Made by a program: the position numbers and the translations under genes
Notes under the pieces: generated by a model
What the model saw: only the letters and a program-made list of their open reading frames with translations
Told to the model about the DNA's origin: nothing
Databases searched by the model: none
Shown here: positions 1 to 64,000 of the stretch, piece by piece
How the letters are laid out: each line of letters opens with the position of its first letter
How positions within the stretch are numbered: the first letter of the stretch is position 1
NCBI GenBank assembly: GCA_025153775.1
Contig: JAOALC010000002.1
Location: 1 to 64,000 of the forward strand
Reading direction: 5' to 3'
Length of the DNA: 64,000 bases
Source: SAR92 clade bacterium H231
Lineage (GTDB): Bacteria > Pseudomonadota > Gammaproteobacteria > Pseudomonadales > Porticoccaceae

Positions 1-43
1 CATGGTGAGACCTCCATCTCGTTAGAGTAGTTGGAAATCTCAT

Positions 44-448
44 CTATGTCATGGCCCGAATCTTTGGGGAAAGGTCAACACAAATAAGATCAGGCTTTAT
101 CTCATTCAAAACATCTGGAAGTCCCTTCTGCGCCCACTTTGCGGTGTCAACGATGGCTTCCCAACAATCTTTGACGTAATTATCTATTTGGTCATATGCG
201 GATTTATGAAAGTTCGGAATATGCTGTTGAATAAAATCACTCCAATAGTTGGCCGCCTGCTCGGGCGGCATAGGTTCCGATAAATTGACTTCAAATTCCT
301 CAAATCCGTATTCGGAAAACACACCACGGAAACCCGAATCACAGATAAAAACTGCCCGATGGCCCTGCTCTCGACAGGCCTGTGCGATACCCACCGAGTT
401 TAACGCGGGGCCGAAAGCACCCTCAGGAAAAAATGCAATTGTTTTCAT
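44..448 (-). pseudogene. Truncated glycosyltransferase, N-terminal part only
   Basis: The product is 134 residues and begins like UDP-glycosyltransferases of the MGT type: a first beta strand, a glycine-rich loop, and a helix with 'GIAQACREQGHRAVFI', the usual N-terminal Rossmann half. Family members are about 400 residues, so the C-terminal nucleotide-sugar half is missing. The reading frame closes just after the 'PDLICVD' strand, where family members normally continue into a hydrophobic segment. Another minus-strand frame stays open from about position 60 to the window start, so a frameshift or an interruption at this point is possible. The start has a good GAGG ribosome site. Most likely a broken gene; the part beyond position 1 is unseen. 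Confidence 0.5.
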
Positions 449-747
449 TCCATATGCCTCAATGTATTTACATGTAGCTTTCTAATTAGTATTTTCCAGA
501 AATAATATCACGCTTAATTATGTTAGATTTAAACAGTCTAATTATAATTTTTCTGCTTCCTGTCAACCTGTTATCTCATCAATCAGGTTTTTAAGTAATG
601 GTATAGTCCTTTAATTTTCCAAAGATTTCTTTCCCCAAGATAGCAACCGAGAGCGAACCTGTTATTTCCGCAAAAATTATCAGCACTGCACTAGATGAGT
701 TAGCTCGCTTCCAGTCAGGTATCTCTCACCACATTGAATCGATGGTA
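449..747. other. AT-rich intergenic region
   Basis: This stretch of about 300 bases separates the broken glycosyltransferase from the 3' end of the serine hydrolase. It is clearly more AT-rich than its neighbours. I see no convincing ORF, repeat or RNA. It should contain the promoter of the glycosyltransferase fragment and the 3' end of the hydrolase transcript. Confidence 0.5.
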
Positions 748-1998
748 TCACCGAAACTTACCGATCATCGCATCCATTAACTCCAGTGAGGGATTCCAGC
801 CGTGCGTTTCACCGTTTCCATCCGCACGTGGCCATGTCGAATACATACTGATGACGAGGCCCGCTTCAGGTACGACACGGACAAACTGCCCGTGTATGCC
901 ATAGCCACTTATGTCTCCGCCAGGGTTGCCTTCGCCCCACCAAAATGAGCGGTAATACGGCTTATATCCACTGGGTGCCGGATCAGACCAGTTGGGGTCG
1001 CCTTGCTGGCCCTTAATATCTTGGATAAATGCAGCCGGAATCACCTCATTTCCAAAGGCCTTGCCATCGTTCAGCACGAGTAATCCCATGCGCCCTAGGT
1101 CACGCAAGGTGGCGCTCATGCCGTGGTCGGCTAAAACAAAGCCGCCTTTGTCCACCGTAATATTGGCATCAAACTCGGCACCCATCGGTTGCCAGAGATG
1201 TTCTGAGATCAGTTCCGCAAGAGGCTGCTTTGTCGCCGCTTCAAGTACCCAGCCGACCACATTAGTCGAACCGGATCGATAACTAAATGTTCCGAGTTTT
1301 GATTTGTCTCGTCCGACCGTCGGCAGAAATTCATAAAGGCCAGTCGGTCCATCTTCCGGGCAGTAGTCGGCGTCCGTCCAACCAATGGCGCAGTCTTGCA
1401 GGCGAAACGTCGTCGTGAAGTCTGAATAGTATTCCGTGTAGTCGGATCCATCACGCATATCGAGAACGGTTTGCAGTGAATCCGGGCCATAGCCACTCTT
1501 GGCAAGCGCGGGCACATAATGGGACACTGGCTGGTCAAGATCAATAACACCCTGTGCGGCAAGCTTTCCGGCAACCAACCCAACAATGGACTTAGACACT
1601 GAGTTCATCAAATGCGGCCGATCTTGCCTGAGGTGGCCATAATAGTTTTCAACAATAATTTCACCGTCCTTGATGATCAACAAACCATCGATAAATTGAT
1701 GCGCCGCGATTTTATTGATCGATTGTTTACGGCCTTGAAATTCGACGGAAAAATCAGCGATGAAATCATCACTCTTTTTAAGTATCAGGAATCGATCAGT
1801 ATGCCGCGGGATATTAACCGTCGGGATCACTTCCCGCATATGACTGAATGTCCAGCGATTAACCGGCCCGAACTGGAACGATTCAAGGGTTAGATTTGTC
1901 GGCCGATCGCTCTCCTCAGCAATCGCGATCGATTGACCGAGGAGACCCGGGAGCAAAATTAACAGTACATTAATAATCTTATACATTTGATTTTCCAT
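748..1998 (-). CDS. Secreted serine hydrolase, beta-lactamase class C / 6-aminohexanoate-dimer hydrolase type
   Basis: This is a serine-reactive hydrolase of the beta-lactamase class C / NylB-like family, 416 residues. The catalytic SxxK is visible in 'NSVSKSIVG', a 'MRDGSDYTEYY' segment supplies the family tyrosine region, and 'FSYRSGSTNVVGW' and 'GIHGQFVRVVPE' match later conserved blocks. The N-terminus has a hydrophobic signal-peptide-like segment ending near 'SIAIAEE', so the enzyme is probably periplasmic. The open frame extends further upstream, but that would overlap the gene before it; the ATG at 1998 has an AAGAGA ribosome site, and a second ATG lies four codons later. It follows the GS-like gene by about 70 bases, so co-transcription is possible. 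The substrate (amide, ester or oligomer) cannot be told from sequence. Confidence 0.85.
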   Translation of the reverse strand: MENQMYKIINVLLILLPGLLGQSIAIAEESDRPTNLTLESFQFGPVNRWTFSHMREVIPTVNIPRHTDRFLILKKSDDFIADFSVEFQGRKQSINKIAAHQFIDGLLIIKDGEIIVENYYGHLRQDRPHLMNSVSKSIVGLVAGKLAAQGVIDLDQPVSHYVPALAKSGYGPDSLQTVLDMRDGSDYTEYYSDFTTTFRLQDCAIGWTDADYCPEDGPTGLYEFLPTVGRDKSKLGTFSYRSGSTNVVGWVLEAATKQPLAELISEHLWQPMGAEFDANITVDKGGFVLADHGMSATLRDLGRMGLLVLNDGKAFGNEVIPAAFIQDIKGQQGDPNWSDPAPSGYKPYYRSFWWGEGNPGGDISGYGIHGQFVRVVPEAGLVISMYSTWPRADGNGETHGWNPSLELMDAMIGKFR

Positions 1999-2066
1999 TG
2001 CACATCTCTTGAACTGGATACCGCCTTGCCTTAGCCCATTGTGATCAATGGCTAACCTATGCTGTC

Positions 2067-3413
2067 TCACACATTGAGCAATAAATACTCTCGCTCCCAA
2101 GAAGAAATAACTTGGTTAAATTCCTCAAATTCCATCAATTTAATTGAGGTGTAAAGCTGAATAAATCGCTCTCCAAACAGTTTTTCAATGTCAGGATTTT
2201 CATTAAGTCCACGCAGTGCCTCCTCCAATGTTCTGGGCAGTGTGAGTGCCTCCTCGTAGGCATTCCCTTCATAGGGTGCAGAGGGACTTATTTTATTTTT
2301 CATGCCGAGGTAACCACAGGCCAATGTAGCTGCAATAGATAAATAGGGGTTGACATCCGCTCCTGGCAAGCGATTTTCGATGCGGTAGTTTTTAGGACTC
2401 GCATCCGGAATTCTTAATCCAGTTGTACGGTTGTCATAACCCCAGTGCAGATTAATAGGTGATGATGATACCCCACGAGAAAACCGTCGATAGGAATTAA
2501 CATTAGGTGCAAAGAAACTGATTACATTGGGTATGTACTTTTGTAGTCCACCTAAATAATGAAAGAATGCCTCACTATAGTCGCCTTCTTTGGTGGCAAA
2601 AATATTCCTGCCATCGACACTTGAGAGAAGACTCTGGTGAATATGTTTTGCAGACCCGGGTTCTGACTTCATTGGCTTGGCCATAAAGGTTGCGTAAATA
2701 TCATGTTTCAGTGCAACCTCACGAACCATTCGCTTAAAAGTAAAGACCTGATCAGCTAGCTCTAAGGGGTCACCATGAATAAAGTTAACCTCAAACTGAG
2801 CGGCACCAGATTCATGGATGAGGGTATCGATATTGAGACCCATTGCTTCTCCATAGTTGTACATATCCTCTATAAAGGGTTCATATTCATTAGTAGCATC
2901 AATGCTATAAGATTGCCGCGCAGTCTCTGGCCGACCACTGCGCCCAAGGGGCGACGATAAGGCCATATCTGGATTAGTGTTGCGCTTAACAAGATAGAAT
3001 TCCATTTCTGGCGCAATAACCGGAGTCAGGTTATCTTCCTTATACAGCGAAAGAATATGCTTCAATACTGCCCTGGTACTAAATGGATGCGGCTCTCCAT
3101 TTTTGGTGAAGCAGTCATGAATAATCTGCCCTGTGCTTTCGTTAGCCCAGGGTACCGTGCGCTTAGTCTTTGAGTCAGGCTCCAAAAGCATATCGCCGTC
3201 TATGGTTTCGAGGAGCTCCCAGTAATCATCCGAGTACTGCCCGGTGACCGTTTGCGCAAGTATACCCTCAGGCAGTCGGCTGTCCTCTTTGAGGAATTTT
3301 TTGGCAGGAATAAATTTCCCTCGAGCATTGCCAGTCATATCTGGCACTAAACATTCGACTTCGGTAATTTTATTTTCCTCAAGCCAGATTTTGATTTCCT
3401 GCTGTGACTGCAT
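2067..3413 (-). CDS. puuA: Glutamine synthetase family ligase, gamma-glutamylpolyamine synthetase-like
   Basis: At 448 residues this matches the short glutamine-synthetase-like ligases such as PuuA, which join glutamate to putrescine or other amines using ATP. The beta-grasp N-domain starts with 'VECLVPDMTGNARGK'; the metal-binding segment 'PEMEFYL', the catalytic core 'HESGAAQFEVNF' and 'GSAKHIHQSL', and the ATP-side segment 'NRTTGLRIP...YRIENRLPGADVNPYL' are all present. No adenylylation-type C-terminal loop is evident, as expected for this subfamily. It lies directly downstream of a copper amine oxidase, an aldehyde dehydrogenase and an acyl-CoA ligase, a context of amine degradation that favours an amine substrate over ammonia. 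The specific amine is inference. Confidence 0.82.
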   Translation of the reverse strand: MQSQQEIKIWLEENKITEVECLVPDMTGNARGKFIPAKKFLKEDSRLPEGILAQTVTGQYSDDYWELLETIDGDMLLEPDSKTKRTVPWANESTGQIIHDCFTKNGEPHPFSTRAVLKHILSLYKEDNLTPVIAPEMEFYLVKRNTNPDMALSSPLGRSGRPETARQSYSIDATNEYEPFIEDMYNYGEAMGLNIDTLIHESGAAQFEVNFIHGDPLELADQVFTFKRMVREVALKHDIYATFMAKPMKSEPGSAKHIHQSLLSSVDGRNIFATKEGDYSEAFFHYLGGLQKYIPNVISFFAPNVNSYRRFSRGVSSSPINLHWGYDNRTTGLRIPDASPKNYRIENRLPGADVNPYLSIAATLACGYLGMKNKISPSAPYEGNAYEEALTLPRTLEEALRGLNENPDIEKLFGERFIQLYTSIKLMEFEEFNQVISSWEREYLLLNV

Positions 3414-3534
3414 GCCGTACCTATTAAGTGTTTATCGTTTTGTATTACAGATGGAGACAAATTTCTCAGTAACCGAGAGATAAATCCCTGCTCCATTGCT
3501 GTTGGCTGCGCCGGTTTTTGTTGCGCAATACAGT

Positions 3535-5556
3535 TTAATCGGGCACATCTAATGCTGGATTCCTGTCGAAGAAATTGCGAGGTTTTAACACAATCTCATC
3601 CACTTTTGCAGGCATGACTGGCCAGTCTTCGGCCATGGGTACATGGTGGAATCCAATCGTGGGCCATGCGACCAGATCAGCATTCTTTACAGACTCATTG
3701 TCAGCGGCATAAAGGGGTAAGCCAACACCTGGGGCCGACTGGTTAACAGCAATCCCCGTTGAGAAGATCTCATCGCGCTTATATCTGGTGACCCATAGAT
3801 TATTCTTTAGAAAGCCTGCCCGCTGGTAGATAGGATCTTGCAGGGTTACCAGCGGACGAATATTGGGAAACATCAGTTGGTAAGATGCGGGATAACCCAT
3901 CTTGTTTGTCACGGATGCACTCGAGAAAGTCAATAAGGCAGGTTTCTCCACTCGCATGGTCGTGCGTGCCTGTTGCTCGTTTTCAACCTTCTCTCGGGTC
4001 ACCGCCCAGATGGCTTGGCGATCGGCATTTTCAGGTTGGGGGACGGCTGTTAGTCGCTGCCGCTCAAAATTATTCTCAACACCATCGACATCCATATCAA
4101 TTCGATAACTGAAGAAATGATCATGGTTAACTCCCAAGCGATAAGGCGCTATAAGCGTACCGGTCTGAGTTTCCGCATCGGCGGTTGGGTCTGACAATTT
4201 TGCCGCGAAAACACCTTTGGTCGCGTCGATACCTGTTGATATCAGACGGATACGAACTCGTCCGTCCTGCTGGAAAATATAATCTTGGAAGTAATCATAA
4301 TTACCAATAACCGCAACCATGCGGAGCACTAGATTGGTAGCGCGACGGGAGTTATGTTTTTCAATGCCCGGAACGCCCTCATACAGCGACTCATAATGTC
4401 GCCAGCTGGGATAGCCCGGATCAAATTCAAAGATACAGATGCGATTAGGGGCGACAACGGGTTCACCAGCTGCGGAGTGCAGCATCACATCTTGATATAC
4501 AGCGTTGGCTGGACAATCATTGCCTTTAAGCTCCGTGGCCATATTGCCAAACCCATACTCTCCCATATCGAAGTACGCGCGGTAAAACCAGTGAATATCT
4601 GGATCTTGGTAGGGCACAACCATTTCAGACATTGCAATCTCATAGGCAACTGACCGGAACCCTCGTTCAGTAATAAAGCCAATATTATTCAGGATCGTCC
4701 CTTGCCGTGGATCAAATCGGAGATGGAATCGCCAGTTCTGCCAATCGACTTGACTGCCCGTAATGGAGAAGTTTCGTCCTTCATTTTGACTGATAGTGAT
4801 AGGTTTGAGCCGCTCCCTTGTATCGAGGGCCGAGGGGTGAAACTCAATAACCTCGAAGTCGCTTGGTGGCGCCTCGACGCCGACAAAGGAATCAGTGATT
4901 TCAATCAGTCGTAACTCCTCGACATCGAATAAAATACTGATCCCCTCAATAGGGCGCGCGAATGCGCTGGTTGTGGGTAAGATACCCATGCCGCTCTGAC
5001 CGCGGATATTAAAGCAGTCAAACCTTACAAGACGGTCGTTTATTGGATCAGCAAGATCAGAGAAAAATCGCCCCACTGTGCGCGGAAGACAGAGCCCATC
5101 ACCTGAACTGACGCCTCGTTGCTCTAGTACCTCTCTTACCTCTGGTAGTTCATTCACAAGCTCCAATGCCGTATACAGTTCTTGTCCCACCAGCATGGGT
5201 TGCCCTCTGGTGAGGAGGGCAGGAGATGACAGTTCGGAGGTTTGGAAATCGTATCTCACCCGATACGATAACTTATCTAACCTGTAGAGCACGTCTGCTC
5301 CACGCGCGGCATTGGTATCAGTCTGCCATGAGAGCGCTTGAGATTTATCGGGCTCCAATAAACTCATCCGATTAAAGACCAAAGTGCCATCTACTGACTC
5401 AGTAACGGCCGCTGCAACCTCCCGTATCTCTTCAGCAGTTAGTGAATGCCAAGGTGACAGCGTACTTTTATCGGTCAAATCGGCTTGGTATTTCTCCGGG
5501 GTACAGGCAGCAAGCAGCGTAAGAGAAATACCAAGTGCTATGTGCAATGACTTCAT
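3535..5556 (-). CDS. Lipoprotein copper amine oxidase (TPQ-dependent)
   Basis: This enzyme oxidises primary amines to aldehydes with release of ammonia and hydrogen peroxide. The topaquinone precursor is the first tyrosine of 'GNYDYF' (about residue 420 of 673), the catalytic-base aspartate is in 'YRAYFDMGEYGFG' (about 330), two copper histidines are in 'HDHFF' (about 478 and 480), and the third is in 'GFHHVPMAEDWP'. The start at 5556 has an AAGGAAA ribosome site and gives a lipoprotein signal ending in 'LLAAC', so the protein is predicted to be lipid-anchored. An upstream-extended frame would overlap the aldehyde dehydrogenase and is rejected. The gene follows that dehydrogenase by 22 bases, which suits an amine-to-aldehyde-to-acid route, although the oxidase would act in the periplasm. 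Confidence 0.9.
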   Translation of the reverse strand: MKSLHIALGISLTLLAACTPEKYQADLTDKSTLSPWHSLTAEEIREVAAAVTESVDGTLVFNRMSLLEPDKSQALSWQTDTNAARGADVLYRLDKLSYRVRYDFQTSELSSPALLTRGQPMLVGQELYTALELVNELPEVREVLEQRGVSSGDGLCLPRTVGRFFSDLADPINDRLVRFDCFNIRGQSGMGILPTTSAFARPIEGISILFDVEELRLIEITDSFVGVEAPPSDFEVIEFHPSALDTRERLKPITISQNEGRNFSITGSQVDWQNWRFHLRFDPRQGTILNNIGFITERGFRSVAYEIAMSEMVVPYQDPDIHWFYRAYFDMGEYGFGNMATELKGNDCPANAVYQDVMLHSAAGEPVVAPNRICIFEFDPGYPSWRHYESLYEGVPGIEKHNSRRATNLVLRMVAVIGNYDYFQDYIFQQDGRVRIRLISTGIDATKGVFAAKLSDPTADAETQTGTLIAPYRLGVNHDHFFSYRIDMDVDGVENNFERQRLTAVPQPENADRQAIWAVTREKVENEQQARTTMRVEKPALLTFSSASVTNKMGYPASYQLMFPNIRPLVTLQDPIYQRAGFLKNNLWVTRYKRDEIFSTGIAVNQSAPGVGLPLYAADNESVKNADLVAWPTIGFHHVPMAEDWPVMPAKVDEIVLKPRNFFDRNPALDVPD

Positions 5557-5578
5557 ATCAACGTTTTTCCTTGACCGT

Positions 5579-7009
5579 CTATACCGATGTTTTATTAAGT
5601 GTTGTGGTTTGCCAGTTGGTATATTCCATAAGCCCATGCAGTGAATTTTCGCAGCCCAACCCAGACTGCTTGTGGCCACCAAAAGCCTGGAAAGGCGAGT
5701 ACTGATGAATTTCATTGAGCCAAACAGTACCAGCTTCAAGTTGGCTACCGACCCTCTCGACTGCCTCAAGGTCTTTCCCCCACACTGAGGCACCAAGCCC
5801 ATAAATCGTGTCATTAGCCCGCGCAATCACATCAGCCTCATCAGACCATTTTAGCAATGGCAGAATAGGACCAAAGGGTTCTTCGACTACAATACGAGAG
5901 TTGTCTGGTGGGTTATCGACCAATGATACTGGCACAAACCAACCGGGCGCACTCTCATCGATTTCACCACCAAGGGCAAATTTATAACCATTGGCGTGAC
6001 AGTCTGAGAAGTAATCTTTCACCTTGCCATACTGCATGGAGTTCTGGATTGGCCCCAAATCAGTATCAGCTTCAGTGCCATCGCCTACTTTGATATTGAT
6101 GGCAATAAAGTCGGCCAGAGCATCACGCACCTCTTCGTAGATATCCTCATGGATATAGAGGCGTTTGATAACATTGCAGAATTGGGCATTGTTCTGGAAG
6201 GCACCCCAAAATAGATGTTCTGCGAGGGCTTTAGGGTCGGCATCTGGCATCACAATTGCTGGATCATTACCGCCTAATTCCAAAGTCACGCGCTTAATGG
6301 TATCTGCTGCCGAGCGCATAACATGACGCCCGGTCTCCGTTGACCCTGTAAAGGCAATCTTATTGATATCAGGGTGCACAGTCATCCATTTACCCAACTC
6401 ATCACCACCACTTAGTGCACTGAGGACACCAGCCGGAAAAACCTGCTGCGCCAACTCAACAATTTTAAGATCACAGAGCGGCGTGTAGGGGGAGGGTTTT
6501 ACAATAATGGAACAACCGGCCATAAGGGCCGGCGCAATCTTCCATATCGCCAATAGAATGGGGAAATTCCAAGGCACAATAGCCCCGACCACACCTACCG
6601 GCGTCATTCGAGTCACAACTCGTCGTTCATCGGTATCCTCAATTCCCTCTTCTGGCAACCGTTGAGTCGCTATCCCACGCAGCCAGGCGATAGCGCCAAA
6701 TACTTCAAACTCTGCACCAGCTCTTGGCTTGCCCTGCTCTCTTGTCAAAAGGCTCATAATGTCTTCGGCATTTGCTTCAATAAGATCGGCATAGGCCTCT
6801 AAGGCTGCTTGGCGCTCATCAGTTGAGGTCTTACTCCACAGATTAAAAGCCTGACGTGCTGTGCTAACAGTCTCATCAAGCTGTGCTCTGGATGCGTCAG
6901 GAACCTGTGCAAATACTGATCTGGTCGCAGGGTTATAAACAGGTAAAGTGTTTTCAGTTGTCACCATTTGACCATTGATAGTCATGGCGAAATCTTCATG
7001 TATTTTCAT
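5579..7009 (-). CDS. NAD(P)-dependent aldehyde dehydrogenase
   Basis: A 476-residue aldehyde dehydrogenase superfamily member that oxidises an aldehyde to the acid. The catalytic glutamate motif 'TLELGGNDP', the nucleophile cysteine in 'NNAQFCNV', the 'PWNFPILLAIWKIAPAL' segment and the 'FTGSTETGR' cofactor loop are all visible. It begins at an ATG with a GGGGAT ribosome site. It lies 22 bases upstream of the copper amine oxidase, so the two are probably co-transcribed, and aldehyde produced by amine oxidation is the likely substrate. No cysteine or glutamate is missing. The exact aldehyde is not determinable from sequence. Confidence 0.88.
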   Translation of the reverse strand: MKIHEDFAMTINGQMVTTENTLPVYNPATRSVFAQVPDASRAQLDETVSTARQAFNLWSKTSTDERQAALEAYADLIEANAEDIMSLLTREQGKPRAGAEFEVFGAIAWLRGIATQRLPEEGIEDTDERRVVTRMTPVGVVGAIVPWNFPILLAIWKIAPALMAGCSIIVKPSPYTPLCDLKIVELAQQVFPAGVLSALSGGDELGKWMTVHPDINKIAFTGSTETGRHVMRSAADTIKRVTLELGGNDPAIVMPDADPKALAEHLFWGAFQNNAQFCNVIKRLYIHEDIYEEVRDALADFIAINIKVGDGTEADTDLGPIQNSMQYGKVKDYFSDCHANGYKFALGGEIDESAPGWFVPVSLVDNPPDNSRIVVEEPFGPILPLLKWSDEADVIARANDTIYGLGASVWGKDLEAVERVGSQLEAGTVWLNEIHQYSPFQAFGGHKQSGLGCENSLHGLMEYTNWQTTTLNKTSV

Positions 7010-7093
7010 TTCAAATCCCCTTTTTGTTTTTCTATGTTGGTCAATTTTAAAACTGACTTTTGTTGGCCCCTGATGGGCTTTTAAACTGTTGGC

Positions 7094-8617
7094 TCAGGCA
7101 TCCAGCGTTTTTAACTCTCTACGCATCACCTTGCCGGTACTAGTTGTGGGTAAGTCATCAACAAACTGTACAGCTCTTGGTACCTTGTAGGCCGCCAAAT
7201 GTTCACGGCAATAGGCGATGACACTCTCGCTATCTGGATTGGCGCCGGTTTTGGGTACAATGTAGGCCTTGGCCAACTCTCCTTTGGCTTCATCGGGAAT
7301 ACTCCCCACCGCCACCACAGCAACATCAGGATGACCAGCAATAATTCGCTCGATCTCGGCGGGATACACATTAAAGCCAGCGGTGAGAATCATGTCTTTC
7401 TTGCGATCGACAATAAATATGCAACCATCTTCATCTATGGAGGCCAGGTCTCCTGTATGCATCCAACCATCTGGCTCAATGGTCTCTTTAGTTGCCTTCT
7501 CATTGCCATAGTATCCCTGCATAACAATGCCGCCTTTTATCATCAATTCACCCACTTCCCCCGTAGGCATTGTGATGCTGACGTCTTCAGTATCGGTGAT
7601 ACGAACTTCTGTGTAAGGTAATGCAGTACCAATAGAGCCGTGTTTGATTGGGCCATTGGCGGCGAATGTTGTTCCCAACCCGCCCAATTCTGTCATACCC
7701 CATACTTCAATCAGAGGGCAACCAAACCGCATCTCTACTTCTTCCATTTTTGGTTTCGGCATGGTCTGGCCACCGACAGTGCAACAGCGCAATGACGACA
7801 AATCATAGTTGTCGAGCTCTGGGTCATTGAGCATAAACATGTACATAGTGGGCACACCCTCAAAACGCGTCGCCTTGTGGTCTTGAATGCTCTGCATTAT
7901 CGCCTTTGGTTCAAACGCGGCATGCAGCACCAGAGTCATTCCATTCTGTATGGCGGAGCTCATTACCACATTGCCATAGACATGGGCGCAGGGTAATGCG
8001 ATAACCACCTTATCTAGCTCACTACGCTGATGCATCAGGGTGGTTATAGCAATATTCATCAGAATACTCTTATGGGACAGGCAAGCCCCCTTTGGGAATC
8101 CAGTGGTCCCAGAGGTGTAGCAGATAGTAGAAAGGGAATCAGTATCAATGGCATCGACAGTGAAATCGTCATTACTGTTAATGAGAATTTCATTGAAAGA
8201 TAATAGGCCTTCGGGAAGAGCCTCATCTCCAAAGACAATAATATCTGTTACCTGAGACTTGTCCTTCACTCCCTGGAGAGGCAGTGCTTTTTCATAGGAG
8301 GCGATCACAACTGAGGCACCACAATCACTGGCAACAAATTCAACTTCCACTGGCGTGAGCATGACATTAATGGGGTTGATTACCGCACCCATTTTAAGGG
8401 CACCATAATAGCTAACCACCCATTCCCAACAGTTTCCCGAGTACAGAGTTACCCTATCCCCGGGCTTTACGCCGAGGCCGACCAGCGCGTTGGCGAAGCG
8501 GTTTGTCAGATCCTCTAATTCGTTGTAGGAAATAGACCGATCCGGCAATATTAGTGCCGTCTTGTCTCCAAAGCGCTTCGATGCCTCGAGCGGGATACTA
8601 CCAATTGAACTAAGCAT
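7094..8617 (-). CDS. Acyl-CoA ligase, AMP-binding family
   Basis: A 507-residue ANL-superfamily enzyme that activates a carboxylic acid through an acyl-AMP and then forms the CoA thioester. The phosphate-binding loop 'YTSGTTGFPKG' and the 'WGMTELGG' segment are canonical; the hinge region 'TGDLASIDEDGCIFIVDRKKD' and the C-terminal catalytic lysine in 'TSTGKVMRREL' are intact. There is no signal peptide, so it is cytoplasmic. It is upstream of the aldehyde dehydrogenase (84 bases) on the same strand, which would allow the acid made from an amine-derived aldehyde to enter CoA-dependent breakdown. The chain length or aromatic nature of the substrate is not evident. Confidence 0.87.
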   Translation of the reverse strand: MLSSIGSIPLEASKRFGDKTALILPDRSISYNELEDLTNRFANALVGLGVKPGDRVTLYSGNCWEWVVSYYGALKMGAVINPINVMLTPVEVEFVASDCGASVVIASYEKALPLQGVKDKSQVTDIIVFGDEALPEGLLSFNEILINSNDDFTVDAIDTDSLSTICYTSGTTGFPKGACLSHKSILMNIAITTLMHQRSELDKVVIALPCAHVYGNVVMSSAIQNGMTLVLHAAFEPKAIMQSIQDHKATRFEGVPTMYMFMLNDPELDNYDLSSLRCCTVGGQTMPKPKMEEVEMRFGCPLIEVWGMTELGGLGTTFAANGPIKHGSIGTALPYTEVRITDTEDVSITMPTGEVGELMIKGGIVMQGYYGNEKATKETIEPDGWMHTGDLASIDEDGCIFIVDRKKDMILTAGFNVYPAEIERIIAGHPDVAVVAVGSIPDEAKGELAKAYIVPKTGANPDSESVIAYCREHLAAYKVPRAVQFVDDLPTTSTGKVMRRELKTLDA

Positions 8618-8689
8618 GTTGCCAACCCCTCATTTTTATCAGTTTGTGACGCACTTACACTGCGCTTTTATACAATAATTTATTTATCT

Positions 8690-9406
8690 CTATTCCGAGC
8701 TACTGGTTTTTTTGAATTCAAAGCCCATAGCAATAATCGCAATTATTAGTAATAAAGAAATACCTAAAAAAGAAGCTTCTATATCCACCGTGGCTATTTC
8801 CGACGCCCACAAAGCCACCAGCATTAATTGATATATAACACCAAACAGACCCAGCGTGACTGAGGCAAGTTTGGTTGCCAAAGACAAGCTAAACAGCGGT
8901 TTTGCGACGAGCAGAGCAAACAATGAATACAGCCAGAAACCTAAATAATCGAAAGAGGTATATAACGAAAAAGGCACAGATACGTTCAAGATTCTCAGTA
9001 GCGAATCGGCCAGCTCAGCGCCTGATGCGGCGGTTGAAATGGTGTCGGCGAGAATGGGAATGGTCCATACAGCAATAAACTTAGGGATAATAAATGCCAT
9101 GACCGACATCAGCACCACCATAGCAGCAATCATGGCCAATAGTGGACTAGTGCTGCCAACCCGCCAGGCAATAGCAAAAAACGCTCCGGATAGACTCAGC
9201 ATAGCGACAATCTGATTGACCCAGCCGGCAATAAATAATTCTCTGTTATTGCTGAGCCAGGCCACCCGGTCCGCATGCTCAACCGCATAACCGTTTGGTG
9301 CGTCCAAAGGAAGATAGAGACTAATAATCGCCGTGACTATGACAACGAAAACCGACCAAAAGCCCAGCCTGTTAATACTGTTGTCCAGTGAAGAAAAAAT
9401 ATCCAT
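8690..9406 (-). CDS. Polytopic membrane protein of unknown function (DUF4386-like)
   Basis: A 238-residue, strongly hydrophobic protein with about six membrane segments (first near residues 16-32, last near 212-230) and short charged ends. I do not recognise a catalytic motif; the overall pattern resembles DUF4386-type membrane proteins, but that is a weak match made by eye. The ATG has an excellent GGAGG ribosome site. It is the first gene downstream of an inverted repeat at 9524-9539 that matches the one in front of the SpdH-like operon, so it may be controlled by the same TetR protein and lead the transcript running into the acyl-CoA ligase, aldehyde dehydrogenase and amine oxidase genes. 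Confidence 0.6.
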   Translation of the reverse strand: MDIFSSLDNSINRLGFWSVFVVIVTAIISLYLPLDAPNGYAVEHADRVAWLSNNRELFIAGWVNQIVAMLSLSGAFFAIAWRVGSTSPLLAMIAAMVVLMSVMAFIIPKFIAVWTIPILADTISTAASGAELADSLLRILNVSVPFSLYTSFDYLGFWLYSLFALLVAKPLFSLSLATKLASVTLGLFGVIYQLMLVALWASEIATVDIEASFLGISLLLIIAIIAMGFEFKKTSSSE

Positions 9407-9523
9407 GTTTGCCTCCGCATTAATTGTAAAAATTGTTTGTATAACCTACGGAAACGGCAGTTTGGAGATTACACTGAGAGCTTGCACACAACTGTTAGAA
9501 ACGACTCAATGGATATCCTAGGG

Positions 9524-9539
9524 CATGTCGAGTGACATG
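9524..9539. promoter_or_regulatory. Putative TetR operator 2
   Basis: Inverted repeat CATGTC-gagt-GACATG. It shares 14 of 16 bases with the repeat at 15295-15310 (CATGTCG-N2-TGACATG). It lies about 118 bases upstream of the membrane-protein gene and between that gene and the end of the tetR gene. The repetition of an unusual palindrome within one gene cluster that encodes a TetR protein is the evidence; binding is inferred. Confidence 0.55.
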
Positions 9540-9692
9540 TAAAGCGCCTTTAGACAAACAAAGAACAAACAAATTCAGGTAAGACTGATTTGTCTCTTAT
9601 CTGCGCAAGCGGGCACAACAGGATTGATTAATTCTTGTATCTGCCAACAATAGATGACTAGGCGTCAGAGGCAGATGAGTGAAAAAGAGGTG

Positions 9693-10253
9693 TTAGGCGT
9701 CACCGCCATAGAGTTTATCGACCAGATCATAGACTACCGAGCGAATCTTAGAGTCATCATTTTCCCAACGTTTGCCCGGGGCAACAAAAATGGTTGATCC
9801 CTCTACGAAAGCCATCAGACTAATAGATTCAACGCGAGGATTCTTACTTCCAGCCTTGTGTAGTAAACCCTCAAGAATCTGTAAATATTCAGCATATATA
9901 TCTTCAACCAGATCGGCCACTAATGGCTCCACCTGACCCATGGCCCAGAGTTGTGGCCAAAGTTTATCCGCCTGTAACCTGCCATCTGCTGGTTCCGACG
10001 AGGCGAATTCCAAGACCCCTTTGATAGTTAGCGGCTCATTAGCTTTTATAGCATCAAAATTGCTGTGGTATATGTCAGCGATATAAGCCACCAACGCACG
10101 CAACATGTCTTCTGAGGTTCGGAAGTGATATTGCAAAGCACCTAGCTTAATACCGCTGGCTCGAGCTAGGGCCCGCATGCTCAGGCTGCCATAGCCCTCA
10201 TCAACAATAATATCAACTGCTGCCTGTAATACCTGCTGTTTGCGCTCACTCAT
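9693..10253 (-). CDS. TetR family transcriptional regulator
   Basis: A 186-residue TetR-type repressor. The N-terminal helix-turn-helix is clear ('VLQAAVDIIVDEGYGSLSMR' then 'ARASGIKLGALQYHF', about residues 8-48), followed by an all-helical ligand-binding domain. The open frame could begin one codon earlier at TTG; the ATG at 10253 is preferred. It lies 93 bases downstream of the ferric-reductase-like gene and is on the same strand. Two matching inverted repeats nearby (9524-9539 and 15294-15311) are good candidate binding sites, so it probably represses the SpdH-like operon and the membrane-protein/acyl-CoA-ligase transcript. The inducer is unknown; an amine or aldehyde is a guess from context. 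Confidence 0.88.
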   Translation of the reverse strand: MSERKQQVLQAAVDIIVDEGYGSLSMRALARASGIKLGALQYHFRTSEDMLRALVAYIADIYHSNFDAIKANEPLTIKGVLEFASSEPADGRLQADKLWPQLWAMGQVEPLVADLVEDIYAEYLQILEGLLHKAGSKNPRVESISLMAFVEGSTIFVAPGKRWENDDSKIRSVVYDLVDKLYGGDA

Positions 10254-10346
10254 CAATCGTAGAATCCGTTAATTTGCTGACTGTTCAGCGAGTTTACAGA
10301 AAAGGATAGCCAGAGTCTTCCCAGATAGGGTTATCTAAGATTTTTG

Positions 10347-11003
10347 TTAAAGCTGTGTTTGGCAAGTTGATTTGCGGGCAGCTATTATACGGCGCGACTT
10401 AATATTGGCAGCGAGGCGCAAAATGAGTGCCAGCAATCCGAGAAGAGCAAAGACAACATCGATTGTCTTTGCATTTTGACTTAGGGCCTGTTCGGCATAA
10501 CTCACCCAGATCGCCGCCCAGAAGTACCAGATACCGATCAGATGTAGCCAATGCCATTGGGCGCGGCTCATCTTTCGACGCACCGGGAGAAATGAAGTAA
10601 CGGTCAACGCCAACAAGAAGATATAGCTGAGACTGCGCCCCAAAAGATCGCTCGCCTTATGCAGGTCATCCCAGTAATGGGCTGGATATAACGTTAGCAA
10701 CACTGCGATAAAGACTGCCTGCCAGCCAAATCCAGCTGCAAAGGACAGGCCCGTATAACGACGGTTTCGCAACAACCACTTTGTAATAGCATTTGGGAAA
10801 AGCGTCACCAGAGCAGATGTCACAAAGGCGATATATATCCAAGGAGAGGCAAACTGCACAGATAGACGTATCAACTTGACCGTGGCTTCAGGCGAAGAGA
10901 TACCTATGATCAGCATCCCGGCAACCATACCGCCAAGGGTCAAGCCCGCGATCAAATAAAAGAGCGGCCAACCATTCAAAACTCTGTGTTGCAGCAGACT
11001 CAA
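10347..11003 (-). CDS. Ferric-reductase-like transmembrane heme protein (putative)
   Basis: A 218-residue membrane protein with about six hydrophobic segments. A histidine in 'WHWLHLIGIWYFW' and an earlier histidine near 'LYPAHYWDDLHKASDLLG' fit the layout of the ferric-reductase-like / MsrQ (YedZ) membrane heme family, though this was judged by eye. The start is TTG and overlaps the stop of the upstream SpdH-like gene in a TTGA arrangement, indicating translational coupling. Being coupled to a Tat-exported flavoprotein suggests it passes electrons between that enzyme and the membrane quinone pool, as MsrQ does for MsrP. That role is inference. Confidence 0.6.
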   Translation of the reverse strand: MSLLQHRVLNGWPLFYLIAGLTLGGMVAGMLIIGISSPEATVKLIRLSVQFASPWIYIAFVTSALVTLFPNAITKWLLRNRRYTGLSFAAGFGWQAVFIAVLLTLYPAHYWDDLHKASDLLGRSLSYIFLLALTVTSFLPVRRKMSRAQWHWLHLIGIWYFWAAIWVSYAEQALSQNAKTIDVVFALLGLLALILRLAANIKSRRIIAARKSTCQTQL

Positions 11004-12871
11004 CTGACCACTTCTCGCACAGCACGAATAGACGCATCAATCGCTGACTGCACGTAGGCATAGGCCTCAGAGTCAGAATTGGCAATACTGATTCTGCCGA
11101 AGGGCTGCCGTCCAAGCTCATGGGGTGCCTGTCCCGGCTCCCAGCGCGGATCATGAAGATCCATATATTCATAAGCATAGCCATGGGACCAACGATTAAT
11201 AGTAATAGCCTCAATATCGCGATCAGCATCAAAACCGGCCTCACCAAACATACCGCTGAGCTGAGTACGAATTTGCTGCTCATAGTCAGCAAATGAGGCG
11301 CCCATTATGTTGTGCCTGCCAAGCCGACAGAGATCGCGCGCAGACAGATTACCATCGCCCTCTGGCGCTGGCATATGCAACATATACATCACCATGGGGT
11401 CTTTGGGTTTGGTTGAAACCTGGTAAGCCCCCAAATTTACCGGCGGCGCGTGGGTGACCAACTCAAAAAAGCTATCAGCACAGACATACAGAGATGCGCC
11501 ACTTTTACGCACCGGCTCACTGGATTTAAGTACTACATTGGCACAGATAAAAGGAACCTTCGAACCATAGGCTAGGTTTTCTTTTTGCGTCTCAGGTAGG
11601 TCTGGGCAGAGATGTGGAATCATGCCGTTGTATCCCGCAAGGATGCAATGCCTTCCCTGCACCCTAAAGGCGCGATCGCCAGACACATAGGAAATATCGA
11701 CCAGGTCTGAGCCCCTATTGGCAACATTAACCACCGTGCTATTTAAACGAATGCGCACTGGAGCGTCTTGCAAATCCAATTGGGAATAATCAAAACGACT
11801 GGCAACCAGCTCCTCCATTGAATCGGCGCCCGCCACCTGGGGGATAAGTTTATTCACAAATAGTCTTGCCACAGAGGCGTTACCATCTGGGAAAATAGGT
11901 GAGCGGTATGCGTTGGGATCTTCTGGCACATCAGACTCCCCATCTGACTCTGGGAAGCCCATGGCGTTGGCCCCAGGTGCTCCCAACTCGATTGCTTCCA
12001 TAATGGATGCACTGCTAATACCTACGCCCCATATAGCTCGAACCCAGGGTTCTGTTAATTTGGCGCCCTGCCTGGAGAGGCCAACTCGTTCATTGAGGAA
12101 GGTGGCATAGGAAGTGCTGCGCATGTAGGTTTCTTTATCGGACAGGGGAATATCCGGCAAATAGTCTTTCTCACCACTGACCAGAGCAATCAGACGGCTA
12201 GTGTCAGTCTTTGATAAATCCAGTGACTTAATCATGGCTTTATAGTCACCAGCACCAGCCCATATGGACCCCCAATCACCTGGGATAATAGTATCTTTGC
12301 CATACAGATTTTTATTCAAATAGATACCATAGGGCGCGGCTGCGTTTGACAGGCCATAGTCATCTGGGCCTGCATCTTGCAGCGCTTTGAAGTCAACACC
12401 AATATCTTCAAGAACCTGATAAGCACCAGCGCTAAAAGCTGACTGCTCGAGGTTGAGACTACCGCCAGGACTCAACAACATTTTGCCCGAAGACTCAAAT
12501 TCATTGCGCTTTGCATGGCCACCGAAATCATCATGGTTATCCAGCACTAGAATCTTTACATCGGGTCCCATTTGCTGCTTGTAGAGATAAGCCGCAGACA
12601 GACCGCTTATGCCGCCGCCCACAATCACCAGATCATAAAGTTCATCCACTGGCTCATACTTATCAGGTCTCTGCCCCCCCATAACCAGAGCGTGAGCGAC
12701 TTCAAAGGACCCTTTATGGCTTCCGCGCATGCCTGTTAGCAGTGGCGGATAATACTCTTTGCCCTTAGCTGTGGTGCCGAATGCCAGAGAAGTGTAGGGA
12801 GCAAGAGCCGTAGCCGCCACAGATAGCGCGGCACCATTTAAAAAATCTCGTCTGGTTATTTTATCTCTCAT
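11000..12871 (-). CDS. Tat-exported FAD amine dehydrogenase, SpdH-like (copy 2)
   Basis: A 623-residue flavoprotein resembling Pseudomonas SpdH, a periplasmic spermidine dehydrogenase. A twin-arginine signal is present ('ITRRDFLNG', arginines 7-8), followed by an alanine-rich hydrophobic stretch. The FAD dinucleotide site 'IVGGGISGLSAA' is at about 83-94, and the typical 'LDNHDDFGGHAKRNEF' follows. The C-terminal block with 'FGRISIANSDSEAYAY' is shared with copy 1. The frame allows a TTG one codon earlier; the ATG at 12871, six bases after the cupin stop, is preferred. It shares its domain plan with copy 1, so the pair looks like an old duplication. The substrate may be spermidine or another amine; identity is not proven. 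Confidence 0.78.
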   Translation of the reverse strand: MRDKITRRDFLNGAALSVAATALAPYTSLAFGTTAKGKEYYPPLLTGMRGSHKGSFEVAHALVMGGQRPDKYEPVDELYDLVIVGGGISGLSAAYLYKQQMGPDVKILVLDNHDDFGGHAKRNEFESSGKMLLSPGGSLNLEQSAFSAGAYQVLEDIGVDFKALQDAGPDDYGLSNAAAPYGIYLNKNLYGKDTIIPGDWGSIWAGAGDYKAMIKSLDLSKTDTSRLIALVSGEKDYLPDIPLSDKETYMRSTSYATFLNERVGLSRQGAKLTEPWVRAIWGVGISSASIMEAIELGAPGANAMGFPESDGESDVPEDPNAYRSPIFPDGNASVARLFVNKLIPQVAGADSMEELVASRFDYSQLDLQDAPVRIRLNSTVVNVANRGSDLVDISYVSGDRAFRVQGRHCILAGYNGMIPHLCPDLPETQKENLAYGSKVPFICANVVLKSSEPVRKSGASLYVCADSFFELVTHAPPVNLGAYQVSTKPKDPMVMYMLHMPAPEGDGNLSARDLCRLGRHNIMGASFADYEQQIRTQLSGMFGEAGFDADRDIEAITINRWSHGYAYEYMDLHDPRWEPGQAPHELGRQPFGRISIANSDSEAYAYVQSAIDASIRAVREVVS

Positions 12872-12877
12872 CAATCA

Positions 12878-13321
12878 TTACTCTTCGCCCGCCAACCAGG
12901 CTTTGGTTTCAATAATAATCATCTCTCGAAACTTAACGGGCATATCCCAGGTTCCCTGCCAACCTTTTGGCACAAGAAAGGTATCACCCGCCTCATAGGT
13001 CTGCTTTTCGCCGGAGAGGGAAGTAAGGATAACCCTACCTTCCAGGACAGTGACAAACTCGTCATAGGAAAAGGGATAGCTTACATCTATCAGAGCAGCC
13101 TCGGATTCATATAGCGCGACCACAAAATCACCCTGATGCATGACTTTTTGCCAATGCTCATTGGCGCCTGATAGGACCACACCTTCGGGCCAGGGTGGAA
13201 TTGACTCCAGCTCAGCACCCTTCATAACCTCTTTATTGAGCGGCAAAACAGAAATTTCCCCATGAGCGGGCATCACTACAGTAGCCATAATAAACACTCC
13301 AAGTAAGTATAATTTTTTCAT
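12878..13321 (-). CDS. Periplasmic cupin-domain protein
   Basis: A 147-residue protein starting at 13321 (ribosome site AGGAC) with a signal peptide ('KKLYLLGVFIMATVVMPAHG'). The rest is a single small beta-barrel cupin: 'YPFSYDEFVTVLEGRVILTS' followed by 'YEAGDTFLVPKGWQGTWD', which resembles the DUF861/EutQ-like cupin_3 group. A longer upstream frame would overlap the SpdH-like copy 1 and has no signal peptide at its start, so it is rejected. It lies between the two SpdH-like genes, 41 bases after one and six before the other, and is almost certainly in the same transcript. A role in handling amine-derived product or as an accessory of the dehydrogenases is inference. Confidence 0.78.
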   Translation of the reverse strand: MKKLYLLGVFIMATVVMPAHGEISVLPLNKEVMKGAELESIPPWPEGVVLSGANEHWQKVMHQGDFVVALYESEAALIDVSYPFSYDEFVTVLEGRVILTSLSGEKQTYEAGDTFLVPKGWQGTWDMPVKFREMIIIETKAWLAGEE

Positions 13322-13362
13322 TTTTTTGTCCTGTGTCAGTGTGAAAAGTTGGTTAAAACAAG

Positions 13363-15273
13363 TTAAGCAGACTGCTCTTGCACAGCGCGCCAAGCTGCAT
13401 CAAAAGCCGCCTGCATCAGCGGTATGGCCTCTGAATCAGAATTGGCAATTGAGATACGTCCAAATTGTGCCCGGCCAATCTCATGGGGTGCATGCCCCTC
13501 ATCCCAGTCGGGATCATCAAGCCCTAGATAAGAGTAGGCATAACCATGGGGGATACGATTAACTGTAATTGCCGTTATATCAGTCTCATGATTAAAGCCA
13601 TACTGACCCAGCATTCCCTGAAGCTGATCGCGAATCTGCTGCTCATAGTCTTTAAATGGTGTGCCATAAATCTTGTGGCGACCCAGCCTAAATAGCTCAC
13701 GCGCAGGCATACCTTTAATATCCGCTGGCGTAGGTGAGGCCATCATAAATGCTGCCATCGGCCGGTCGGGACTCTGGGGTGGCTGATAGCCCCCTGATGT
13801 CACCGTGGGCGCAGCACTCACCCATTGAAAAGGATCATAGGGACATTGAGTAAAAGTCGTGTCAAGCCCAGCAAAGGCTCGACCATTTTTTAGCAGCACA
13901 TTGGCATAGACAAAGGGGACCTTCACACCGTAGCTCAACCCCTCTTTCTGCTGATCACTCATCTCAGGGCAAAGATGTGGAATAAGTCCGTTGTAACAAG
14001 CGAGAATACAATGGTCTGCACTGATACTAAGAGGCTGACCTTTCTCAACATAATCCACCCTTACATGATTGAGAGCTGTCTCTTTAACTCCTACCACCGT
14101 GCTATTGAGCCTCAAGCGAGTCGAGTTATCGTCAAGGTCCAAAGCCTCATAGTTAAAGTTTGAAATGGCAACATCCTCAAATCCCTTCATGGCCGGAGCC
14201 ACATTAGGAATTAACTTGTGGACCAATAATCGGGCAACCGATGCATTGCCATCGGGAAACATATAGGCCACAGGAGCGTCCCCTAAAACAAACCCGCCAG
14301 CCAGATCACTGAGCCGATTGGTCAACCAGCCCATAGCTTTTAATCCAGGACACCCAACACTCAAAGCTTCAAGGACCGTAAGGTTCCACCCAGCTGGGCC
14401 CAATAAAACACGGGTAAAAGCCCCCAGTATGGGCAAGGTTTCTTCAGCTAAACCAACACGCTCAGTCAAAAATTGGTTATAACTAACGGACTTCACGTAT
14501 CTGTATTGCTCCAAGAGAGACAAATCATCTAGGAAGTCTCGATCACCACCGAAAAAGGCTATCAACTTAGCTTGCTCTTCCTCAGGTATGGGCAACTCTT
14601 TAACCGCCGCGCCATATCCTTGACCTCCATGGAAAAACCCTAACCAATTACCACTTAGGGTTTTATGGCCACCAGCAGTAGGAATCGTCATACCATTACT
14701 GGCGGACATTTTACCACCGAGCATATAATCATCAGGCGTATTGGCTGTCATTGCAGCTAGAGCCTGATCGTCAATACCTATATCTTTTAATAATTCAATC
14801 GCCATTGCGCTATATGACGACATAGGCTCGATATTTTGAGCCCCACCCAAACCAAGCACCATATTCCCGTCTTGGTGAAATTCATTGCGCTTGGCATGCC
14901 CACCAAAGTCATCGTGGTTGTCCAGCAGCAGTATTCTTGCAGTAGGGCCCATCTTCTTTCGATAATACCAGGCAGCGGCAAGACCACTCTGCCCAGCGCC
15001 CACAACCACCAGATCATAGTGCTCATCTAATTCTTCATAACTGGACGGTTTTTGCCCATTCCAAGCTAGTGCATGAGCAACCTCATAGGATCCTTCATGA
15101 CTACCGCGCATACCAGTAAGTGTCGGCGGATAATAGTCGCCGGGAAGTTTGCTAGAGGCTAATGACGCAGTTGTCTGCCCTATAACCTGCCCGGGCATTA
15201 ATAGGCCTGCACCAGCACCAGCACCAATAGCCATACCATTTAAAAAATCCCTGCGTGTAATTTTTAAGGCCAA
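13363..15273 (-). CDS. spdH: Tat-exported FAD amine dehydrogenase, SpdH-like (copy 1)
   Basis: A 636-residue flavoprotein closely resembling Pseudomonas spermidine dehydrogenase SpdH, which oxidatively splits spermidine in the periplasm. Visible features are the twin-arginine motif in 'KITRRDFLNG' (arginines 7-8), a glycine/alanine-rich h-region, the SpdH-type block 'YYPPTLTGMRGSHEGS', the FAD site 'VVGAGQSGLAAA' (about 90-101), and 'LDNHDDFGGHAKRNEF' (117-132). The start codon is TTG, preceded by an AGGA ribosome site seven bases upstream. It is the first gene of a four-gene operon (this gene, cupin, copy 2, ferric-reductase-like). A TetR-type inverted repeat overlaps its predicted promoter. 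Spermidine as substrate is by family resemblance only. Confidence 0.82.
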   Translation of the reverse strand: MALKITRRDFLNGMAIGAGAGAGLLMPGQVIGQTTASLASSKLPGDYYPPTLTGMRGSHEGSYEVAHALAWNGQKPSSYEELDEHYDLVVVGAGQSGLAAAWYYRKKMGPTARILLLDNHDDFGGHAKRNEFHQDGNMVLGLGGAQNIEPMSSYSAMAIELLKDIGIDDQALAAMTANTPDDYMLGGKMSASNGMTIPTAGGHKTLSGNWLGFFHGGQGYGAAVKELPIPEEEQAKLIAFFGGDRDFLDDLSLLEQYRYVKSVSYNQFLTERVGLAEETLPILGAFTRVLLGPAGWNLTVLEALSVGCPGLKAMGWLTNRLSDLAGGFVLGDAPVAYMFPDGNASVARLLVHKLIPNVAPAMKGFEDVAISNFNYEALDLDDNSTRLRLNSTVVGVKETALNHVRVDYVEKGQPLSISADHCILACYNGLIPHLCPEMSDQQKEGLSYGVKVPFVYANVLLKNGRAFAGLDTTFTQCPYDPFQWVSAAPTVTSGGYQPPQSPDRPMAAFMMASPTPADIKGMPARELFRLGRHKIYGTPFKDYEQQIRDQLQGMLGQYGFNHETDITAITVNRIPHGYAYSYLGLDDPDWDEGHAPHEIGRAQFGRISIANSDSEAIPLMQAAFDAAWRAVQEQSA

Positions 15274-15293
15274 AATAATTTCCTAACTTTTAT

Positions 15294-15311
15294 ACATGTC
15301 GTCTGACATGT
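15294..15311. promoter_or_regulatory. Putative TetR operator 1
   Basis: A perfect inverted repeat ACATGTC-gtct-GACATGT, ending 21 bases upstream of the TTG start of the SpdH-like copy 1 gene. It shares its core with the site at 9524-9539. It overlaps a candidate -10 hexamer at 15308-15313, so binding would block transcription. The sites look like targets of the TetR protein encoded at 9693-10253. Confidence 0.62.
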
Positions 15312-15335
15312 TAAGGTACCATAAACTCAGCTCAA
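15308..15335 (-). promoter_or_regulatory. Candidate sigma-70 promoter of the SpdH-like operon
   Basis: On the minus strand a TTGAGC (15330-15335) and a TAACAT (15308-15313) are separated by 16 bases. They are moderate matches to -35 and -10 hexamers. The -10 element overlaps the inverted repeat, which is the layout of a repressor-controlled promoter. Confidence 0.35.
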
Positions 15336-15412
15336 AAGTCGATACGGTATTTTGCGCATATGCTTACAGGAAAACAGTGACTTAAGGCTCCGCTGTTCTC
15401 TACAATAAGCCA

Positions 15413-16762
15413 ATGCAAAGTACTCCATCAGATAGACAGATCCTAAGCGTCAGTCAGCTTAACCGCAGTGTGCGTCACCTGATTGAAACCCAGCTGCCCT
15501 TGCTCTGGGTCGAAGGGGAGATATCCAACTTCGCCCGCCCGGGCTCCGGCCACTGGTACCTGACATTAAAAGATGATCAGGCCCAGGTGCGCTGCGCCAT
15601 GTTCCGCAATGCCAATCAGAGGGTCGGCTTTCAGCCCGCCAATGGCACACAGGTTTTGGTGCGCTGCCGCGCTGGGCTCTACGAGGGCCGCGGCGAATAC
15701 CAGCTAGTAATCGAGCATATGGAAGAGGCGGGCTTTGGCGCCCTGCAGCGTCAGTTCGAACAACTCAAACAAAAACTAACCGCGGAGGGTCTGTTTGATA
15801 ATCAGCACAAACAGCCCATGCCCGAATCGGTGCGTCATATCGGAGTTATCACCTCTTCCACCGGCGCTGCGGTCAAAGATATTCTCTCGGTACTGAATCG
15901 TCGTTTTCCGGCTATCAAGATAAGCATCTTCCCCACCATGGTGCAGGGGGAACAGGCCGCAGGGCAGATTGTTCAGGCAATTGCAGATGCCAATCAATAT
16001 GGCCAGTGCGACGCCTTGATTGTTGGTCGTGGTGGCGGTTCTTTAGAGGATTTATGGCCTTTTAATGAAGAAGCCGTGGCCCGCGCCATATTTACCAGCG
16101 AGATTCCAGTGATCAGCGCTGTAGGCCATGAGGTGGACTTTACTATTGCCGACTTTGTCGCCGATCTTAGAGCCCCCACCCCCTCAGCGGCGGCAGAACT
16201 ACTGAGCCCAGATGGCGGAGAGATGCTCAATCAGTTTGAGGGTTTTGAAATACTGCTGGCCGAAGCGGTCACCCGCAAAATCAGACATCTGGAACAGCGT
16301 ACCGATTATTTGCAAAAGCGTCTGCAACACCCGGGCCGCAAGCTTCAAGAGCAGGCCCAGCATCTGGATCATTTGGATATACGCCTGCGTCGCGCCATAG
16401 CTGGCAAAATGCAGCAGCAGCGGGCGACCATGCAAAACCTGCAGGATGCGCTGACTCGCCAAAACCCTGTAGACGCCATCACCCAACATCGACAGGCAGT
16501 GGCCAAGGCAGTAAAGCAGATGATAAGAGCAGTTAGCCAACAGCTGGAACTTAAGCAAAGTAAAGCCACCCAGGCTATGCACCTGCTGGATACCGTGAGT
16601 CCGTTAAAAACATTGGGGCGGGGTTACTCGATTATCCGAGACACAAATAATAGGGTAATTAAGACTGTTGCTGATGTTAAAACCGGTGATCAGCTAAGGG
16701 GCCAGCTGATGGATGGTGAGATGGTTTTTGCGGTGACTGAGACTAATAATAAAACCCTTTAA
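15413..16762 (+). CDS. xseA: Exodeoxyribonuclease VII large subunit
   Basis: A 449-residue XseA, the large subunit of the single-strand-specific exonuclease that acts in repair and clearing of damaged DNA. The N-terminal OB fold ('LLWVEGEISNFARPGSGHWYLTLKD') is followed by the catalytic core with 'IGVITSSTGAAVKDI', 'VGRGGGSLEDLWPFNEE' and 'ISAVGHEVDFTIADFVADLRAPTPSAAAEL', then a long coiled-coil rich C-terminus ending in 'LGRGYSII'. Length is typical. It is the only plus-strand gene between two minus-strand blocks; its stop codon overlaps the convergent methionine gamma-lyase stop by four bases (TTAA). The small subunit gene is not in the window. Confidence 0.96.
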   Translation: MQSTPSDRQILSVSQLNRSVRHLIETQLPLLWVEGEISNFARPGSGHWYLTLKDDQAQVRCAMFRNANQRVGFQPANGTQVLVRCRAGLYEGRGEYQLVIEHMEEAGFGALQRQFEQLKQKLTAEGLFDNQHKQPMPESVRHIGVITSSTGAAVKDILSVLNRRFPAIKISIFPTMVQGEQAAGQIVQAIADANQYGQCDALIVGRGGGSLEDLWPFNEEAVARAIFTSEIPVISAVGHEVDFTIADFVADLRAPTPSAAAELLSPDGGEMLNQFEGFEILLAEAVTRKIRHLEQRTDYLQKRLQHPGRKLQEQAQHLDHLDIRLRRAIAGKMQQQRATMQNLQDALTRQNPVDAITQHRQAVAKAVKQMIRAVSQQLELKQSKATQAMHLLDTVSPLKTLGRGYSIIRDTNNRVIKTVADVKTGDQLRGQLMDGEMVFAVTETNNKTL

Positions 16763-17958
16763 CCCTCTAACGCCTGCTCTAGATCAGCAATAATATCCCC
16801 CACAGCCTCAAGCCCAGCCGAGATTCGCACCAGCCCTTCACTAATACCGTGCTCAGCGCGCTCCTCCGGGGTATATACAGAATGGGTCATACTGGCCGGG
16901 TGCTGAATCAATGTCTCTGCATCCCCCAAACTCACCGCCAATTTGACCAGCTTCAGTCTATTGAGCATGCGCACGCCAGCCTCATAACCACCCTTTAGTT
17001 CTAGGGCGATCATGCCACCAAAATCATCCATCTGTTGGCTGGCTATCTGGTGGCCGGGATTATTTTTTAGGCCGGGGAAAAACACCTGATCCACTGTCGG
17101 GTGCTGTTCCAGCATCTCGGCAATGGCCTGAGCATTTTGGCAGTGGCGCTCCATGCGTAGCTGCAGGGTCTTAATGCCTCGCAAAATCAAAAACACCGTC
17201 ATCGGCGCAATCACCGCGCCGGTCATATCTTTTAAACCAGATAGACGAATCTGCTGAATAGTCTCGGCATCCCCTACCACTGCACCGGCAATCAGATCAC
17301 CATGACCACCCAGATATTTAGTTGCAGAATGCACCACCAGATCAGCACCCAGGGTCAAAGGCCGCTGCAGCGCGGGGGTGCAGTAGGTGTTGTCGACTAT
17401 CACCCTAATCTCGGGATTATAGTCTTTAGTCAGCGCACTGATCGCTGCAATATCCATCACCCTCATATTGGGGTTAACCGGCGTTTCAAAATACAGCACT
17501 CTGGTATTTTCGCTGAGATTGGCTTGAATATCAGCATGGTCAGTAAAGTCGGCATAGCAGATATCTACACCAAATTTTTTAAGGCCGTGCTCCATAAAAG
17601 AAAAGGTGCAGCCGTAGAGAGTTTTATCCACCAATAGCTGATCACCAGGTGCCAGCAGGGTCCAAAGAGTTGAGGTAATTGCACCCATACCAGAGGCTGT
17701 GGCAAGCGCAGCTTCACCCTCTTCCAAATCGGCTAACCTAGTCTCAAGGATTTGCTGAGTCGGGTTGGATACTCGACTGTAGAAATGCCCAGACTCCTCA
17801 CCAGCAAAGCGAGCTGCTCCTTGAGCCACATTGTCAAAGGCAAAGGTAGAAGTCATATAAATCGGTGGATTAAGTGACCCCTCATGGTCGGCACTGTTAT
17901 AGCCTGCATGGACAGAACGGGTGGCAAACGACAGTTTAGAATTACTAGTACTGGACAT
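16759..17958 (-). CDS. megL: Methionine gamma-lyase, PLP-dependent
   Basis: A 399-residue enzyme of the cystathionine-gamma-lyase fold family that splits methionine into methanethiol, 2-oxobutanoate and ammonia. The MGL-specific cysteine is present in 'LYGCTFSF' (Cys117, equivalent to Cys116), which separates this enzyme from cystathionine lyases and synthases. The PLP lysine is in 'HSATKYLGGHGD' (about 214). The start at 17958 agrees with family N-termini; the in-frame ATG 14 codons upstream has no ribosome site. Divergent from an Lrp-type gene 128 bases away, the same arrangement as the mdeA/mdeR pair of Pseudomonas putida. Confidence 0.9.
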   Translation of the reverse strand: MSSTSNSKLSFATRSVHAGYNSADHEGSLNPPIYMTSTFAFDNVAQGAARFAGEESGHFYSRVSNPTQQILETRLADLEEGEAALATASGMGAITSTLWTLLAPGDQLLVDKTLYGCTFSFMEHGLKKFGVDICYADFTDHADIQANLSENTRVLYFETPVNPNMRVMDIAAISALTKDYNPEIRVIVDNTYCTPALQRPLTLGADLVVHSATKYLGGHGDLIAGAVVGDAETIQQIRLSGLKDMTGAVIAPMTVFLILRGIKTLQLRMERHCQNAQAIAEMLEQHPTVDQVFFPGLKNNPGHQIASQQMDDFGGMIALELKGGYEAGVRMLNRLKLVKLAVSLGDAETLIQHPASMTHSVYTPEERAEHGISEGLVRISAGLEAVGDIIADLEQALEG

Positions 17959-18086
17959 GGGGTTACTCAAGGCATTGATTACTTTCCAGAATAACGCCAT
18001 TATTTGGGTTAAATCTCTTTTTTATATTTGCTGAAAAAGAAATATATGGCTATATTCACCACAATAAACTCATTTACAGGTGATTT

Positions 18087-18566
18087 ATGCCAATTCCAAA
18101 GCTGGACCGAATGGACCGCCGCATCCTCGAAGTCATACAGGCGGATGGCAGCATTAGTAACCTAGAGTTAGCCGAGCGCGTGGGGCTCTCACCCTCCCCC
18201 TGCGCACGCCGAGTCAAGCTACTTCAGGAAAGTGGGATTATTAGCCGCCAGATCACAGTGCTGGATCAGAAGAAGCTGGGGCTGCCGATCAGTATCTATA
18301 TTTCAGTGAGTCTGGATCACCAGAGCCCAGACCGATTAGCTAACTTTGACAGCAAGGTCAGCAGCTGGCCTGAAGTGGTGGAGTGCTCACTGATTACCGG
18401 GAGTGATACGGATTATTTGCTGAAGGTGGTGATGCCAGATATGGATTATTACCAGAGGTTCTTGCTGGATAAGCTAAATCAGATTGAAGGGGTCAGCAGT
18501 ATTAGAACTAGCTTTGTGTTAAGGCAGGTGGTGCAGAGAACAGAAATGCCCCTTAACCATATATAA
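18087..18566 (+). CDS. mdeR: Lrp/AsnC family regulator, probable regulator of methionine gamma-lyase
   Basis: A 159-residue Lrp-type regulator: N-terminal winged helix-turn-helix ('KLDRMDRRILEVIQADGSIS...LAERVGLSPSPCARRVKLL', residues 4-47) and a C-terminal RAM ligand-binding domain ('CSLITGSDTDYLLKVVMPD'). It is divergent from megL with a shared 128-base promoter region, as in the P. putida mdeR-mdeA pair, so activation of megL in response to methionine is likely but inferred. Its stop overlaps a terminator shared with the convergent der gene. Confidence 0.85.
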   Translation: MPIPKLDRMDRRILEVIQADGSISNLELAERVGLSPSPCARRVKLLQESGIISRQITVLDQKKLGLPISIYISVSLDHQSPDRLANFDSKVSSWPEVVECSLITGSDTDYLLKVVMPDMDYYQRFLLDKLNQIEGVSSIRTSFVLRQVVQRTEMPLNHI

Positions 18567-18594
18567 AAGCGCCGCTCAAAGAGTCAGCGCTTTT
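18565..18594. terminator. Bidirectional terminator between Lrp-type gene and der
   Basis: Inverted repeat AAAAGCGC (18565-18572) and GCGCTTTT (18587-18594) with a 14-base loop, followed by T-rich sequence on the plus strand and A-rich sequence on the other side. The der stop codon lies inside the loop. It sits exactly between two convergent genes. Confidence 0.6.
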
Positions 18595-19993
18595 TATTAC
18601 CCGGATCATTGCGCTTGCTGTACTTGACCACCTTAGCACGCTTGGCCGCCGGCTTAGCTTTCGCCGTAATTGCCTTGGTTTTGTAGGGGTTATCGCCAGT
18701 CCGATACTCAACCCTCACCGGCGTACCATGTAAACCCAGCTCGCGGCGGAAGATTTTCTCCAGATATCTGGTGTACTGAGCCGGCACAGAATCCGTTTGA
18801 TTACCGTGAATAATAATCACTGGGGGGTTGCGCCCACCCGCATGGGCAAAGCGCAATTTGATACGACGGCCATGCACCATAGGTGGCTGATGCTCTTCTA
18901 CCGCGCCTTCTAAAACCTTGGTCAACCGGGACGCACTCAATGTATCTGTAGCCGCAGAATAGGCTGCCCCAATAGAGTCGTAGAGATTGCCCACACCTGT
19001 ACCATGGAGTGCCGAGATAAAGTGCACATCGGCAAACTCGGCAAAACGCAGCCTGCGTTTGATATCTGCCTTAATCTTCTCGCGCTTCTCTGGGTCGAGG
19101 CCATCCCATTTATTAATACCCACTACCAAGCCGCGACCCGCATCAATGACTGAGCCCATTAGGTGTAAATCCTGCTCCACCAGACCCTCTTGGGCATCCA
19201 CTAAAAGGATTACCACATTGGCATCATCAATGGCCTGAAGGGTTTTCACGATCGAGAACTTCTCCACCGCTAACTTAATATTTTTGCGCTTGCGGATACC
19301 TGCTGTATCGATCAGCGTGTACTCCTGACCATGGCGCTCGTAATCAATATACACACTGTCGCGGGTGGTGCCTGCTTCGTCATAGACTACAACACGGTCC
19401 TCACCCAGCAGGCGATTAACCAAAGTCGACTTACCCACATTGGGGCGCCCCACCACACCGATCTTAATGCTGTTTAAACCACTGTTATCCGGTTCAACAT
19501 ATTCCGGAAACGGCTCCAGCAACTCCTCCATCATCGAGCGCACACCGCGACCATGGGTAGCAGTGGTGGGGAACATGCCAGAAAAGCCCAGCTGGTAGAA
19601 GTCCGCCAGAGCTTCAGCCGGGTCCAGCCCATCAATTTTATTGGCTACTAGATAGACCTTGCGGTTCTTCTGGCGCAGCTTCTCGGCGATCATATAGTCC
19701 GCGGCAATAATTCCCGACCGGCAATCGACAATAAACAGCACAATATCCGCTTCATCCATGGCCAGCAGCGACTGCTCCGCCATGCCTACATCAATGCCCT
19801 CTTCTTCACCGCTAATACCACCGGTATCGATCACCATAAAACGGCGGTTATACATCTCACCATCACCATATTTGCGATCGCGGGTTAAACCGGAATAGTT
19901 GGCCACCAGCGCATCTCGACTGCGAGTGAGTCGATTAAACAGCGTGGACTTGCCAACATTGGGGCGCCCGACAAGGGCTATAACAGGAATCAT
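18584..19993 (-). CDS. der: Ribosome-assembly GTPase Der (EngA)
   Basis: A 469-residue essential GTPase that acts in 50S ribosomal subunit assembly. Two tandem G domains are visible: G1 'GRPNVGKS' occurs at residues 8-15 and again near 183, each followed by 'DTAG' or 'DTGG' and 'NK.D' motifs, and a C-terminal KH-like domain follows, ending in a basic tail. The start is the conserved '[12 protein letters not shown]', yet the ATG is preceded by the T-run of a terminator instead of a Shine-Dalgarno sequence. In most gammaproteobacteria der directly follows bamB; here a divergent aminotransferase/regulator pair separates them. Confidence 0.97.
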
Positions 19994-19996
19994 GTG

Positions 19997-20029
19997 AAAA
20001 AAAATGCCGCAGGTTTTAATTGCGGCATT
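19997..20029 (-). terminator. Rho-independent terminator downstream of the aminotransferase gene
   Basis: On the minus strand a 9-bp stem (AATGCCGCA/TGCGGCATT at 20003-20011 and 20021-20029) with a 9-base loop is followed by a run of eight T. It ends the aminotransferase transcript, and the T-run ends only four bases before the der start codon. Confidence 0.75.
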
Positions 20030-20054
20030 CTACTTTAGTTTGATTGGCTTAACA

Positions 20055-21395
20055 TTAATTGATTTTATCCAGCACTAGCCTCACTGAGTCAAACATACTG
20101 TGAATATCATCGGGCTTGGAATTTAGAAAAGGGGAAAACTGCAGTATATCCATACCATTGCGAATCACTAGATCCTGATCCCAGAAGCAGTGCTTGTGGG
20201 CATCCAAACCCCGGGCACCGGGGGCGCCTTCTCTGGGTGCCAATTCAATGGCACCCATCAGGCCGAAATTGCGCACATCGATTACCATGGGGTGATCATC
20301 AAACTGATGAATGGCCTCGGCAAACATTGTCTCCAGCTCCCGAGCTTGGTCGAAACTACCCTCTTCCCTGTAGACATCCAATGTTGCCAGCCCTGCTGCA
20401 GCTGCTACTGGGTGGCCAGAATAGGTATAGCCATGGAACAGCTCTATGCTCTGTTCAGGGCCCTGCATAAAGGCCTGGTAAATAGCATCTGTAGCCAGCA
20501 CCGCACCCATGGGGATTACTCCATTGGTCAGGCCTTTGGCGGTGGTAATCAGATCTGGGGTGACACCAAAGCGCTGGGCTGCAAAGGGAGCGCCAACCCG
20601 GCCAAAGGCAGTGATCACTTCATCAAAAATTAATAATATGCCGTGCTTGGTGCAGATTTCTCGCAGCCGCTCCAGGTAGCCAACCGGCGGTGGCAATATA
20701 CCTGTGGAGCCGGGCACTGGCTCTACTATAACGGCGGCAATGGTGCTGGCATCGTGCAGGGCCACCAGATGTTCTAGCTCTTCGACCAAATGAGCACCCC
20801 ATTGCGGCTGACCATGGCTGTAGGCGGCATGTTGTAAATTATGAGTGTGAGGCAGATGGTCGACGCCATTGATTAAATTGGCGCTAAACATTTTGCGGTT
20901 GGGGGCAATGCCGCCGACGGAAATACCACCAAAGTTAACACCGTGGTAGCCACGCTGGCGACCAATTAATCTGGTGCGGCTGGCATCCCCCTTTGCCCGA
21001 TGATAACCCAGAGCAATTTTTAGGGCGCTGTCCACAGACTCCGATCCGGAGTTGGTAAAGAAGGCGTGATCAAAGCCTTCGGGGGCTAGGTTGGTGAGTT
21101 TGTCTGCCAGTTCAAAGGCTTTGTTGTGGCCCAACTGGAAGCCCATACACAGATCTAGCTCGCCCACCTGCTTTTGCACGGCCTCGACAATTTTGGGGTG
21201 GCAGTGGCCTATACCAGATGTCCAGAGCCCGGAAAAACCATCGTAGATTTTGCGACCATGGTTGCTGATGTAATGGTGGCCCTGAGCCGAGGCAATTAAC
21301 CGCGGCGACTGCTTGAAGTCCCGGTTGGCGGTAAAGGGCATCCAATAGGCGTCCATGGCCTCGGCTGATGGTTGGTGGGATGGCTGGTTTTTCAT
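20055..21395 (-). CDS. bauA: Omega-amino acid--pyruvate (beta-alanine) aminotransferase
   Basis: A 446-residue class III PLP aminotransferase that resembles beta-alanine:pyruvate transaminase, which turns beta-alanine into malonate semialdehyde. It begins 'MDAYWMPFTANRDFKQSPRL', with the WMPFT segment typical of omega-aminotransferases. 'NSGSESVDSALK' binds the phosphate, 'IFDEVITAFGR' contacts the ring, and the Schiff-base lysine is in 'ITTAKGLTNG'. It is divergent from an XRE-cupin regulator, with a palindromic operator between. Spermidine breakdown yields 3-aminopropanal and then beta-alanine, so this gene complements the SpdH-like cluster. The amine specificity cannot be proven from sequence. 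Confidence 0.85.
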   Translation of the reverse strand: MKNQPSHQPSAEAMDAYWMPFTANRDFKQSPRLIASAQGHHYISNHGRKIYDGFSGLWTSGIGHCHPKIVEAVQKQVGELDLCMGFQLGHNKAFELADKLTNLAPEGFDHAFFTNSGSESVDSALKIALGYHRAKGDASRTRLIGRQRGYHGVNFGGISVGGIAPNRKMFSANLINGVDHLPHTHNLQHAAYSHGQPQWGAHLVEELEHLVALHDASTIAAVIVEPVPGSTGILPPPVGYLERLREICTKHGILLIFDEVITAFGRVGAPFAAQRFGVTPDLITTAKGLTNGVIPMGAVLATDAIYQAFMQGPEQSIELFHGYTYSGHPVAAAAGLATLDVYREEGSFDQARELETMFAEAIHQFDDHPMVIDVRNFGLMGAIELAPREGAPGARGLDAHKHCFWDQDLVIRNGMDILQFSPFLNSKPDDIHSMFDSVRLVLDKIN

Positions 21396-21526
21396 GGCTG
21401 GCTCGGTTTTGGTAGTTGTGTTGGACAGGTTCTGCGTCCACCACTGTAAAACCCAGCCAGCATGTTAAACAAGCAGTTACCTTATATTTATTAACCTGCT
21501 GATTTTATTCACTTTTATAAATTAAC

Positions 21527-21544
21527 TGTTTACTATACTAAACA
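21527..21544. promoter_or_regulatory. Putative operator of the PuuR-like regulator
   Basis: An 18-base near-perfect palindrome, TGTTTAcTATAcTAAACA, 27 bases upstream of the regulator start and in the region shared with the divergent aminotransferase gene. Only the two lower-case positions break the symmetry. A shorter related palindrome (TGTTAAACA) lies at 21463-21471. Binding by the XRE-cupin protein is inferred. Confidence 0.5.
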
Positions 21545-21571
21545 ATATTAATGTTTTTGAGGTTTTAACCC

Positions 21572-22120
21572 ATGGACAGTGAAACTGGCCCTCGCTTAAA
21601 AGAGATTCGCAAAAAACTTGGCCTCTCCCAGCGGCAGCTGGCCAAGGCATCTGGTGTGGCCAATGCCACTATTTCTCAAATTGAATCTGGGGCCTTAAAC
21701 CCTACTGTGGGCATGCTTAAAAAGGTTCTGGGAGGTATTCCCATCAGCCTGAGTAATTTTTTTGCCGATGATTTTAGCTTTTCCGATCAGGTGTTTTTTA
21801 GTGCTGACAAACTCCTGCAACTGGGTGAAGGCGGGGTGTCTTATCTACAGGTGGGCAACCATTTGCACAATAAGTCGATTCAGATGATGAAGGAGTGCTA
21901 TCAGCCTGGAGCTCACACCGGGAAGCATGCGATTCAGCATGAGGGGGAGGAGTGCGGAATTATCCTAAGTGGTTCGCTGGAGGTGCAGGTAGGGGACGAG
22001 AAAAAAATATTAAAGGCTGGTGATGCCTATTATTTCAAAAGCTCTGTGCCCCACCATTTTAAAAATGTGGGGCGCGATCCCTGCGAGTTAATCACGGCCT
22101 GCTCGCCACCGAGCTTTTAA
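21572..22120 (+). CDS. XRE-cupin transcriptional regulator, PuuR-like
   Basis: A 182-residue regulator: an XRE helix-turn-helix ('LKEIRKKLGLSQRQLAKASGVANATISQIESG', residues 9-40) plus a C-terminal cupin (about 110-180, 'EGEECGIILSGSLEVQVGDE' and 'GDAYYFKSSVPHHFKN'). This is the arrangement of PuuR, the repressor of putrescine utilisation, and related amine/amino-acid regulators. It is divergent from the bauA-like aminotransferase with a palindrome between, so it most likely controls that gene and itself. The small-molecule signal (putrescine, beta-alanine or similar) is not determinable. Confidence 0.85.
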   Translation: MDSETGPRLKEIRKKLGLSQRQLAKASGVANATISQIESGALNPTVGMLKKVLGGIPISLSNFFADDFSFSDQVFFSADKLLQLGEGGVSYLQVGNHLHNKSIQMMKECYQPGAHTGKHAIQHEGEECGIILSGSLEVQVGDEKKILKAGDAYYFKSSVPHHFKNVGRDPCELITACSPPSF

Positions 22121-22144
22121 TCGGCTATATGCTGTTCTCAAACC

Positions 22145-22217
22145 TGTCATCCTAGAGCGGAGCGAAGGATCTCAAGATATTTCGCTTCGCTCAATATGAT
22201 AGGGAGAGAGGATGACC
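22145..22217. repeat. Imperfect palindromic element (MITE-like)
   Basis: A sequence of about 73 bases bounded by GTCATCC (22146-22152) and its reverse complement GGATGAC (22210-22216). Internally GAGCGGAGCGAAG faces TTCGCTTCGCTC, so the whole folds into a long imperfect hairpin. The TGTCATCC...GAGCGAAGGATCT motif looks like a dispersed bacterial intergenic repeat. It sits between the PuuR-like gene and the convergent bamB gene, at the edge of the segment that interrupts bamB-der. Confidence 0.55.
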
Positions 22218-22238
22218 TTAGGGGTAGCTTAACCTAAC

Positions 22239-23396
22239 TCACTGTATCCGGTAGGCGCTCAGCGTGCCGCTGTTAGACTGCACAATCAGGCTATCACCCA
22301 GGCTCAGCATTGGCGCACTCACGCCGCTGCCATCCACCTTTGTGCGACCCACAAAATGACCATCACTGGGATCAAGCAGATGCAAAAAACCCTCAGCGTC
22401 GGCCACCGCCATGGTGCCTGCAAGCTTGGCTGGACCGGTTACACGGCGCAAAAACAGCTGCTCATTACTCCATACCACCTGACCACTGCCCGCTTTAAAG
22501 GCGCGCACTGTATCCTGCTCTTCGGTGACAAATATCTGGCCGTCACTGTGGGCTGGGGAGGAATGTGATGAACTGTCCTGGAACCACAGGCTGCGGCCAG
22601 TGCCGCGAGACAGTGCACCCAGTCTGCCCTGGTAGGTCACAGCATAAATAACATCGCCCACCAGCAGAGGCTGGCCATCGATATCTACCATGCGCTCCAA
22701 CTCAGTGCGACCTTTTGGCAGCGCGATACGCGCTTCCCACACCAGTGAGCCATTGCTTGAGTTAAAGGCAATTAGCTTGCCGGAGTCGAAGCCAGACAGC
22801 ACCATATTGTCTGTTACCAGAGCTTCACTGGTGCCGCGCACAGAGAGAATGGGCGCATCCCCATCATGCTGCCACAGCTCTTCGCCGCTGTTGGCGTCCA
22901 GGGCAAAAAGTTTATTGTCGACGGTTTGCACCACAACCACTTTGCCATTGGTTTTTGGGCTGGCCAGAATCTCTGTGCTTACCTGAGCAGTCCAGATTGT
23001 GGAGCCATTATCTTCGTCTAGGGCATAGACTATCCCATCTATAGTACCCACCATTACCATGCCAGACCCATAGCCCACACCACCAGATATGGCGGTTTCA
23101 AGATCGATGGCCCAGAGCCGCTTGCCAGTATCTTTATTGACCGCCAGGATATTGCCCTCGCTGCCAGCAGCAAAAATAGCGCTGCGGCTAGCTGTGGGTT
23201 TTAACCCTGCCCAGTATTCTCTGGTGCCGGAGCCTATTTTGACCGACCACTGGCGCTTGATATCAACTTCAGCTTGAAATTTGACCAGTTCTGCAGGCTC
23301 AATAGCTGCGTCATCGTCGTCGCCGCCAAAAAAACTACAGCCGGTTAATAGTAGCGACCACAGCAGTACGTTGGTGAGTCGAGTGATCTGCTTCAT
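22239..23396 (-). CDS. bamB: Outer membrane protein assembly factor BamB
   Basis: A 385-residue lipoprotein of the BAM complex that helps fold outer-membrane beta-barrels. The signal ends at the lipobox 'LLTGCSF' (about residue 20). The rest is an eight-bladed beta propeller with repeated 'GxVYALDxxxGxxxW'-type units (for example 'GIVYALDEDNGSTIW', 'KLFALDANSGEELW'). Its start overlaps the yfgM stop by four bases (ATGA type), indicating tight coupling. Order yfgM-bamB is conserved in gammaproteobacteria. Confidence 0.95.
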   Translation of the reverse strand: MKQITRLTNVLLWSLLLTGCSFFGGDDDDAAIEPAELVKFQAEVDIKRQWSVKIGSGTREYWAGLKPTASRSAIFAAGSEGNILAVNKDTGKRLWAIDLETAISGGVGYGSGMVMVGTIDGIVYALDEDNGSTIWTAQVSTEILASPKTNGKVVVVQTVDNKLFALDANSGEELWQHDGDAPILSVRGTSEALVTDNMVLSGFDSGKLIAFNSSNGSLVWEARIALPKGRTELERMVDIDGQPLLVGDVIYAVTYQGRLGALSRGTGRSLWFQDSSSHSSPAHSDGQIFVTEEQDTVRAFKAGSGQVVWSNEQLFLRRVTGPAKLAGTMAVADAEGFLHLLDPSDGHFVGRTKVDGSGVSAPMLSLGDSLIVQSNSGTLSAYRIQ

Positions 23397-24106
23397 TGAC
23401 TATCGCCCTCTTGGCTGTCAGTTTCAGGGGTTTCAATTGTTGTCTCTGCAGGCTTAACCTGACTGATCTTTAACTGCAGTATGTTGCTGATCATTGTGTC
23501 TGAGGATTGATTGGCGGCCAGAGCTGATTCATAGGCAGTGTAGGCAGCTGCTGTATTGCCCTGCTGCAGGTAAAAATCGCCCTTGGCTTCTTCGTACGCT
23601 GACTTCATATCGGCGGAATCAATGCCCTGAACCATTTGCAGTGCACTGTCCAGATTACCTCGAGCTGCCTCAACACGAGCCAGCCTCAATCTGACTAGGC
23701 GCTCGGTCTCTGGGGTTGGATCACTGTCCATGGCCCACTGTAGTTCGGCGGCTGCCAGATCGAGTTCTTTGTTATCAACTGCCAGCTTGGCCTTGAGCAG
23801 AGCAGCAAACTGAGCGTACCCAGAACCGGAAAACTCTGTTTTTAGCTGATCCGCCAGCTTGCCTATGGCGACTTCTTTTTCTAGGGTTAGGCGTCCGCCA
23901 TCGGTCTGGCTGGAGACTATATCTATCATTTCTACATACAGGTCAGAGGCCTGCTCTATCTGAGTCTGCTGCCTGTCTTGCCAAAACTGCCAGCCAAAGT
24001 AACCACCCACTATCAAGACTACGGCGGCAATCATTTGCAGGCCGTTCTCTGCCCACCAGCGCTTGAATGCTTCGATTTGTTCTTCTTCTGATAGATGATC
24101 TGCCAC
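23393..24106 (-). CDS. yfgM: YfgM-like membrane-anchored tetratricopeptide protein
   Basis: A 237-residue protein with a single N-terminal membrane segment ('MIAAVVLIVGGYFGWQFW', about 20-37) after a charged 'SEEEQIEAFKRWWAENG' segment, then a helical TPR-like periplasmic domain. YfgM is an ancillary subunit of the SecYEG translocon and interacts with periplasmic chaperones. The start codon is GTG at 24106, with an AAGGAA ribosome site at good spacing. It is between hisS and bamB, its usual place. Confidence 0.92.
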   Translation of the reverse strand: MADHLSEEEQIEAFKRWWAENGLQMIAAVVLIVGGYFGWQFWQDRQQTQIEQASDLYVEMIDIVSSQTDGGRLTLEKEVAIGKLADQLKTEFSGSGYAQFAALLKAKLAVDNKELDLAAAELQWAMDSDPTPETERLVRLRLARVEAARGNLDSALQMVQGIDSADMKSAYEEAKGDFYLQQGNTAAAYTAYESALAANQSSDTMISNILQLKISQVKPAETTIETPETDSQEGDSQ

Positions 24107-24155
24107 GGTAATTCCTTAAATATGTAAAAATTATTAAAACTAACTGTTATTAAAT

Positions 24156-25418
24156 CTAGCTACCTAAAAGCCCGCTTAGCTCCGACTGGGCCACTGTTTT
24201 CTGGGGCCTGTCCTCTCGCAGGTACTTAACCCCCACAGTGCCCGAGGCTACCTCGTCTTCACCCAGTATTAGCGCTATACGAGCGCCACTTTTATCAGCT
24301 CGCTTAATCTGCGATTTGAAACTGCCGCCACCGCAGTGGCATTCTAATCTAATATTGGGGCAGTCGCTGCGCAGATTTTCTGCCAGTACCAGCGCCTGCT
24401 GCTCCACATTGCCCACGGCCAGTAGATACAGATCTACCGCTTGGTCGACACTATCGGGGACTGCGCCCAACTCGTCAAGCAACAGCACCAGCCTTTCAAC
24501 ACCCATGGCAAAACCAACACCTGGGCAGGGCTTGCCGCCAAGCTGTTCAACCAGCCCATCATAGCGACCACCAGCGCAGACTGTACCCTGGGCACCCAGA
24601 TTAGTGGTTACCCATTCAAAGACTGTTTTGCCGTAATAATCCAGACCTCGCACCAGTCGCGGGTTGACTTCGTAGGAAATATTGGCGGCATCTAACATTG
24701 CACAGAGCTGCTGAAAATGGTCGCGGGATTCCTGATCTATAAAGTCTTCAAGGCTGGGCGCACTGTTAAGCAGGGCTTGGGTATCTGGGTTTTTGCTATC
24801 CAGAATACGCATGGGATTAGTCTCTAGACGGCGCTGACTGTCTTCGTCGAGCTGGTCGCGGCGCGCATTGAGATATTCGACCAGAGCTGCCCGATAGTCA
24901 GCGCGATCAGCCGAGGTACCTAGAGAGTTAATCTGCAATGTCACTGCATGGTCAATTTTCAGAATTTTCCACAGCCGTGCTGTGATCAGCAACAGTTCTG
25001 CATCTATATCTGGGCCGGTTAAGCCAAAGGCTTCCACACCGACCTGATGAAACTGGCGCAGACGACCCTTTTGCGGGCGCTCGTGACGGAACATAGGGCC
25101 TGTATACCAGAGACGTTGAGTCTGGTTGTGCAGCAAGCCGTTTTCTGTGCAGGCGCGAACACAGCCGGCTGTGCCCTCGGGGCGCAAGCTGAGACTATCG
25201 CCATTGCGATCGTCAAAGCTATACATTTCTTTCTCGACTATATCTGTCACCTCACCCACCGCGCGCTTAAACAGTTCGGTCTGCTCCAGTATCGGGAAAC
25301 GAATCTCACCGTAGCTATAGCTCGCCAACAGCTCGGCGACAGTTCTTTCAAGATACTGCCAGGTGGCGGACTGTTCTGGGAGCAGGTCATTCATGCCCCG
25401 GATGGATTGGATTTTCAT
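24156..25418 (-). CDS. hisS: Histidyl-tRNA synthetase
   Basis: A 420-residue class II aminoacyl-tRNA synthetase that charges tRNA-His. Visible are the N-terminal '[15 protein letters not shown]', motif 2 '[24 protein letters not shown]', the histidine-specific '[16 protein letters not shown]' (HisA) and 'CAGGRYDGL' (HisB), motif 3 'GFAMGVERL', and the C-terminal anticodon-binding domain. Length is typical. It follows ispG and precedes yfgM, the conserved order. Confidence 0.97.
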
Positions 25419-25447
25419 AGCGTTGTTTGTACTCTAGTAAACTCTTT

Positions 25448-26572
25448 TTAACCTTTGGCAATTAAGTTAGCAGCATCTGCCGCCAGTTGCTGCTCTTTTG
25501 CTGCGGCCTTGGCGCGAATTTCTGCTTCTAACTCATCGACTAGGTTGTCATTGCTGAGCTTGTGATCTGGCTGGCCATCTAGATAGACCAGATTGGCTGG
25601 CGTACCACCGGTTAAACCAAAATCCGACTCTTTGGCCTCACCTGGGCCATTCACAATGCAACCAATAATGGACACATCCATGGGCACAGTAATATCTTCA
25701 AGGCGATTTTCTAATTCATTGACGGTTTTAATCACATCAAAGTTTTGCCGCGAGCAGCTGGGGCAGGCGATAAAGTTAATGCCTTTGCTGCGTAGACGTA
25801 AGCTGCGGAGCATATCCCAGGCGACCTTGGCTTCTTCTGCCGGGTCTGCAGCCAGTGAAATACGCACTGTATCGCCAATGCCGTCCAGCAGCAGCGCACC
25901 CAGCCCTATGGCCGATTTTACAGTACCAGAGCGCAGGCCACCGGCTTCGGTAATGCCCAGGTGCAGCGGCTGCTCGATTCTGGTGGCCAAATCGCGATAG
26001 GCGGCTACGGCCATAAAGATGTCTGAGGCTTTAACGCTGACTTTAAAATCTTGGAAATCGTACTTATCCAGCAACTCCACATTGCGCATAGCAGATTCCA
26101 CCATAGCTTCGGCGGTGGGCTCGCTGTATTTGCGCAGTAGATCTTTACCCAGCGAACCGGCGTTAACACCAATACGAATGGGGATATTGAGATCTCGAGC
26201 CTTGGCGATCACTTCGCGCAGGCGGTCTTCGCGGGTAATATTACCGGGGTTAATGCGCAGGCAGTCAACACCTAAATCGGCGACGCGCAGGGCAATATTG
26301 TGGTCGAAGTGAATATCGGCCACCAGGGGAACATCTACCAATTTGCGAATCTGGCCAAAGGCTTCCGCCTCTTCCAGTGAGGGCACAGAGACACGCACTA
26401 TATCTGCACCAGCTACCTGTATGCGCTTTATCTGTTCGACTGTAGCTGCAACATCTGCAGTGCTGGTATTGGTCATACTCTGCACGGAAATAGGCGCATC
26501 ACCACCCACAGGTACATTGCCAACCATAATCTGTCGCGATTTACGTCTAATAATAGGTGTTTCGCTAAACAC
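25448..26572 (-). CDS. ispG: 4-hydroxy-3-methylbut-2-en-1-yl diphosphate synthase (IspG/GcpE)
   Basis: A 374-residue 4Fe-4S enzyme of the MEP pathway that makes HMBPP from MEcPP. It has the TIM-barrel start '[28 protein letters not shown]' and the cluster-binding C-terminal domain ('[13 protein letters not shown]' with the two-cysteine motif, and '[12 protein letters not shown]'). I place the start at GTG 26572, which has GAGAGAG upstream, gives the same offset to the RRKS motif as E. coli IspG, and leaves 11 bases to pilF. A longer frame to 26599 would overlap pilF and has no clear ribosome site. Iron-sulfur supply by the ISC operon nearby is relevant to its function. Confidence 0.94.
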
Positions 26573-26583
26573 AGAGTCTCTCT

Positions 26584-27351
26584 CTATTGCTTTAACCACT
26601 TTTGGTATTCCAGATTCTCATTGGAATACGGGAATAAATTCTTTAGCTTTAAACCTTGGCTGGCTGCGCCGTCTCTATTGCCAAAGCTGTGTTCTATGCG
26701 CACCGCCAACCACAGGCTCTTCGCTGTGGGCTGGGCCAAAAACCCATATTGGTCTAGCGCCCGCTTGGCCATGGGCAGCTTTTGCTGCGCAAAATAAATC
26801 TCGGCGGCCTCCACATAGGGCTCTGCAAACTTTGGTTGCAGCTGGGTGGCTTTTTCAAATGACCCCAGCGCCTCCGCCTGTTGCCCTGTTTTGCTCTGAG
26901 CCAAGCCTACAATATAAAACGCCTGGGGCCTGCGCTCGTAGCCTAAATCTTCACTCACTATCTGCATCTGCTGCAGAGCCTCTTTAAAGCGACCCTGGTT
27001 ATATAAAAAGGCAGCAAAATTATAGCGCGCCATGCTGTCCTTCTTATCGCTAGCAATAGCCTGGCGAAAGTGCTTTTCCGCCAGCTCTGTCTCTTGCTCC
27101 ATCTGATAGAGCAACCCGTAACCGCTGTGCAATTTTGAGCGCCGGGTTTTGCTGCTGAACGCGGCCGCCTTTTCTAAATGAAGTCTGGCCAGGTCGCGAT
27201 TTTTGCTGCCTATATATTGCCTGGCGAGTTTTATATGCCGCGTAAATGCCTCTTCTGGATCGGCGACTATGTTTTTAGTCTCTGTACTGGATACACAGCC
27301 TAAAAGGCTTGTGATCAGCACGGCTAACAGCAAAAATTTTATCAACTTCAT
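26584..27351 (-). CDS. pilF: Type IV pilus biogenesis lipoprotein PilF (PilW-like)
   Basis: A 255-residue lipoprotein with a signal ending at 'LLGCVSS' (cysteine near residue 19) and about five to six tetratricopeptide repeats in the remainder ('[13 protein letters not shown]', '[36 protein letters not shown]', '[16 protein letters not shown]'). PilF/PilW pilots secretin assembly for type IV pili. The longer frame (12 codons more) gives no signal peptide, so ATG 27351 is chosen, with a GAGGG site. It is between rlmN and ispG; rodZ, common at this place, is absent. Confidence 0.88.
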
Positions 27352-27404
27352 GGTCAGAATCCCTCTGTGTAATGCTTCCTTTGTCACGCTGCTACTGAGT
27401 ACTT

Positions 27405-28574
27405 TTACCCATCGATAATCTTTACTGGCTGCGCCTCTTCCAACTTTCGCTTATAGCGCTCTTGGCGCTTGGTGCGGTCATTGACCTCACCGGCCAGCTG
27501 GCCACAGGCGGCGGCTATATCATCACCGCGCGTGGTACGTACTGTAACAGTGTAACCCTCGTTTGCCAGAATGTCCCTAAACCGGTTTAGCTGGTTATTG
27601 CTGACTCTTTTATACTCTGAACCCGGAAATGGGTTAAACGGAATCAGATTTATCTTGCAGGGCAAGTCTTTTAGCAATTCGGCCAGTTGGGTGGCATGTT
27701 CTATGCGGTCATTAACCTGGTCCATTAGAGTATATTCGACCGTCGCTTTGCGGCGATTATCCGGCATCTTGTCAATATAATCGGCGGCACTGCGAATAAA
27801 TTCTTTGAGATTGTATTTGCGATTAATAGGCACCAGCTCGTTGCGCAGCTCGTCGTTGGGCGCGTGCAGCGAGATAGCCAGGGACACATCGGAGACATCC
27901 GCCAGTTTATCCAACGCTGGTACCACACCGGCGGTGCTAAGGGTGACACGACGCTTGGACAGGCCATAGGCATTGTCTTCGAGCATGATATTCATGGCAT
28001 CGACCACATTGTCGAAGTTCATCAGTGGTTCGCCCATGCCCATCATCACCACATTGGTCACCCGGCGCGGCGCCTTGTGCTCAAACTGGCCAAAGGAATC
28101 GGCGGCGATCCATAGCTGGCCGATAATTTCGGCAGCGGTCAGGTCGCGATTAAAACCCTGTTTACCTGTGGCGCAAAAACTACAGTCCAGAGCACAGCCA
28201 ATCTGGGATGACACGCAGAGGGTACCGCGCTCGCGCTCGGGGATATACACCATCTCGATGCAGCTACCGCCATCTACTTTGATCAACCATTTTCTGGTGC
28301 CATCAGTGGAGTCCTGACAGCTGACCACCTCTGGCAAGCTGATTTGGACAATATCTTTAAGCTTTTCACGCAGGTCTTTGGACAGATTGGTCATCTGGTC
28401 TAGATCGCAGACGCCCATCTGGTGAATCCACTTAATAATCTGAGTGGCGCGGAACCGCTTCTCGCCAATCTGCTCAAAAAAGTCGCCGAGTTTGGACGCA
28501 GAAAACCCCAGCAGGTTAGTTTTCACTTGCTGGGGTTCTTCGTTTGTCGCTGTTACTTCTACTGATTGGGACAT
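27405..28574 (-). CDS. rlmN: 23S rRNA/tRNA adenine-C2 methyltransferase, radical SAM
   Basis: A 389-residue RlmN that methylates C2 of A2503 in 23S rRNA and A37 of some tRNAs. The radical-SAM cluster motif is '[19 protein letters not shown]', the conserved 'SQIGCALDC' precedes it, and the methyl-carrying C-terminal cysteine is in '[12 protein letters not shown]'. '[13 protein letters not shown]' is also characteristic. Length is slightly above the E. coli enzyme because of an N-terminal extension (residues 1-20). Upstream of pilF, downstream of ndk, in the conserved order. Confidence 0.96.
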
Positions 28575-28609
28575 GGTTGTCCTGTGCTCTCAGTTATAAG
28601 ATCAGACTC

Positions 28610-29035
28610 TTATCTAGAGCAGATCTCATTGTCATCAAAAAAGTAGGCTACTTCGCGGGCTGCTGAGGTGGTTGAATCTGAACCATGAACAGCATTGGCA
28701 TCTATAGACTGGGCGAAGTCTGCACGGATAGTACCAGCTTCGGCTTCCTGTGGGTTAGTGGCGCCCATCAGGTCACGGTTAGTCAAAACCGCATTTTCGC
28801 CTTCCAGAACCTGAACGCAGACTGGGCCTGAAGTCATAAAGGCAACCAGGTCGTTAAAGAATGGACGCTCGCTGTGCTCTGCGTAAAAACCTTCGGCCTG
28901 CTCTTTGCTCAGCTGTTGCATTTTAAGCGCAACAACCTGCAGTCCAGCACCTTCAAAGCGGCTGAGAATTTGACCAACAACGTTTTTTGCTACGGCATCG
29001 GGTTTGATAATAGATAGGGTGCGTTCAGTCGCCAT
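28610..29035 (-). CDS. ndk: Nucleoside diphosphate kinase
   Basis: A 141-residue NDK that transfers the gamma phosphate between nucleotides. '[16 protein letters not shown]' at the N-terminus and the phosphohistidine in 'NAVHGSDS' (about residue 117) are canonical; '[12 protein letters not shown]' is also conserved. Full length. It precedes rlmN with a gap of 35 bases. A hairpin at 29053-29082 lies upstream, but without a clear U tract. Confidence 0.97.
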
Positions 29036-29151
29036 GAAGCGTTCTCCAAAATAGGGCTAATGTAAGTTAAAAAAATAGCCCTGACGGGCAATGGCGCGGA
29101 TTTTACCTGCACTGGGTGGTGGTAACAATGGTTTTTTTTGGCGCTCTGTAA

Positions 29152-30930
29152 CTAGGCCACCAGCAGTTGCTGAAAGCGATCGAGAGACACGGGCATACTG
29201 AAGTGAGCGCCCTGATATTTATCGCAGCCAAGACTGCGCAATATCTCCAACACTTCGCGTTTTTCAACGCCCTCGGCCACCACGTCTAAACCATAGTGGC
29301 GAGACACCATCATAATGGCCTCGACCAGACCCAATGTGTCCTTGTCAGAATTGAGGTTGGCAATAAACTCTCGATCTATTTTGAGAATATCCAGGGGCAG
29401 ACGTTTAAGGTATATCATTGAGGAATAGCCGCTGCCAAAGTCATCAATGGCAAATCTGGTGCCCATATCGCGGATTTTTTTCATTTTATCCACCACAGAT
29501 TCAAAATCATCAATCAGCAGATTTTCCGTCACTTCCAGGGTGATCATGTCTGGGCTGATATCGTAGCTCTTTAAACTGTGCTCAAGGCCAGTAATCAGGC
29601 CGGGATCGTGGAATTGCTTAGGGCTGATATTGACCCCCAGTTGCATATCCGGTGTCCAGATACCGCGGTCGAGCATATTGCGCAGATATTCGCAGGAGGT
29701 GCGGATCACCCAGAGGCCCACATCAACGATCATGCCTGAGGCTTCAAGAATAGGAATAAAGTCGGCCGGTGTGTGCATGGCCTGACCGGAATGAATCCAG
29801 CGTAACAACACCTCACCACCTACCACTGAGCCATCGTGGATGGACACCTGAGGCTGCAAATAGAGGTCAAACTCCTGATTAACCACGGCTTTGCGTAGAC
29901 TGGACTGCAGGCTAATGCGCTGTTGGGCGCGACGGGTTATTTGAGTATCAAACAGCATTACCGCGTCGCGGCCACGGCGCTTGGCTTCAAACATGGCGCT
30001 CTCGGCCTGCTGTATTGCCTGATAAGCGCTGGGTACAGGACCTTCCCCCCCCTGTGCCAGCAGGCTTATACCCACACTGGCGGTAACAATAACCTCGCCG
30101 TTTTCGGTAAAGAAGGGTCTTGAGATTGTGCAGCGTATTTCATTGGCAATGGCTGTGGCCCGCTGCTCTGCATCGGACTCGGAGATGGCCAAGTCCTGAA
30201 TAAACAGCAAAAAAGCATCTCCCGCTACCTGGTCCATCTGCATATTGGCACCCAGCATATTACCGATAGTCTCGCGGGCGCGATCGAGAATCTGAGCACC
30301 TATATGCTTGCCCAGGGACTCATTGATGGAGTTGAAATGGTCCAGGTCAATTAACAACAGGGCGCCGTAGCTGGTGCCGGACTGTTCAAGGTAGCTATTA
30401 ATATTGCCCAACAATGCATGGCCTATGGGCAGGCCAGCAACCACCTCGTCCTGGCTCTCCCCCTGAAGACTCTGAGTTGCGGCTAATTCCGCAGCCTGTA
30501 ACGGTTCCGATACCTGGGGCTGAGCTGGCGTATCCGCAGTCGGCAGCTGCTCGGGACTAAACTCCTGCACCACCATCTTGGCCAGAGCTGGCAGCGGGTA
30601 GAGCATAATACTCATGGCACTATCTGCAGCCTCAACCTCATCTACCGACACCACAATTTCATCGCTCTCCAGAGTATTTTGCGAGCGCCATAGCAAGCCT
30701 TGCAGCTGCTCTGACTCTAGCTTTTCAATTACGGTTTTAAGTTGTATCAAGGATTCGGGTTGATCATCCGAGATTTCATTGAGGGTGAGGCCCACTAACT
30801 GATTGCGCTCACAGCGCAGTAGATTGAGAGCTTTGTGATTGGCGTCTATGCATACGCCATAGGCGAAAAATAAGGTTCCGAAGGGCGCTGTTTCCAATAC
30901 TTTTTTGTACAGGTGGTTTTTTTGGCGCAT
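29152..30930 (-). CDS. PAS-GGDEF-EAL protein, probable cyclic-di-GMP phosphodiesterase
   Basis: A 592-residue soluble signalling protein. An N-terminal PAS-like domain (about 9-115) is followed by a linker, a GGDEF domain (about 165-335) and an EAL domain (about 345-590). The GGDEF signature is degenerate ('AGDAF' at 236-240), so cyclase activity is unlikely. The EAL side looks intact: 'GEVLLRW', 'VNISPKQF', 'DDFGSGYSS', 'KIDREF' and 'AEGVE', consistent with c-di-GMP hydrolysis. It sits between ndk and iscX, an unusual place, and interrupts an otherwise conserved housekeeping order. Confidence 0.9.
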   Translation of the reverse strand: MRQKNHLYKKVLETAPFGTLFFAYGVCIDANHKALNLLRCERNQLVGLTLNEISDDQPESLIQLKTVIEKLESEQLQGLLWRSQNTLESDEIVVSVDEVEAADSAMSIMLYPLPALAKMVVQEFSPEQLPTADTPAQPQVSEPLQAAELAATQSLQGESQDEVVAGLPIGHALLGNINSYLEQSGTSYGALLLIDLDHFNSINESLGKHIGAQILDRARETIGNMLGANMQMDQVAGDAFLLFIQDLAISESDAEQRATAIANEIRCTISRPFFTENGEVIVTASVGISLLAQGGEGPVPSAYQAIQQAESAMFEAKRRGRDAVMLFDTQITRRAQQRISLQSSLRKAVVNQEFDLYLQPQVSIHDGSVVGGEVLLRWIHSGQAMHTPADFIPILEASGMIVDVGLWVIRTSCEYLRNMLDRGIWTPDMQLGVNISPKQFHDPGLITGLEHSLKSYDISPDMITLEVTENLLIDDFESVVDKMKKIRDMGTRFAIDDFGSGYSSMIYLKRLPLDILKIDREFIANLNSDKDTLGLVEAIMMVSRHYGLDVVAEGVEKREVLEILRSLGCDKYQGAHFSMPVSLDRFQQLLVA

Positions 30931-30983
30931 CCGTTGCCTGCTGAAAATCCTTTTCTGGTTAACGGCACTGGGTTTAGGTGGGG

Positions 30984-31181
30984 CTAATCCTGCTCTTCAA
31001 TCCAGGCCATTTGAATGGCTTCAAGAATCTTTTCGCCGCAGCGATCTGGATCATCAGAAAAACCTTCTATCTCTAAAACCCACTTTCTTAAATCAACAAA
31101 ATTAACATATTGGGGGTCGACATCTGGATGATTGTCAACCAACTCTATGGCGATATCGTTAATATCAGTCCACTTAATCAT
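30984..31181 (-). CDS. iscX: IscX, iron-sulfur cluster assembly adaptor
   Basis: A 65-residue acidic protein, IscX/YfhJ, with the typical 'WTDINDIAIEL' start, 'DPQYVNFVDLRKWV' and 'CGEKILEAIQMAW'. It binds IscS and iron and regulates cluster assembly in the cytoplasm. It is the last gene of the isc operon, 42 bases after fdx. Confidence 0.95.
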   Translation of the reverse strand: MIKWTDINDIAIELVDNHPDVDPQYVNFVDLRKWVLEIEGFSDDPDRCGEKILEAIQMAWIEEQD

Positions 31182-31223
31182 AGTCCATTACTCCGCTTAC
31201 TGCTGACCGGTTTATGCTCGGTA

Positions 31224-31562
31224 TTAGTGACGTTCTGACACCATATTAATGGTGTACCTGGGAATCTCAACCACCAGATCTTTGTCTTCCATAATTACCT
31301 GACAGCTAAGACGGGAATCCGGGTCTACACCCCAGGCCTTGTCGAGAAAGTCCTCTTCTAGCTCGTCGGCTTCGGGCAGGTCGTCAAAGCCCTCGCGAAC
31401 ATGCACATGGCAGGTGGTGCAGGCGCAGGACATTTCACAGGCATGCTCAATTTCCAAACCATTGCGCAGGGCCGCATCACAGATGCTTTCCCCCGGCTTG
31501 GCTTCAACCACTGCACCCTCTGGGCAAATTTCATGATGGGGCAAAAATACAATTTTAGGCAT
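31224..31562 (-). CDS. fdx: ISC-type 2Fe-2S ferredoxin
   Basis: A 112-residue adrenodoxin-like ferredoxin that donates electrons during iron-sulfur cluster assembly. The cluster ligands are in 'CEMSCACTTCHVHV' and the fourth cysteine is in 'SRLSCQVI'. It lies 8 bases after hscA and upstream of iscX in the standard order. Confidence 0.97.
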   Translation of the reverse strand: MPKIVFLPHHEICPEGAVVEAKPGESICDAALRNGLEIEHACEMSCACTTCHVHVREGFDDLPEADELEEDFLDKAWGVDPDSRLSCQVIMEDKDLVVEIPRYTINMVSERH

Positions 31563-31570
31563 CTTAGATA

Positions 31571-33457
31571 CTAACCTTTTTCAATTTCATCTAATGACTG
31601 GCCGGCCAGTGCAGTTTTAATACTGGCATCCATCCGTCGGGCGGCAAATTCTTCACTGGCTTTGGCCACAGATTCAATCTGACGCGCCAGCACCCGGTGC
31701 TCTGTGGTGCTCTCTCTCAGTTCTCGCAGCTCCTGTATGGCGACCTGTAGACAGCGCTGCTCCTCTTTATCTAACAATGCCTCTCCATCTTTATAGATAG
31801 CCGCGAGCAAATCTTCAACCATACGGTCCGCTTCAACCTGCTGCTCTCGCAGCGCTCGGGCCTGCATATCGTCGCGAGCATGGCTAAAGGAATCTTGCAG
31901 CATGCTAGTGATTTCATCTTCGCCCAGACCATAGGAGGGTTTAACCTCAATGCGAGACTCTACATTACTGGTTAACTCCCGCGCTGACACACTGAGCAAG
32001 CCATCGGCATCTACCTGATAGGCAACACGGATTTTTGCCGCACCGGCAACCATGGGAGGAATGCCGCGCAGTTCAAAGCGCGCCAGGGATCGGCAATCAC
32101 TGGCCAGCTCTCGCTCGCCTTGCAATATATGAATAGCCATGGCGGTTTGGCCATCTTTAAAGGTGGTAAATTCCTGGGCTTTGGCCACCGGAATGGTGGT
32201 ATTTCTATGGATAATTTTTTCGATCAAGCCACCCATGGTCTCTATTCCCAGAGACAGGGGAATCACATCCAGCAACAGCATGTCGTCGCCAGATTTATTG
32301 CCTATCAATACCTCAGCCTGAAGCGCGGCACCCATGGCCACTACCTGATCTGGGTCCAGACTACAGAGGGGCTCAATACCAAACAACCCAGCGACTTTTT
32401 CACCGACTCTGGGGGTTCTGGTGGAGCCGCCGACAAGAATCACATCATTGATTTGGCTCTGGTCTACGCCGGCATCGCGCAGTGATTTTTTGCAGGCTCT
32501 CAGGGTTTTATCAATCAACCCATCGATCAGGCTATGCATTAGGTCTCTGGTTAAAGCGCCCTGCCAGTCCAGCACTTCCAGCTCCACCTGTTCTGACTCG
32601 GTAAGCTCTTCTTTGGCTGACTTGGCGGTCTCCAGTAAAATACGCTGCTCTATAGGGTTAAGGTCTTCACCCAGTCCCATCTGCTGGCGCAGCCAGTCGG
32701 CAATGGCATGGTCAAAGTCATCGCCACCCAGCGCAGAGTCGCCGCCGGTGGCCAGCACTTCAAACACGCCTTTGGACAGGCGCAGTATACTGATATCAAA
32801 GGTGCCGCCGCCCAGATCATAGATAGCGATGATACGTTCCTGGTCTTTGGCGTCCTGATCAGCTTCATCCAGCCCATAGGCGATAGCGGCGGCTGTTGGC
32901 TCATTGAGCAGGCGCAATACTTTAATACCGGCCAGAGTGGCGGCATCTTTGGTGGCCTGACGCTGGGCTTCATCAAAATAGGCGGGAACTGTGATCACGG
33001 CGCCATCCAGGGCGCCGCCAAAGGCAATTTCGGCCCGACCAGCCAGTTTGCGCAGTATTTCTGCGGAGACTTGAATCGGGCTAACCATCCCAGAGACAGT
33101 TTTAATTTTTGGCATACCGCCATCGTCGGCAGCAAATTCGTAGGGCAGCTGGCTGCCAAAGGTTTTGATATCAGCCAGACCACGGCCCATTAAACGCTTG
33201 ACCGATGCCAATGTATTGAGTGGATCACTGATATTGTGCTCCGCCGCTTCATGGCCCACACAGCTGACGCCCTCTTTGATGTAATGCACTACAGATGGCA
33301 GCAGATCGCGGCCCTGCTCATCTGCCAGTACTTCCGCCATACCACTGCGCACAGTGGCTACTAAGGAGTTGGTGGTGCCCAAATCTATGCCCACCGCATG
33401 TTTGCGCTGATGGGGCTGGGGAGATTGGCCCGGCTCTGAGATTTGCAGTAGTGCCAC
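31571..33457 (-). CDS. hscA: Fe-S assembly chaperone HscA
   Basis: A 628-residue Hsp70-type chaperone specialised for IscU. It starts '[17 protein letters not shown]' and has the ATPase motifs '[15 protein letters not shown]' and '[14 protein letters not shown]', then '[14 protein letters not shown]' and the beta-sandwich substrate domain after '[14 protein letters not shown]'. The start codon is GTG. It lies four bases after hscB, its co-chaperone, and before fdx. Confidence 0.97.
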
Positions 33458-33460
33458 TGG

Positions 33461-33991
33461 TTATAGGTCCTCTAGCTCGGCTTCAAGCTGCTCTATTTCG
33501 TCGAGCAGCTTGGATGAAAATTGCATTTTGGCCACTGTATTAAAGGCATGATCGAAATCAGAACTCTGATACTGGGCTTGAAACTGGTTCTGCTGTTCGG
33601 TGTAGCTGCTTTCAACACCTGCTCTCAAACTGTCGAGGGCAGCGAAGGGGTCTGCACTGTCACGCACTTCCGACAGGGCTTCGCGCAGCTCAATCTGCTC
33701 CATCAGAAAGGCGCCATCACTGGTGACATGGCTGTCTTGGCTAGCGTCAATCTGTTTCAGCTCGAGCAGATACTGGGCGCGCTTTAGGGGAGACTTTAGG
33801 GTGTCGTAGGCCTGGTTAATCAGGGACGCAGTCTGCACTGCTAGACGCTTCTCGGTATCACTGTGGCTGGCATAGCGATCCGGGTGAAACTCCTGCTGCA
33901 ACTTGAGATATCTGCGCTGAAGCTGGTTGCTATCGACCTGCCAGGCAACCGGGATAGCAAATATCTCAAAGAAATCACTGGAAAGTTTCAA
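33461..33991 (-). CDS. hscB: Fe-S assembly J-protein co-chaperone HscB
   Basis: A 176-residue J-protein: the J domain with the HPD motif in 'QEFHPDRYASHSD' (about residues 36-38) is followed by a C-terminal three-helix bundle that binds IscU. It stimulates HscA. The start codon appears to be TTG ('MKLSSDFFEIF' matches the family N-terminus), with only a weak ribosome site. Confidence 0.95.
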   Translation of the reverse strand: MKLSSDFFEIFAIPVAWQVDSNQLQRRYLKLQQEFHPDRYASHSDTEKRLAVQTASLINQAYDTLKSPLKRAQYLLELKQIDASQDSHVTSDGAFLMEQIELREALSEVRDSADPFAALDSLRAGVESSYTEQQNQFQAQYQSSDFDHAFNTVAKMQFSSKLLDEIEQLEAELEDL

Positions 33992-34030
33992 GGGCCGATC
34001 AACCTGTTTACTGGGTTAGGATTGGAGCGT

Positions 34031-34354
34031 CTAAACGTGGAAGCTCTCGCCGCAACCACATTCATCTTTAACATTGGGATTTTTAAATTCAAACCCCTCG
34101 TTTAAGCCCTCTTTGACATAGTCCAGCTCTGTACCGTCGAGGTAAAGTAGACTTTTGGGGTCAATAATCAGCTTCACATCACCACATTGAAACACTTCAT
34201 CTTCGCTGGCCGCATCATCGACAAATTCCAATACATAGGAAAGACCGGAGCAGCCAGTGGTGCGCACACCCAGACGAATACCCACGCCCTTGGCGCGGTG
34301 CTCGAGATGTTTAACGACATGCTGCTCAGCAGCTGGGGTCATGGTGATGGCCAT
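34031..34354 (-). CDS. iscA: Iron-sulfur assembly protein IscA
   Basis: A 107-residue A-type carrier. The three conserved cysteines are visible in '[13 protein letters not shown]' and '[11 protein letters not shown]'. It carries clusters or iron in the ISC pathway. Only three bases separate it from iscU. Its position between iscU and hscB is standard. Confidence 0.97.
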
Positions 34355-34357
34355 TGC

Positions 34358-34741
34358 TTAACTTTCCCGCTTTTCTCGTACGTCGCGCACTGCAGCTTTG
34401 ATGGCATCTTCAGCCAGCACTGAACAGTGAATTTTAACCGGTGGCAGCGCCAATTCTTCGGCAATTTCGGTGTTTTTAATCTGCTCGGCATCGTCGATGC
34501 TCTTGCCCTTCACCCATTCTGTCAGCAGTGAGCTGGAGGCAATGGCTGAACCACAGCCGTAGGTCTTGAACTTGGCATCTTCAATAATGCCCTGATCATT
34601 AACCTGAATTTGCAGACGCATAACATCACCACAGGCTGGTGCTCCCACCATGCCAGTACCCACATTTTTGGAGCTGTCATCCAGCTTGCCAACGTTGCGT
34701 GGGTTTTCGTAATGATCAATAACTTTTTCGCTGTAAGCCAT
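34358..34741 (-). CDS. iscU: Iron-sulfur cluster scaffold IscU
   Basis: A 127-residue scaffold on which clusters are built. It starts 'MAYSEKVIDHYENPRNVG', has the three cluster cysteines ('GAPACGDVM', 'TYGCGSAIASSS', 'KIHCSVLAEDA') and the 'LPPVK' site recognised by HscA. Between iscS and iscA. Confidence 0.97.
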   Translation of the reverse strand: MAYSEKVIDHYENPRNVGKLDDSSKNVGTGMVGAPACGDVMRLQIQVNDQGIIEDAKFKTYGCGSAIASSSLLTEWVKGKSIDDAEQIKNTEIAEELALPPVKIHCSVLAEDAIKAAVRDVREKRES

Positions 34742-34778
34742 TTTATGACTCCTAATTAAAAAACATTAATGGCGGCGC

Positions 34779-35993
34779 TTAGTGCGCGGCCCATTCTACG
34801 GTGTTGAGATCAACACCATCTTTAAACATATCCCACAGGGGCGACAGCTCACGCAGCTTTTCTACCGCATGGCGCACCTTGGCAATCGCGTTGTCTATGT
34901 CCTGCTCTGTGGTGTAGCGCCCGATACTAAAGCGGATTGAGCTGTGGGCCATTTCGTCGTTCAGACCCAGTGCGCGCAGTACATAACTGGGCTCAAGGCT
35001 GGCAGAGGTGCAGGCAGAGCCCGATGACACGGCCAGATCACGCAGGGCCATAATCAGTGACTCACCTTCAACAAAGGCAAAGCTAATATTCACAATGCCG
35101 GGCACATGTTGATCTGGGGAACCGTTAAGATGGACTTCTTCCATATCGGAAACACCTTCCCAGAGACGGGTACGCAGCGCTTCGATGCGCGCTGACTCCG
35201 CGTCCAGGTTTTCAAAGCCCAACTTAAAGGCTTCACCCATTCCCACAATTTGATGAGTGGGCAAGGTGCCAGAGCGCATGCCGCGCTCATGGCCACCGCC
35301 GTGCATCTGGGCTTCAATGCGCACGCGGGGCTTGCGGCGAACATAGAGTGCGCCAATACCTTTGGGGCCATAGATCTTGTGGGCCGAGAAAGACATCATA
35401 TCCACATTCATGGCTTCAACGTCTATACCGGTTTTACCAGCGCTCTGGGCTGCATCCACATGGAAAAATACTTTGTTCTCACGGCAGATTGCGCCAATGG
35501 CGGCAATATCATTTAAGGTTCCCAGCTCGTTGTTCACATGCATAATGGAAACAACAGTAGTGTCTTCGCGGATGGCATCTGCAACCATTTGCGGCTGAAT
35601 CAAGCCATTGGAATCTGGCTCAAGATAGGTCACTTCCCAACCCTCTCGCTCTAACTGGCGACAGGTATCCAGCACGGCTTTGTGCTCAATTTTTGAGGTG
35701 ATCACGTGCTTGCCTTTGCGCTGGTTAAAGTGGGCACAGCCTTTGATAGCCAGGTTATTGGCTTCGGTGGCACCACTGGTCCAGACGATCTCGCGGGGAT
35801 CAGCGCCAATCAATGTGGCCACATCGGTGCGCGCATCTTCAACCGCGGCCTCTGCCTGCCAACCAAAAACATGGGAGCGTGACGCCGGGTTGCCAAACTG
35901 ACCGGTCGGGGTCAGAAATTGCATCATTTTATCTGCAACAGCCGGGTCTACCGGTGTTGTGGAAGCGTAATCCAGATAAATGGGAAGGTTCAT
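34779..35993 (-). CDS. iscS: Cysteine desulfurase IscS
   Basis: A 404-residue PLP enzyme that takes sulfur from cysteine for cluster and thio-modification pathways. It begins '[17 protein letters not shown]'; the PLP lysine is in '[12 protein letters not shown]', and the persulfide cysteine is in '[21 protein letters not shown]'. The C-terminus ends in 'TVEWAAH', as in other IscS. It starts 14 bases after iscR. Confidence 0.98.
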
Positions 35994-36007
35994 TAATTAC
36001 TCCAAAT

Positions 36008-36484
36008 TCAGCAGGCGCCTGCCTGCATGTTGTCATCTATAACCAGTAGCTGTTCAACTTGCCGCTGAGCTATATGTTGTACGTTTCTTTTAGCCACTAG
36101 ATCAGCCAGGCTGATATTACTGAGGAACCCGTGAATCTCTTTGCTGAGATCGCTCCACAGACTGTGGGTTAGACAGATTTCGCCACCCTGACAATCACCT
36201 TTGCCCTGGCAGTTGGTAGTATCTATGGACTCGTTTACCGCATCGATAATCTGTGCCACAAATATGCCACTGCTGGCTCGACCCAGGTGGTAACCGCCGC
36301 CGGGGCCGCGAACACTGGATACCAGACCGGATTGGCGCAAGCGGGAGAACAGCTGTTCCAGATAAGACAGAGAAATAGACTGACGCTCAGAGATATCCGC
36401 CAATGAAATTGGCTTATCCTCAGCGTGCAGGGTCAAATCGAGCATGGCTGTTACTGCGTAGCGTCCTCGAGTTGTCAGTCTCAT
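36008..36484 (-). CDS. iscR: Rrf2-type iron-sulfur regulator IscR
   Basis: A 158-residue Rrf2-family regulator. The winged helix begins '[17 protein letters not shown]', and the cluster-binding cysteines are in '[17 protein letters not shown]' (spacing as in E. coli Cys92/98/104). The 2Fe-2S form represses the isc operon. It is the first gene of the operon and is preceded by two abutting IscR-type sites, so autoregulation is expected. Confidence 0.97.
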
Positions 36485-36525
36485 ATGGCTTTCCTGTATC
36501 GCGCGGTAAGGGTACGAATTATCTA

Positions 36526-36550
36526 ATACCTGAGTATTTTAGTCAACTAA
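36526..36550. promoter_or_regulatory. IscR type 1 binding site (proximal to iscR)
   Basis: A 25-base imperfect inverted repeat with outer halves ATACCTGA and TCAACTAA around a T-rich centre. Read on the minus strand it matches the E. coli type 1 consensus (ATAGTTGACT...ACTCAGGTAT) at nearly every position. It lies about 40 bases upstream of the iscR start. Confidence 0.75.
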
Positions 36551-36575
36551 ATACCTGATTAGTTTAATCAACTAT
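36551..36575. promoter_or_regulatory. IscR type 1 binding site (distal, abutting)
   Basis: A second 25-base type 1 match (halves ATACCTGA and TCAACTAT) begins at the base after the first one ends and runs into the trmJ stop codon. The arrangement suggests paired IscR dimers. Confidence 0.7.
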
Positions 36576-37318
36576 TTGTTGATAATACGCTGCACTGAGG
36601 ACAGTAGACCACGAAGGATAGAAACCTCCATTTTGTCCATGCGCTGGCGATTAAACAGCCGCCGCATACGGGTCAATAATTGCTTGGGGTTTTCCGGGTC
36701 ATAGAAGCCAAGATCGGCCATGGTCTCTGCCAGATGCACATGGAAGTTTTCCAGATCATCTGCTGGTACTGGCGGCTGATCCCACTCCTGCAATGATGGC
36801 AGATTGCCCTCGGCATCGGCTAGGCTGGCCATGCGAACCTCATAGCTCAACACCTGCACTGCAGTGGCCAGATTCAGGGAGCTGTAGTCCGGATTAGAGG
36901 GAATATGCACATGGTAGTGACATTTCTGAAGCTCATCGTTGGTCAGACCACGGTCTTCACGACCAAACAGCAGCGCCACATCATGGGTCTCGGCTTCCTG
37001 CCAAATTCTCGCGCCGCACTCTCGCGGGTCAATCAGTGGCCAGGGAATTCGGCGCTCCCGGGCACTGGTGCCCACTACCAGGCCACAGCCGGCAATAGCC
37101 TCATCCACCGAATCAACTACAGTGGCATTGGCCAGCACATCTCTTGCGCCAGCCGCACGCCACACAGCTCTGGGAGCCGGATACTCTCGGGGCTGCACCA
37201 GATAGAGCTCGGCCAGGCCCATATTTTTCATGGCCCGCGCGGCACCGCCAATATTGCCCGGGTGCGCGGTATTGACCAGCACAATGCGAATTTTTGCCTG
37301 ACGTTCAGTGGTAGACAC
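36572..37318 (-). CDS. trmJ: tRNA (cytidine/uridine-2'-O)-methyltransferase TrmJ
   Basis: A 248-residue SPOUT-fold methyltransferase that methylates the ribose at tRNA position 32. Conserved blocks are 'IRIVLVNTAHPGNIGGAARAMKNMG', 'VVGTSARERRIPWP', 'ALLFGREDRGLTNDEL' and 'SLNLATAVQVLSYEV'. The start is a GTG at 37318 with a GAGAGG ribosome site, giving the family's usual length; the longer open frame is rejected. It is upstream of iscR and divergent from suhB, the conserved gammaproteobacterial arrangement. Confidence 0.95.
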   Translation of the reverse strand: MSTTERQAKIRIVLVNTAHPGNIGGAARAMKNMGLAELYLVQPREYPAPRAVWRAAGARDVLANATVVDSVDEAIAGCGLVVGTSARERRIPWPLIDPRECGARIWQEAETHDVALLFGREDRGLTNDELQKCHYHVHIPSNPDYSSLNLATAVQVLSYEVRMASLADAEGNLPSLQEWDQPPVPADDLENFHVHLAETMADLGFYDPENPKQLLTRMRRLFNRQRMDKMEVSILRGLLSSVQRIINK

Positions 37319-37446
37319 AATAAGCCTCTCAGTAATAAATGTTACCGCCCCAAAATCGGGCGCGAGTGTAGCAGAATCAGGCTTCTCTGACACAGTAGTT
37401 CTGTTACAATGCGCACCGCTCTTTAAAGTCAATTGGAAAACACCCT

Positions 37447-38250
37447 ATGCAACCTATGGTTAATATAGCCCTTCGCGCTGCCCGCCAGGCAGGGGAAATG
37501 ATTGTTAAGTCTGCCGATAATCTGGATCTGGTTAAGGTTGATGAAAAGGGTCGCCATGACTTTGTCACTGAAGTGGACCGCCGCTCAGAAGAGACCATCA
37601 TCTATCATATTAAGAAAGCCTATCCTGATCACCGCTTTATTGGTGAGGAGAGCGGCACCAGTGGCAATCCTGATTCCGATGTGGAATGGATTATAGATCC
37701 GCTGGATGGCACCACTAATTTTGTTCGCGGCATTCCCCATGTGGCTATCTCTATTGCCTGCCGCATCAAAGGTAAGCTGGAACATGGGGTTATTCTAGAG
37801 CCTTTTAAGCGCGAGGAATTTACCGCCAGTCGCGGAAATGGCGCCAGCCTCAATGGCCGCCGTATTCGTGTGTCAGGTCGCACCGACGAGGCCGGAGCTC
37901 TCTATGCCACCGGCATTCCCTTTAGTGCGCCCTCATTCAATGAGATGAATAACTATCTAGCCTGCATGCATGAATTTGCCAATAACTCCGCGGGCATTCG
38001 CCGCCTGGGCGTCGCTTCGCTAGACCTAGCCTATGTGGCCGCTGGCCGCATGGATGTGTTTTGGGAGATGTCTCTAAAGCCCTGGGATATAGCCGCGGGT
38101 GTGCTAATAGTGCGCGAGGCTGGCGGTATGGTGAGCGACTTTAATGGCGGGGAGAAATTTATGGACAGCGGCCATATTCTGGCCTGCACCCCCAAGCTGT
38201 TTAAGCCCAGCTTAAAAGTGGTTTCCAAGCATTTGGGCCATCTCAAGTAG
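37447..38250 (+). CDS. suhB: Inositol-1-monophosphatase SuhB
   Basis: A 267-residue Mg-dependent phosphatase of the inositol monophosphatase family, which in E. coli also takes part in rRNA antitermination. Metal-ligand motifs are 'GEESG' (about 70), 'WIIDPLDGTTNFVRGIP' and 'WDIAAGVLIVREAGG'. Divergent from trmJ, as usual, with 128 bases between the two start codons. Confidence 0.97.
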   Translation: MQPMVNIALRAARQAGEMIVKSADNLDLVKVDEKGRHDFVTEVDRRSEETIIYHIKKAYPDHRFIGEESGTSGNPDSDVEWIIDPLDGTTNFVRGIPHVAISIACRIKGKLEHGVILEPFKREEFTASRGNGASLNGRRIRVSGRTDEAGALYATGIPFSAPSFNEMNNYLACMHEFANNSAGIRRLGVASLDLAYVAAGRMDVFWEMSLKPWDIAAGVLIVREAGGMVSDFNGGEKFMDSGHILACTPKLFKPSLKVVSKHLGHLK

Positions 38251-38259
38251 ACGACGGGA

Positions 38260-39261
38260 CTAAAACAGCACCCCCAGCCTTTCAAACAGCCAGTATGAAC
38301 TGGTAATACCTACAACATAAACAACAGTTTCAACAAGCACCGCTCGGTGCTTGTTCGCCGCAGCGACAGAGCGCAACAGCATCCATACCAATGCCAGCAC
38401 CAGAGCAATAAACAGCAACTGCCCCAACTCTACGCCTATATTAAAGAACAACAGCGCATGCACCTTCATGGACGCGGGGAGCCCAAGCTCCTGCAATACT
38501 ACTGCGAAGCCAAAGCCGTGCAACAGACCAAATGCAGAGGAAGCACTGACCGGATAGCGCCAGGTGAAACTGGGTTCCGCAGAGTCTTTAGCGCGATTAT
38601 GTTTAATAATTTCAACCGCCAAGAGCACAATACTCAGGGCGATTAATAACTCTACCAGCTCCGTGGGCAGACGGAAAATATCCAAGGTCGCCAGGGTTAG
38701 GGTAATGGAGTGAGCTATGGTGAAGCCGGTCACAGTCAGTAACAGACGCTTAAAACTACCGGCAATAATCATCAGACAGAGCACAAATAACAGGTGGTCT
38801 GTACCAATTAAAATATGTTCAATACCCGCCACTGTGTACTGTTTGGCTACGGTGCCAGCACTGGTACTAACCGGAATGCTGACAGTGGTTTTTTCCGGGC
38901 CGGAAAAAACCTGTATGGGTTCAGCCGCAAAGGGTTTAAAGACAATAAGCGAGGTCAGTGCAGGATTGCTGCGAGGGTAGTCAAGCACCACAGCGAAGAC
39001 CGCATCCGTATCCTGAATATCACATTGGTAGAGCCGTCGACCTATAAGTCCGGCGGCATTGGCGCCATCCACCAGCTGGCAATCGGGATGTTGGAGTTTA
39101 ATATAGGGCTCTTGCCCCGCAGGCATTACCGGCGGTACCTTCCACTTGACAAGAAATTGGCTGGCGCTATTTTCCTCCACTTCCACATAGACTGGCCGCG
39201 CCTCATCGGCGGCTACCCAGCCACTAAACAGCACTGCGAGAACAATAAAAGCTGTGCGCAT
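38260..39261 (-). CDS. HupE/UreJ family membrane protein
   Basis: A 333-residue protein: signal peptide (residues 1-18), a periplasmic beta-rich domain (about 20-160) and then about six to seven membrane segments. 'GIEHILIGTDHLLF', 'TIAHSITL' and 'LLHGFGFA' are the histidine-bearing motifs of the HupE/UreJ_2 group, suggesting metal (nickel or cobalt) handling by family analogy. The start overlaps the PpiC-type gene stop (TAATG), so the two are translationally coupled. The group's function in non-urease, non-hydrogenase contexts is unknown. Confidence 0.8.
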   Translation of the reverse strand: MRTAFIVLAVLFSGWVAADEARPVYVEVEENSASQFLVKWKVPPVMPAGQEPYIKLQHPDCQLVDGANAAGLIGRRLYQCDIQDTDAVFAVVLDYPRSNPALTSLIVFKPFAAEPIQVFSGPEKTTVSIPVSTSAGTVAKQYTVAGIEHILIGTDHLLFVLCLMIIAGSFKRLLLTVTGFTIAHSITLTLATLDIFRLPTELVELLIALSIVLLAVEIIKHNRAKDSAEPSFTWRYPVSASSAFGLLHGFGFAVVLQELGLPASMKVHALLFFNIGVELGQLLFIALVLALVWMLLRSVAAANKHRAVLVETVVYVVGITSSYWLFERLGVLF

Positions 39262-40130
39262 TATTCTGTCTCGATCTGGTATTTAGCCATCAGCTTATCG
39301 ATAGCCTGGCTTTTTACCTCTCTCTGGTGCTGGCGCTGGGCATCGGCAAATACAGCGGAGCTGACTTCTGCAAACTCTGGGATATAGGCATCAGTGTTTT
39401 TAACCAGCAACAGCAGATGCCAGCCATAACTGGACTGCACTGGGCCCTGCCATTGCTCGGCTACACCCAGCTCAAAAAGATTAAGCTGGAAGGACTGTCC
39501 GAAGTGACTGGCTATCTCACCATCTTCGCGATTGACATAGTTGCGGTTGTAGAGAAAACGCTCGCCGTATCTGGATGCATTTTCAAAGGGTACCTGTTTA
39601 GCATTGAGCTCTGTCAGCAGCTTCTCTGCCATCGCCTCTGCTTCCTGAGCGCTGCGTTTTTCGCTGGAAAAAAATACATGGGTAAAGGTAGCTTCGGCAG
39701 CTTTTTTGTACTTCTGGCGGTGTTCCAAATAATAGTCGCGCAGATCTTGCTCGGTTAATGGAGCGGCCTCGTCATAAAACCCCTGGGCCAGATAGTCCAT
39801 TTTTTGAATCAGGCGACGGCGAATAATCTGGTCATTGTTATCCAGATTGAGCGCCATAGCCTCGCGAAAAAGTACCTCATCACGAGCGTAGTCATCCACT
39901 AATCTCTGGCGCTGATCAGGGCTGAGAGCTGCCAGTGCGGCCTCAGCCTGATCTGGCCTAAAGGTTTTGGCTCGCAGCTGCATAAACTGCAACAGCTGCT
40001 GGTCATTGATCTCTATTAGATACTGATCGTAGGCGTAATCTTCAGCATTGATCCAACGCTCGCCACCCAGCAGTATCAGTGCAATCAATAAAAACTGGAC
40101 CAGTGGCTCTTTTAACAGCTTGCTTATCAT
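39261..40130 (-). CDS. Membrane-anchored PpiC-type peptidyl-prolyl isomerase
   Basis: A 289-residue protein with an uncleaved N-terminal membrane segment ('PLVQFLLIALILLGGERWI', about 9-27), a helical SurA/PpiD-like linker, and a parvulin-type rotamase domain (about residues 140-250, 'ATFTHVFFSSEK...ASRYGERF...SHFGQSFQLNLFEL...GPVQSSYGWHLLLL'). It would act on periplasmic clients. It is coupled to the HupE/UreJ-like gene and 47 bases after the DUF3604 gene. The association of these three families suggests a dedicated chaperone role; that is inference. Confidence 0.85.
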   Translation of the reverse strand: MISKLLKEPLVQFLLIALILLGGERWINAEDYAYDQYLIEINDQQLLQFMQLRAKTFRPDQAEAALAALSPDQRQRLVDDYARDEVLFREAMALNLDNNDQIIRRRLIQKMDYLAQGFYDEAAPLTEQDLRDYYLEHRQKYKKAAEATFTHVFFSSEKRSAQEAEAMAEKLLTELNAKQVPFENASRYGERFLYNRNYVNREDGEIASHFGQSFQLNLFELGVAEQWQGPVQSSYGWHLLLLVKNTDAYIPEFAEVSSAVFADAQRQHQREVKSQAIDKLMAKYQIETE

Positions 40131-40177
40131 TGTGCTTTTATTGTCCTTTTAAATTCCTTTTTTAACCCAAACACCAA

Positions 40178-42049
40178 TCAGGGTGTGTACCAGACGGGAG
40201 AGGTATAGGCTCTCTCCTGCAGAGTTTTTGGTCCCCGCGGCGGGTTATCCAACCCCAGAGCCAAGCTGTCGTACAGGCCATTGCGCGGCGTGGGGATTTG
40301 CAGAACGCGAGCATAGTAGAACGCCGACTGAGCAGGATCAAAATCTGGGTCTGACCATTTAACGGCAAACTCCGCCTGACCAATGCTGTTGGTATATCTG
40401 GCCGACTTTAGATCTACTGTATTGCCCACAGCAGGCAAATTGCCCTCGGCATCCAACTCCCTGTCGCCGGACCAGTCTATATTGTAGACCTTTTCATACT
40501 GTTGGCCCGCTGCATCAACCCAGCCCTTCACGATCTGTAAACGATCGAGATTAGCGTCCATCGGATCTTTTACTGCCCGCACCAAAAACTCTGGCGCACT
40601 GGCAGAAGCATTGGCAGTCAAATCACCACCCATGGGTACCCCGTAATCATAGCCGATACGGGCGAAGTCTTCGGAGCTCTCTGCATTGTCTGGAAAGTCC
40701 CAACCAGCAAACAGCTGCACGCGAAGTCTAGGGCCACTGGTGGCATAGGTCTCTTTGCGCTTAAAGGCGGCATAAATGGCCTCGCGGCTGTTTTCTGTAG
40801 CCCAGACTGCAGCCAATCCAGAGGCCGACATATCCCATCCACTGGCACCAGTTGGATTGCCTAAAACTGGAGCCTTGGTCTCTGGCGTGCTGTCCGCGGC
40901 CATTTTGCCCTGGAAGTTATTCTCCTCGGGCGATGCCAGACCCGAATGGGCGTCGGTGGAACCAATAAAGCCAAACTTGTAGGGGTTGGCGCCAACTTTT
41001 TGCTCTAGGGCCAGGCCTAGCTTTAGCGCTGGACGAATATAGTCACCGGGGGAGATCTCAGTGTTGTTTTTGGTGGTTTGAATATAGTAATCATAGGTTT
41101 CAAAGTCAGCGAACTCATCATCTGGCGAGAACTGAGCATGGGTTTCGCTATCCCCTTTAATCTGAGTAACCTCAGAAATGGGTTCCCACTGCATGCGGGT
41201 GCGGGCATAGTCAGCGGTAATCGGCTGACCTCTGACGGTGGTTTCGGCAAACATATAGCCCTTGGAGATATTCGAGTTGTGGGGTATGGCAATAAAGCGG
41301 CTATCGGTACGCTCTGCGGTGTCCGCAAGCCACTGCCATAAATCCTCTGGATACTGGCTCTGGTCCGAACCAAAGGGGAGATACTGGCTGGCTTTGTCGC
41401 CACCCTCTGGAGTTACCACAATGCGGTGCAGGTTAGCGCCTGTGGGAATTGAGCTCCACTCCCAACCCAGCAGACTGGTAAATACGCCCGGCTCATTGTG
41501 CCGCTCTGCAGCGCCAATAATATCTTGCCAGGCGTCCTTGGAGGTATTAGTGGTATCGCCGAAAATTGCGATTCCACCTATATTATTATTGATATCGGCC
41601 ACCGGGTCGCCACCTTTCACCTCTGCCGACTTAGGTAAAAAGCGAGCAAAAAATGCGCGCCCAAGGCCCTTATCCAGAGCTTCGTTGAGCTGCCTGACGG
41701 CCAACCAGCGTTTGAAGCTAGCATACAGACCAATCTCTTCCCACTGGATGGTCTCACCGCGGATGGCACGCATTACACCGAGCATCTCTGCGTGATCAGA
41801 AACCACCAAAAAGTCCAGTGGTGTACCAATCTGAACTCTGGTGCGATTATAGGGGTGAATCACCGGCTCACCCTTGGCCCATCTGTAGGCGGTATCCGGA
41901 TCAGCTGTAAAGTTTTTATTTAAAAATGCATCAAAGGAATAGGTTGTATGCAGGTGGGTGTCACCAAAATACAACTGGGTCTCGGTCCCTTCGCTGGCCT
42001 GGGCCAAACCTGCAGCAGACAAAAGCAGACTTAGTGCTAGTGTTCTCAC
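40178..42049 (-). CDS. DUF3604 family protein, PHP-like secreted enzyme of unknown substrate
   Basis: A 623-residue protein with a signal peptide ('RTLALSLLLSAAGLAQA'). The N-terminus has 'YFGDTHLHTTYSFDAF', a metal-binding HxH motif of the PHP/amidohydrolase kind, and 'DFLVVSDHAEMLG' and 'FGFIGSTDAHSG' further metal-ligand candidates; these identify DUF3604. Start codon GTG with an AGGAGA ribosome site. The reaction is unknown; a phosphoesterase-like hydrolysis is a family-level guess. It is the second gene of a four-gene minus-strand operon with DUF4345-like, PpiC-like and HupE-like genes. Confidence 0.85.
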   Translation of the reverse strand: MRTLALSLLLSAAGLAQASEGTETQLYFGDTHLHTTYSFDAFLNKNFTADPDTAYRWAKGEPVIHPYNRTRVQIGTPLDFLVVSDHAEMLGVMRAIRGETIQWEEIGLYASFKRWLAVRQLNEALDKGLGRAFFARFLPKSAEVKGGDPVADINNNIGGIAIFGDTTNTSKDAWQDIIGAAERHNEPGVFTSLLGWEWSSIPTGANLHRIVVTPEGGDKASQYLPFGSDQSQYPEDLWQWLADTAERTDSRFIAIPHNSNISKGYMFAETTVRGQPITADYARTRMQWEPISEVTQIKGDSETHAQFSPDDEFADFETYDYYIQTTKNNTEISPGDYIRPALKLGLALEQKVGANPYKFGFIGSTDAHSGLASPEENNFQGKMAADSTPETKAPVLGNPTGASGWDMSASGLAAVWATENSREAIYAAFKRKETYATSGPRLRVQLFAGWDFPDNAESSEDFARIGYDYGVPMGGDLTANASASAPEFLVRAVKDPMDANLDRLQIVKGWVDAAGQQYEKVYNIDWSGDRELDAEGNLPAVGNTVDLKSARYTNSIGQAEFAVKWSDPDFDPAQSAFYYARVLQIPTPRNGLYDSLALGLDNPPRGPKTLQERAYTSPVWYTP

Positions 42050-42059
42050 GGCTTTCTCC

Positions 42060-42461
42060 TTAATTATTATTTTCGGTTGCTAATTTTCTGCGGGCGTATT
42101 CAAGTATGGCGACAGCGATCAGTTCAATAATGGTAGAGCGAATTGCTGGATCAGTCAGACCATCCAGCACTATATGTACCACCCGGCCAAATAATACAGT
42201 CAGCATAAATACCAGAGGCACAGCCAGCCAAGCAGCACTGCCCGGCCTTGAGCCATGAAAAGTAAAAATTGCCAACATTAAAAAGGTACCACCCAAGTCG
42301 CCACGCAGGGTTCCCATACCATGGGTCTCAAGTGCCCTGACCGCAAAATCCGCTTCCATTGCAGCTGGGTTAAAGATAAAGCCCACAGCTCCTATCAGCA
42401 TGCCCAGTGCCAGCAGTCGCAGCAAAATGCGTAATGCTAATTCCATTGTGATTACCTTCAT
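42060..42461 (-). CDS. Small membrane protein (DUF4345-like)
   Basis: A 133-residue protein with about four hydrophobic segments. The pattern 'GFIFNPAAMEADFAVRA' then 'GDLGGTFLMLAIFTFHGSRPGSAAWL' resembles DUF4345 family members. A second ATG five codons later has a better AAGG ribosome site and may be the true start. It leads the operon with DUF3604, PpiC-like and HupE-like genes, ten bases before the DUF3604 gene. Function unknown. Confidence 0.65.
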   Translation of the reverse strand: MKVITMELALRILLRLLALGMLIGAVGFIFNPAAMEADFAVRALETHGMGTLRGDLGGTFLMLAIFTFHGSRPGSAAWLAVPLVFMLTVLFGRVVHIVLDGLTDPAIRSTIIELIAVAILEYARRKLATENNN

Positions 42462-42631
42462 ATTGTTATTATTTTGACCCTGTAGCTTAACCGATTTTTA
42501 CCCACTAACTAGGGCATATTTTCTGACCGGATGGTATTTATTTTAATGGGTCAGCTGAGTAAACCATTTGTCCTTTAATGGCAGTGCTGTAAAGTGCAGC
42601 CTAAGATTTTCGCAGAGCCTAAAAAAATACT

Positions 42632-43936
42632 ATGCATAGCTTTTCCAGAACCACAGGTATCTCTGTTGTTGTCGCCAATATGGTTGGCACAGGCGTGTTT
42701 ACCAGCCTGGGTTTTCAGCTGCTGGGTATTCAGTCGCCTTTTGTGTTGATGATGCTTTGGCTGGTGGGCGGTTTAACCGCTCTCTGTGGCGCACTGACCT
42801 ATGCCGAACTGGGCGCCAACCTGCCCCGCTCTGGCGGTGAGTACAATTTTCTATCGCGTCTCTACCACCCTTGTGCCGGGTTTATCTCTGGATGGGTTTC
42901 CGCCACCGTAGGTTTTGCAGCGCCAGTGGCACTGGCCGCTATGACATTTGCTGCCTATCTGTCAGCAGTTTTCCCCGAGCTCAATAGAACCTGGGCCGCT
43001 GTCTCTCTAGTATTGATACTAACACTAGCCCACTGCCTGTCGCGGCGCGCCAGCAGCAGTGTGCAACAAATTTTCACCGCACTTAAACTGCTGTTGATAC
43101 TGCTATTTTGCGCAGTGATTTTGATCTGGGGCAATAGCCCACAGAGCCTAAATTTTGCGCCCCAGGCCGGCGATGGCCAACTGCTGTTTAGCGGTGCCTT
43201 TGCAGTCGCTCTAATCTATGTTAACTATGCCTATACCGGCTGGAACGCCGCCACCTATGTGACTGGCGAACTGGAAAACCCCCAGCGCAATCTACCTGTG
43301 GTATTGGCCGTAGGCACTGCTCTGGTATTGCTGCTCTACCTGCTACTCAACTATACCTTTCTCAGTGCCGCACCTATCTCAAGCATGGAGGGTAAACTAG
43401 AAATCGGAGTGGTAGTGGCAGAGGCCGCACTGGGCGGCAGCGCCGGCAAAGTTATGGGTGCTGTGCTGGCGGTGTTACTGATCAGCACAGTCAGCGCCAT
43501 GACCATGGCCGGACCCAGAGTACTGCAGATGATTGGCGAAGACTTCAGCGTTTTCTCTAGACTCGCCAACTGCAATAACCAGGGCATCCCTGTCACCGCT
43601 GTATTATTTCAGGGCGTTCTGGCAATATTTTTTATTATCAGCGCCACCTTTGAGTCTGTATTGATCTTTTCTAGCTTTGTACTCGCTATCAATACTCTGT
43701 TTACTGTATTTGGGGTTTTTATACTGCGCTTTAAAAAACTCAATATTGCTGGTGCTTACAAGACCACCGCCTACCCAGTTGCGCCGATTATTTATCTCAG
43801 CGTTACCCTCTGGACCCTAGCCTATGTGCTGATTTCAAGACCAACAGAGGCGCTTATTGGCCTGGGAATTATTGCCGTGGGTGGTCTGATCTATTTTTTG
43901 TCTGCCAATAAAATAGAGCAAGATTCGGGTCGATAA
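42632..43936 (+). CDS. APC-superfamily amino acid permease
   Basis: A 434-residue transporter with about twelve membrane segments. The first helix 'TGISVVVANMVGTGVFTSLGFQLL' contains the substrate-binding glycine-rich break typical of APC permeases, and 'AELGANLPRSGGEYNFL' follows helix 2. Probably an inner-membrane importer or exchanger for an amino acid or amine; specificity cannot be read. Followed 28 bases later by the Ada-like gene on the same strand. Confidence 0.87.
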   Translation: MHSFSRTTGISVVVANMVGTGVFTSLGFQLLGIQSPFVLMMLWLVGGLTALCGALTYAELGANLPRSGGEYNFLSRLYHPCAGFISGWVSATVGFAAPVALAAMTFAAYLSAVFPELNRTWAAVSLVLILTLAHCLSRRASSSVQQIFTALKLLLILLFCAVILIWGNSPQSLNFAPQAGDGQLLFSGAFAVALIYVNYAYTGWNAATYVTGELENPQRNLPVVLAVGTALVLLLYLLLNYTFLSAAPISSMEGKLEIGVVVAEAALGGSAGKVMGAVLAVLLISTVSAMTMAGPRVLQMIGEDFSVFSRLANCNNQGIPVTAVLFQGVLAIFFIISATFESVLIFSSFVLAINTLFTVFGVFILRFKKLNIAGAYKTTAYPVAPIIYLSVTLWTLAYVLISRPTEALIGLGIIAVGGLIYFLSANKIEQDSGR

Positions 43937-43964
43937 AACACTCTGAGTCGGCAATACTGTCAGT

Positions 43965-44792
43965 ATGAATTCTGACTACCAGCGCATAGCTCAAGCCATT
44001 GAGTTTATTAATGCCAACGCCAAACAACAGCCCTCTCTGGAAAATATTGCTGCTCATTTGCATTTAAGTCCATTTCATTTTCAACGCCTGTTTAGTCAAT
44101 GGGCGGGGGTTGCGCCAAAGAAATATTTGCAGATTCTCACTGTGGATCGCGCCAAACAGTTACTGGCCCAATCCAAGCCATTAGCTGAGGTATCAGACTC
44201 TGTGGGTCTCAGCGGCAGCTCAAGATTACACGATCATTTTGTGCAGCTGGAAGCCGCGAGCCCAGGCGAATTTAAAGCTGGTGGTGCAGGCATGGAGATT
44301 CGTTATTCTGTGATAGGTGGCCCATTTGGGGATGCGTTTATTGCTGTGACTCCCAGAGGTATCTGCAAGCTGTCTTTTCTCAGCAACAATAATATAGAAC
44401 AACAAATTGTTGATCTGAACGCACAGTGGCCCGCTGCCAAGCTAGTCAATCAAGCCTCAGAGACCACACAGATGGTGGAGGCCCTGTTCGCAGGTAAGCA
44501 AACTATTAATGGGCCATTATCACTCTATGTAAAAGGCACCAATTTCCAAATCAATGTATGGCGCGCGCTGCTGCAGATCGAGCCCGGCTGTATCAATAGC
44601 TATGCGCAGGTCGCCGCGGCAGTGGGCAAGCCAAGGGCTTATCGAGCTGTGGGTACTGCTATCGGATCTAACCAAGTGGCGTTTTTTATTCCCTGTCATC
44701 GGGTGTTGCAGCAGAGTGGGCAGATTGGAGGTTATCTTTGGGGGGAGACTCGCAAGCACGCTATTCATGCTTGGGAGTCTGCTCGGTATTAA
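43965..44792 (+). CDS. AraC-type HTH fused to O6-methylguanine-DNA methyltransferase (Ada-like)
   Basis: A 275-residue two-domain protein: AraC helix-turn-helix (about 1-95, 'LENIAAHLHLSPFHFQRLFSQWAGVAPKKYLQ') and a C-terminal alkyltransferase domain (about 100-272) with the active-site cysteine in 'PCHRV' (about 244). It matches E. coli Ada without the N-terminal zinc-binding methylphosphotriester domain. It would repair O6-methylguanine by suicidal methyl transfer and may regulate nearby genes. Other features of Ada activation are therefore unlikely to apply. Confidence 0.9.
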   Translation: MNSDYQRIAQAIEFINANAKQQPSLENIAAHLHLSPFHFQRLFSQWAGVAPKKYLQILTVDRAKQLLAQSKPLAEVSDSVGLSGSSRLHDHFVQLEAASPGEFKAGGAGMEIRYSVIGGPFGDAFIAVTPRGICKLSFLSNNNIEQQIVDLNAQWPAAKLVNQASETTQMVEALFAGKQTINGPLSLYVKGTNFQINVWRALLQIEPGCINSYAQVAAAVGKPRAYRAVGTAIGSNQVAFFIPCHRVLQQSGQIGGYLWGETRKHAIHAWESARY

Positions 44793-44866
44793 TGTTAGAG
44801 CTTTTGATCTAGGGGCTTATCCCGCGCAGGAATCTCAAGCAGCGTCAATTAGCTTGGATTCGCCTT

Positions 44867-46285
44867 TTAACCGGTAATCCCTTTAATCTCTAGGAAGTCA
44901 TCAAAGCCATACTCACCCCATTCGCGGCCATTACCTGACTGCTTATAACCTCCGAAGGGCGCAGCATAATCCTGGGATGCGCTATTGAGACTGACCATAC
45001 CGGCACGCAGCTGCCCTGCTACTCGGTGGGCGCGCTGTTGGTCGCTGGTGCTGAAGTAGGCGGCTAAACCGTAGGGTGTGTCGTTGGCAATTTCGATGGC
45101 CTGCTCTTCGGTATCGAAGGGAATCATGGTCAATACTGGGCCAAAAATCTCTTCCTGAGCAATGGTCATCTGATTATTTACACCGGCAAAGATAGTGGGC
45201 TTTACAAAGTATCCAGTTTCCAGCCCCTCGGGCTTACCTGGGCCACCAGCTATCAACTCAGCGCCTTCCTCAATGCCTTTTTCAATCAGGCCCTGAACCT
45301 TGTCGAACTGCACACGACTCGAGAGTGGACCTAGGTGCATGCCCTCTTTCATTGGGTCATCAACCTCGACTTGCGCTGCGGTCTGCCTGGCAATCTCGAC
45401 GGCCTTTTGGTAAACCGATGACTGCACCAACATACGGGAAGGTGCGTTGCAGGACTGGCCTGTATTACCCATCATATGGGCGACACCGGAGCTGACCGCT
45501 GTTTCCAGATCAGCATCCTCGAAAATAATATTCGGCGATTTTCCACCCAGCTCCTGGGTCACGCGCTTAACTGTTTCTGAGGCCGCTTTGGCCACTAGAA
45601 TGCCAGCTCTGGTTGAACCGGTGAAAGACACCATATCCACATCTGGGTGACTGGAGATCACCGCGCCTACGTTGGGGCCGTCGCCGTTGACCATATTGTA
45701 AACACCAGCGGGGAAACCGGCCTGATGCATCATCTCGGTAAATAGATAGCCGGAGATGGGCGCGATTTCACTGGGTTTTAATACCATGGTGCAGCCCGTC
45801 GCCAATGCTGGGGCTACTTTGCAGCTGATCTGGTTGATGGGCCAGTTCCAGGGGGTAATAAAGCCACAGACGCCTATGGGTTCTTTGACAATTCTGGTGT
45901 TGCCAACCTGGCGTTCAAATTCAAACTTTTTAAGGGCTTCTATGGCGGCATTGATATGTCCGCGGCCACAGTCAGCCTGAGCTGCAGAGGCAAACGAGAT
46001 GGGCGCGCCCATCTCATTGCTGATCGCCATAGACATTTCGTCGTAGCCATCCATATAAATCTTTAGCAGGTTTTCCATCAGCGCAATACGCTCTTCCACG
46101 CTGACTTGCGAGTAGCTGGGGAATGCGGCTTTGGCTGCCGCCACAGCTGCATCTACATCAGCGGCGGCACCCAGGCTGATGGTGGCAATGGTCTCTTCTG
46201 TCGCAGGATTTTCTACCGCCAGATCATTGGCTACCAGCGGGCTTACCCACTGGCCGTTGATATAAAATTTTGTCAGGTCTTTCAT
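44867..46285 (-). CDS. Aldehyde dehydrogenase family protein
   Basis: A 472-residue NAD(P)-dependent aldehyde dehydrogenase. Catalytic cysteine in 'GNTGQSCNAPSRM', glutamate in 'VTQELGGKSPN', cofactor segments 'TPWNWPINQISCKVAPAL' and 'FTGSTRAG'. ATG 46285 with GAGGGG ribosome site; a longer frame is rejected. The neighbours give no pathway clue. It is a second, sequence-distinct paralogue of the enzyme at 5579-7009. Confidence 0.9.
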   Translation of the reverse strand: MKDLTKFYINGQWVSPLVANDLAVENPATEETIATISLGAAADVDAAVAAAKAAFPSYSQVSVEERIALMENLLKIYMDGYDEMSMAISNEMGAPISFASAAQADCGRGHINAAIEALKKFEFERQVGNTRIVKEPIGVCGFITPWNWPINQISCKVAPALATGCTMVLKPSEIAPISGYLFTEMMHQAGFPAGVYNMVNGDGPNVGAVISSHPDVDMVSFTGSTRAGILVAKAASETVKRVTQELGGKSPNIIFEDADLETAVSSGVAHMMGNTGQSCNAPSRMLVQSSVYQKAVEIARQTAAQVEVDDPMKEGMHLGPLSSRVQFDKVQGLIEKGIEEGAELIAGGPGKPEGLETGYFVKPTIFAGVNNQMTIAQEEIFGPVLTMIPFDTEEQAIEIANDTPYGLAAYFSTSDQQRAHRVAGQLRAGMVSLNSASQDYAAPFGGYKQSGNGREWGEYGFDDFLEIKGITG

Positions 46286-46382
46286 CGTTATCCCCTCGTT
46301 GGTGTGTCGGCAGATTACTGGCAATATTTGAGTTTAACTATACCCTTTTATGGTGATTCATCTTTAGCAATACAAAGCTAGC

Positions 46383-46817
46383 TTAAAGCAGGCTCTCCAG
46401 CGTTTCTAATGTCTGGGGCCCTATTAGCCGCTGCAGCAACTTGCCCTCTGGGCTAATAACCAGAGTCTCAGGTAATACCTGCACTGCTTCCAGCCCCCAA
46501 ATAGCCCTGGGATCTGCCAGCAAACTGGGGAACTCAATGCCCAGCTTAGTTATTTCACTGCGCAGCAGATCCCCCTGGGAGCCATCAAAATTGACTGCAT
46601 AAATAGAGACTTTATCGCCATGATCTGCCTGCAGCTTATTAAACTCCGGAATCTCTTTGCGGCAGGGCGCGCACCACACTGCCCAGTAGTTGATCAACAC
46701 CAGTTTTTGCGGTGACTGCAAATCGACACTACCGCCATCTAGCGTGGCAAACTCGCTGGGCCTATCAGCGGAACAGCCCAGCAGGAACAAACTGGTCAGC
46801 AGAAGTTTTTTGATCAT
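46383..46817 (-). CDS. TlpA-like thioredoxin-fold lipoprotein
   Basis: A 144-residue lipoprotein (lipobox 'LFLLGCSA', cysteine near 15) with a thioredoxin fold of the TlpA/ResA group: active site 'WAVWCAPCRKEIPEF', conserved 'VLPETLVISPEGK' with the cis-proline. Probably a periplasmic thiol-disulfide reductase, acting on an unknown partner. It follows the YihY-type gene by 3 bases and ends before the aldehyde dehydrogenase region. Confidence 0.88.
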   Translation of the reverse strand: MIKKLLLTSLFLLGCSADRPSEFATLDGGSVDLQSPQKLVLINYWAVWCAPCRKEIPEFNKLQADHGDKVSIYAVNFDGSQGDLLRSEITKLGIEFPSLLADPRAIWGLEAVQVLPETLVISPEGKLLQRLIGPQTLETLESLL

Positions 46818-46820
46818 GGG

Positions 46821-48089
46821 TCAGTCTCCATTAGATTGTTGAGGTGTTGCGCCCTGGGAAAACAGCGCTTCGAGACTCAGGGAAAAACAGTCTTCCACTG
46901 AGCGGCGAGCCTTGCCCGCAAGCATATCGTATTTTGCATACCAGGGATGCTCTGCGAAAAGTTTATCTGACTCCCAGGTTGCTGGGGTATGAATGTTTTC
47001 TCCCAGCCAAGCGCAGACATCGTTGAGACTGTGGCTACCCATATCGCGTATCAGCACGTACTGGCCGCTCTGAGTTTTCTCCAGAACCCGCTGCCGAATA
47101 AGCAGATTGCGCAATTTTTTCCAGTGCTCTGAATCCATGCCAAGGGCGATCATGGCCTGATCCGACAAACTATTTCCACTCTGCTGATTCTGCCAACAGT
47201 GCCACAGCACTATAAGAGCGGCTAAAACATCCGGTAGTTTTTTACCGCGACCATCCATAGAGAAGGTCTCTAGACTGCGGACAAATTCGGCACCAATCAA
47301 AATCAGCATCCAGAGTAGATAAATCCAGATAAGAAATAATGGAATCGCAGCAAAGGCGCCATAGATGTTGGTATAACTGGAGTGAGCCACCAGCAAGCCA
47401 AACAGTGCTTTGGCACTTTCAAATAGGACCGTGGTAACCAGCGCCCCAAACACTGCGTGGCGAGTGCGTACCTTGCAGTTGGGCACAGCAATAAACAGCA
47501 GACTGAGAGCCATCCATGTCAGCAGCCAGGGTAGATAGGCCAATAGATACTGGAAAATACCCAGGGCATCGACTTCATCAACCATCAATCGAAACGACAA
47601 TAGGTAGGTTTTCATTACTACCCCTGCTGCCAGCAGTAAGGGCCCCAGACTGAGCACAGCCCAGTACAGCAAGAACCCGCTGAGGCCGCGGCGTCCGCCA
47701 TCTGTACCCCAGATGTGATTAAAGGTTTTCTCTATATTGGCCAGCATAAGATAGGAAGTGACCATTAGAATAATTGCACCCACCGAACTCAGTTTTCTGG
47801 CCTGACTGGAGAATGCACTCAGGTAGGAGGTGATTTCCTGGCCGCTGCTGGGTAGCACCTTGGAAAAAATCCAGGCTTCAACCTGTGATCCAGCATCCTG
47901 AAAGGCTGGTATTAGACTGAACATGCCGTACATCAGGGTGAGCATGGGCACTATGGCAAACAGACTCATATAGGTTAGCGCAGCAGCGCTCTGCCGACAG
48001 CCATCGCGCTTAAAACGCTGCACCAAATAACTGAAAAAATGCCAGAATAAATGCATATATCGCTGATTTTTAGCCAGACTGCTGATCAC
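46821..48089 (-). CDS. YihY/BrkB family membrane protein
   Basis: A 422-residue protein with about six membrane segments in its first 280 residues ('SAAALTYMSLFAIVPMLTLMYGMF' opens the domain) and a soluble C-terminal winged-helix-like region. YihY/BrkB proteins were once called RNase BN; the true function is unclear. The start is GTG 48089 with a GGGAT site. It is divergent from the arsC-like gene and coupled to the TlpA-like gene. Confidence 0.87.
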   Translation of the reverse strand: MISSLAKNQRYMHLFWHFFSYLVQRFKRDGCRQSAAALTYMSLFAIVPMLTLMYGMFSLIPAFQDAGSQVEAWIFSKVLPSSGQEITSYLSAFSSQARKLSSVGAIILMVTSYLMLANIEKTFNHIWGTDGGRRGLSGFLLYWAVLSLGPLLLAAGVVMKTYLLSFRLMVDEVDALGIFQYLLAYLPWLLTWMALSLLFIAVPNCKVRTRHAVFGALVTTVLFESAKALFGLLVAHSSYTNIYGAFAAIPLFLIWIYLLWMLILIGAEFVRSLETFSMDGRGKKLPDVLAALIVLWHCWQNQQSGNSLSDQAMIALGMDSEHWKKLRNLLIRQRVLEKTQSGQYVLIRDMGSHSLNDVCAWLGENIHTPATWESDKLFAEHPWYAKYDMLAGKARRSVEDCFSLSLEALFSQGATPQQSNGD

Positions 48090-48185
48090 TGAGATATCCC
48101 TCTCTTTTGGTTTAGCCAGGTTTGCCCGTACAATGACAGTCTGCTGAGACTAATGAGTACAGGGTTAGTCATAAAAGGATAGTCT

Positions 48186-48530
48186 ATGACCAGAATTTAC
48201 CATAATCCGAGATGTTCCAAGTCTCGGCAAACATTAGAGCTGCTGCGCGCTGAGGGCGTGGAACCAGAGATAGAACTCTATCTTGAGACGCCACTGGATG
48301 CAGAGACTATTGCCAATCTGCTCGGCAAACTGGGTATCAGCGCGGCACAACTGGTACGCCGTTCCGAGCAGGACTTTAAAGATAATAATCTGGGGCGTGC
48401 CGATATTACCGAGGATGAGCTAATAGCAGCCATGGTGAAATATCCCAAATTAATTGAGCGACCCATTGTGGTGTCTGGCAATAGAGCAGTGCTGGGCCGA
48501 CCACCAGAAAATGTTCTGGAGTTACTGTAA
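48186..48530 (+). CDS. arsC: ArsC family reductase (arsenate reductase, glutaredoxin-type)
   Basis: A 114-residue ArsC of the glutaredoxin-dependent family. It has 'MTRIYHNPRCSKSRQTLEL' with the nucleophilic cysteine (about 10) and the arginine-bearing 'RPIVVSGNRAVLGRPPENV' oxyanion site. No ars operon partner is present, so arsenate detoxification is plausible but not certain. Its stop codon is directly followed by the wrbA start. Confidence 0.9.
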   Translation: MTRIYHNPRCSKSRQTLELLRAEGVEPEIELYLETPLDAETIANLLGKLGISAAQLVRRSEQDFKDNNLGRADITEDELIAAMVKYPKLIERPIVVSGNRAVLGRPPENVLELL

Positions 48531-49136
<606 letters not shown>

Positions 49137-49138
49137 TC

Positions 49139-49483
49139 TTGACCACAGAATTAAAACTTTCGATCAGCAGGCGCTTAACTCAGGGTAGTTTCTGGCTGCT
49201 ACTAGCAGTGCTAGCCGTCCATCTGTGGATGCAGTCAGCGCCTGCCGTTATCTATGTGATCAGCCTGGTGCCGCTGATGATTTTTATCCCAGGCATACTG
49301 GCAGATCGCCTGCGAACATTAATCTGGCTGGGTTTTGTGTTGCTGTTATATTTTTATAATGCTGTGCAAAATATGGCGGTTCCCGAACCCCAGGCAATGG
49401 ACATAGCCGAGCTGGTGTTAACCGTGGTGCTGTTTAGCGCCTCAATGGTTTACGCCCGTATTCGGCAGGTTAATAATATCTAA
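49139..49483 (+). CDS. DUF2069 family membrane protein
   Basis: A 114-residue membrane protein with about four hydrophobic segments ('FWLLLAVLAVHLWM', 'AVIYVISLVPLMIFIPGI', 'LIWLGFVLLLYFYNAV', 'LVLTVVLFSASMVYA'). This matches DUF2069, which commonly follows wrbA. The start codon is TTG at 49139, two bases after the wrbA stop. Function unknown. Confidence 0.85.
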   Translation: MTTELKLSISRRLTQGSFWLLLAVLAVHLWMQSAPAVIYVISLVPLMIFIPGILADRLRTLIWLGFVLLLYFYNAVQNMAVPEPQAMDIAELVLTVVLFSASMVYARIRQVNNI

Positions 49484-49502
49484 ATCACAATAGGACTTTT
49501 TA

Positions 49503-51341
49503 ATGGGCATTATTCGTCGGATTTTTCGTTTCGTTGGCACCGTCATTTCTGGAATCAGAACATTGCTTGGTGTGGTTATTTTTGGTTTTGTACTGATTGC
49601 CATAGCCGGTATGTTTGCCGATAACCTGCAGCCAATCCCCGACAAAGGCGCTCTCTATCTGGCCCCAGGTGGTTTTCTGGTTGATCAGAAGACCTACACA
49701 GATCCCCTTGAAAAATTGCTGTCCCAGGGTATGGAGTCTGAAACCCTGGTCAGAGATATCATAGAGGCCCTGGATGCAGCAGCCAGCGACAGTCGCATTA
49801 CTCATCTGCTGTTAGACACAGACTATATGGCAGGTGCCGGCCTCAGCAAGCTTGAAGAGATAAGCTCAGCACTGGTGCGGTTTAAACAGAGTGGCAAACC
49901 CATTATTGCCGTTGCCGACGACTATGGCCAACAGCAGTACTATCTAGCAGCCCATGCTGATGAAATTCTGCTTAACCCTCTGGGTTCAGTGTTGATCACC
50001 GGATTTGCCTCTTACCGCAGCTACTATAAAGAAGCTCTCGATAAACTTAGAGTTAAGGTGCATATCTTTAGAGTAGGCGATTTTAAAAGTGCCGTAGAAC
50101 CCTATATGGGAAACAGCATGTCGACCGGTGTCAAAGAAGAGCGCCGGGCTATGATCGACGAGTTATGGCAGTTCTATAGCTCTCAGATAGAGAACCTGCG
50201 TGGACTGCCCACAGGGGCTATCAATGATTACACCAATAATTTGCACACCAAATTGCGCTCCGCGAATGGCGACAGTGCCATGCTGGCACAGCAGCAGGGT
50301 CTGGTTGATCAGGTAGCCAGCCGCACTCAGATGCTGAAGTACCTCAATGAAGTTATTCCCACCACTGACGGAGAATTTAACAGCATTAACCTTAAGGGCT
50401 ATCTGAGCCATGTTCGCCGCGAGCAGCTGATCAGTGCCGCAGCCAAGGAACATCGCATAGCCCTAGTGGTAGCCAAGGGCACCATTATGGATGGCGAGCA
50501 ACCTGAGGGCAGTGTTGGCGGTGACACATTGGCTGGCATCTTCGCGGATCTGCGCAAAGATGAGAATGTGAAGGCAGTGGTACTTAGAGTGGACAGCCCT
50601 GGCGGCAGCGCCTTTGCCTCTGAAGTTATCCGCGATGCCATGGCCGCAACCCGCGCCGAAGGAGTACCAATTGTGGTTAGCATGGGCAGCGTTGCTGCCT
50701 CTGGTGGCTACTGGATCGCCACCGAGGCAGATCGTGTGCTAGCCCTATCTACTACTATTACCGGCTCCATAGGAGTCTATGGCATTGTGCCTACAGTAGA
50801 GCGCTCAATGGAGGCTCTGGGTATCTATTCCGACGGGGTAAGCACTGCAGATATCTCCGGCATTATGCAGCTCGACCGGGCCATGACCCCTCAGGCAGAG
50901 ATGGTCTTTCAGGCCGGTGTCGACAATATCTACACTCAGTTTCTCGCCCTGGTGGCAGAGGCCCGAAACTCAACGCCAGCGGAAGTTCACGAGATTGCCC
51001 AGGGTCGAGTATGGACTGGCGAACAGGCTCTGGAGCTGGGTCTGGTGGACCAGTTAGGTGATTTAAATGAAGCTGTTAAGGTGGCTGCAGAGCTGGCTAA
51101 TCTCGCCGACTATATGGTCGATTACCGACGCAAACCACTCAGCGCCTATGAGCAGTTATTGCTGAGCATGAGCAGCAGTGCCGGTACCTCACTGGCAAAT
51201 CTGGATATTGAGACCAAGGACAGCTGGCTGCCAGATTTGCTAAGCCGTCAGGCCAAGACCCTGGTCCAGCCACTGCAGGCTCTGGATAATTTATCAGACC
51301 CCAGAGGCATGTATCTGTTTTGCGATCAGTGCCCTCAGTAG
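49503..51341 (+). CDS. sppA: Signal peptide peptidase SppA, 67K type
   Basis: A 612-residue membrane-anchored serine protease that degrades cleaved signal peptides. One N-terminal membrane segment (about 19-39) is followed by two tandem protease-like domains. The catalytic lysine is in 'RVGDFKSAVEPYM' and the serine in 'SMGSVAASGGYWIA'. Length matches the long SppA (sppA) form. A 20-bp tandem repeat begins four bases after its stop. Confidence 0.95.
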   Translation: MGIIRRIFRFVGTVISGIRTLLGVVIFGFVLIAIAGMFADNLQPIPDKGALYLAPGGFLVDQKTYTDPLEKLLSQGMESETLVRDIIEALDAAASDSRITHLLLDTDYMAGAGLSKLEEISSALVRFKQSGKPIIAVADDYGQQQYYLAAHADEILLNPLGSVLITGFASYRSYYKEALDKLRVKVHIFRVGDFKSAVEPYMGNSMSTGVKEERRAMIDELWQFYSSQIENLRGLPTGAINDYTNNLHTKLRSANGDSAMLAQQQGLVDQVASRTQMLKYLNEVIPTTDGEFNSINLKGYLSHVRREQLISAAAKEHRIALVVAKGTIMDGEQPEGSVGGDTLAGIFADLRKDENVKAVVLRVDSPGGSAFASEVIRDAMAATRAEGVPIVVSMGSVAASGGYWIATEADRVLALSTTITGSIGVYGIVPTVERSMEALGIYSDGVSTADISGIMQLDRAMTPQAEMVFQAGVDNIYTQFLALVAEARNSTPAEVHEIAQGRVWTGEQALELGLVDQLGDLNEAVKVAAELANLADYMVDYRRKPLSAYEQLLLSMSSSAGTSLANLDIETKDSWLPDLLSRQAKTLVQPLQALDNLSDPRGMYLFCDQCPQ

Positions 51342-51345
51342 GGAG

Positions 51346-51531
51346 GTAAGAGCCTTCAGCGAAAGTTAAGAGCCCTCAGCGAAAGGTAAAAGCCTTCAGC
51401 GAAAGGTAAGAGCCCTCAGCGAAAGTTAAGAGCCTTCAGCGAAAGGTAAGAGCCCTCAGCGCAAGGTAAGAGCCCTCAGCGAAAGTTAAAGTTAAGAGCC
51501 CTCAGCGAAAGGTAAGAGCCCTCAGCTCAAG
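51346..51531. repeat. Tandem repeat, nine copies of a 20-bp unit
   Basis: Nine imperfect copies of gtaagagccctcagcgaaag fill the space between the convergent sppA and hda genes. Copies differ mainly at the first base or two (gt or tt), at C/T in the middle, and by one 6-base insertion at 51486-51491. The sppA 3' end (about 51326-51345, 'gccctcag') looks like a diverged first copy. Each unit has no strong hairpin. The array ends one base before the hda stop codon. Confidence 0.85.
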
Positions 51532-51532
51532 G

Positions 51533-52234
51533 TTAAAGCCCCAAAATATCCTTAACAAAGGGCAGAGTCAGGCGTCGTTGTTCTTGCAGCGACGCCCCAT
51601 CCAAGCGCTCCAGGGCATTCATCAGCCCCTGGCTGTCGCGGGGCAAGCGGTTTAACAAAAATACTGCCACCTCATTGGACAGATACAGCCCACGCATGCT
51701 GGCGCGGTGCTGCAGCAGACGCCGCTGGTCATCATCTCTGTAGTGCAGCATTTGCAAAATCACCCCGGATTTTAGCCTCGACAGCAGGTCGGGTAATAGC
51801 ACATCCAGCTCATCGGGCACCCCATGGGCGGCCACTACCAACTTGGTGCCAGCTTCGCGACAGAGATTAAAGAAGTTAAATAGGGGTTCCTGCCAGTCGG
51901 GTTTATGAGCCACCAACTGCAGGTCATCCAGACATACCAGGGTGGCAGCCTCCAGACCTTCAAGAATATCCTGTGGCGAGTAGTCTCCCAGTTCAGACAG
52001 CGGCAGATAGACAGCGCCTGCGTTTCTGCCCAGTGCTGTTCGCTGACAGGCCGCCTGCAATAGATGGGACAGACCGCTGCCCTGGGCGCCGGCCAAAAAT
52101 GCAAACTGCTGGCCCTCATCCTGCAGTACCAGACTGGCCAGATGCTGAGGAGTGCCTCTGGGGGCATAGAAGTTATCAAAAGTTGCTTGATCGTCCAGCG
52201 TCACCGCCAGACTCAATTGTTTAGGACTATTCAC
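51533..52234 (-). CDS. hda: DnaA regulatory inactivator Hda
   Basis: A 233-residue AAA+ protein that, with the sliding clamp, stimulates DnaA-ATP hydrolysis after initiation. The clamp-binding 'PKQLSLAV' near the N-terminus, the 'FLAGAQGSGLSHLLQA' P-loop, and 'VCLDDLQLV' Walker B match the Hda family. Start codon GTG overlaps the DUF2066 stop (GTGA). Confidence 0.93.
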   Translation of the reverse strand: MNSPKQLSLAVTLDDQATFDNFYAPRGTPQHLASLVLQDEGQQFAFLAGAQGSGLSHLLQAACQRTALGRNAGAVYLPLSELGDYSPQDILEGLEAATLVCLDDLQLVAHKPDWQEPLFNFFNLCREAGTKLVVAAHGVPDELDVLLPDLLSRLKSGVILQMLHYRDDDQRRLLQHRASMRGLYLSNEVAVFLLNRLPRDSQGLMNALERLDGASLQEQRRLTLPFVKDILGL

Positions 52235-53319
52235 TCGGATACCCAGCTGTACTCAAGTTTAACCCTGAGGTTGGTATGGGTCGTGCCCAAATCCTTTAGG
52301 CGCCCACTGCGCAGCAGTGCCGAGTGCAGCAGCTCTGCTCCGCCCTCCACATCCACAGCCAGAGTTAGCTGGTCACCTTTAACGGCAGATATCTCCAGAG
52401 AATCAACCACCTCTAATTTTTTAAACTGGGCCAGAACTGCCTGATACTTTTTAAAACTGTCCACACCGCTAATTTGCACCAGCAGCTCGTTGGTATTTAG
52501 CTGGGGGACATAGGTATAGGCCCTGGCCAGACTGTCCACCAGCGAATCCACCGCAGTTGCCATAAACTCCTCACCCGCCAGGGCACGAAAATCATTGAGC
52601 TGACCGCGGCCCGCCGACTGATACAGCCAGGCACCACGCACCTCACCGGTTGAGGTGGTATAAAAACGCAGCGCTATCCAGCCATCAGTCTGGTAACGCT
52701 CGGATGCAGGGCCTATAAGATCTGCGCGCAGAGACCAGGCCTCATTCACTGACAGCGACAGCTGGTCCTGCAAATCAAAGTTGGGAAGCTGGTATGGCAT
52801 ACCACGCTGTTTCATAGCCTGATCAAAAGCCTGTAACACCGCCTCTGCATCCTCGGAAATCTCTGTGACAGAACTGTCACTTACGGAGTAGTCGCCAATA
52901 AAACCTCGCCCCATCAGCGCATCATCGCGCACGATCCACACCAGCAGCTTGGGTCTGTTAGAGGGCAGCACCGGCAGCTGCGCCTGTCGAATCAACTGGT
53001 CTATGGCCTGCCGCGCAAAACTAACTTCCAGCCCAGTCTGTATGACGGTTTCGTCAGCACTGGGCATATTGCGAAAACCTATGGCAGCTACAAAGGCATT
53101 GGGGTTGGTGAAAAAAGATTGGATACTTGGCGTCAGCATAATTTCACTGTTGCCGGTCAGCTTGATAAGCACCTGAGCCAGGGCCTGGCGAACACCTGCT
53201 TCGCGCGCCTCGGCACTCTGGTTTGCTACAGGCACCAGCCCGGAGTAGAGTCCAGCCACTTCTTCGGCGAGAGAATGCAGACTAAAACAGGCCAAAAACA
53301 GCACTAATATCCGTTTCAA
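52231..53319 (-). CDS. DUF2066 domain protein, signal peptide-bearing
   Basis: A 362-residue protein with a signal peptide ('RILVLFLACFSLHSLA') and no recognised enzyme motif; the family DUF2066 typically lies next to hda and purM in gammaproteobacteria. The start is TTG with a GGAGAAA ribosome site. Periplasmic or outer-membrane-associated location is likely. Function unknown. Confidence 0.85.
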   Translation of the reverse strand: MKRILVLFLACFSLHSLAEEVAGLYSGLVPVANQSAEAREAGVRQALAQVLIKLTGNSEIMLTPSIQSFFTNPNAFVAAIGFRNMPSADETVIQTGLEVSFARQAIDQLIRQAQLPVLPSNRPKLLVWIVRDDALMGRGFIGDYSVSDSSVTEISEDAEAVLQAFDQAMKQRGMPYQLPNFDLQDQLSLSVNEAWSLRADLIGPASERYQTDGWIALRFYTTSTGEVRGAWLYQSAGRGQLNDFRALAGEEFMATAVDSLVDSLARAYTYVPQLNTNELLVQISGVDSFKKYQAVLAQFKKLEVVDSLEISAVKGDQLTLAVDVEGGAELLHSALLRSGRLKDLGTTHTNLRVKLEYSWVSE

Positions 53320-53445
53320 CGACGTTTCTCCAAATTAATTTGCCTCATTGTACCAGTGCTTGATGAAAATTAGACTCACCCGCACTAAAATAGCCAGCTA
53401 ATAAAAAGTGCTCAACAACAGGCGCTTTAAACAGGAAGCCAATCC

Positions 53446-54501
53446 ATGACCAAAAACAGCCAATCCCTGAGCTACAAAGATGCAGGTGTCGATATTGACG
53501 CAGGCAATGCCCTGATCGAAAAAATCAAAGGCGCGGCCAAACGCACACGCCGTCCTGAGGTAATGGCTGGGCTGGGTGGTTTTGGCGCTCTGTTTGAGCT
53601 GCCCACTGGCTATCGCGAACCAGTGATGGTCTCGGGCACAGATGGTGTGGGCACCAAATTGCGACTTGCCCTGGACCATGGCAAACATGACACAGTGGGG
53701 ATTGACCTGGTGGCCATGTGCGTTAACGATCTGATTGTCTGTGGCGCCGAGCCCCTGTTCTTTCTCGACTACTATGCCACCGGTAAACTGGATATTAATA
53801 CTGCAGCCGCGGTAGTCAATGGCATTGCTGATGGCTGCGAGCTTTCGGGCTGCTCATTAATTGGTGGCGAAACCGCCGAGATGCCCGGCATGTATGAGGG
53901 CGATGACTATGACCTAGCGGGCTTCTGTGTTGGCATGGCAGAAAAGTCCGAACTGATTGATGGCAGCAAAGTGGCCTTGGGCGATACATTGATCGGCCTG
54001 ACCTCCAGCGGCCCTCATTCCAACGGCTACTCGCTGATTCGCAAGGTCCTGGAAGTCAGCCAAACTGACCCAGCAACCACAGTGCTCGATGGTCAGCCAT
54101 TGATTGATCTATTGATGGCTCCCACCAAAATCTATGTGAAATCTCTGCTCGCTCTGATTGCCAAATCCCCTGTTCATGCACTGGCCCATATTACCGGTGG
54201 CGGCCTGCTGGAAAATATTCCCCGTGTACTGCCCGACAATGCAACCGCAGTAATAGATACCAAAGCCTGGACCCGTCCCGCAGTGTTTGACTGGTTGCAA
54301 CAGGGCGGCAATATTGATGAGCATGAGATGCACCGCACCCTAAACTGTGGCGTAGGCATGGTGATCTGTGTTCCTGCAGAAACGGCCGCGACCGCCGTAG
54401 AATTTCTCAATGCCCAGGGTGAAGAAGCCTTTGTTATGGGCACTATCCAAGAAACCAAAGCCGGCGAAGAGCAGGTACAGCTGCAGGGACTGCATGCATG
54501 A
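53446..54501 (+). CDS. purM: Phosphoribosylformylglycinamidine cyclo-ligase
   Basis: A 351-residue AIR synthetase, the fifth step of purine synthesis. Characteristic segments are '[21 protein letters not shown]', '[12 protein letters not shown]', '[12 protein letters not shown]' and '[16 protein letters not shown]'. The stop overlaps the purN start (ATGA). Divergent from DUF2066-hda. Confidence 0.97.
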
Positions 54502-55178
54502 CTGAGCAGCCAGCCGCAGAGAAAAAGCCGCGGCTACTGGTATTAATTTCCGGTGGTGGGTCCAACCTGCAATCTTTTATTGATGCCTGTGGCAATGGCA
54601 GCCTGCAGGCGCAGCTGGTCGCTGTTATCAGCAATAGGGCCGGCGTCAAAGGTCTGGATCGCGCCGCTGCCGCGGGAATTCCCAATATAGTTGTGGATCA
54701 TCGCGCCTTTGATAGCCGCGATGGCTTTGATCAAAGCCTGGGCGATATTATCGAAAGCTTCGCCCCAGATCTGGTCGTGCTGGCCGGCTTTATGCGCATT
54801 CTGACACCAGAATTTGTCAATCGCTTTCTGGGTAAACTAATTAATATTCACCCCTCGCTGCTGCCAGCCTACCCAGGCCTGCACACCCATCAGCGGGCCA
54901 TAGATGCGGGTGATAAACAGGCCGGTGCTACTGTACATTTTGTCACCCCCGAACTGGATGGTGGCCCCTCGGTGCTGCAGGCACAGGTGCCAGTGCTGCC
55001 CGATGACAGCTCTGATACTCTGGCACAGCGAGTGCTGGGCTTTGAGCACAGCATTTATCCCACCGCCGTCCAGTGGTTTTGCGAAGGCCGGCTGCGCATG
55101 GAAAATGGTGTTGCCCTGCTGGATGGGCAGGCACTGCCAGAGAACGGCGTTATTTTCAGTGATGGCGCTGAACAATAA
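54498..55178 (+). CDS. purN: Phosphoribosylglycinamide formyltransferase
   Basis: A 226-residue GAR transformylase using 10-formyl-THF. '[18 protein letters not shown]' (phosphate loop) and '[22 protein letters not shown]' with the catalytic histidine/aspartate region are intact. Coupled to purM. Confidence 0.97.
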
Positions 55179-55257
55179 TGGGTTTTGGCACTCTAACCCA
55201 GCTGGTAACACTAATCCGGCTAGGCAGCAAAACTCAAACAGCACACAGAGACCATAG

Positions 55258-56007
55258 ATGTCGATAACAGCGAGCAGCAGAAAGTTTTATTTTCGCGCCA
55301 TTCTGGGCCTGCTGGCCCTTGCTGTTATGCCCCCCTCATTGGCCTTAGAAATCAAACAGTACAGCGCCAGCTATTCCGCTAAATTTAATGGTATGGATAT
55401 AGAGGCAGATCATAGGTTGGAAAAACTTGAATCCGGCCAATATAGAGAAACCCTAAAAGCTAAAAATATCTTCGGCAAAATTAATGAGCAGGCATTGTTT
55501 AGCCTATCCGAAAATCAGCTGCTGATTCCCCAGGAATATAGCTATGAACGCTCATTGATGGGCGTCAAACGTGTGGAACAGCAGGTCTTTGACTGGCCCA
55601 ACCAGCAATTGGAATATCGCAAAAAAGACCAGCTAACCCTGCTGCCTCTGCAGCCTGGCGCTCTGGATATTATTACCCACAAGCTCCAGCTGCGCAGTGA
55701 TTTACAATCGGGCAAAGAGAATTTTTCATATCCTGTTATTTCTCGGGGAAAGCTGAAACAATATGTGTATCAGGTGACGGCCAGAGAAGTGTTAGAGACG
55801 GCAATTGGCCCACTGAACACAGTGCTTGTGCAACGTATCAGAGAAGATAAAGATCGTACGACTAAAATCTGGCTAGCTAGCGATTGGGATTTTTTAGCCG
55901 TGCAACTAGAGCAAATTGAGAATGGCGAGAGCCATCAGATGAAAATTATTAATGCACAGGTCGACAATCAACCTGTGGTTCCTTTGAATATTGCAGCAGA
56001 GAAATAG
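55258..56007 (+). CDS. DUF3108 domain protein
   Basis: A 249-residue protein with an N-terminal signal peptide (hydrophobic stretch about 14-29) and a beta-rich body ('YSASYSAKFNGMDIEADHRLE', 'DIITHKLQLRSDLQSG', 'TKIWLASDWDFLAVQLEQI'), matching DUF3108. It follows purN in many gammaproteobacteria. Probable cell-envelope protein of unknown function. Confidence 0.85.
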   Translation: MSITASSRKFYFRAILGLLALAVMPPSLALEIKQYSASYSAKFNGMDIEADHRLEKLESGQYRETLKAKNIFGKINEQALFSLSENQLLIPQEYSYERSLMGVKRVEQQVFDWPNQQLEYRKKDQLTLLPLQPGALDIITHKLQLRSDLQSGKENFSYPVISRGKLKQYVYQVTAREVLETAIGPLNTVLVQRIREDKDRTTKIWLASDWDFLAVQLEQIENGESHQMKIINAQVDNQPVVPLNIAAEK

Positions 56008-56009
56008 CT

Positions 56010-56867
56010 ATGGCTCGCCCCCCCAACAAAACTGGCACCAGTCAAATCATCTTAGTCTTGGGAACAGTAGCCGCGGTGGCTGTGGTCGGTGGCGCCCTGT
56101 ATCAGGCTCAGAAACTTTCCAACGAAGAAGAGCTGGCCATGATGGAGGTAATTCCTCAGCAGCTGGTTTCTGAGGCTGTGGTGGCCGCGCCCCAGGTACC
56201 TGAGGCCGTGATACCTGAGCCAGAGACGACCATAGCAGTTCAACCCGAACCCAAAACCACTCCGGTAATGAAAGCACCCCAGCTACCGACGCTGGATAAC
56301 AGCGATGACTTTGTTCGCGATCGGCTACTGCTAATCAAACACAGAGCTGATGTAGAGACCTGGCTTAATACCGACGACCTGATTCGCCGCACCGCCAGTT
56401 ATATGGATGGCCTATCCCGCGGCGTTGTGCTGAGTAAAATTTTTCCTCTCACTGCGCCGGAAGGCAATTTCACTACCCATAGAGATGGCGAGATTATCTG
56501 GTTGAATGCCGGCAACTATGAGCGCTACAACAGTACAGTGGCTGCCATAATTAGCCTGGATATGAAATCCATGGCCAAGATGTTTCACTTTATTCGTCCG
56601 CTATTGGAAAGTGCCTTTGCGGAGATGGGTTATAGACCAAGGCAGATGGACGGTATTATCTTGCAGGCAATTGATAATATTCTGGCTACGCCCATTATTG
56701 CTGAGCCCATCAAATTACGCAGAGACTCCGTGGCCTATCAGTTCGCCGAGCCAAGTCTGGAAGCGCTGCTGCCCATTCAGAAACAGCTGTTGCGCACAGG
56801 CCCAGAGAATACCCAGCGCCTGCAACAGCAGGCACTGGCTTTAAAAGATGCTCTGCTTAATCCGTAA
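56010..56867 (+). CDS. DUF3014 domain protein
   Basis: A 285-residue protein with one membrane segment near the N-terminus ('IILVLGTVAAVAVVGGALYQA', about 11-31), a proline/valine-rich linker (about 50-95), and a helical C-terminal domain ('LLIKHRADVETWLNTDDLIRR', 'LLPIQKQLLRTGPENTQRL'). Matches DUF3014. It starts two bases after the DUF3108 stop. Function unknown. Confidence 0.82.
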   Translation: MARPPNKTGTSQIILVLGTVAAVAVVGGALYQAQKLSNEEELAMMEVIPQQLVSEAVVAAPQVPEAVIPEPETTIAVQPEPKTTPVMKAPQLPTLDNSDDFVRDRLLLIKHRADVETWLNTDDLIRRTASYMDGLSRGVVLSKIFPLTAPEGNFTTHRDGEIIWLNAGNYERYNSTVAAIISLDMKSMAKMFHFIRPLLESAFAEMGYRPRQMDGIILQAIDNILATPIIAEPIKLRRDSVAYQFAEPSLEALLPIQKQLLRTGPENTQRLQQQALALKDALLNP

Positions 56868-56888
56868 GTCTTTAGGCTAGCTTTTAGA

Positions 56889-57455
56889 TTAGGTTTTAGG
56901 CAGGGTCACACCAGTCTGACCCTGGTACTTGCCGCCGCGGTCGGCGTAAGAGATGTCGCACACTTCGTCTGACTCAAAAAACAGCATCTGCGCCACACCC
57001 TCATTGGCATAAATTTTGGCCGGCAGATTGGTGGTATTGGAGAATTCCAGAGTTACATGGCCTTCCCACTCTGGCTCCAGGGGCGTGACATTGACAATAA
57101 TACCGCAGCGGGCATAGGTAGATTTGCCCAGGCAGATGGTCAGCACAGAACGAGGAATTTTAAAGTACTCAACCGTTCGCGCCAGCGCAAAACTGTTGGG
57201 CGGGATAATGCAGAATTCGCCCTTCATATCCACAAAGGAATCATTGTCGAAATTCTTAGGGTCTACCGTCTTAGAATGCACATTAGTAAACACCTTAAAC
57301 TCATCCGCACAGCGCACATCGTAGCCGTAGCTTGAAGTGCCATAGGAAATAACCCGATCCTCTCCAGCGTAGCGCACCTGACCAGACTCAAAAGGTGCGA
57401 TCATTTGCTGCTGCTCTGCCATACGGCGAATCCAATGGTCTGACTTAATGCTCAT
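56889..57455 (-). CDS. dcd: dCTP deaminase
   Basis: A 188-residue dCTP deaminase giving dUTP for thymidylate synthesis. '[12 protein letters not shown]', '[16 protein letters not shown]', '[28 protein letters not shown]' with the catalytic glutamate, and the C-terminal '[18 protein letters not shown]' are canonical. Convergent with the DUF3014 gene, 21 bases away. Confidence 0.97.
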
Positions 57456-57593
57456 CTGTGGTAACTCCAGAGTGAAGGTTGCTCTTTATAGGGGCGGTAT
57501 CATACCGTTTTACGAGGGCTGGGCAAGTGGAAGTCATAAACGAATCTGAGGTATCTCAATAAAAGGACCCTGTTAGATTACCCTTTATCAATG

Positions 57594-58496
57594 CTAGGCT
57601 AACTCTGCACCAATCGCCAAGGCAAGTGCCCCAACCTCACCAGAGAATCCAGGAAGTCCCGGCGCGACTATAAACTCTTCTAGCTCGATATCAGGCAGCA
57701 TATAGCCACTCATCAACTGCGCAAACTTAGCTCTAATAACTCCGAATAAATGACTTTGATCCATCACGCCACCGCCGAGGATAATCCGTTGTGGAGAATA
57801 ACTCATCGCAATATTGACGCACATCAGTGCTAAGTAATGCGCTTCGAGATCCCAAGCAGGATGCTCTTGGGGCAATAGGGCGGCAATGCAATTCCAACGT
57901 GCCTCTATTGCTGGCCCCGAGACCAGACCTTCAAGACAATCTCCGTGAAAGGCGCAATTGCCATCAAAGGAATCTGCTGCCTTCTTTGGCAACCGAATAT
58001 GGCCCAGTTCTGGATGCACCATACCAGTCAATGGTCGTCCATTGACAAACACTCCAGCACCCACGCCAGTGCCAATAGTGACATAGACAAAGTCATCTAT
58101 ATCCTTGGCAGCACCATATAAGTGCTCGCCAAGAGCGGAGCCATTGACATCTGTATCAAATCCTACAGGAATACCAAAATGGCGTTGAAAGTAACCTGCG
58201 ACCTCAGTATTTGACCAGTGAGCCTTAGGCGTTGCAGTGATATAGCCGTATTTCGAAGATGAAGGCTTTAGATCAAGGGGACCAAAACAGGCAATGCCAA
58301 GTGCGGACAGAGCGCCCAGCTCAAGACTCTGCTGAACGAACCAGTCTTTTACCGCAGCAAGAGTTTCCTCTGGCGTAGTGGTGGCGATCTTGGTTCGCCT
58401 TAGAATAGTGTGTGGATCAGTCCCGATGACACAGTTAAATTTTGTGCCACCGGCTTCAATGCCTGCGTAAAGTTTGCTTGGTATTGTGCTGGCCAT
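57594..58496 (-). CDS. scrK: ROK family fructokinase
   Basis: A 300-residue ROK sugar kinase. 'YAGIEAGGTKFNCVIG' is the ATP-binding N-terminus; 'HPELGHIRLPKK...FDGNCAFHGDCLEGLVSGPAIEARW' (about 160-205) is the zinc-binding and fructose-type signature, closest to bacterial fructokinases. It would phosphorylate fructose freed by the GH68-like enzyme 44 bases upstream. Good AGGA ribosome site. Confidence 0.85.
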   Translation of the reverse strand: MASTIPSKLYAGIEAGGTKFNCVIGTDPHTILRRTKIATTTPEETLAAVKDWFVQQSLELGALSALGIACFGPLDLKPSSSKYGYITATPKAHWSNTEVAGYFQRHFGIPVGFDTDVNGSALGEHLYGAAKDIDDFVYVTIGTGVGAGVFVNGRPLTGMVHPELGHIRLPKKAADSFDGNCAFHGDCLEGLVSGPAIEARWNCIAALLPQEHPAWDLEAHYLALMCVNIAMSYSPQRIILGGGVMDQSHLFGVIRAKFAQLMSGYMLPDIELEEFIVAPGLPGFSGEVGALALAIGAELA

Positions 58497-58540
58497 ATCT
58501 ATCCTAGTGGGAAACTCAGTCTGTAGACCCTGAGGTTAAA

Positions 58541-59635
58541 TTAGCGGATAACTGTAGCAGTGCTGAGATCCAAATAGAATCTCTCGCCAATCGTGAAGGC
58601 GGCGGCAGGGTCATCAGACCCAGTACGCGGCGAGATACACAGCAAGCGATTGTTTAGAAAGTCGGTTTCTAAAACAGTCATGCCAAAGAGACCCTCAGCG
58701 CCGTTGATCGCGCTGCTGTCGCCAGCGGCGATTTGCCAGGGACCGCGCATAGAATCAGACTTATACAAGCGGATAGTTTTATCCACTTCACTATCAGGCT
58801 GGCCTTCAAAATGACGGTTACAACTCGAAACAATGAGGTAATAAATACTCTGCGTATGGTCAATATACACTTTTGGTAACTCAGCTTGAGTAAAGCTCTC
58901 GCCATCGGGCAAGCTCATTGGCGGATAGAGTGCTTCGAGCCTGTAGCTATTTTTCTCATCGCCCTGAGTAATTAACCCATGGGCAATAACGCCTGCACCA
59001 GGGCCAGTTTTAGCTGACCAAAAAGCGTTAATGCGCTGATCACTGTCGATAAACAAAAATGGATCGCGCCACGCCATTACCGGCCCACCTTCTTCGCCAT
59101 GGTTACTGCCGAGCCGATCTTCGGTATCAAGGTAGTAACCCAGACCGAGAATTTCTTCACGGTCACGCAAGGGACATGATAGTGGGCTGGATAACAATGT
59201 ATCTATGTGTCCACTTGAGCTTGTGCCCAGTGAAATATTCTGCAAATAACGACGTTGATCGTCGATTTCAAAAATGCCAGTAAAGCCCGCGAGCTTTTCA
59301 CCGCTGGGCAGTAAACAGATGGAACCGCTCCACACGTTGCGCCCGTCGTGGCCATCGCTGGCCTTACCTGGCTGCTGAAAGCAGCCTTCATCCTTCCATC
59401 GGCGACCTTGGTCGATAGAGGAAAAATGACGTATATGAAAGGGGTAGTTATCTTTTTCGGCAGGCAACAAGGCCTCACCATTGGGCTTGTTCCGAGAAAT
59501 TGCCAAACAATAAAGGTGCATGGTTCCCTGTTCTTGATATGACCAGGAATCCCACAAGTAGAGCTCTGGGTGGACAATAGCACCCTCGAATACCTGCGCA
59601 TCAACTGAAGACATATCTAAACTACTATCAAACAT
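58541..59635 (-). CDS. GH68-like sucrose/fructan-acting enzyme, leaderless
   Basis: A 364-residue five-bladed beta-propeller glycosidase of clan GH-J, closest to GH68 (levansucrase/sucrose hydrolase). The catalytic triad is visible as D29 ('YLWDSW'), D191 ('AWRDPF') and E252 ('AELPKV'), with 'VWSGS' (102-105) as a further conserved element. Canonical GH68 has ERP at the third motif; here it is ELP. There is no signal peptide, so it would act in the cytoplasm. Good GGAAG ribosome site. It lies between the TonB-dependent receptor and the fructokinase. Sucrose is the likely substrate. Confidence 0.75.
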   Translation of the reverse strand: MFDSSLDMSSVDAQVFEGAIVHPELYLWDSWSYQEQGTMHLYCLAISRNKPNGEALLPAEKDNYPFHIRHFSSIDQGRRWKDEGCFQQPGKASDGHDGRNVWSGSICLLPSGEKLAGFTGIFEIDDQRRYLQNISLGTSSSGHIDTLLSSPLSCPLRDREEILGLGYYLDTEDRLGSNHGEEGGPVMAWRDPFLFIDSDQRINAFWSAKTGPGAGVIAHGLITQGDEKNSYRLEALYPPMSLPDGESFTQAELPKVYIDHTQSIYYLIVSSCNRHFEGQPDSEVDKTIRLYKSDSMRGPWQIAAGDSSAINGAEGLFGMTVLETDFLNNRLLCISPRTGSDDPAAAFTIGERFYLDLSTATVIR

Positions 59636-59693
59636 TCTTTTGCTTCCGAATCAGTTCTATCTTGGGACTTTATTTCTTGGGATCAAACGATAA

Positions 59694-59725
59694 AAAGGGC
59701 TAGACGGAAATCCGCCTAGCCCTTT
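59694..59725 (-). terminator. Rho-independent terminator of the TonB receptor gene
   Basis: A strong stem, AAAGGGCTAG-a-CGGA / TCCG-c-CTAGCCCTTT with a 2-base loop, followed on the minus strand by a T-rich run. It ends 8 bases after the receptor stop codon, so the receptor and the GH68 gene are likely on different transcripts or joined by read-through. Confidence 0.8.
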
Positions 59726-59733
59726 ACCGTACT

Positions 59734-62163
59734 TTAGAAGCTGTACTTAAGTGCCAGCTCAGCAGTGCGACCAGCAATCGAGCGAGCTCGAATGTAGTCA
59801 TTACCATCTACTGTGTGAATCTGACCTTCGTCTTCAGTGATACCAATCTGATCAGTGACATTGTTGACAGACATTTGCAGCTTCAGGCCTTCGGCCAGAG
59901 CAAAGTCGGCGAACAAGTTGATGTAGGTATAACCATCCATAGTGTAAGCATTGTTGTCCTGACCGTAAGAGTCAGTAGTACCAATCAATGTTGCTCCTAC
60001 GAAGTGCTCACCAAACTGGTAGCTAGGAGAGAGGCTCCAAACAAAGTCAGCCTGACGACGCGGAGTGTTGCCAATAATAGACGCGTCATTGGAAGAAACG
60101 ATTTCAGCATCAGTCCAGGTCATGCTGCCACGCAGATCAATCTCACCAATCTTTGTGCTAGCTTCAAGCTCTAAACCAGTTGACTCGTAACCGCGAACGC
60201 GCGCGCCGCCGTTAGCATTAGTTGACTCAGAGTTAACATCGTCTGTTTCAACATAGAACAATGTTGCAAACAGGCTGTAGTCAGCCTGATCCACTTTGGC
60301 ACCAAATTCAAATGAGGTTAACTCATTCTCAACCGAACCATTAGCGGCAGTACCGTTGCTGTAGAACCCACCATCGCCTAAGCGATCAGCGTTAACCCGT
60401 GAACCCTTAGAGATGCTGCCAAATACAGCCATATCGTCAGACAGTTCGTAGTTTGCGGCCAAAGAGTAAGACATGTAGCTCCAGTCATATTCAAAACCTG
60501 AAGACGCAGTGCCTGCAGTGTTAAGGAATGTGACAAAGCTTTCAGCTAATTGACCATCACTAGTGCCGTCATTGTTAAGGTCCGCAGCAACAGTAGTGCC
60601 ACCAGAGTAATGACCGGTTGCTTCACCGCTGTCATAACGGATGCTTGCATCAATAGTCAAGGCATCAGAAACCTGACGGTTAATCGCAATATAGACCGCA
60701 TCAAGATCAGCTTCTAACGCAGTATCACGAGTACAGCATCCGCCCCAATCAGGCTGGCTATAGGCAAGCTGGCCGTTTTCAGTCAACTGCACACCATCGG
60801 CATAAACATTCATCAGGCGAGCGTTGTTAGACACGTCCTGAACAAAGGTCTGCCAGTACCAGTTAACGTCAATTTCCTGAGTCGCTTTGTAGTAACCAAA
60901 GGTTACAGTCATATCGTCGAACGACTTAGTTAACTGCAGGTCGTTAGTGAAGTTATCTAGGCTTTCCAGATCGTTATCAAAAGTACGGATATTCTGAATC
61001 AGACCATTGCCGTTTAGATTTGCGAGCTCAGCAGCCGTCAACTCAACACCGGCATTAGCGCCAGAGACATAACCTAGGCCATTGGCACCTGTATCTGCGA
61101 GGGCACTTGAAATACCAGCAACATCAGATGCACCGCCAATGCTGGCAGTGAATGCACCAAAGAAGGTACCGGAGTTTTGGCTGTAACGGAACTTCTCAGT
61201 CAAGGTCAGATCATCAGACAGATTCATCACAAACTCTGCGCCGAAAGAAGTTGAATCACTGTGGTTGCCGTTATCAATACCACTTCTGCGGCCGCCACCA
61301 GTTGCGCCAACACTCAGCACATCACGGAGATCATTAGAGATATTGGAACCGGAACCCGCATCAAAACCAGAGATGCTATCTTGCGACGCTTTGATTGGCA
61401 TTGGCAGGTAAGTTGGCACGCTGTCGTTTAAATACTTAGCGTATAAACGGAAGTAACCATTTTCAAATTCACGTGTCAGGTTAGCTTTAATCTGGCCACC
61501 CTTTGACGCATTGAAACCCACTTCACGAGCGCCTTCGCCTTCACGGTAAAAACCGCCAACATGGAAGCGCCAGTCTTCATTCAGTGCACCGCCGTAGTCA
61601 AAGCTTGTTTTAAACAGATCGTAATCCAGGCCAGTTGAAACAGTGACACTGCCACCCTCAACGTCGCCAGTCTTACTGATAAAGTTAATCACACCAGCAG
61701 GCGCGTTGCTTGCCAGAGTCGCAGCAGAGCTGCCTTTCAATACTTCAACACGCTGCAATGTGTCATCGAGACGCAAGAACTGATCAGAAGTACCAACGAT
61801 GATATCGCCAAACTGAAGAATCGGCATGCCGTCTTCTTGCAACTGAACAAACTTAGAACCACCAGAGGCGATGGGTACACCGCGAACCGCGATGTTAGTG
61901 TTGCCTTCACCGGCAGATGATTCAGAACGCACGCCAGGAATTGCACGCAGTACTTCTGCGGCAGAACGTGGAGACATCTTCATCACTTCATCAGCGCTCA
62001 GTGTATTAACAGACACTGTCGATTCAAACTTAGAAACGCCGCTACCAGGCTTACCAGTAACGATGATTTCGTCGAGCGTACCAGCCATAGCTGGCAGTGC
62101 CAGACCCAGAGACAATGTTCCGGCAATGGACATAGCAATTTTAGATTTAACGAAATATTTCAT
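59734..62163 (-). CDS. TonB-dependent outer-membrane receptor
   Basis: An 809-residue receptor with a signal peptide ('IAMSIAGTLSLGLALPAMA') and a possible TonB box ('DEIIVTG') right after it. The plug domain ('VNTLSADEVMKMSPRSAAEVLRAIPGVRSES', 'VLKGSSAATLASNAPAGVINFIS') is followed by a long beta-barrel ending in an aromatic C-terminus ('AELALKYSF'). The start at 62163 is chosen because it gives the signal peptide. Its place beside LacI, GH68-like and fructokinase genes implies uptake of sucrose or a fructo-oligosaccharide across the outer membrane. Confidence 0.9.
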   Translation of the reverse strand: MKYFVKSKIAMSIAGTLSLGLALPAMAGTLDEIIVTGKPGSGVSKFESTVSVNTLSADEVMKMSPRSAAEVLRAIPGVRSESSAGEGNTNIAVRGVPIASGGSKFVQLQEDGMPILQFGDIIVGTSDQFLRLDDTLQRVEVLKGSSAATLASNAPAGVINFISKTGDVEGGSVTVSTGLDYDLFKTSFDYGGALNEDWRFHVGGFYREGEGAREVGFNASKGGQIKANLTREFENGYFRLYAKYLNDSVPTYLPMPIKASQDSISGFDAGSGSNISNDLRDVLSVGATGGGRRSGIDNGNHSDSTSFGAEFVMNLSDDLTLTEKFRYSQNSGTFFGAFTASIGGASDVAGISSALADTGANGLGYVSGANAGVELTAAELANLNGNGLIQNIRTFDNDLESLDNFTNDLQLTKSFDDMTVTFGYYKATQEIDVNWYWQTFVQDVSNNARLMNVYADGVQLTENGQLAYSQPDWGGCCTRDTALEADLDAVYIAINRQVSDALTIDASIRYDSGEATGHYSGGTTVAADLNNDGTSDGQLAESFVTFLNTAGTASSGFEYDWSYMSYSLAANYELSDDMAVFGSISKGSRVNADRLGDGGFYSNGTAANGSVENELTSFEFGAKVDQADYSLFATLFYVETDDVNSESTNANGGARVRGYESTGLELEASTKIGEIDLRGSMTWTDAEIVSSNDASIIGNTPRRQADFVWSLSPSYQFGEHFVGATLIGTTDSYGQDNNAYTMDGYTYINLFADFALAEGLKLQMSVNNVTDQIGITEDEGQIHTVDGNDYIRARSIAGRTAELALKYSF

Positions 62164-62330
62164 GAACTTCCCCCAACTTTTAATTAATAATTTGCACATA
62201 TCTTGCAGCGCAACAGAATAGTTTAAAAAATCATAGCTAGCAGACTCAGCACCAAGTTAAAAAACTTCATTCCCACTCTTGCCTTTCAATCAATCCGTCT
62301 CTGCCTACTAGTTATTCAACCGTCACCGAT

Positions 62331-62386
62331 GGTCGATGGTCGATGGTCGATGGTCGATGGTCGATGGTCGATGGTCGATGGTCGAT
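62331..62386. repeat. Heptanucleotide microsatellite (GGTCGAT)8
   Basis: Eight perfect tandem copies of GGTCGAT, preceded by a partial copy (ACCGAT) and ended by GACTTC. It lies about 170-220 bases upstream of the TonB receptor start and downstream of the LacI operators. The unit length is not a multiple of three and the array is identical throughout, so it is a likely site of slippage. Confidence 0.9.
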
Positions 62387-62462
62387 GACTTCAAGTTGAC
62401 TAGATGGCTCATGCTTAAATAGAGCCCTTAAAAATCAACCTAGTTGACATAAAACATTAAAA

Positions 62463-62476
62463 TGCAATCGTTTGCA
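62463..62476. promoter_or_regulatory. LacI-type operator A
   Basis: Palindrome TGCAATCGTTTGCA. It is one of four near-identical sites around the receptor, lacI-like and MFS genes, and it has the central CG typical of LacI-family operators. Confidence 0.6.
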
Positions 62477-62483
62477 AGCATAA

Positions 62484-62497
62484 ATCAATCGATTGCA
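62484..62497. promoter_or_regulatory. LacI-type operator B
   Basis: ATCAATCGATTGCA, sharing 11 of 14 positions with operator A; the inner CAATCGATTG is a perfect 10-base palindrome. It begins 21 bases after operator A begins, which puts the two on the same DNA face. Confidence 0.55.
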
Positions 62498-62639
62498 TTA
62501 ACTATTCCACCTGCTTTTTACGAGAAGTGACCTTTGAAAATCCCATTAAGGTATTGAACAAACTGGGGTTTTACTCGCAGAAATACGGCTTATAAAGCGC
62601 TAAGAAATCACAAAGAAATATTTTGAGAGGAGCGGAGTG

Positions 62640-63665
62640 CTACCAGGCGCCGCTGGAGCGACGCACAATCAACTCGGTCTTCAAAACCGAGTCAGTCACA
62701 GTATCGCCATTGATCTGTGCCATCAGCTTTTGCACCAAAATACGTCCACCCTGGACAATATTCTGCCGCACTGTGGTCAAGGATGGACTGCTGTAACCCG
62801 CCAGAGCAATATCATCATAGCCCACCACAGCCACATCTTCTGGCACACGCAGGCCACTCTCAGTGAGCGCAGCAATTGCGCTCAGGGCGATCAAGTCACT
62901 ACAACACACAGCGCCATCGAAGGAGATCTTTTGCTGCAGCAGATCATTGATTGCCTCACTGGCATGAGACATTTCAAAGGGCACATCAATCTGTAGCCGC
63001 TTATCAAACTTTACGCCCTTCTCTTTGAGCGCCTTTAAATAGCCTTCAAAGCGTTGTTTGGGCTCAGGCATATTAATATCACCCATAAACACAATATGCT
63101 TGCGCCCCAGATTTAATAGGTGCTTGGTGGCCAGATAGCCTCCCACCACATTGTCTGCACCCACAGTGCAGTAGCGCCGATCCGGTAAATTAGAGCCCCA
63201 AACGACCATTGGCTTGTCGAGGTCAGAAAACTCATTGAGCTGCTTATGCTGATTACCCTGACCGATAAAAATAATACCATCAGACTGCCTGAATATCCGG
63301 CTATTATGGATATCTAAGACATTGGTCATGGGTGAGTTAGCGAGCAATAGATCGTAGTTTTGCACTGACAGTGCATCGGCAATAGCGCCTAACATTTCAA
63401 GGAAAAACATATCAGAGGTGTGCTGCTCTGACTTCACATCGAGCATCAGCACAACAGCTATAACATTGGTTTTCTGCAGGCGGAAATTTCGCGCATTTTC
63501 ATTGATCTGGTAATTGTGTTTTGCGGCTAGGTCTACGATGCGCGCCCTGGTTTTAGCGTTGATCAGAGGATTCCCGGCAAGCGCGCGCGATACAGTCGAG
63601 ACGGACACTCCGGCAACTTTTGCCAGCTCTTCCATCTTGGTTAATCGTGGGGAACTTTTTGCCAT
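62640..63665 (-). CDS. LacI family repressor
   Basis: A 341-residue LacI-type regulator: N-terminal helix-turn-helix ('KMEELAKVAGVSVSTVSRALAG', about 10-31) with the hinge 'AAKHNYQINENARNFRL', followed by a periplasmic-binding-protein-like sugar sensor domain. It probably senses sucrose, fructose or a derivative and controls the receptor, its own gene and the MFS gene through the nearby palindromes. No HTH or effector residues appear damaged. Divergent from the MFS gene. Confidence 0.9.
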   Translation of the reverse strand: MAKSSPRLTKMEELAKVAGVSVSTVSRALAGNPLINAKTRARIVDLAAKHNYQINENARNFRLQKTNVIAVVLMLDVKSEQHTSDMFFLEMLGAIADALSVQNYDLLLANSPMTNVLDIHNSRIFRQSDGIIFIGQGNQHKQLNEFSDLDKPMVVWGSNLPDRRYCTVGADNVVGGYLATKHLLNLGRKHIVFMGDINMPEPKQRFEGYLKALKEKGVKFDKRLQIDVPFEMSHASEAINDLLQQKISFDGAVCCSDLIALSAIAALTESGLRVPEDVAVVGYDDIALAGYSSPSLTTVRQNIVQGGRILVQKLMAQINGDTVTDSVLKTELIVRRSSGAW

Positions 63666-63717
63666 GAAACTCTACCCTAAACTGGACCTGACCCTGTTTT
63701 GCCAGCATATTGGCTAA

Positions 63718-63731
63718 TGCAAATGATTGCA
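63718..63731. promoter_or_regulatory. LacI-type operator C
   Basis: TGCAAATGATTGCA, 52 bases upstream of the lacI-like start. It matches operator A's outer halves and would allow autoregulation. Confidence 0.5.
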
Positions 63732-63829
63732 ATAAAGCTAGGGCCCTACAAGCAAAAGACATTGAATAACATTGATCAAAACTCTCAGGGTGTTGTGTGC
63801 TCTGCACCGACATTTAGCTAAATCATAAA

Positions 63830-63843
63830 TGCAATCGTTTGTA
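63830..63843. promoter_or_regulatory. LacI-type operator D
   Basis: TGCAATCGTTTGTA, identical to operator A at 13 of 14 positions, 73 bases upstream of the MFS start. It suggests control of the transporter by the same regulator. Confidence 0.55.
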
Positions 63844-63916
63844 TTTTTAGCATTTATCCTTTAATGTCCTGCTAAATAGCTCTGACAAAACCAACAATAA
63901 TATTTAGGGGAACATC

Positions 63917-64000
63917 ATGACAGGCACTCAGGCAGGCGCGGACAGCAAAATAATTCGGTGGCTAACCTATATGATGTTCATGATGTTTGCCATGACCACT
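63917..64000 (+). CDS. MFS sugar transporter, 5' part (cut by window end)
   Basis: The open frame starts at ATG 63917 with an AGGGGA ribosome site and continues to the window end. The 28 visible residues begin with a short polar segment followed by 'IIRWLTYMMFMMFAMTT', a hydrophobic first helix like those of sugar MFS transporters. It would import sucrose across the inner membrane, which fits the divergent lacI-like gene and the leaderless GH68-like enzyme. Only the N-terminus is visible. Confidence 0.6.
   Translation, partial: MTGTQAGADSKIIRWLTYMMFMMFAMTT

Follow-up and report, generated by a model that had tools for sequence, protein, structure and literature searches.

The window, a stretch of 64,000 nucleotides from SAR92 clade bacterium H231, carries on its minus strand a compact set of four genes (10347..15273), all of which were recovered as open reading frames. 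SpdH-A (13363..15273; 636 aa, TTG start as listed) is a putative Tat-exported FAD/heme b flavocytochrome of the SpdH type. It is followed after 41 bases by a small cupin with a signal-peptide-like N-terminus (12878..13321, best start ATG at 13321) and, after a further 3-6 bases, by a second putative SpdH-type FAD/heme b flavocytochrome, SpdH-B (11000..12871, with a start at 12874 or 12871). The last gene encodes MP (10347..11003), a membrane protein of 218 aa with a predicted ferric-reductase-like fold and with W94-Q95 in TM3, whose TTG start overlaps the SpdH-B stop by 4 bases (TTGA). The cupin passes the Pfam Cupin_3 cut-off (43.2 bits against 23.5) and is probably exported, its signal peptide having been judged by inspection. 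The compact arrangement, the signal-peptide cupin and the overlapping TTG start had all been described in an earlier note on this DNA, and the coordinates and gap sizes bear that description out. Its four-gene unit is a real gene set, yet it makes up only half of a larger two-operon unit; the note did not recognise the TetR gene, the two operator sites or the second operon that belong to it.

The remainder of this unit lies on the same strand. The TetR-family regulator (9693..10253; Pfam TetR_N 35.6 bits against a cut-off of 24) is followed by MP2, a conserved membrane protein without a Pfam match (8690..9406), an AMP-forming acyl-CoA ligase (7094..8617; AMP-binding, 299.8 bits), an aldehyde dehydrogenase (5579..7009; Aldedh, 481.4 bits), and a copper amine oxidase (3535..5556; Cu_amine_oxid, 406.8 bits), an enzyme of the oxygen-dependent type, with a lipoprotein-like N-terminus (LLAAC, the lipobox being assigned by inspection). 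The last two genes encode a glutamine-synthetase-family ligase (2067..3413; Gln-synt_C, 344.3 bits, under the NCBIfam cut-offs), which is possibly gamma-glutamylating, and a beta-lactamase-fold serine hydrolase (748..2100; Beta-lactamase, 107.2 bits), whose true start is probably later than the one listed. A gamma-glutamylputrescine (Puu) pathway was considered and rejected, with the ligase scoring 183.8 bits against the cut-off of 650 of the gamma-glutamylputrescine synthetase model. Elsewhere in the window, a second amine-related locus holds an omega-aminotransferase AptA (20055-21395, minus strand; 685.9 bits against a cut-off of 500) and, divergent from it, an HTH-cupin regulator (21572-22120, plus strand).

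Two candidate TetR operators, both exact sites of the palindrome RCATGTCNNNNGACATGY, are found upstream of SpdH-A (ACATGTCGTCTGACATGT, 15294..15311) and upstream of MP2 (GCATGTCGAGTGACATGT, 9523..9540), with the TetR gene sitting between them. No further exact site exists across the 2.93 Mb genome, where the reversed control pattern has none at all. When up to one mismatch is allowed, the palindrome has 3 sites and the reversed control 2, which leaves the exact sites as the informative ones; a third site with one mismatch, upstream of a TonB receptor (C1:10011), was accordingly set aside as being at chance level. A slightly looser pattern, fixed beforehand from the window, was used to scan the MP loci compared throughout this work, which are the best 80 of 122 MP relatives, many of them ending at contig boundaries. 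It has 15 sites in 9 of 19 hand-picked cluster-bearing loci (220,775 bases in total) and none in the other 10, and a single site in the remaining 61 loci of these best 80 (900,229 bases). The sites in relatives precede genes for SpdH, TetR, MP2, the acyl-CoA ligase, MP and the hydrolase, and one lies at a cupin start; L079 has one before an amino-acid permease-like gene, and one of the sites in L080 has no gene start in reach. The TetR regulator would bind both palindromes, and the locus is probably one co-regulated unit of two operons, 15273-9693 and 9406-748.

A variant operon is present in L080 and L081, where the acyl-CoA ligase, the aldehyde dehydrogenase, MP and the serine hydrolase are encoded together, without an SpdH, and two palindromes stand in tandem before the ligase. 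The hydrolase beside MP in these two loci is an orthologue of the one in the window (85-86%). L080 and G024 C86 are one contig. L081 bears the label Planktomarina, which is an alphaproteobacterium, yet its layout matches that of L080, and it is perhaps a mis-binned contig.

SpdH-A and SpdH-B match the SpdH of the PDB nearly end to end (phmmer E=9.9e-125 over query positions 4-633 of 636, and E=1.2e-135 over 6-622 of 624, respectively), and both pass the Tat model TIGR01409 (21.2 and 17.6 bits against a cut-off of 16.7), as the earlier note had proposed in calling them Tat-exported SpdH-like flavoproteins. Both also carry the FAD-binding motif PF13450 (41.3 and 41.9 bits against a cut-off of 21.9). 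They are 46% identical to each other and fall into separate paralogue clades (support 1.0 and 0.94); since each clade spans several genera, they appear to be an old pair that has been kept together.

According to the available part of the published account, SpdH from Pseudomonas aeruginosa contains FAD together with a heme b that lies at its surface and is bound by His54 and His562, the heme is reduced by spermine, and the reduced FAD passes its electrons to heme b (PMC12564564). His67 and His576 of SpdH-A align with these two ligands, and both axial histidines are kept in all 41 full-length SpdHs of the MP loci, SpdH-A and SpdH-B included (8 of 49 ORFs were shorter and were excluded from this alignment). 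The two window proteins are thus probably periplasmic FAD/heme b flavocytochromes, and, with both ligands kept, the electron path of each probably ends at its own surface heme. The electron scheme of the earlier note had overlooked these ligands, by which an outlet heme is already provided inside each enzyme.

The substrate may be other than spermidine, because two residues of the P. aeruginosa enzyme are not conserved. Among the deposited PDB variants, residue 282 is Asp in 7D9F and Ala in 7D9I, and residue 443 is Tyr, replaced by Ala in 7D9J, which suggests a functional role for both (the numbering is counted from the phmmer alignments). In the alignment of the 41 SpdHs, which is loose in this region, Asp282 is found in none, SpdH-A having Val there and SpdH-B Ala, and Tyr443 in 16 of 41, SpdH-A among them, with Cys in SpdH-B.

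The structure model of MP consists of six long helices (pLDDT 90.4) and resembles ferric reductases by VIA-align comparison, so that model and comparison agree with the six-helix, ferric-reductase-like protein of the earlier note, and the fold is confidently predicted. In profile alignments, MP pairs with its His-type relatives at a probability of 99.9 and with MsrQ-like proteins at 97.2, both sets being themselves matches of the MP profile. No Pfam family cut-off is reached, and the match to the MsrQ equivalog model is weak (E=0.0019, 17.7 bits against a cut-off of 130).

The ferric reductase domain superfamily, including MsrQ, is characterized by paired heme histidines in TM3 and TM5, as given in the accessible part of its description (PMC11031084). 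The TM3 position, Q95 in MP, is occupied by Gln in every one of the 80 loci (best 80 of 122), including all 15 loci that were found solely by a pattern without that residue. The TM5 position (column 154) is His in 72 and Gln in 8 of the same 80. Judged from this alignment, MP has lost the heme histidine pair, and its earlier description as a heme protein, for which the note itself had named missing paired ligands as the refutation, is not supported. Heme binding through other ligands was considered as well: the columns with His in at least 12 of the best 80 loci are 6, 106, 109, 115, 144, 149 and 154, of which only 154 is near-universal, and the others do not lie at the TM3 ligand position. 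Fusion of MP to another domain was likewise rejected, given that the 745-aa frame suggesting it, in G511, held a separate 244-aa MP from start to stop, encoded between separate DUF481 and M19 genes.

The four gene families were found together in other genomes, with two SpdHs, cupin and MP present in 8 of the best 80 of 122 MP loci (in one of these, L084, the contig ends within the first SpdH and leaves a fragment of it). The 4-base overlap between SpdH and MP genes also recurs, with SpdH before MP in L078, L084 and L092, and with MP before SpdH in L101 and L137. The recurrence of both composition and overlap indicates an association beyond chance. Overall, 19, 31 and 36 of the best 80 loci have an SpdH ORF at a distance from MP of up to 0.5, 3 and 10 kb, respectively. 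Named marine strains that carry the cluster are Pseudohalioglobus sediminis NY5 and HTCC2148; in the former (L092) spdA is divergent and is followed by TetR, MP2, aldehyde dehydrogenase, TonB receptor, cupin, spdB, MP, acyl-CoA ligase and aldehyde dehydrogenase genes. The closest named loci by MP identity, among the best 80, come from a Cellvibrionales MAG (94%) and a Porticoccaceae MAG (87%). Both proteins are uncommon in the class: of 369 genomes, 3 have an SpdH at E 1e-40 (up to 3 candidates scored per genome), and the same genomes contain 21 matches of the MP profile, where the Trp-Gln pair is seen only in the window's own MP (L064 being left out of the alignment). A search of titles and abstract openings, with few subscription journals covered, returned no paper describing the SpdH/cupin/SpdH/MP gene set.

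The explanation favoured here, tentatively and at slightly less than even confidence, is that the locus is a TetR-controlled amine-catabolism regulon in which each SpdH supplies an outlet heme itself and MP serves, without heme, as a docking or quinone-reduction scaffold. The two exported flavocytochromes would oxidise amines in the periplasm, and electrons taken up by FAD would move on to the surface heme b held by the two conserved histidines of each SpdH. MP would then dock SpdH at the membrane and let its heme b reduce quinone, without a heme relay of the MsrQ type. Primary amines would fall to the copper amine oxidase, and aldehydes would be converted into acyl-CoA by the aldehyde dehydrogenase and the acyl-CoA ligase. 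The gene set, the palindromes, the Tat motif, the heme ligands, the fold of MP and the missing histidine pair are read directly from sequence or structure model; in this scheme we infer the binding of TetR, the substrate, the direction and route of the electrons, and the roles of MP, the cupin and MP2. Its most specific element, a ferric-reductase fold with no heme of its own that acts as docking scaffold and reduces quinone by way of its periplasmic partner's surface heme b (a "borrowed-heme" electron entry module), is doubtful when taken separately; if true, such a module would work with SpdH flavocytochromes in marine Gammaproteobacteria, where other flavoprotein dehydrogenases might use it as well.

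The main rival, which is a serious possibility, is that MP is a general membrane factor of several catabolic clusters, involved in assembly, stability or transport, while the electrons of SpdH go to a soluble cytochrome c or other acceptors. MP occurs near OYE-type flavoproteins in 6 of the best 80 loci, and beside an M19 dipeptidase gene in G042 and G511, with a DUF481 gene on the other side. A second recurrent setting of MP, with CrtO-like flavoproteins and a GcvT-like gene, found in 18 of the best 80 (including L103, L110-L112, L118, L124, L130 and L157), points the same way; some of these loci have a DAO-family oxidase, and in the related L046 a MOSC gene is present as well. SpdH also exists without MP. 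In 20 SpdH stretches of relatives (covering 21 of 52 SpdH matches), chosen away from known MP genes, MP is present in none and MP2 in 7, and MP is nearby in none of the 5 plasmid SpdH records examined out of 11. On plasmid pEM01 of Duffyella gerundensis (L188:6898-8097), a triheme cytochrome c gene starts 10 bases after the SpdH gene, and the two are likely an acceptor pair; inside the window, the only cytochrome c candidate is a single-motif 118-aa frame far from the locus (31224-31580). A general role is less easily reconciled with the enrichment of Gln-type MP beside SpdH relative to its His-type sisters, and with the 4-base overlaps in both gene orders.

MP2 occurs alongside SpdH genes also in stretches that lack MP; a homologue lies within 10 kb of MP in 11 of the best 80 loci. 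In 10 loci (L104, L110, L123, L125, L129, L145, L149 and L152-L154), the ORF immediately upstream of MP is a small one in divergent orientation (80-102 aa, cluster 14).

The earlier reading of MP as a heme-binding, MsrQ-like protein and dedicated electron acceptor of the SpdHs is given little credence. The fold, the weak MsrQ match, the adjacency and overlap with SpdH and the single TM5 histidine in 72 of the best 80 loci would fit it; against it stand Gln at TM3 in all of these loci and at TM5 in 8, a score far below the MsrQ cut-off, and the lack of an SpdH ORF within 10 kb in 44 of the same 80, many of them on contigs cut short. On these alignments a heme relay through MP is unlikely, and, with each partner also found without the other nearby, the word "dedicated" is not supported. 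What stands of that interpretation are the protein families, the fold, the overlap and the co-occurrence. Least likely of all is that the SpdH-like proteins are oxygen-using oxidases making H2O2, with heme b a remnant or protective, a reading in line with the copper amine oxidase of the regulon but opposed by the heme ligands kept in 41 of 41 and, in the part of the P. aeruginosa study available, by electron transfer from reduced FAD to heme b (PMC12564564).

Returning to the favoured regulon with a heme-free MP, the literature searched gave no account of the route by which electrons pass from SpdH and similar periplasmic flavocytochromes to the membrane, and the locus offers a defined, probably co-regulated candidate partner for this step. 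Should MP function without heme, quinone or docking chemistry would be within reach of the ferric-reductase fold alone. The cluster bears on marine amine turnover and is open to experiment, given its presence in named marine strains.

Among known systems, SpdH from P. aeruginosa (PDB 7D9F-7D9J) shares with the window proteins near full-length homology, the Tat motif, the FAD Rossmann motif and both heme b histidines, but differs at residue 282 from both and at residue 443 from SpdH-B, and the window additionally has two paralogues together with a cupin, MP and a regulon. The pair on D. gerundensis pEM01 likewise places a possible electron acceptor next to an SpdH gene; this neighbour is a c-type cytochrome there, whereas in the window it is the membrane protein MP, which lacks the paired heme histidines. 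Contrary to the ferric-reductase domains of STEAP and NOX proteins, MP has Gln at the TM3 ligand position, is only 218 aa long and carries no NAD(P)H domain. MsrP-MsrQ consists of a periplasmic reductase and a ferric-reductase-domain membrane subunit, MsrQ, which relays electrons through hemes; no molybdoprotein that could correspond to MsrP was found among the window neighbours scanned with Pfam. Both systems encode a ferric-reductase-like membrane protein with a periplasmic redox enzyme, but MP lacks the heme histidine pair, and electrons would here flow from the enzyme to the membrane.
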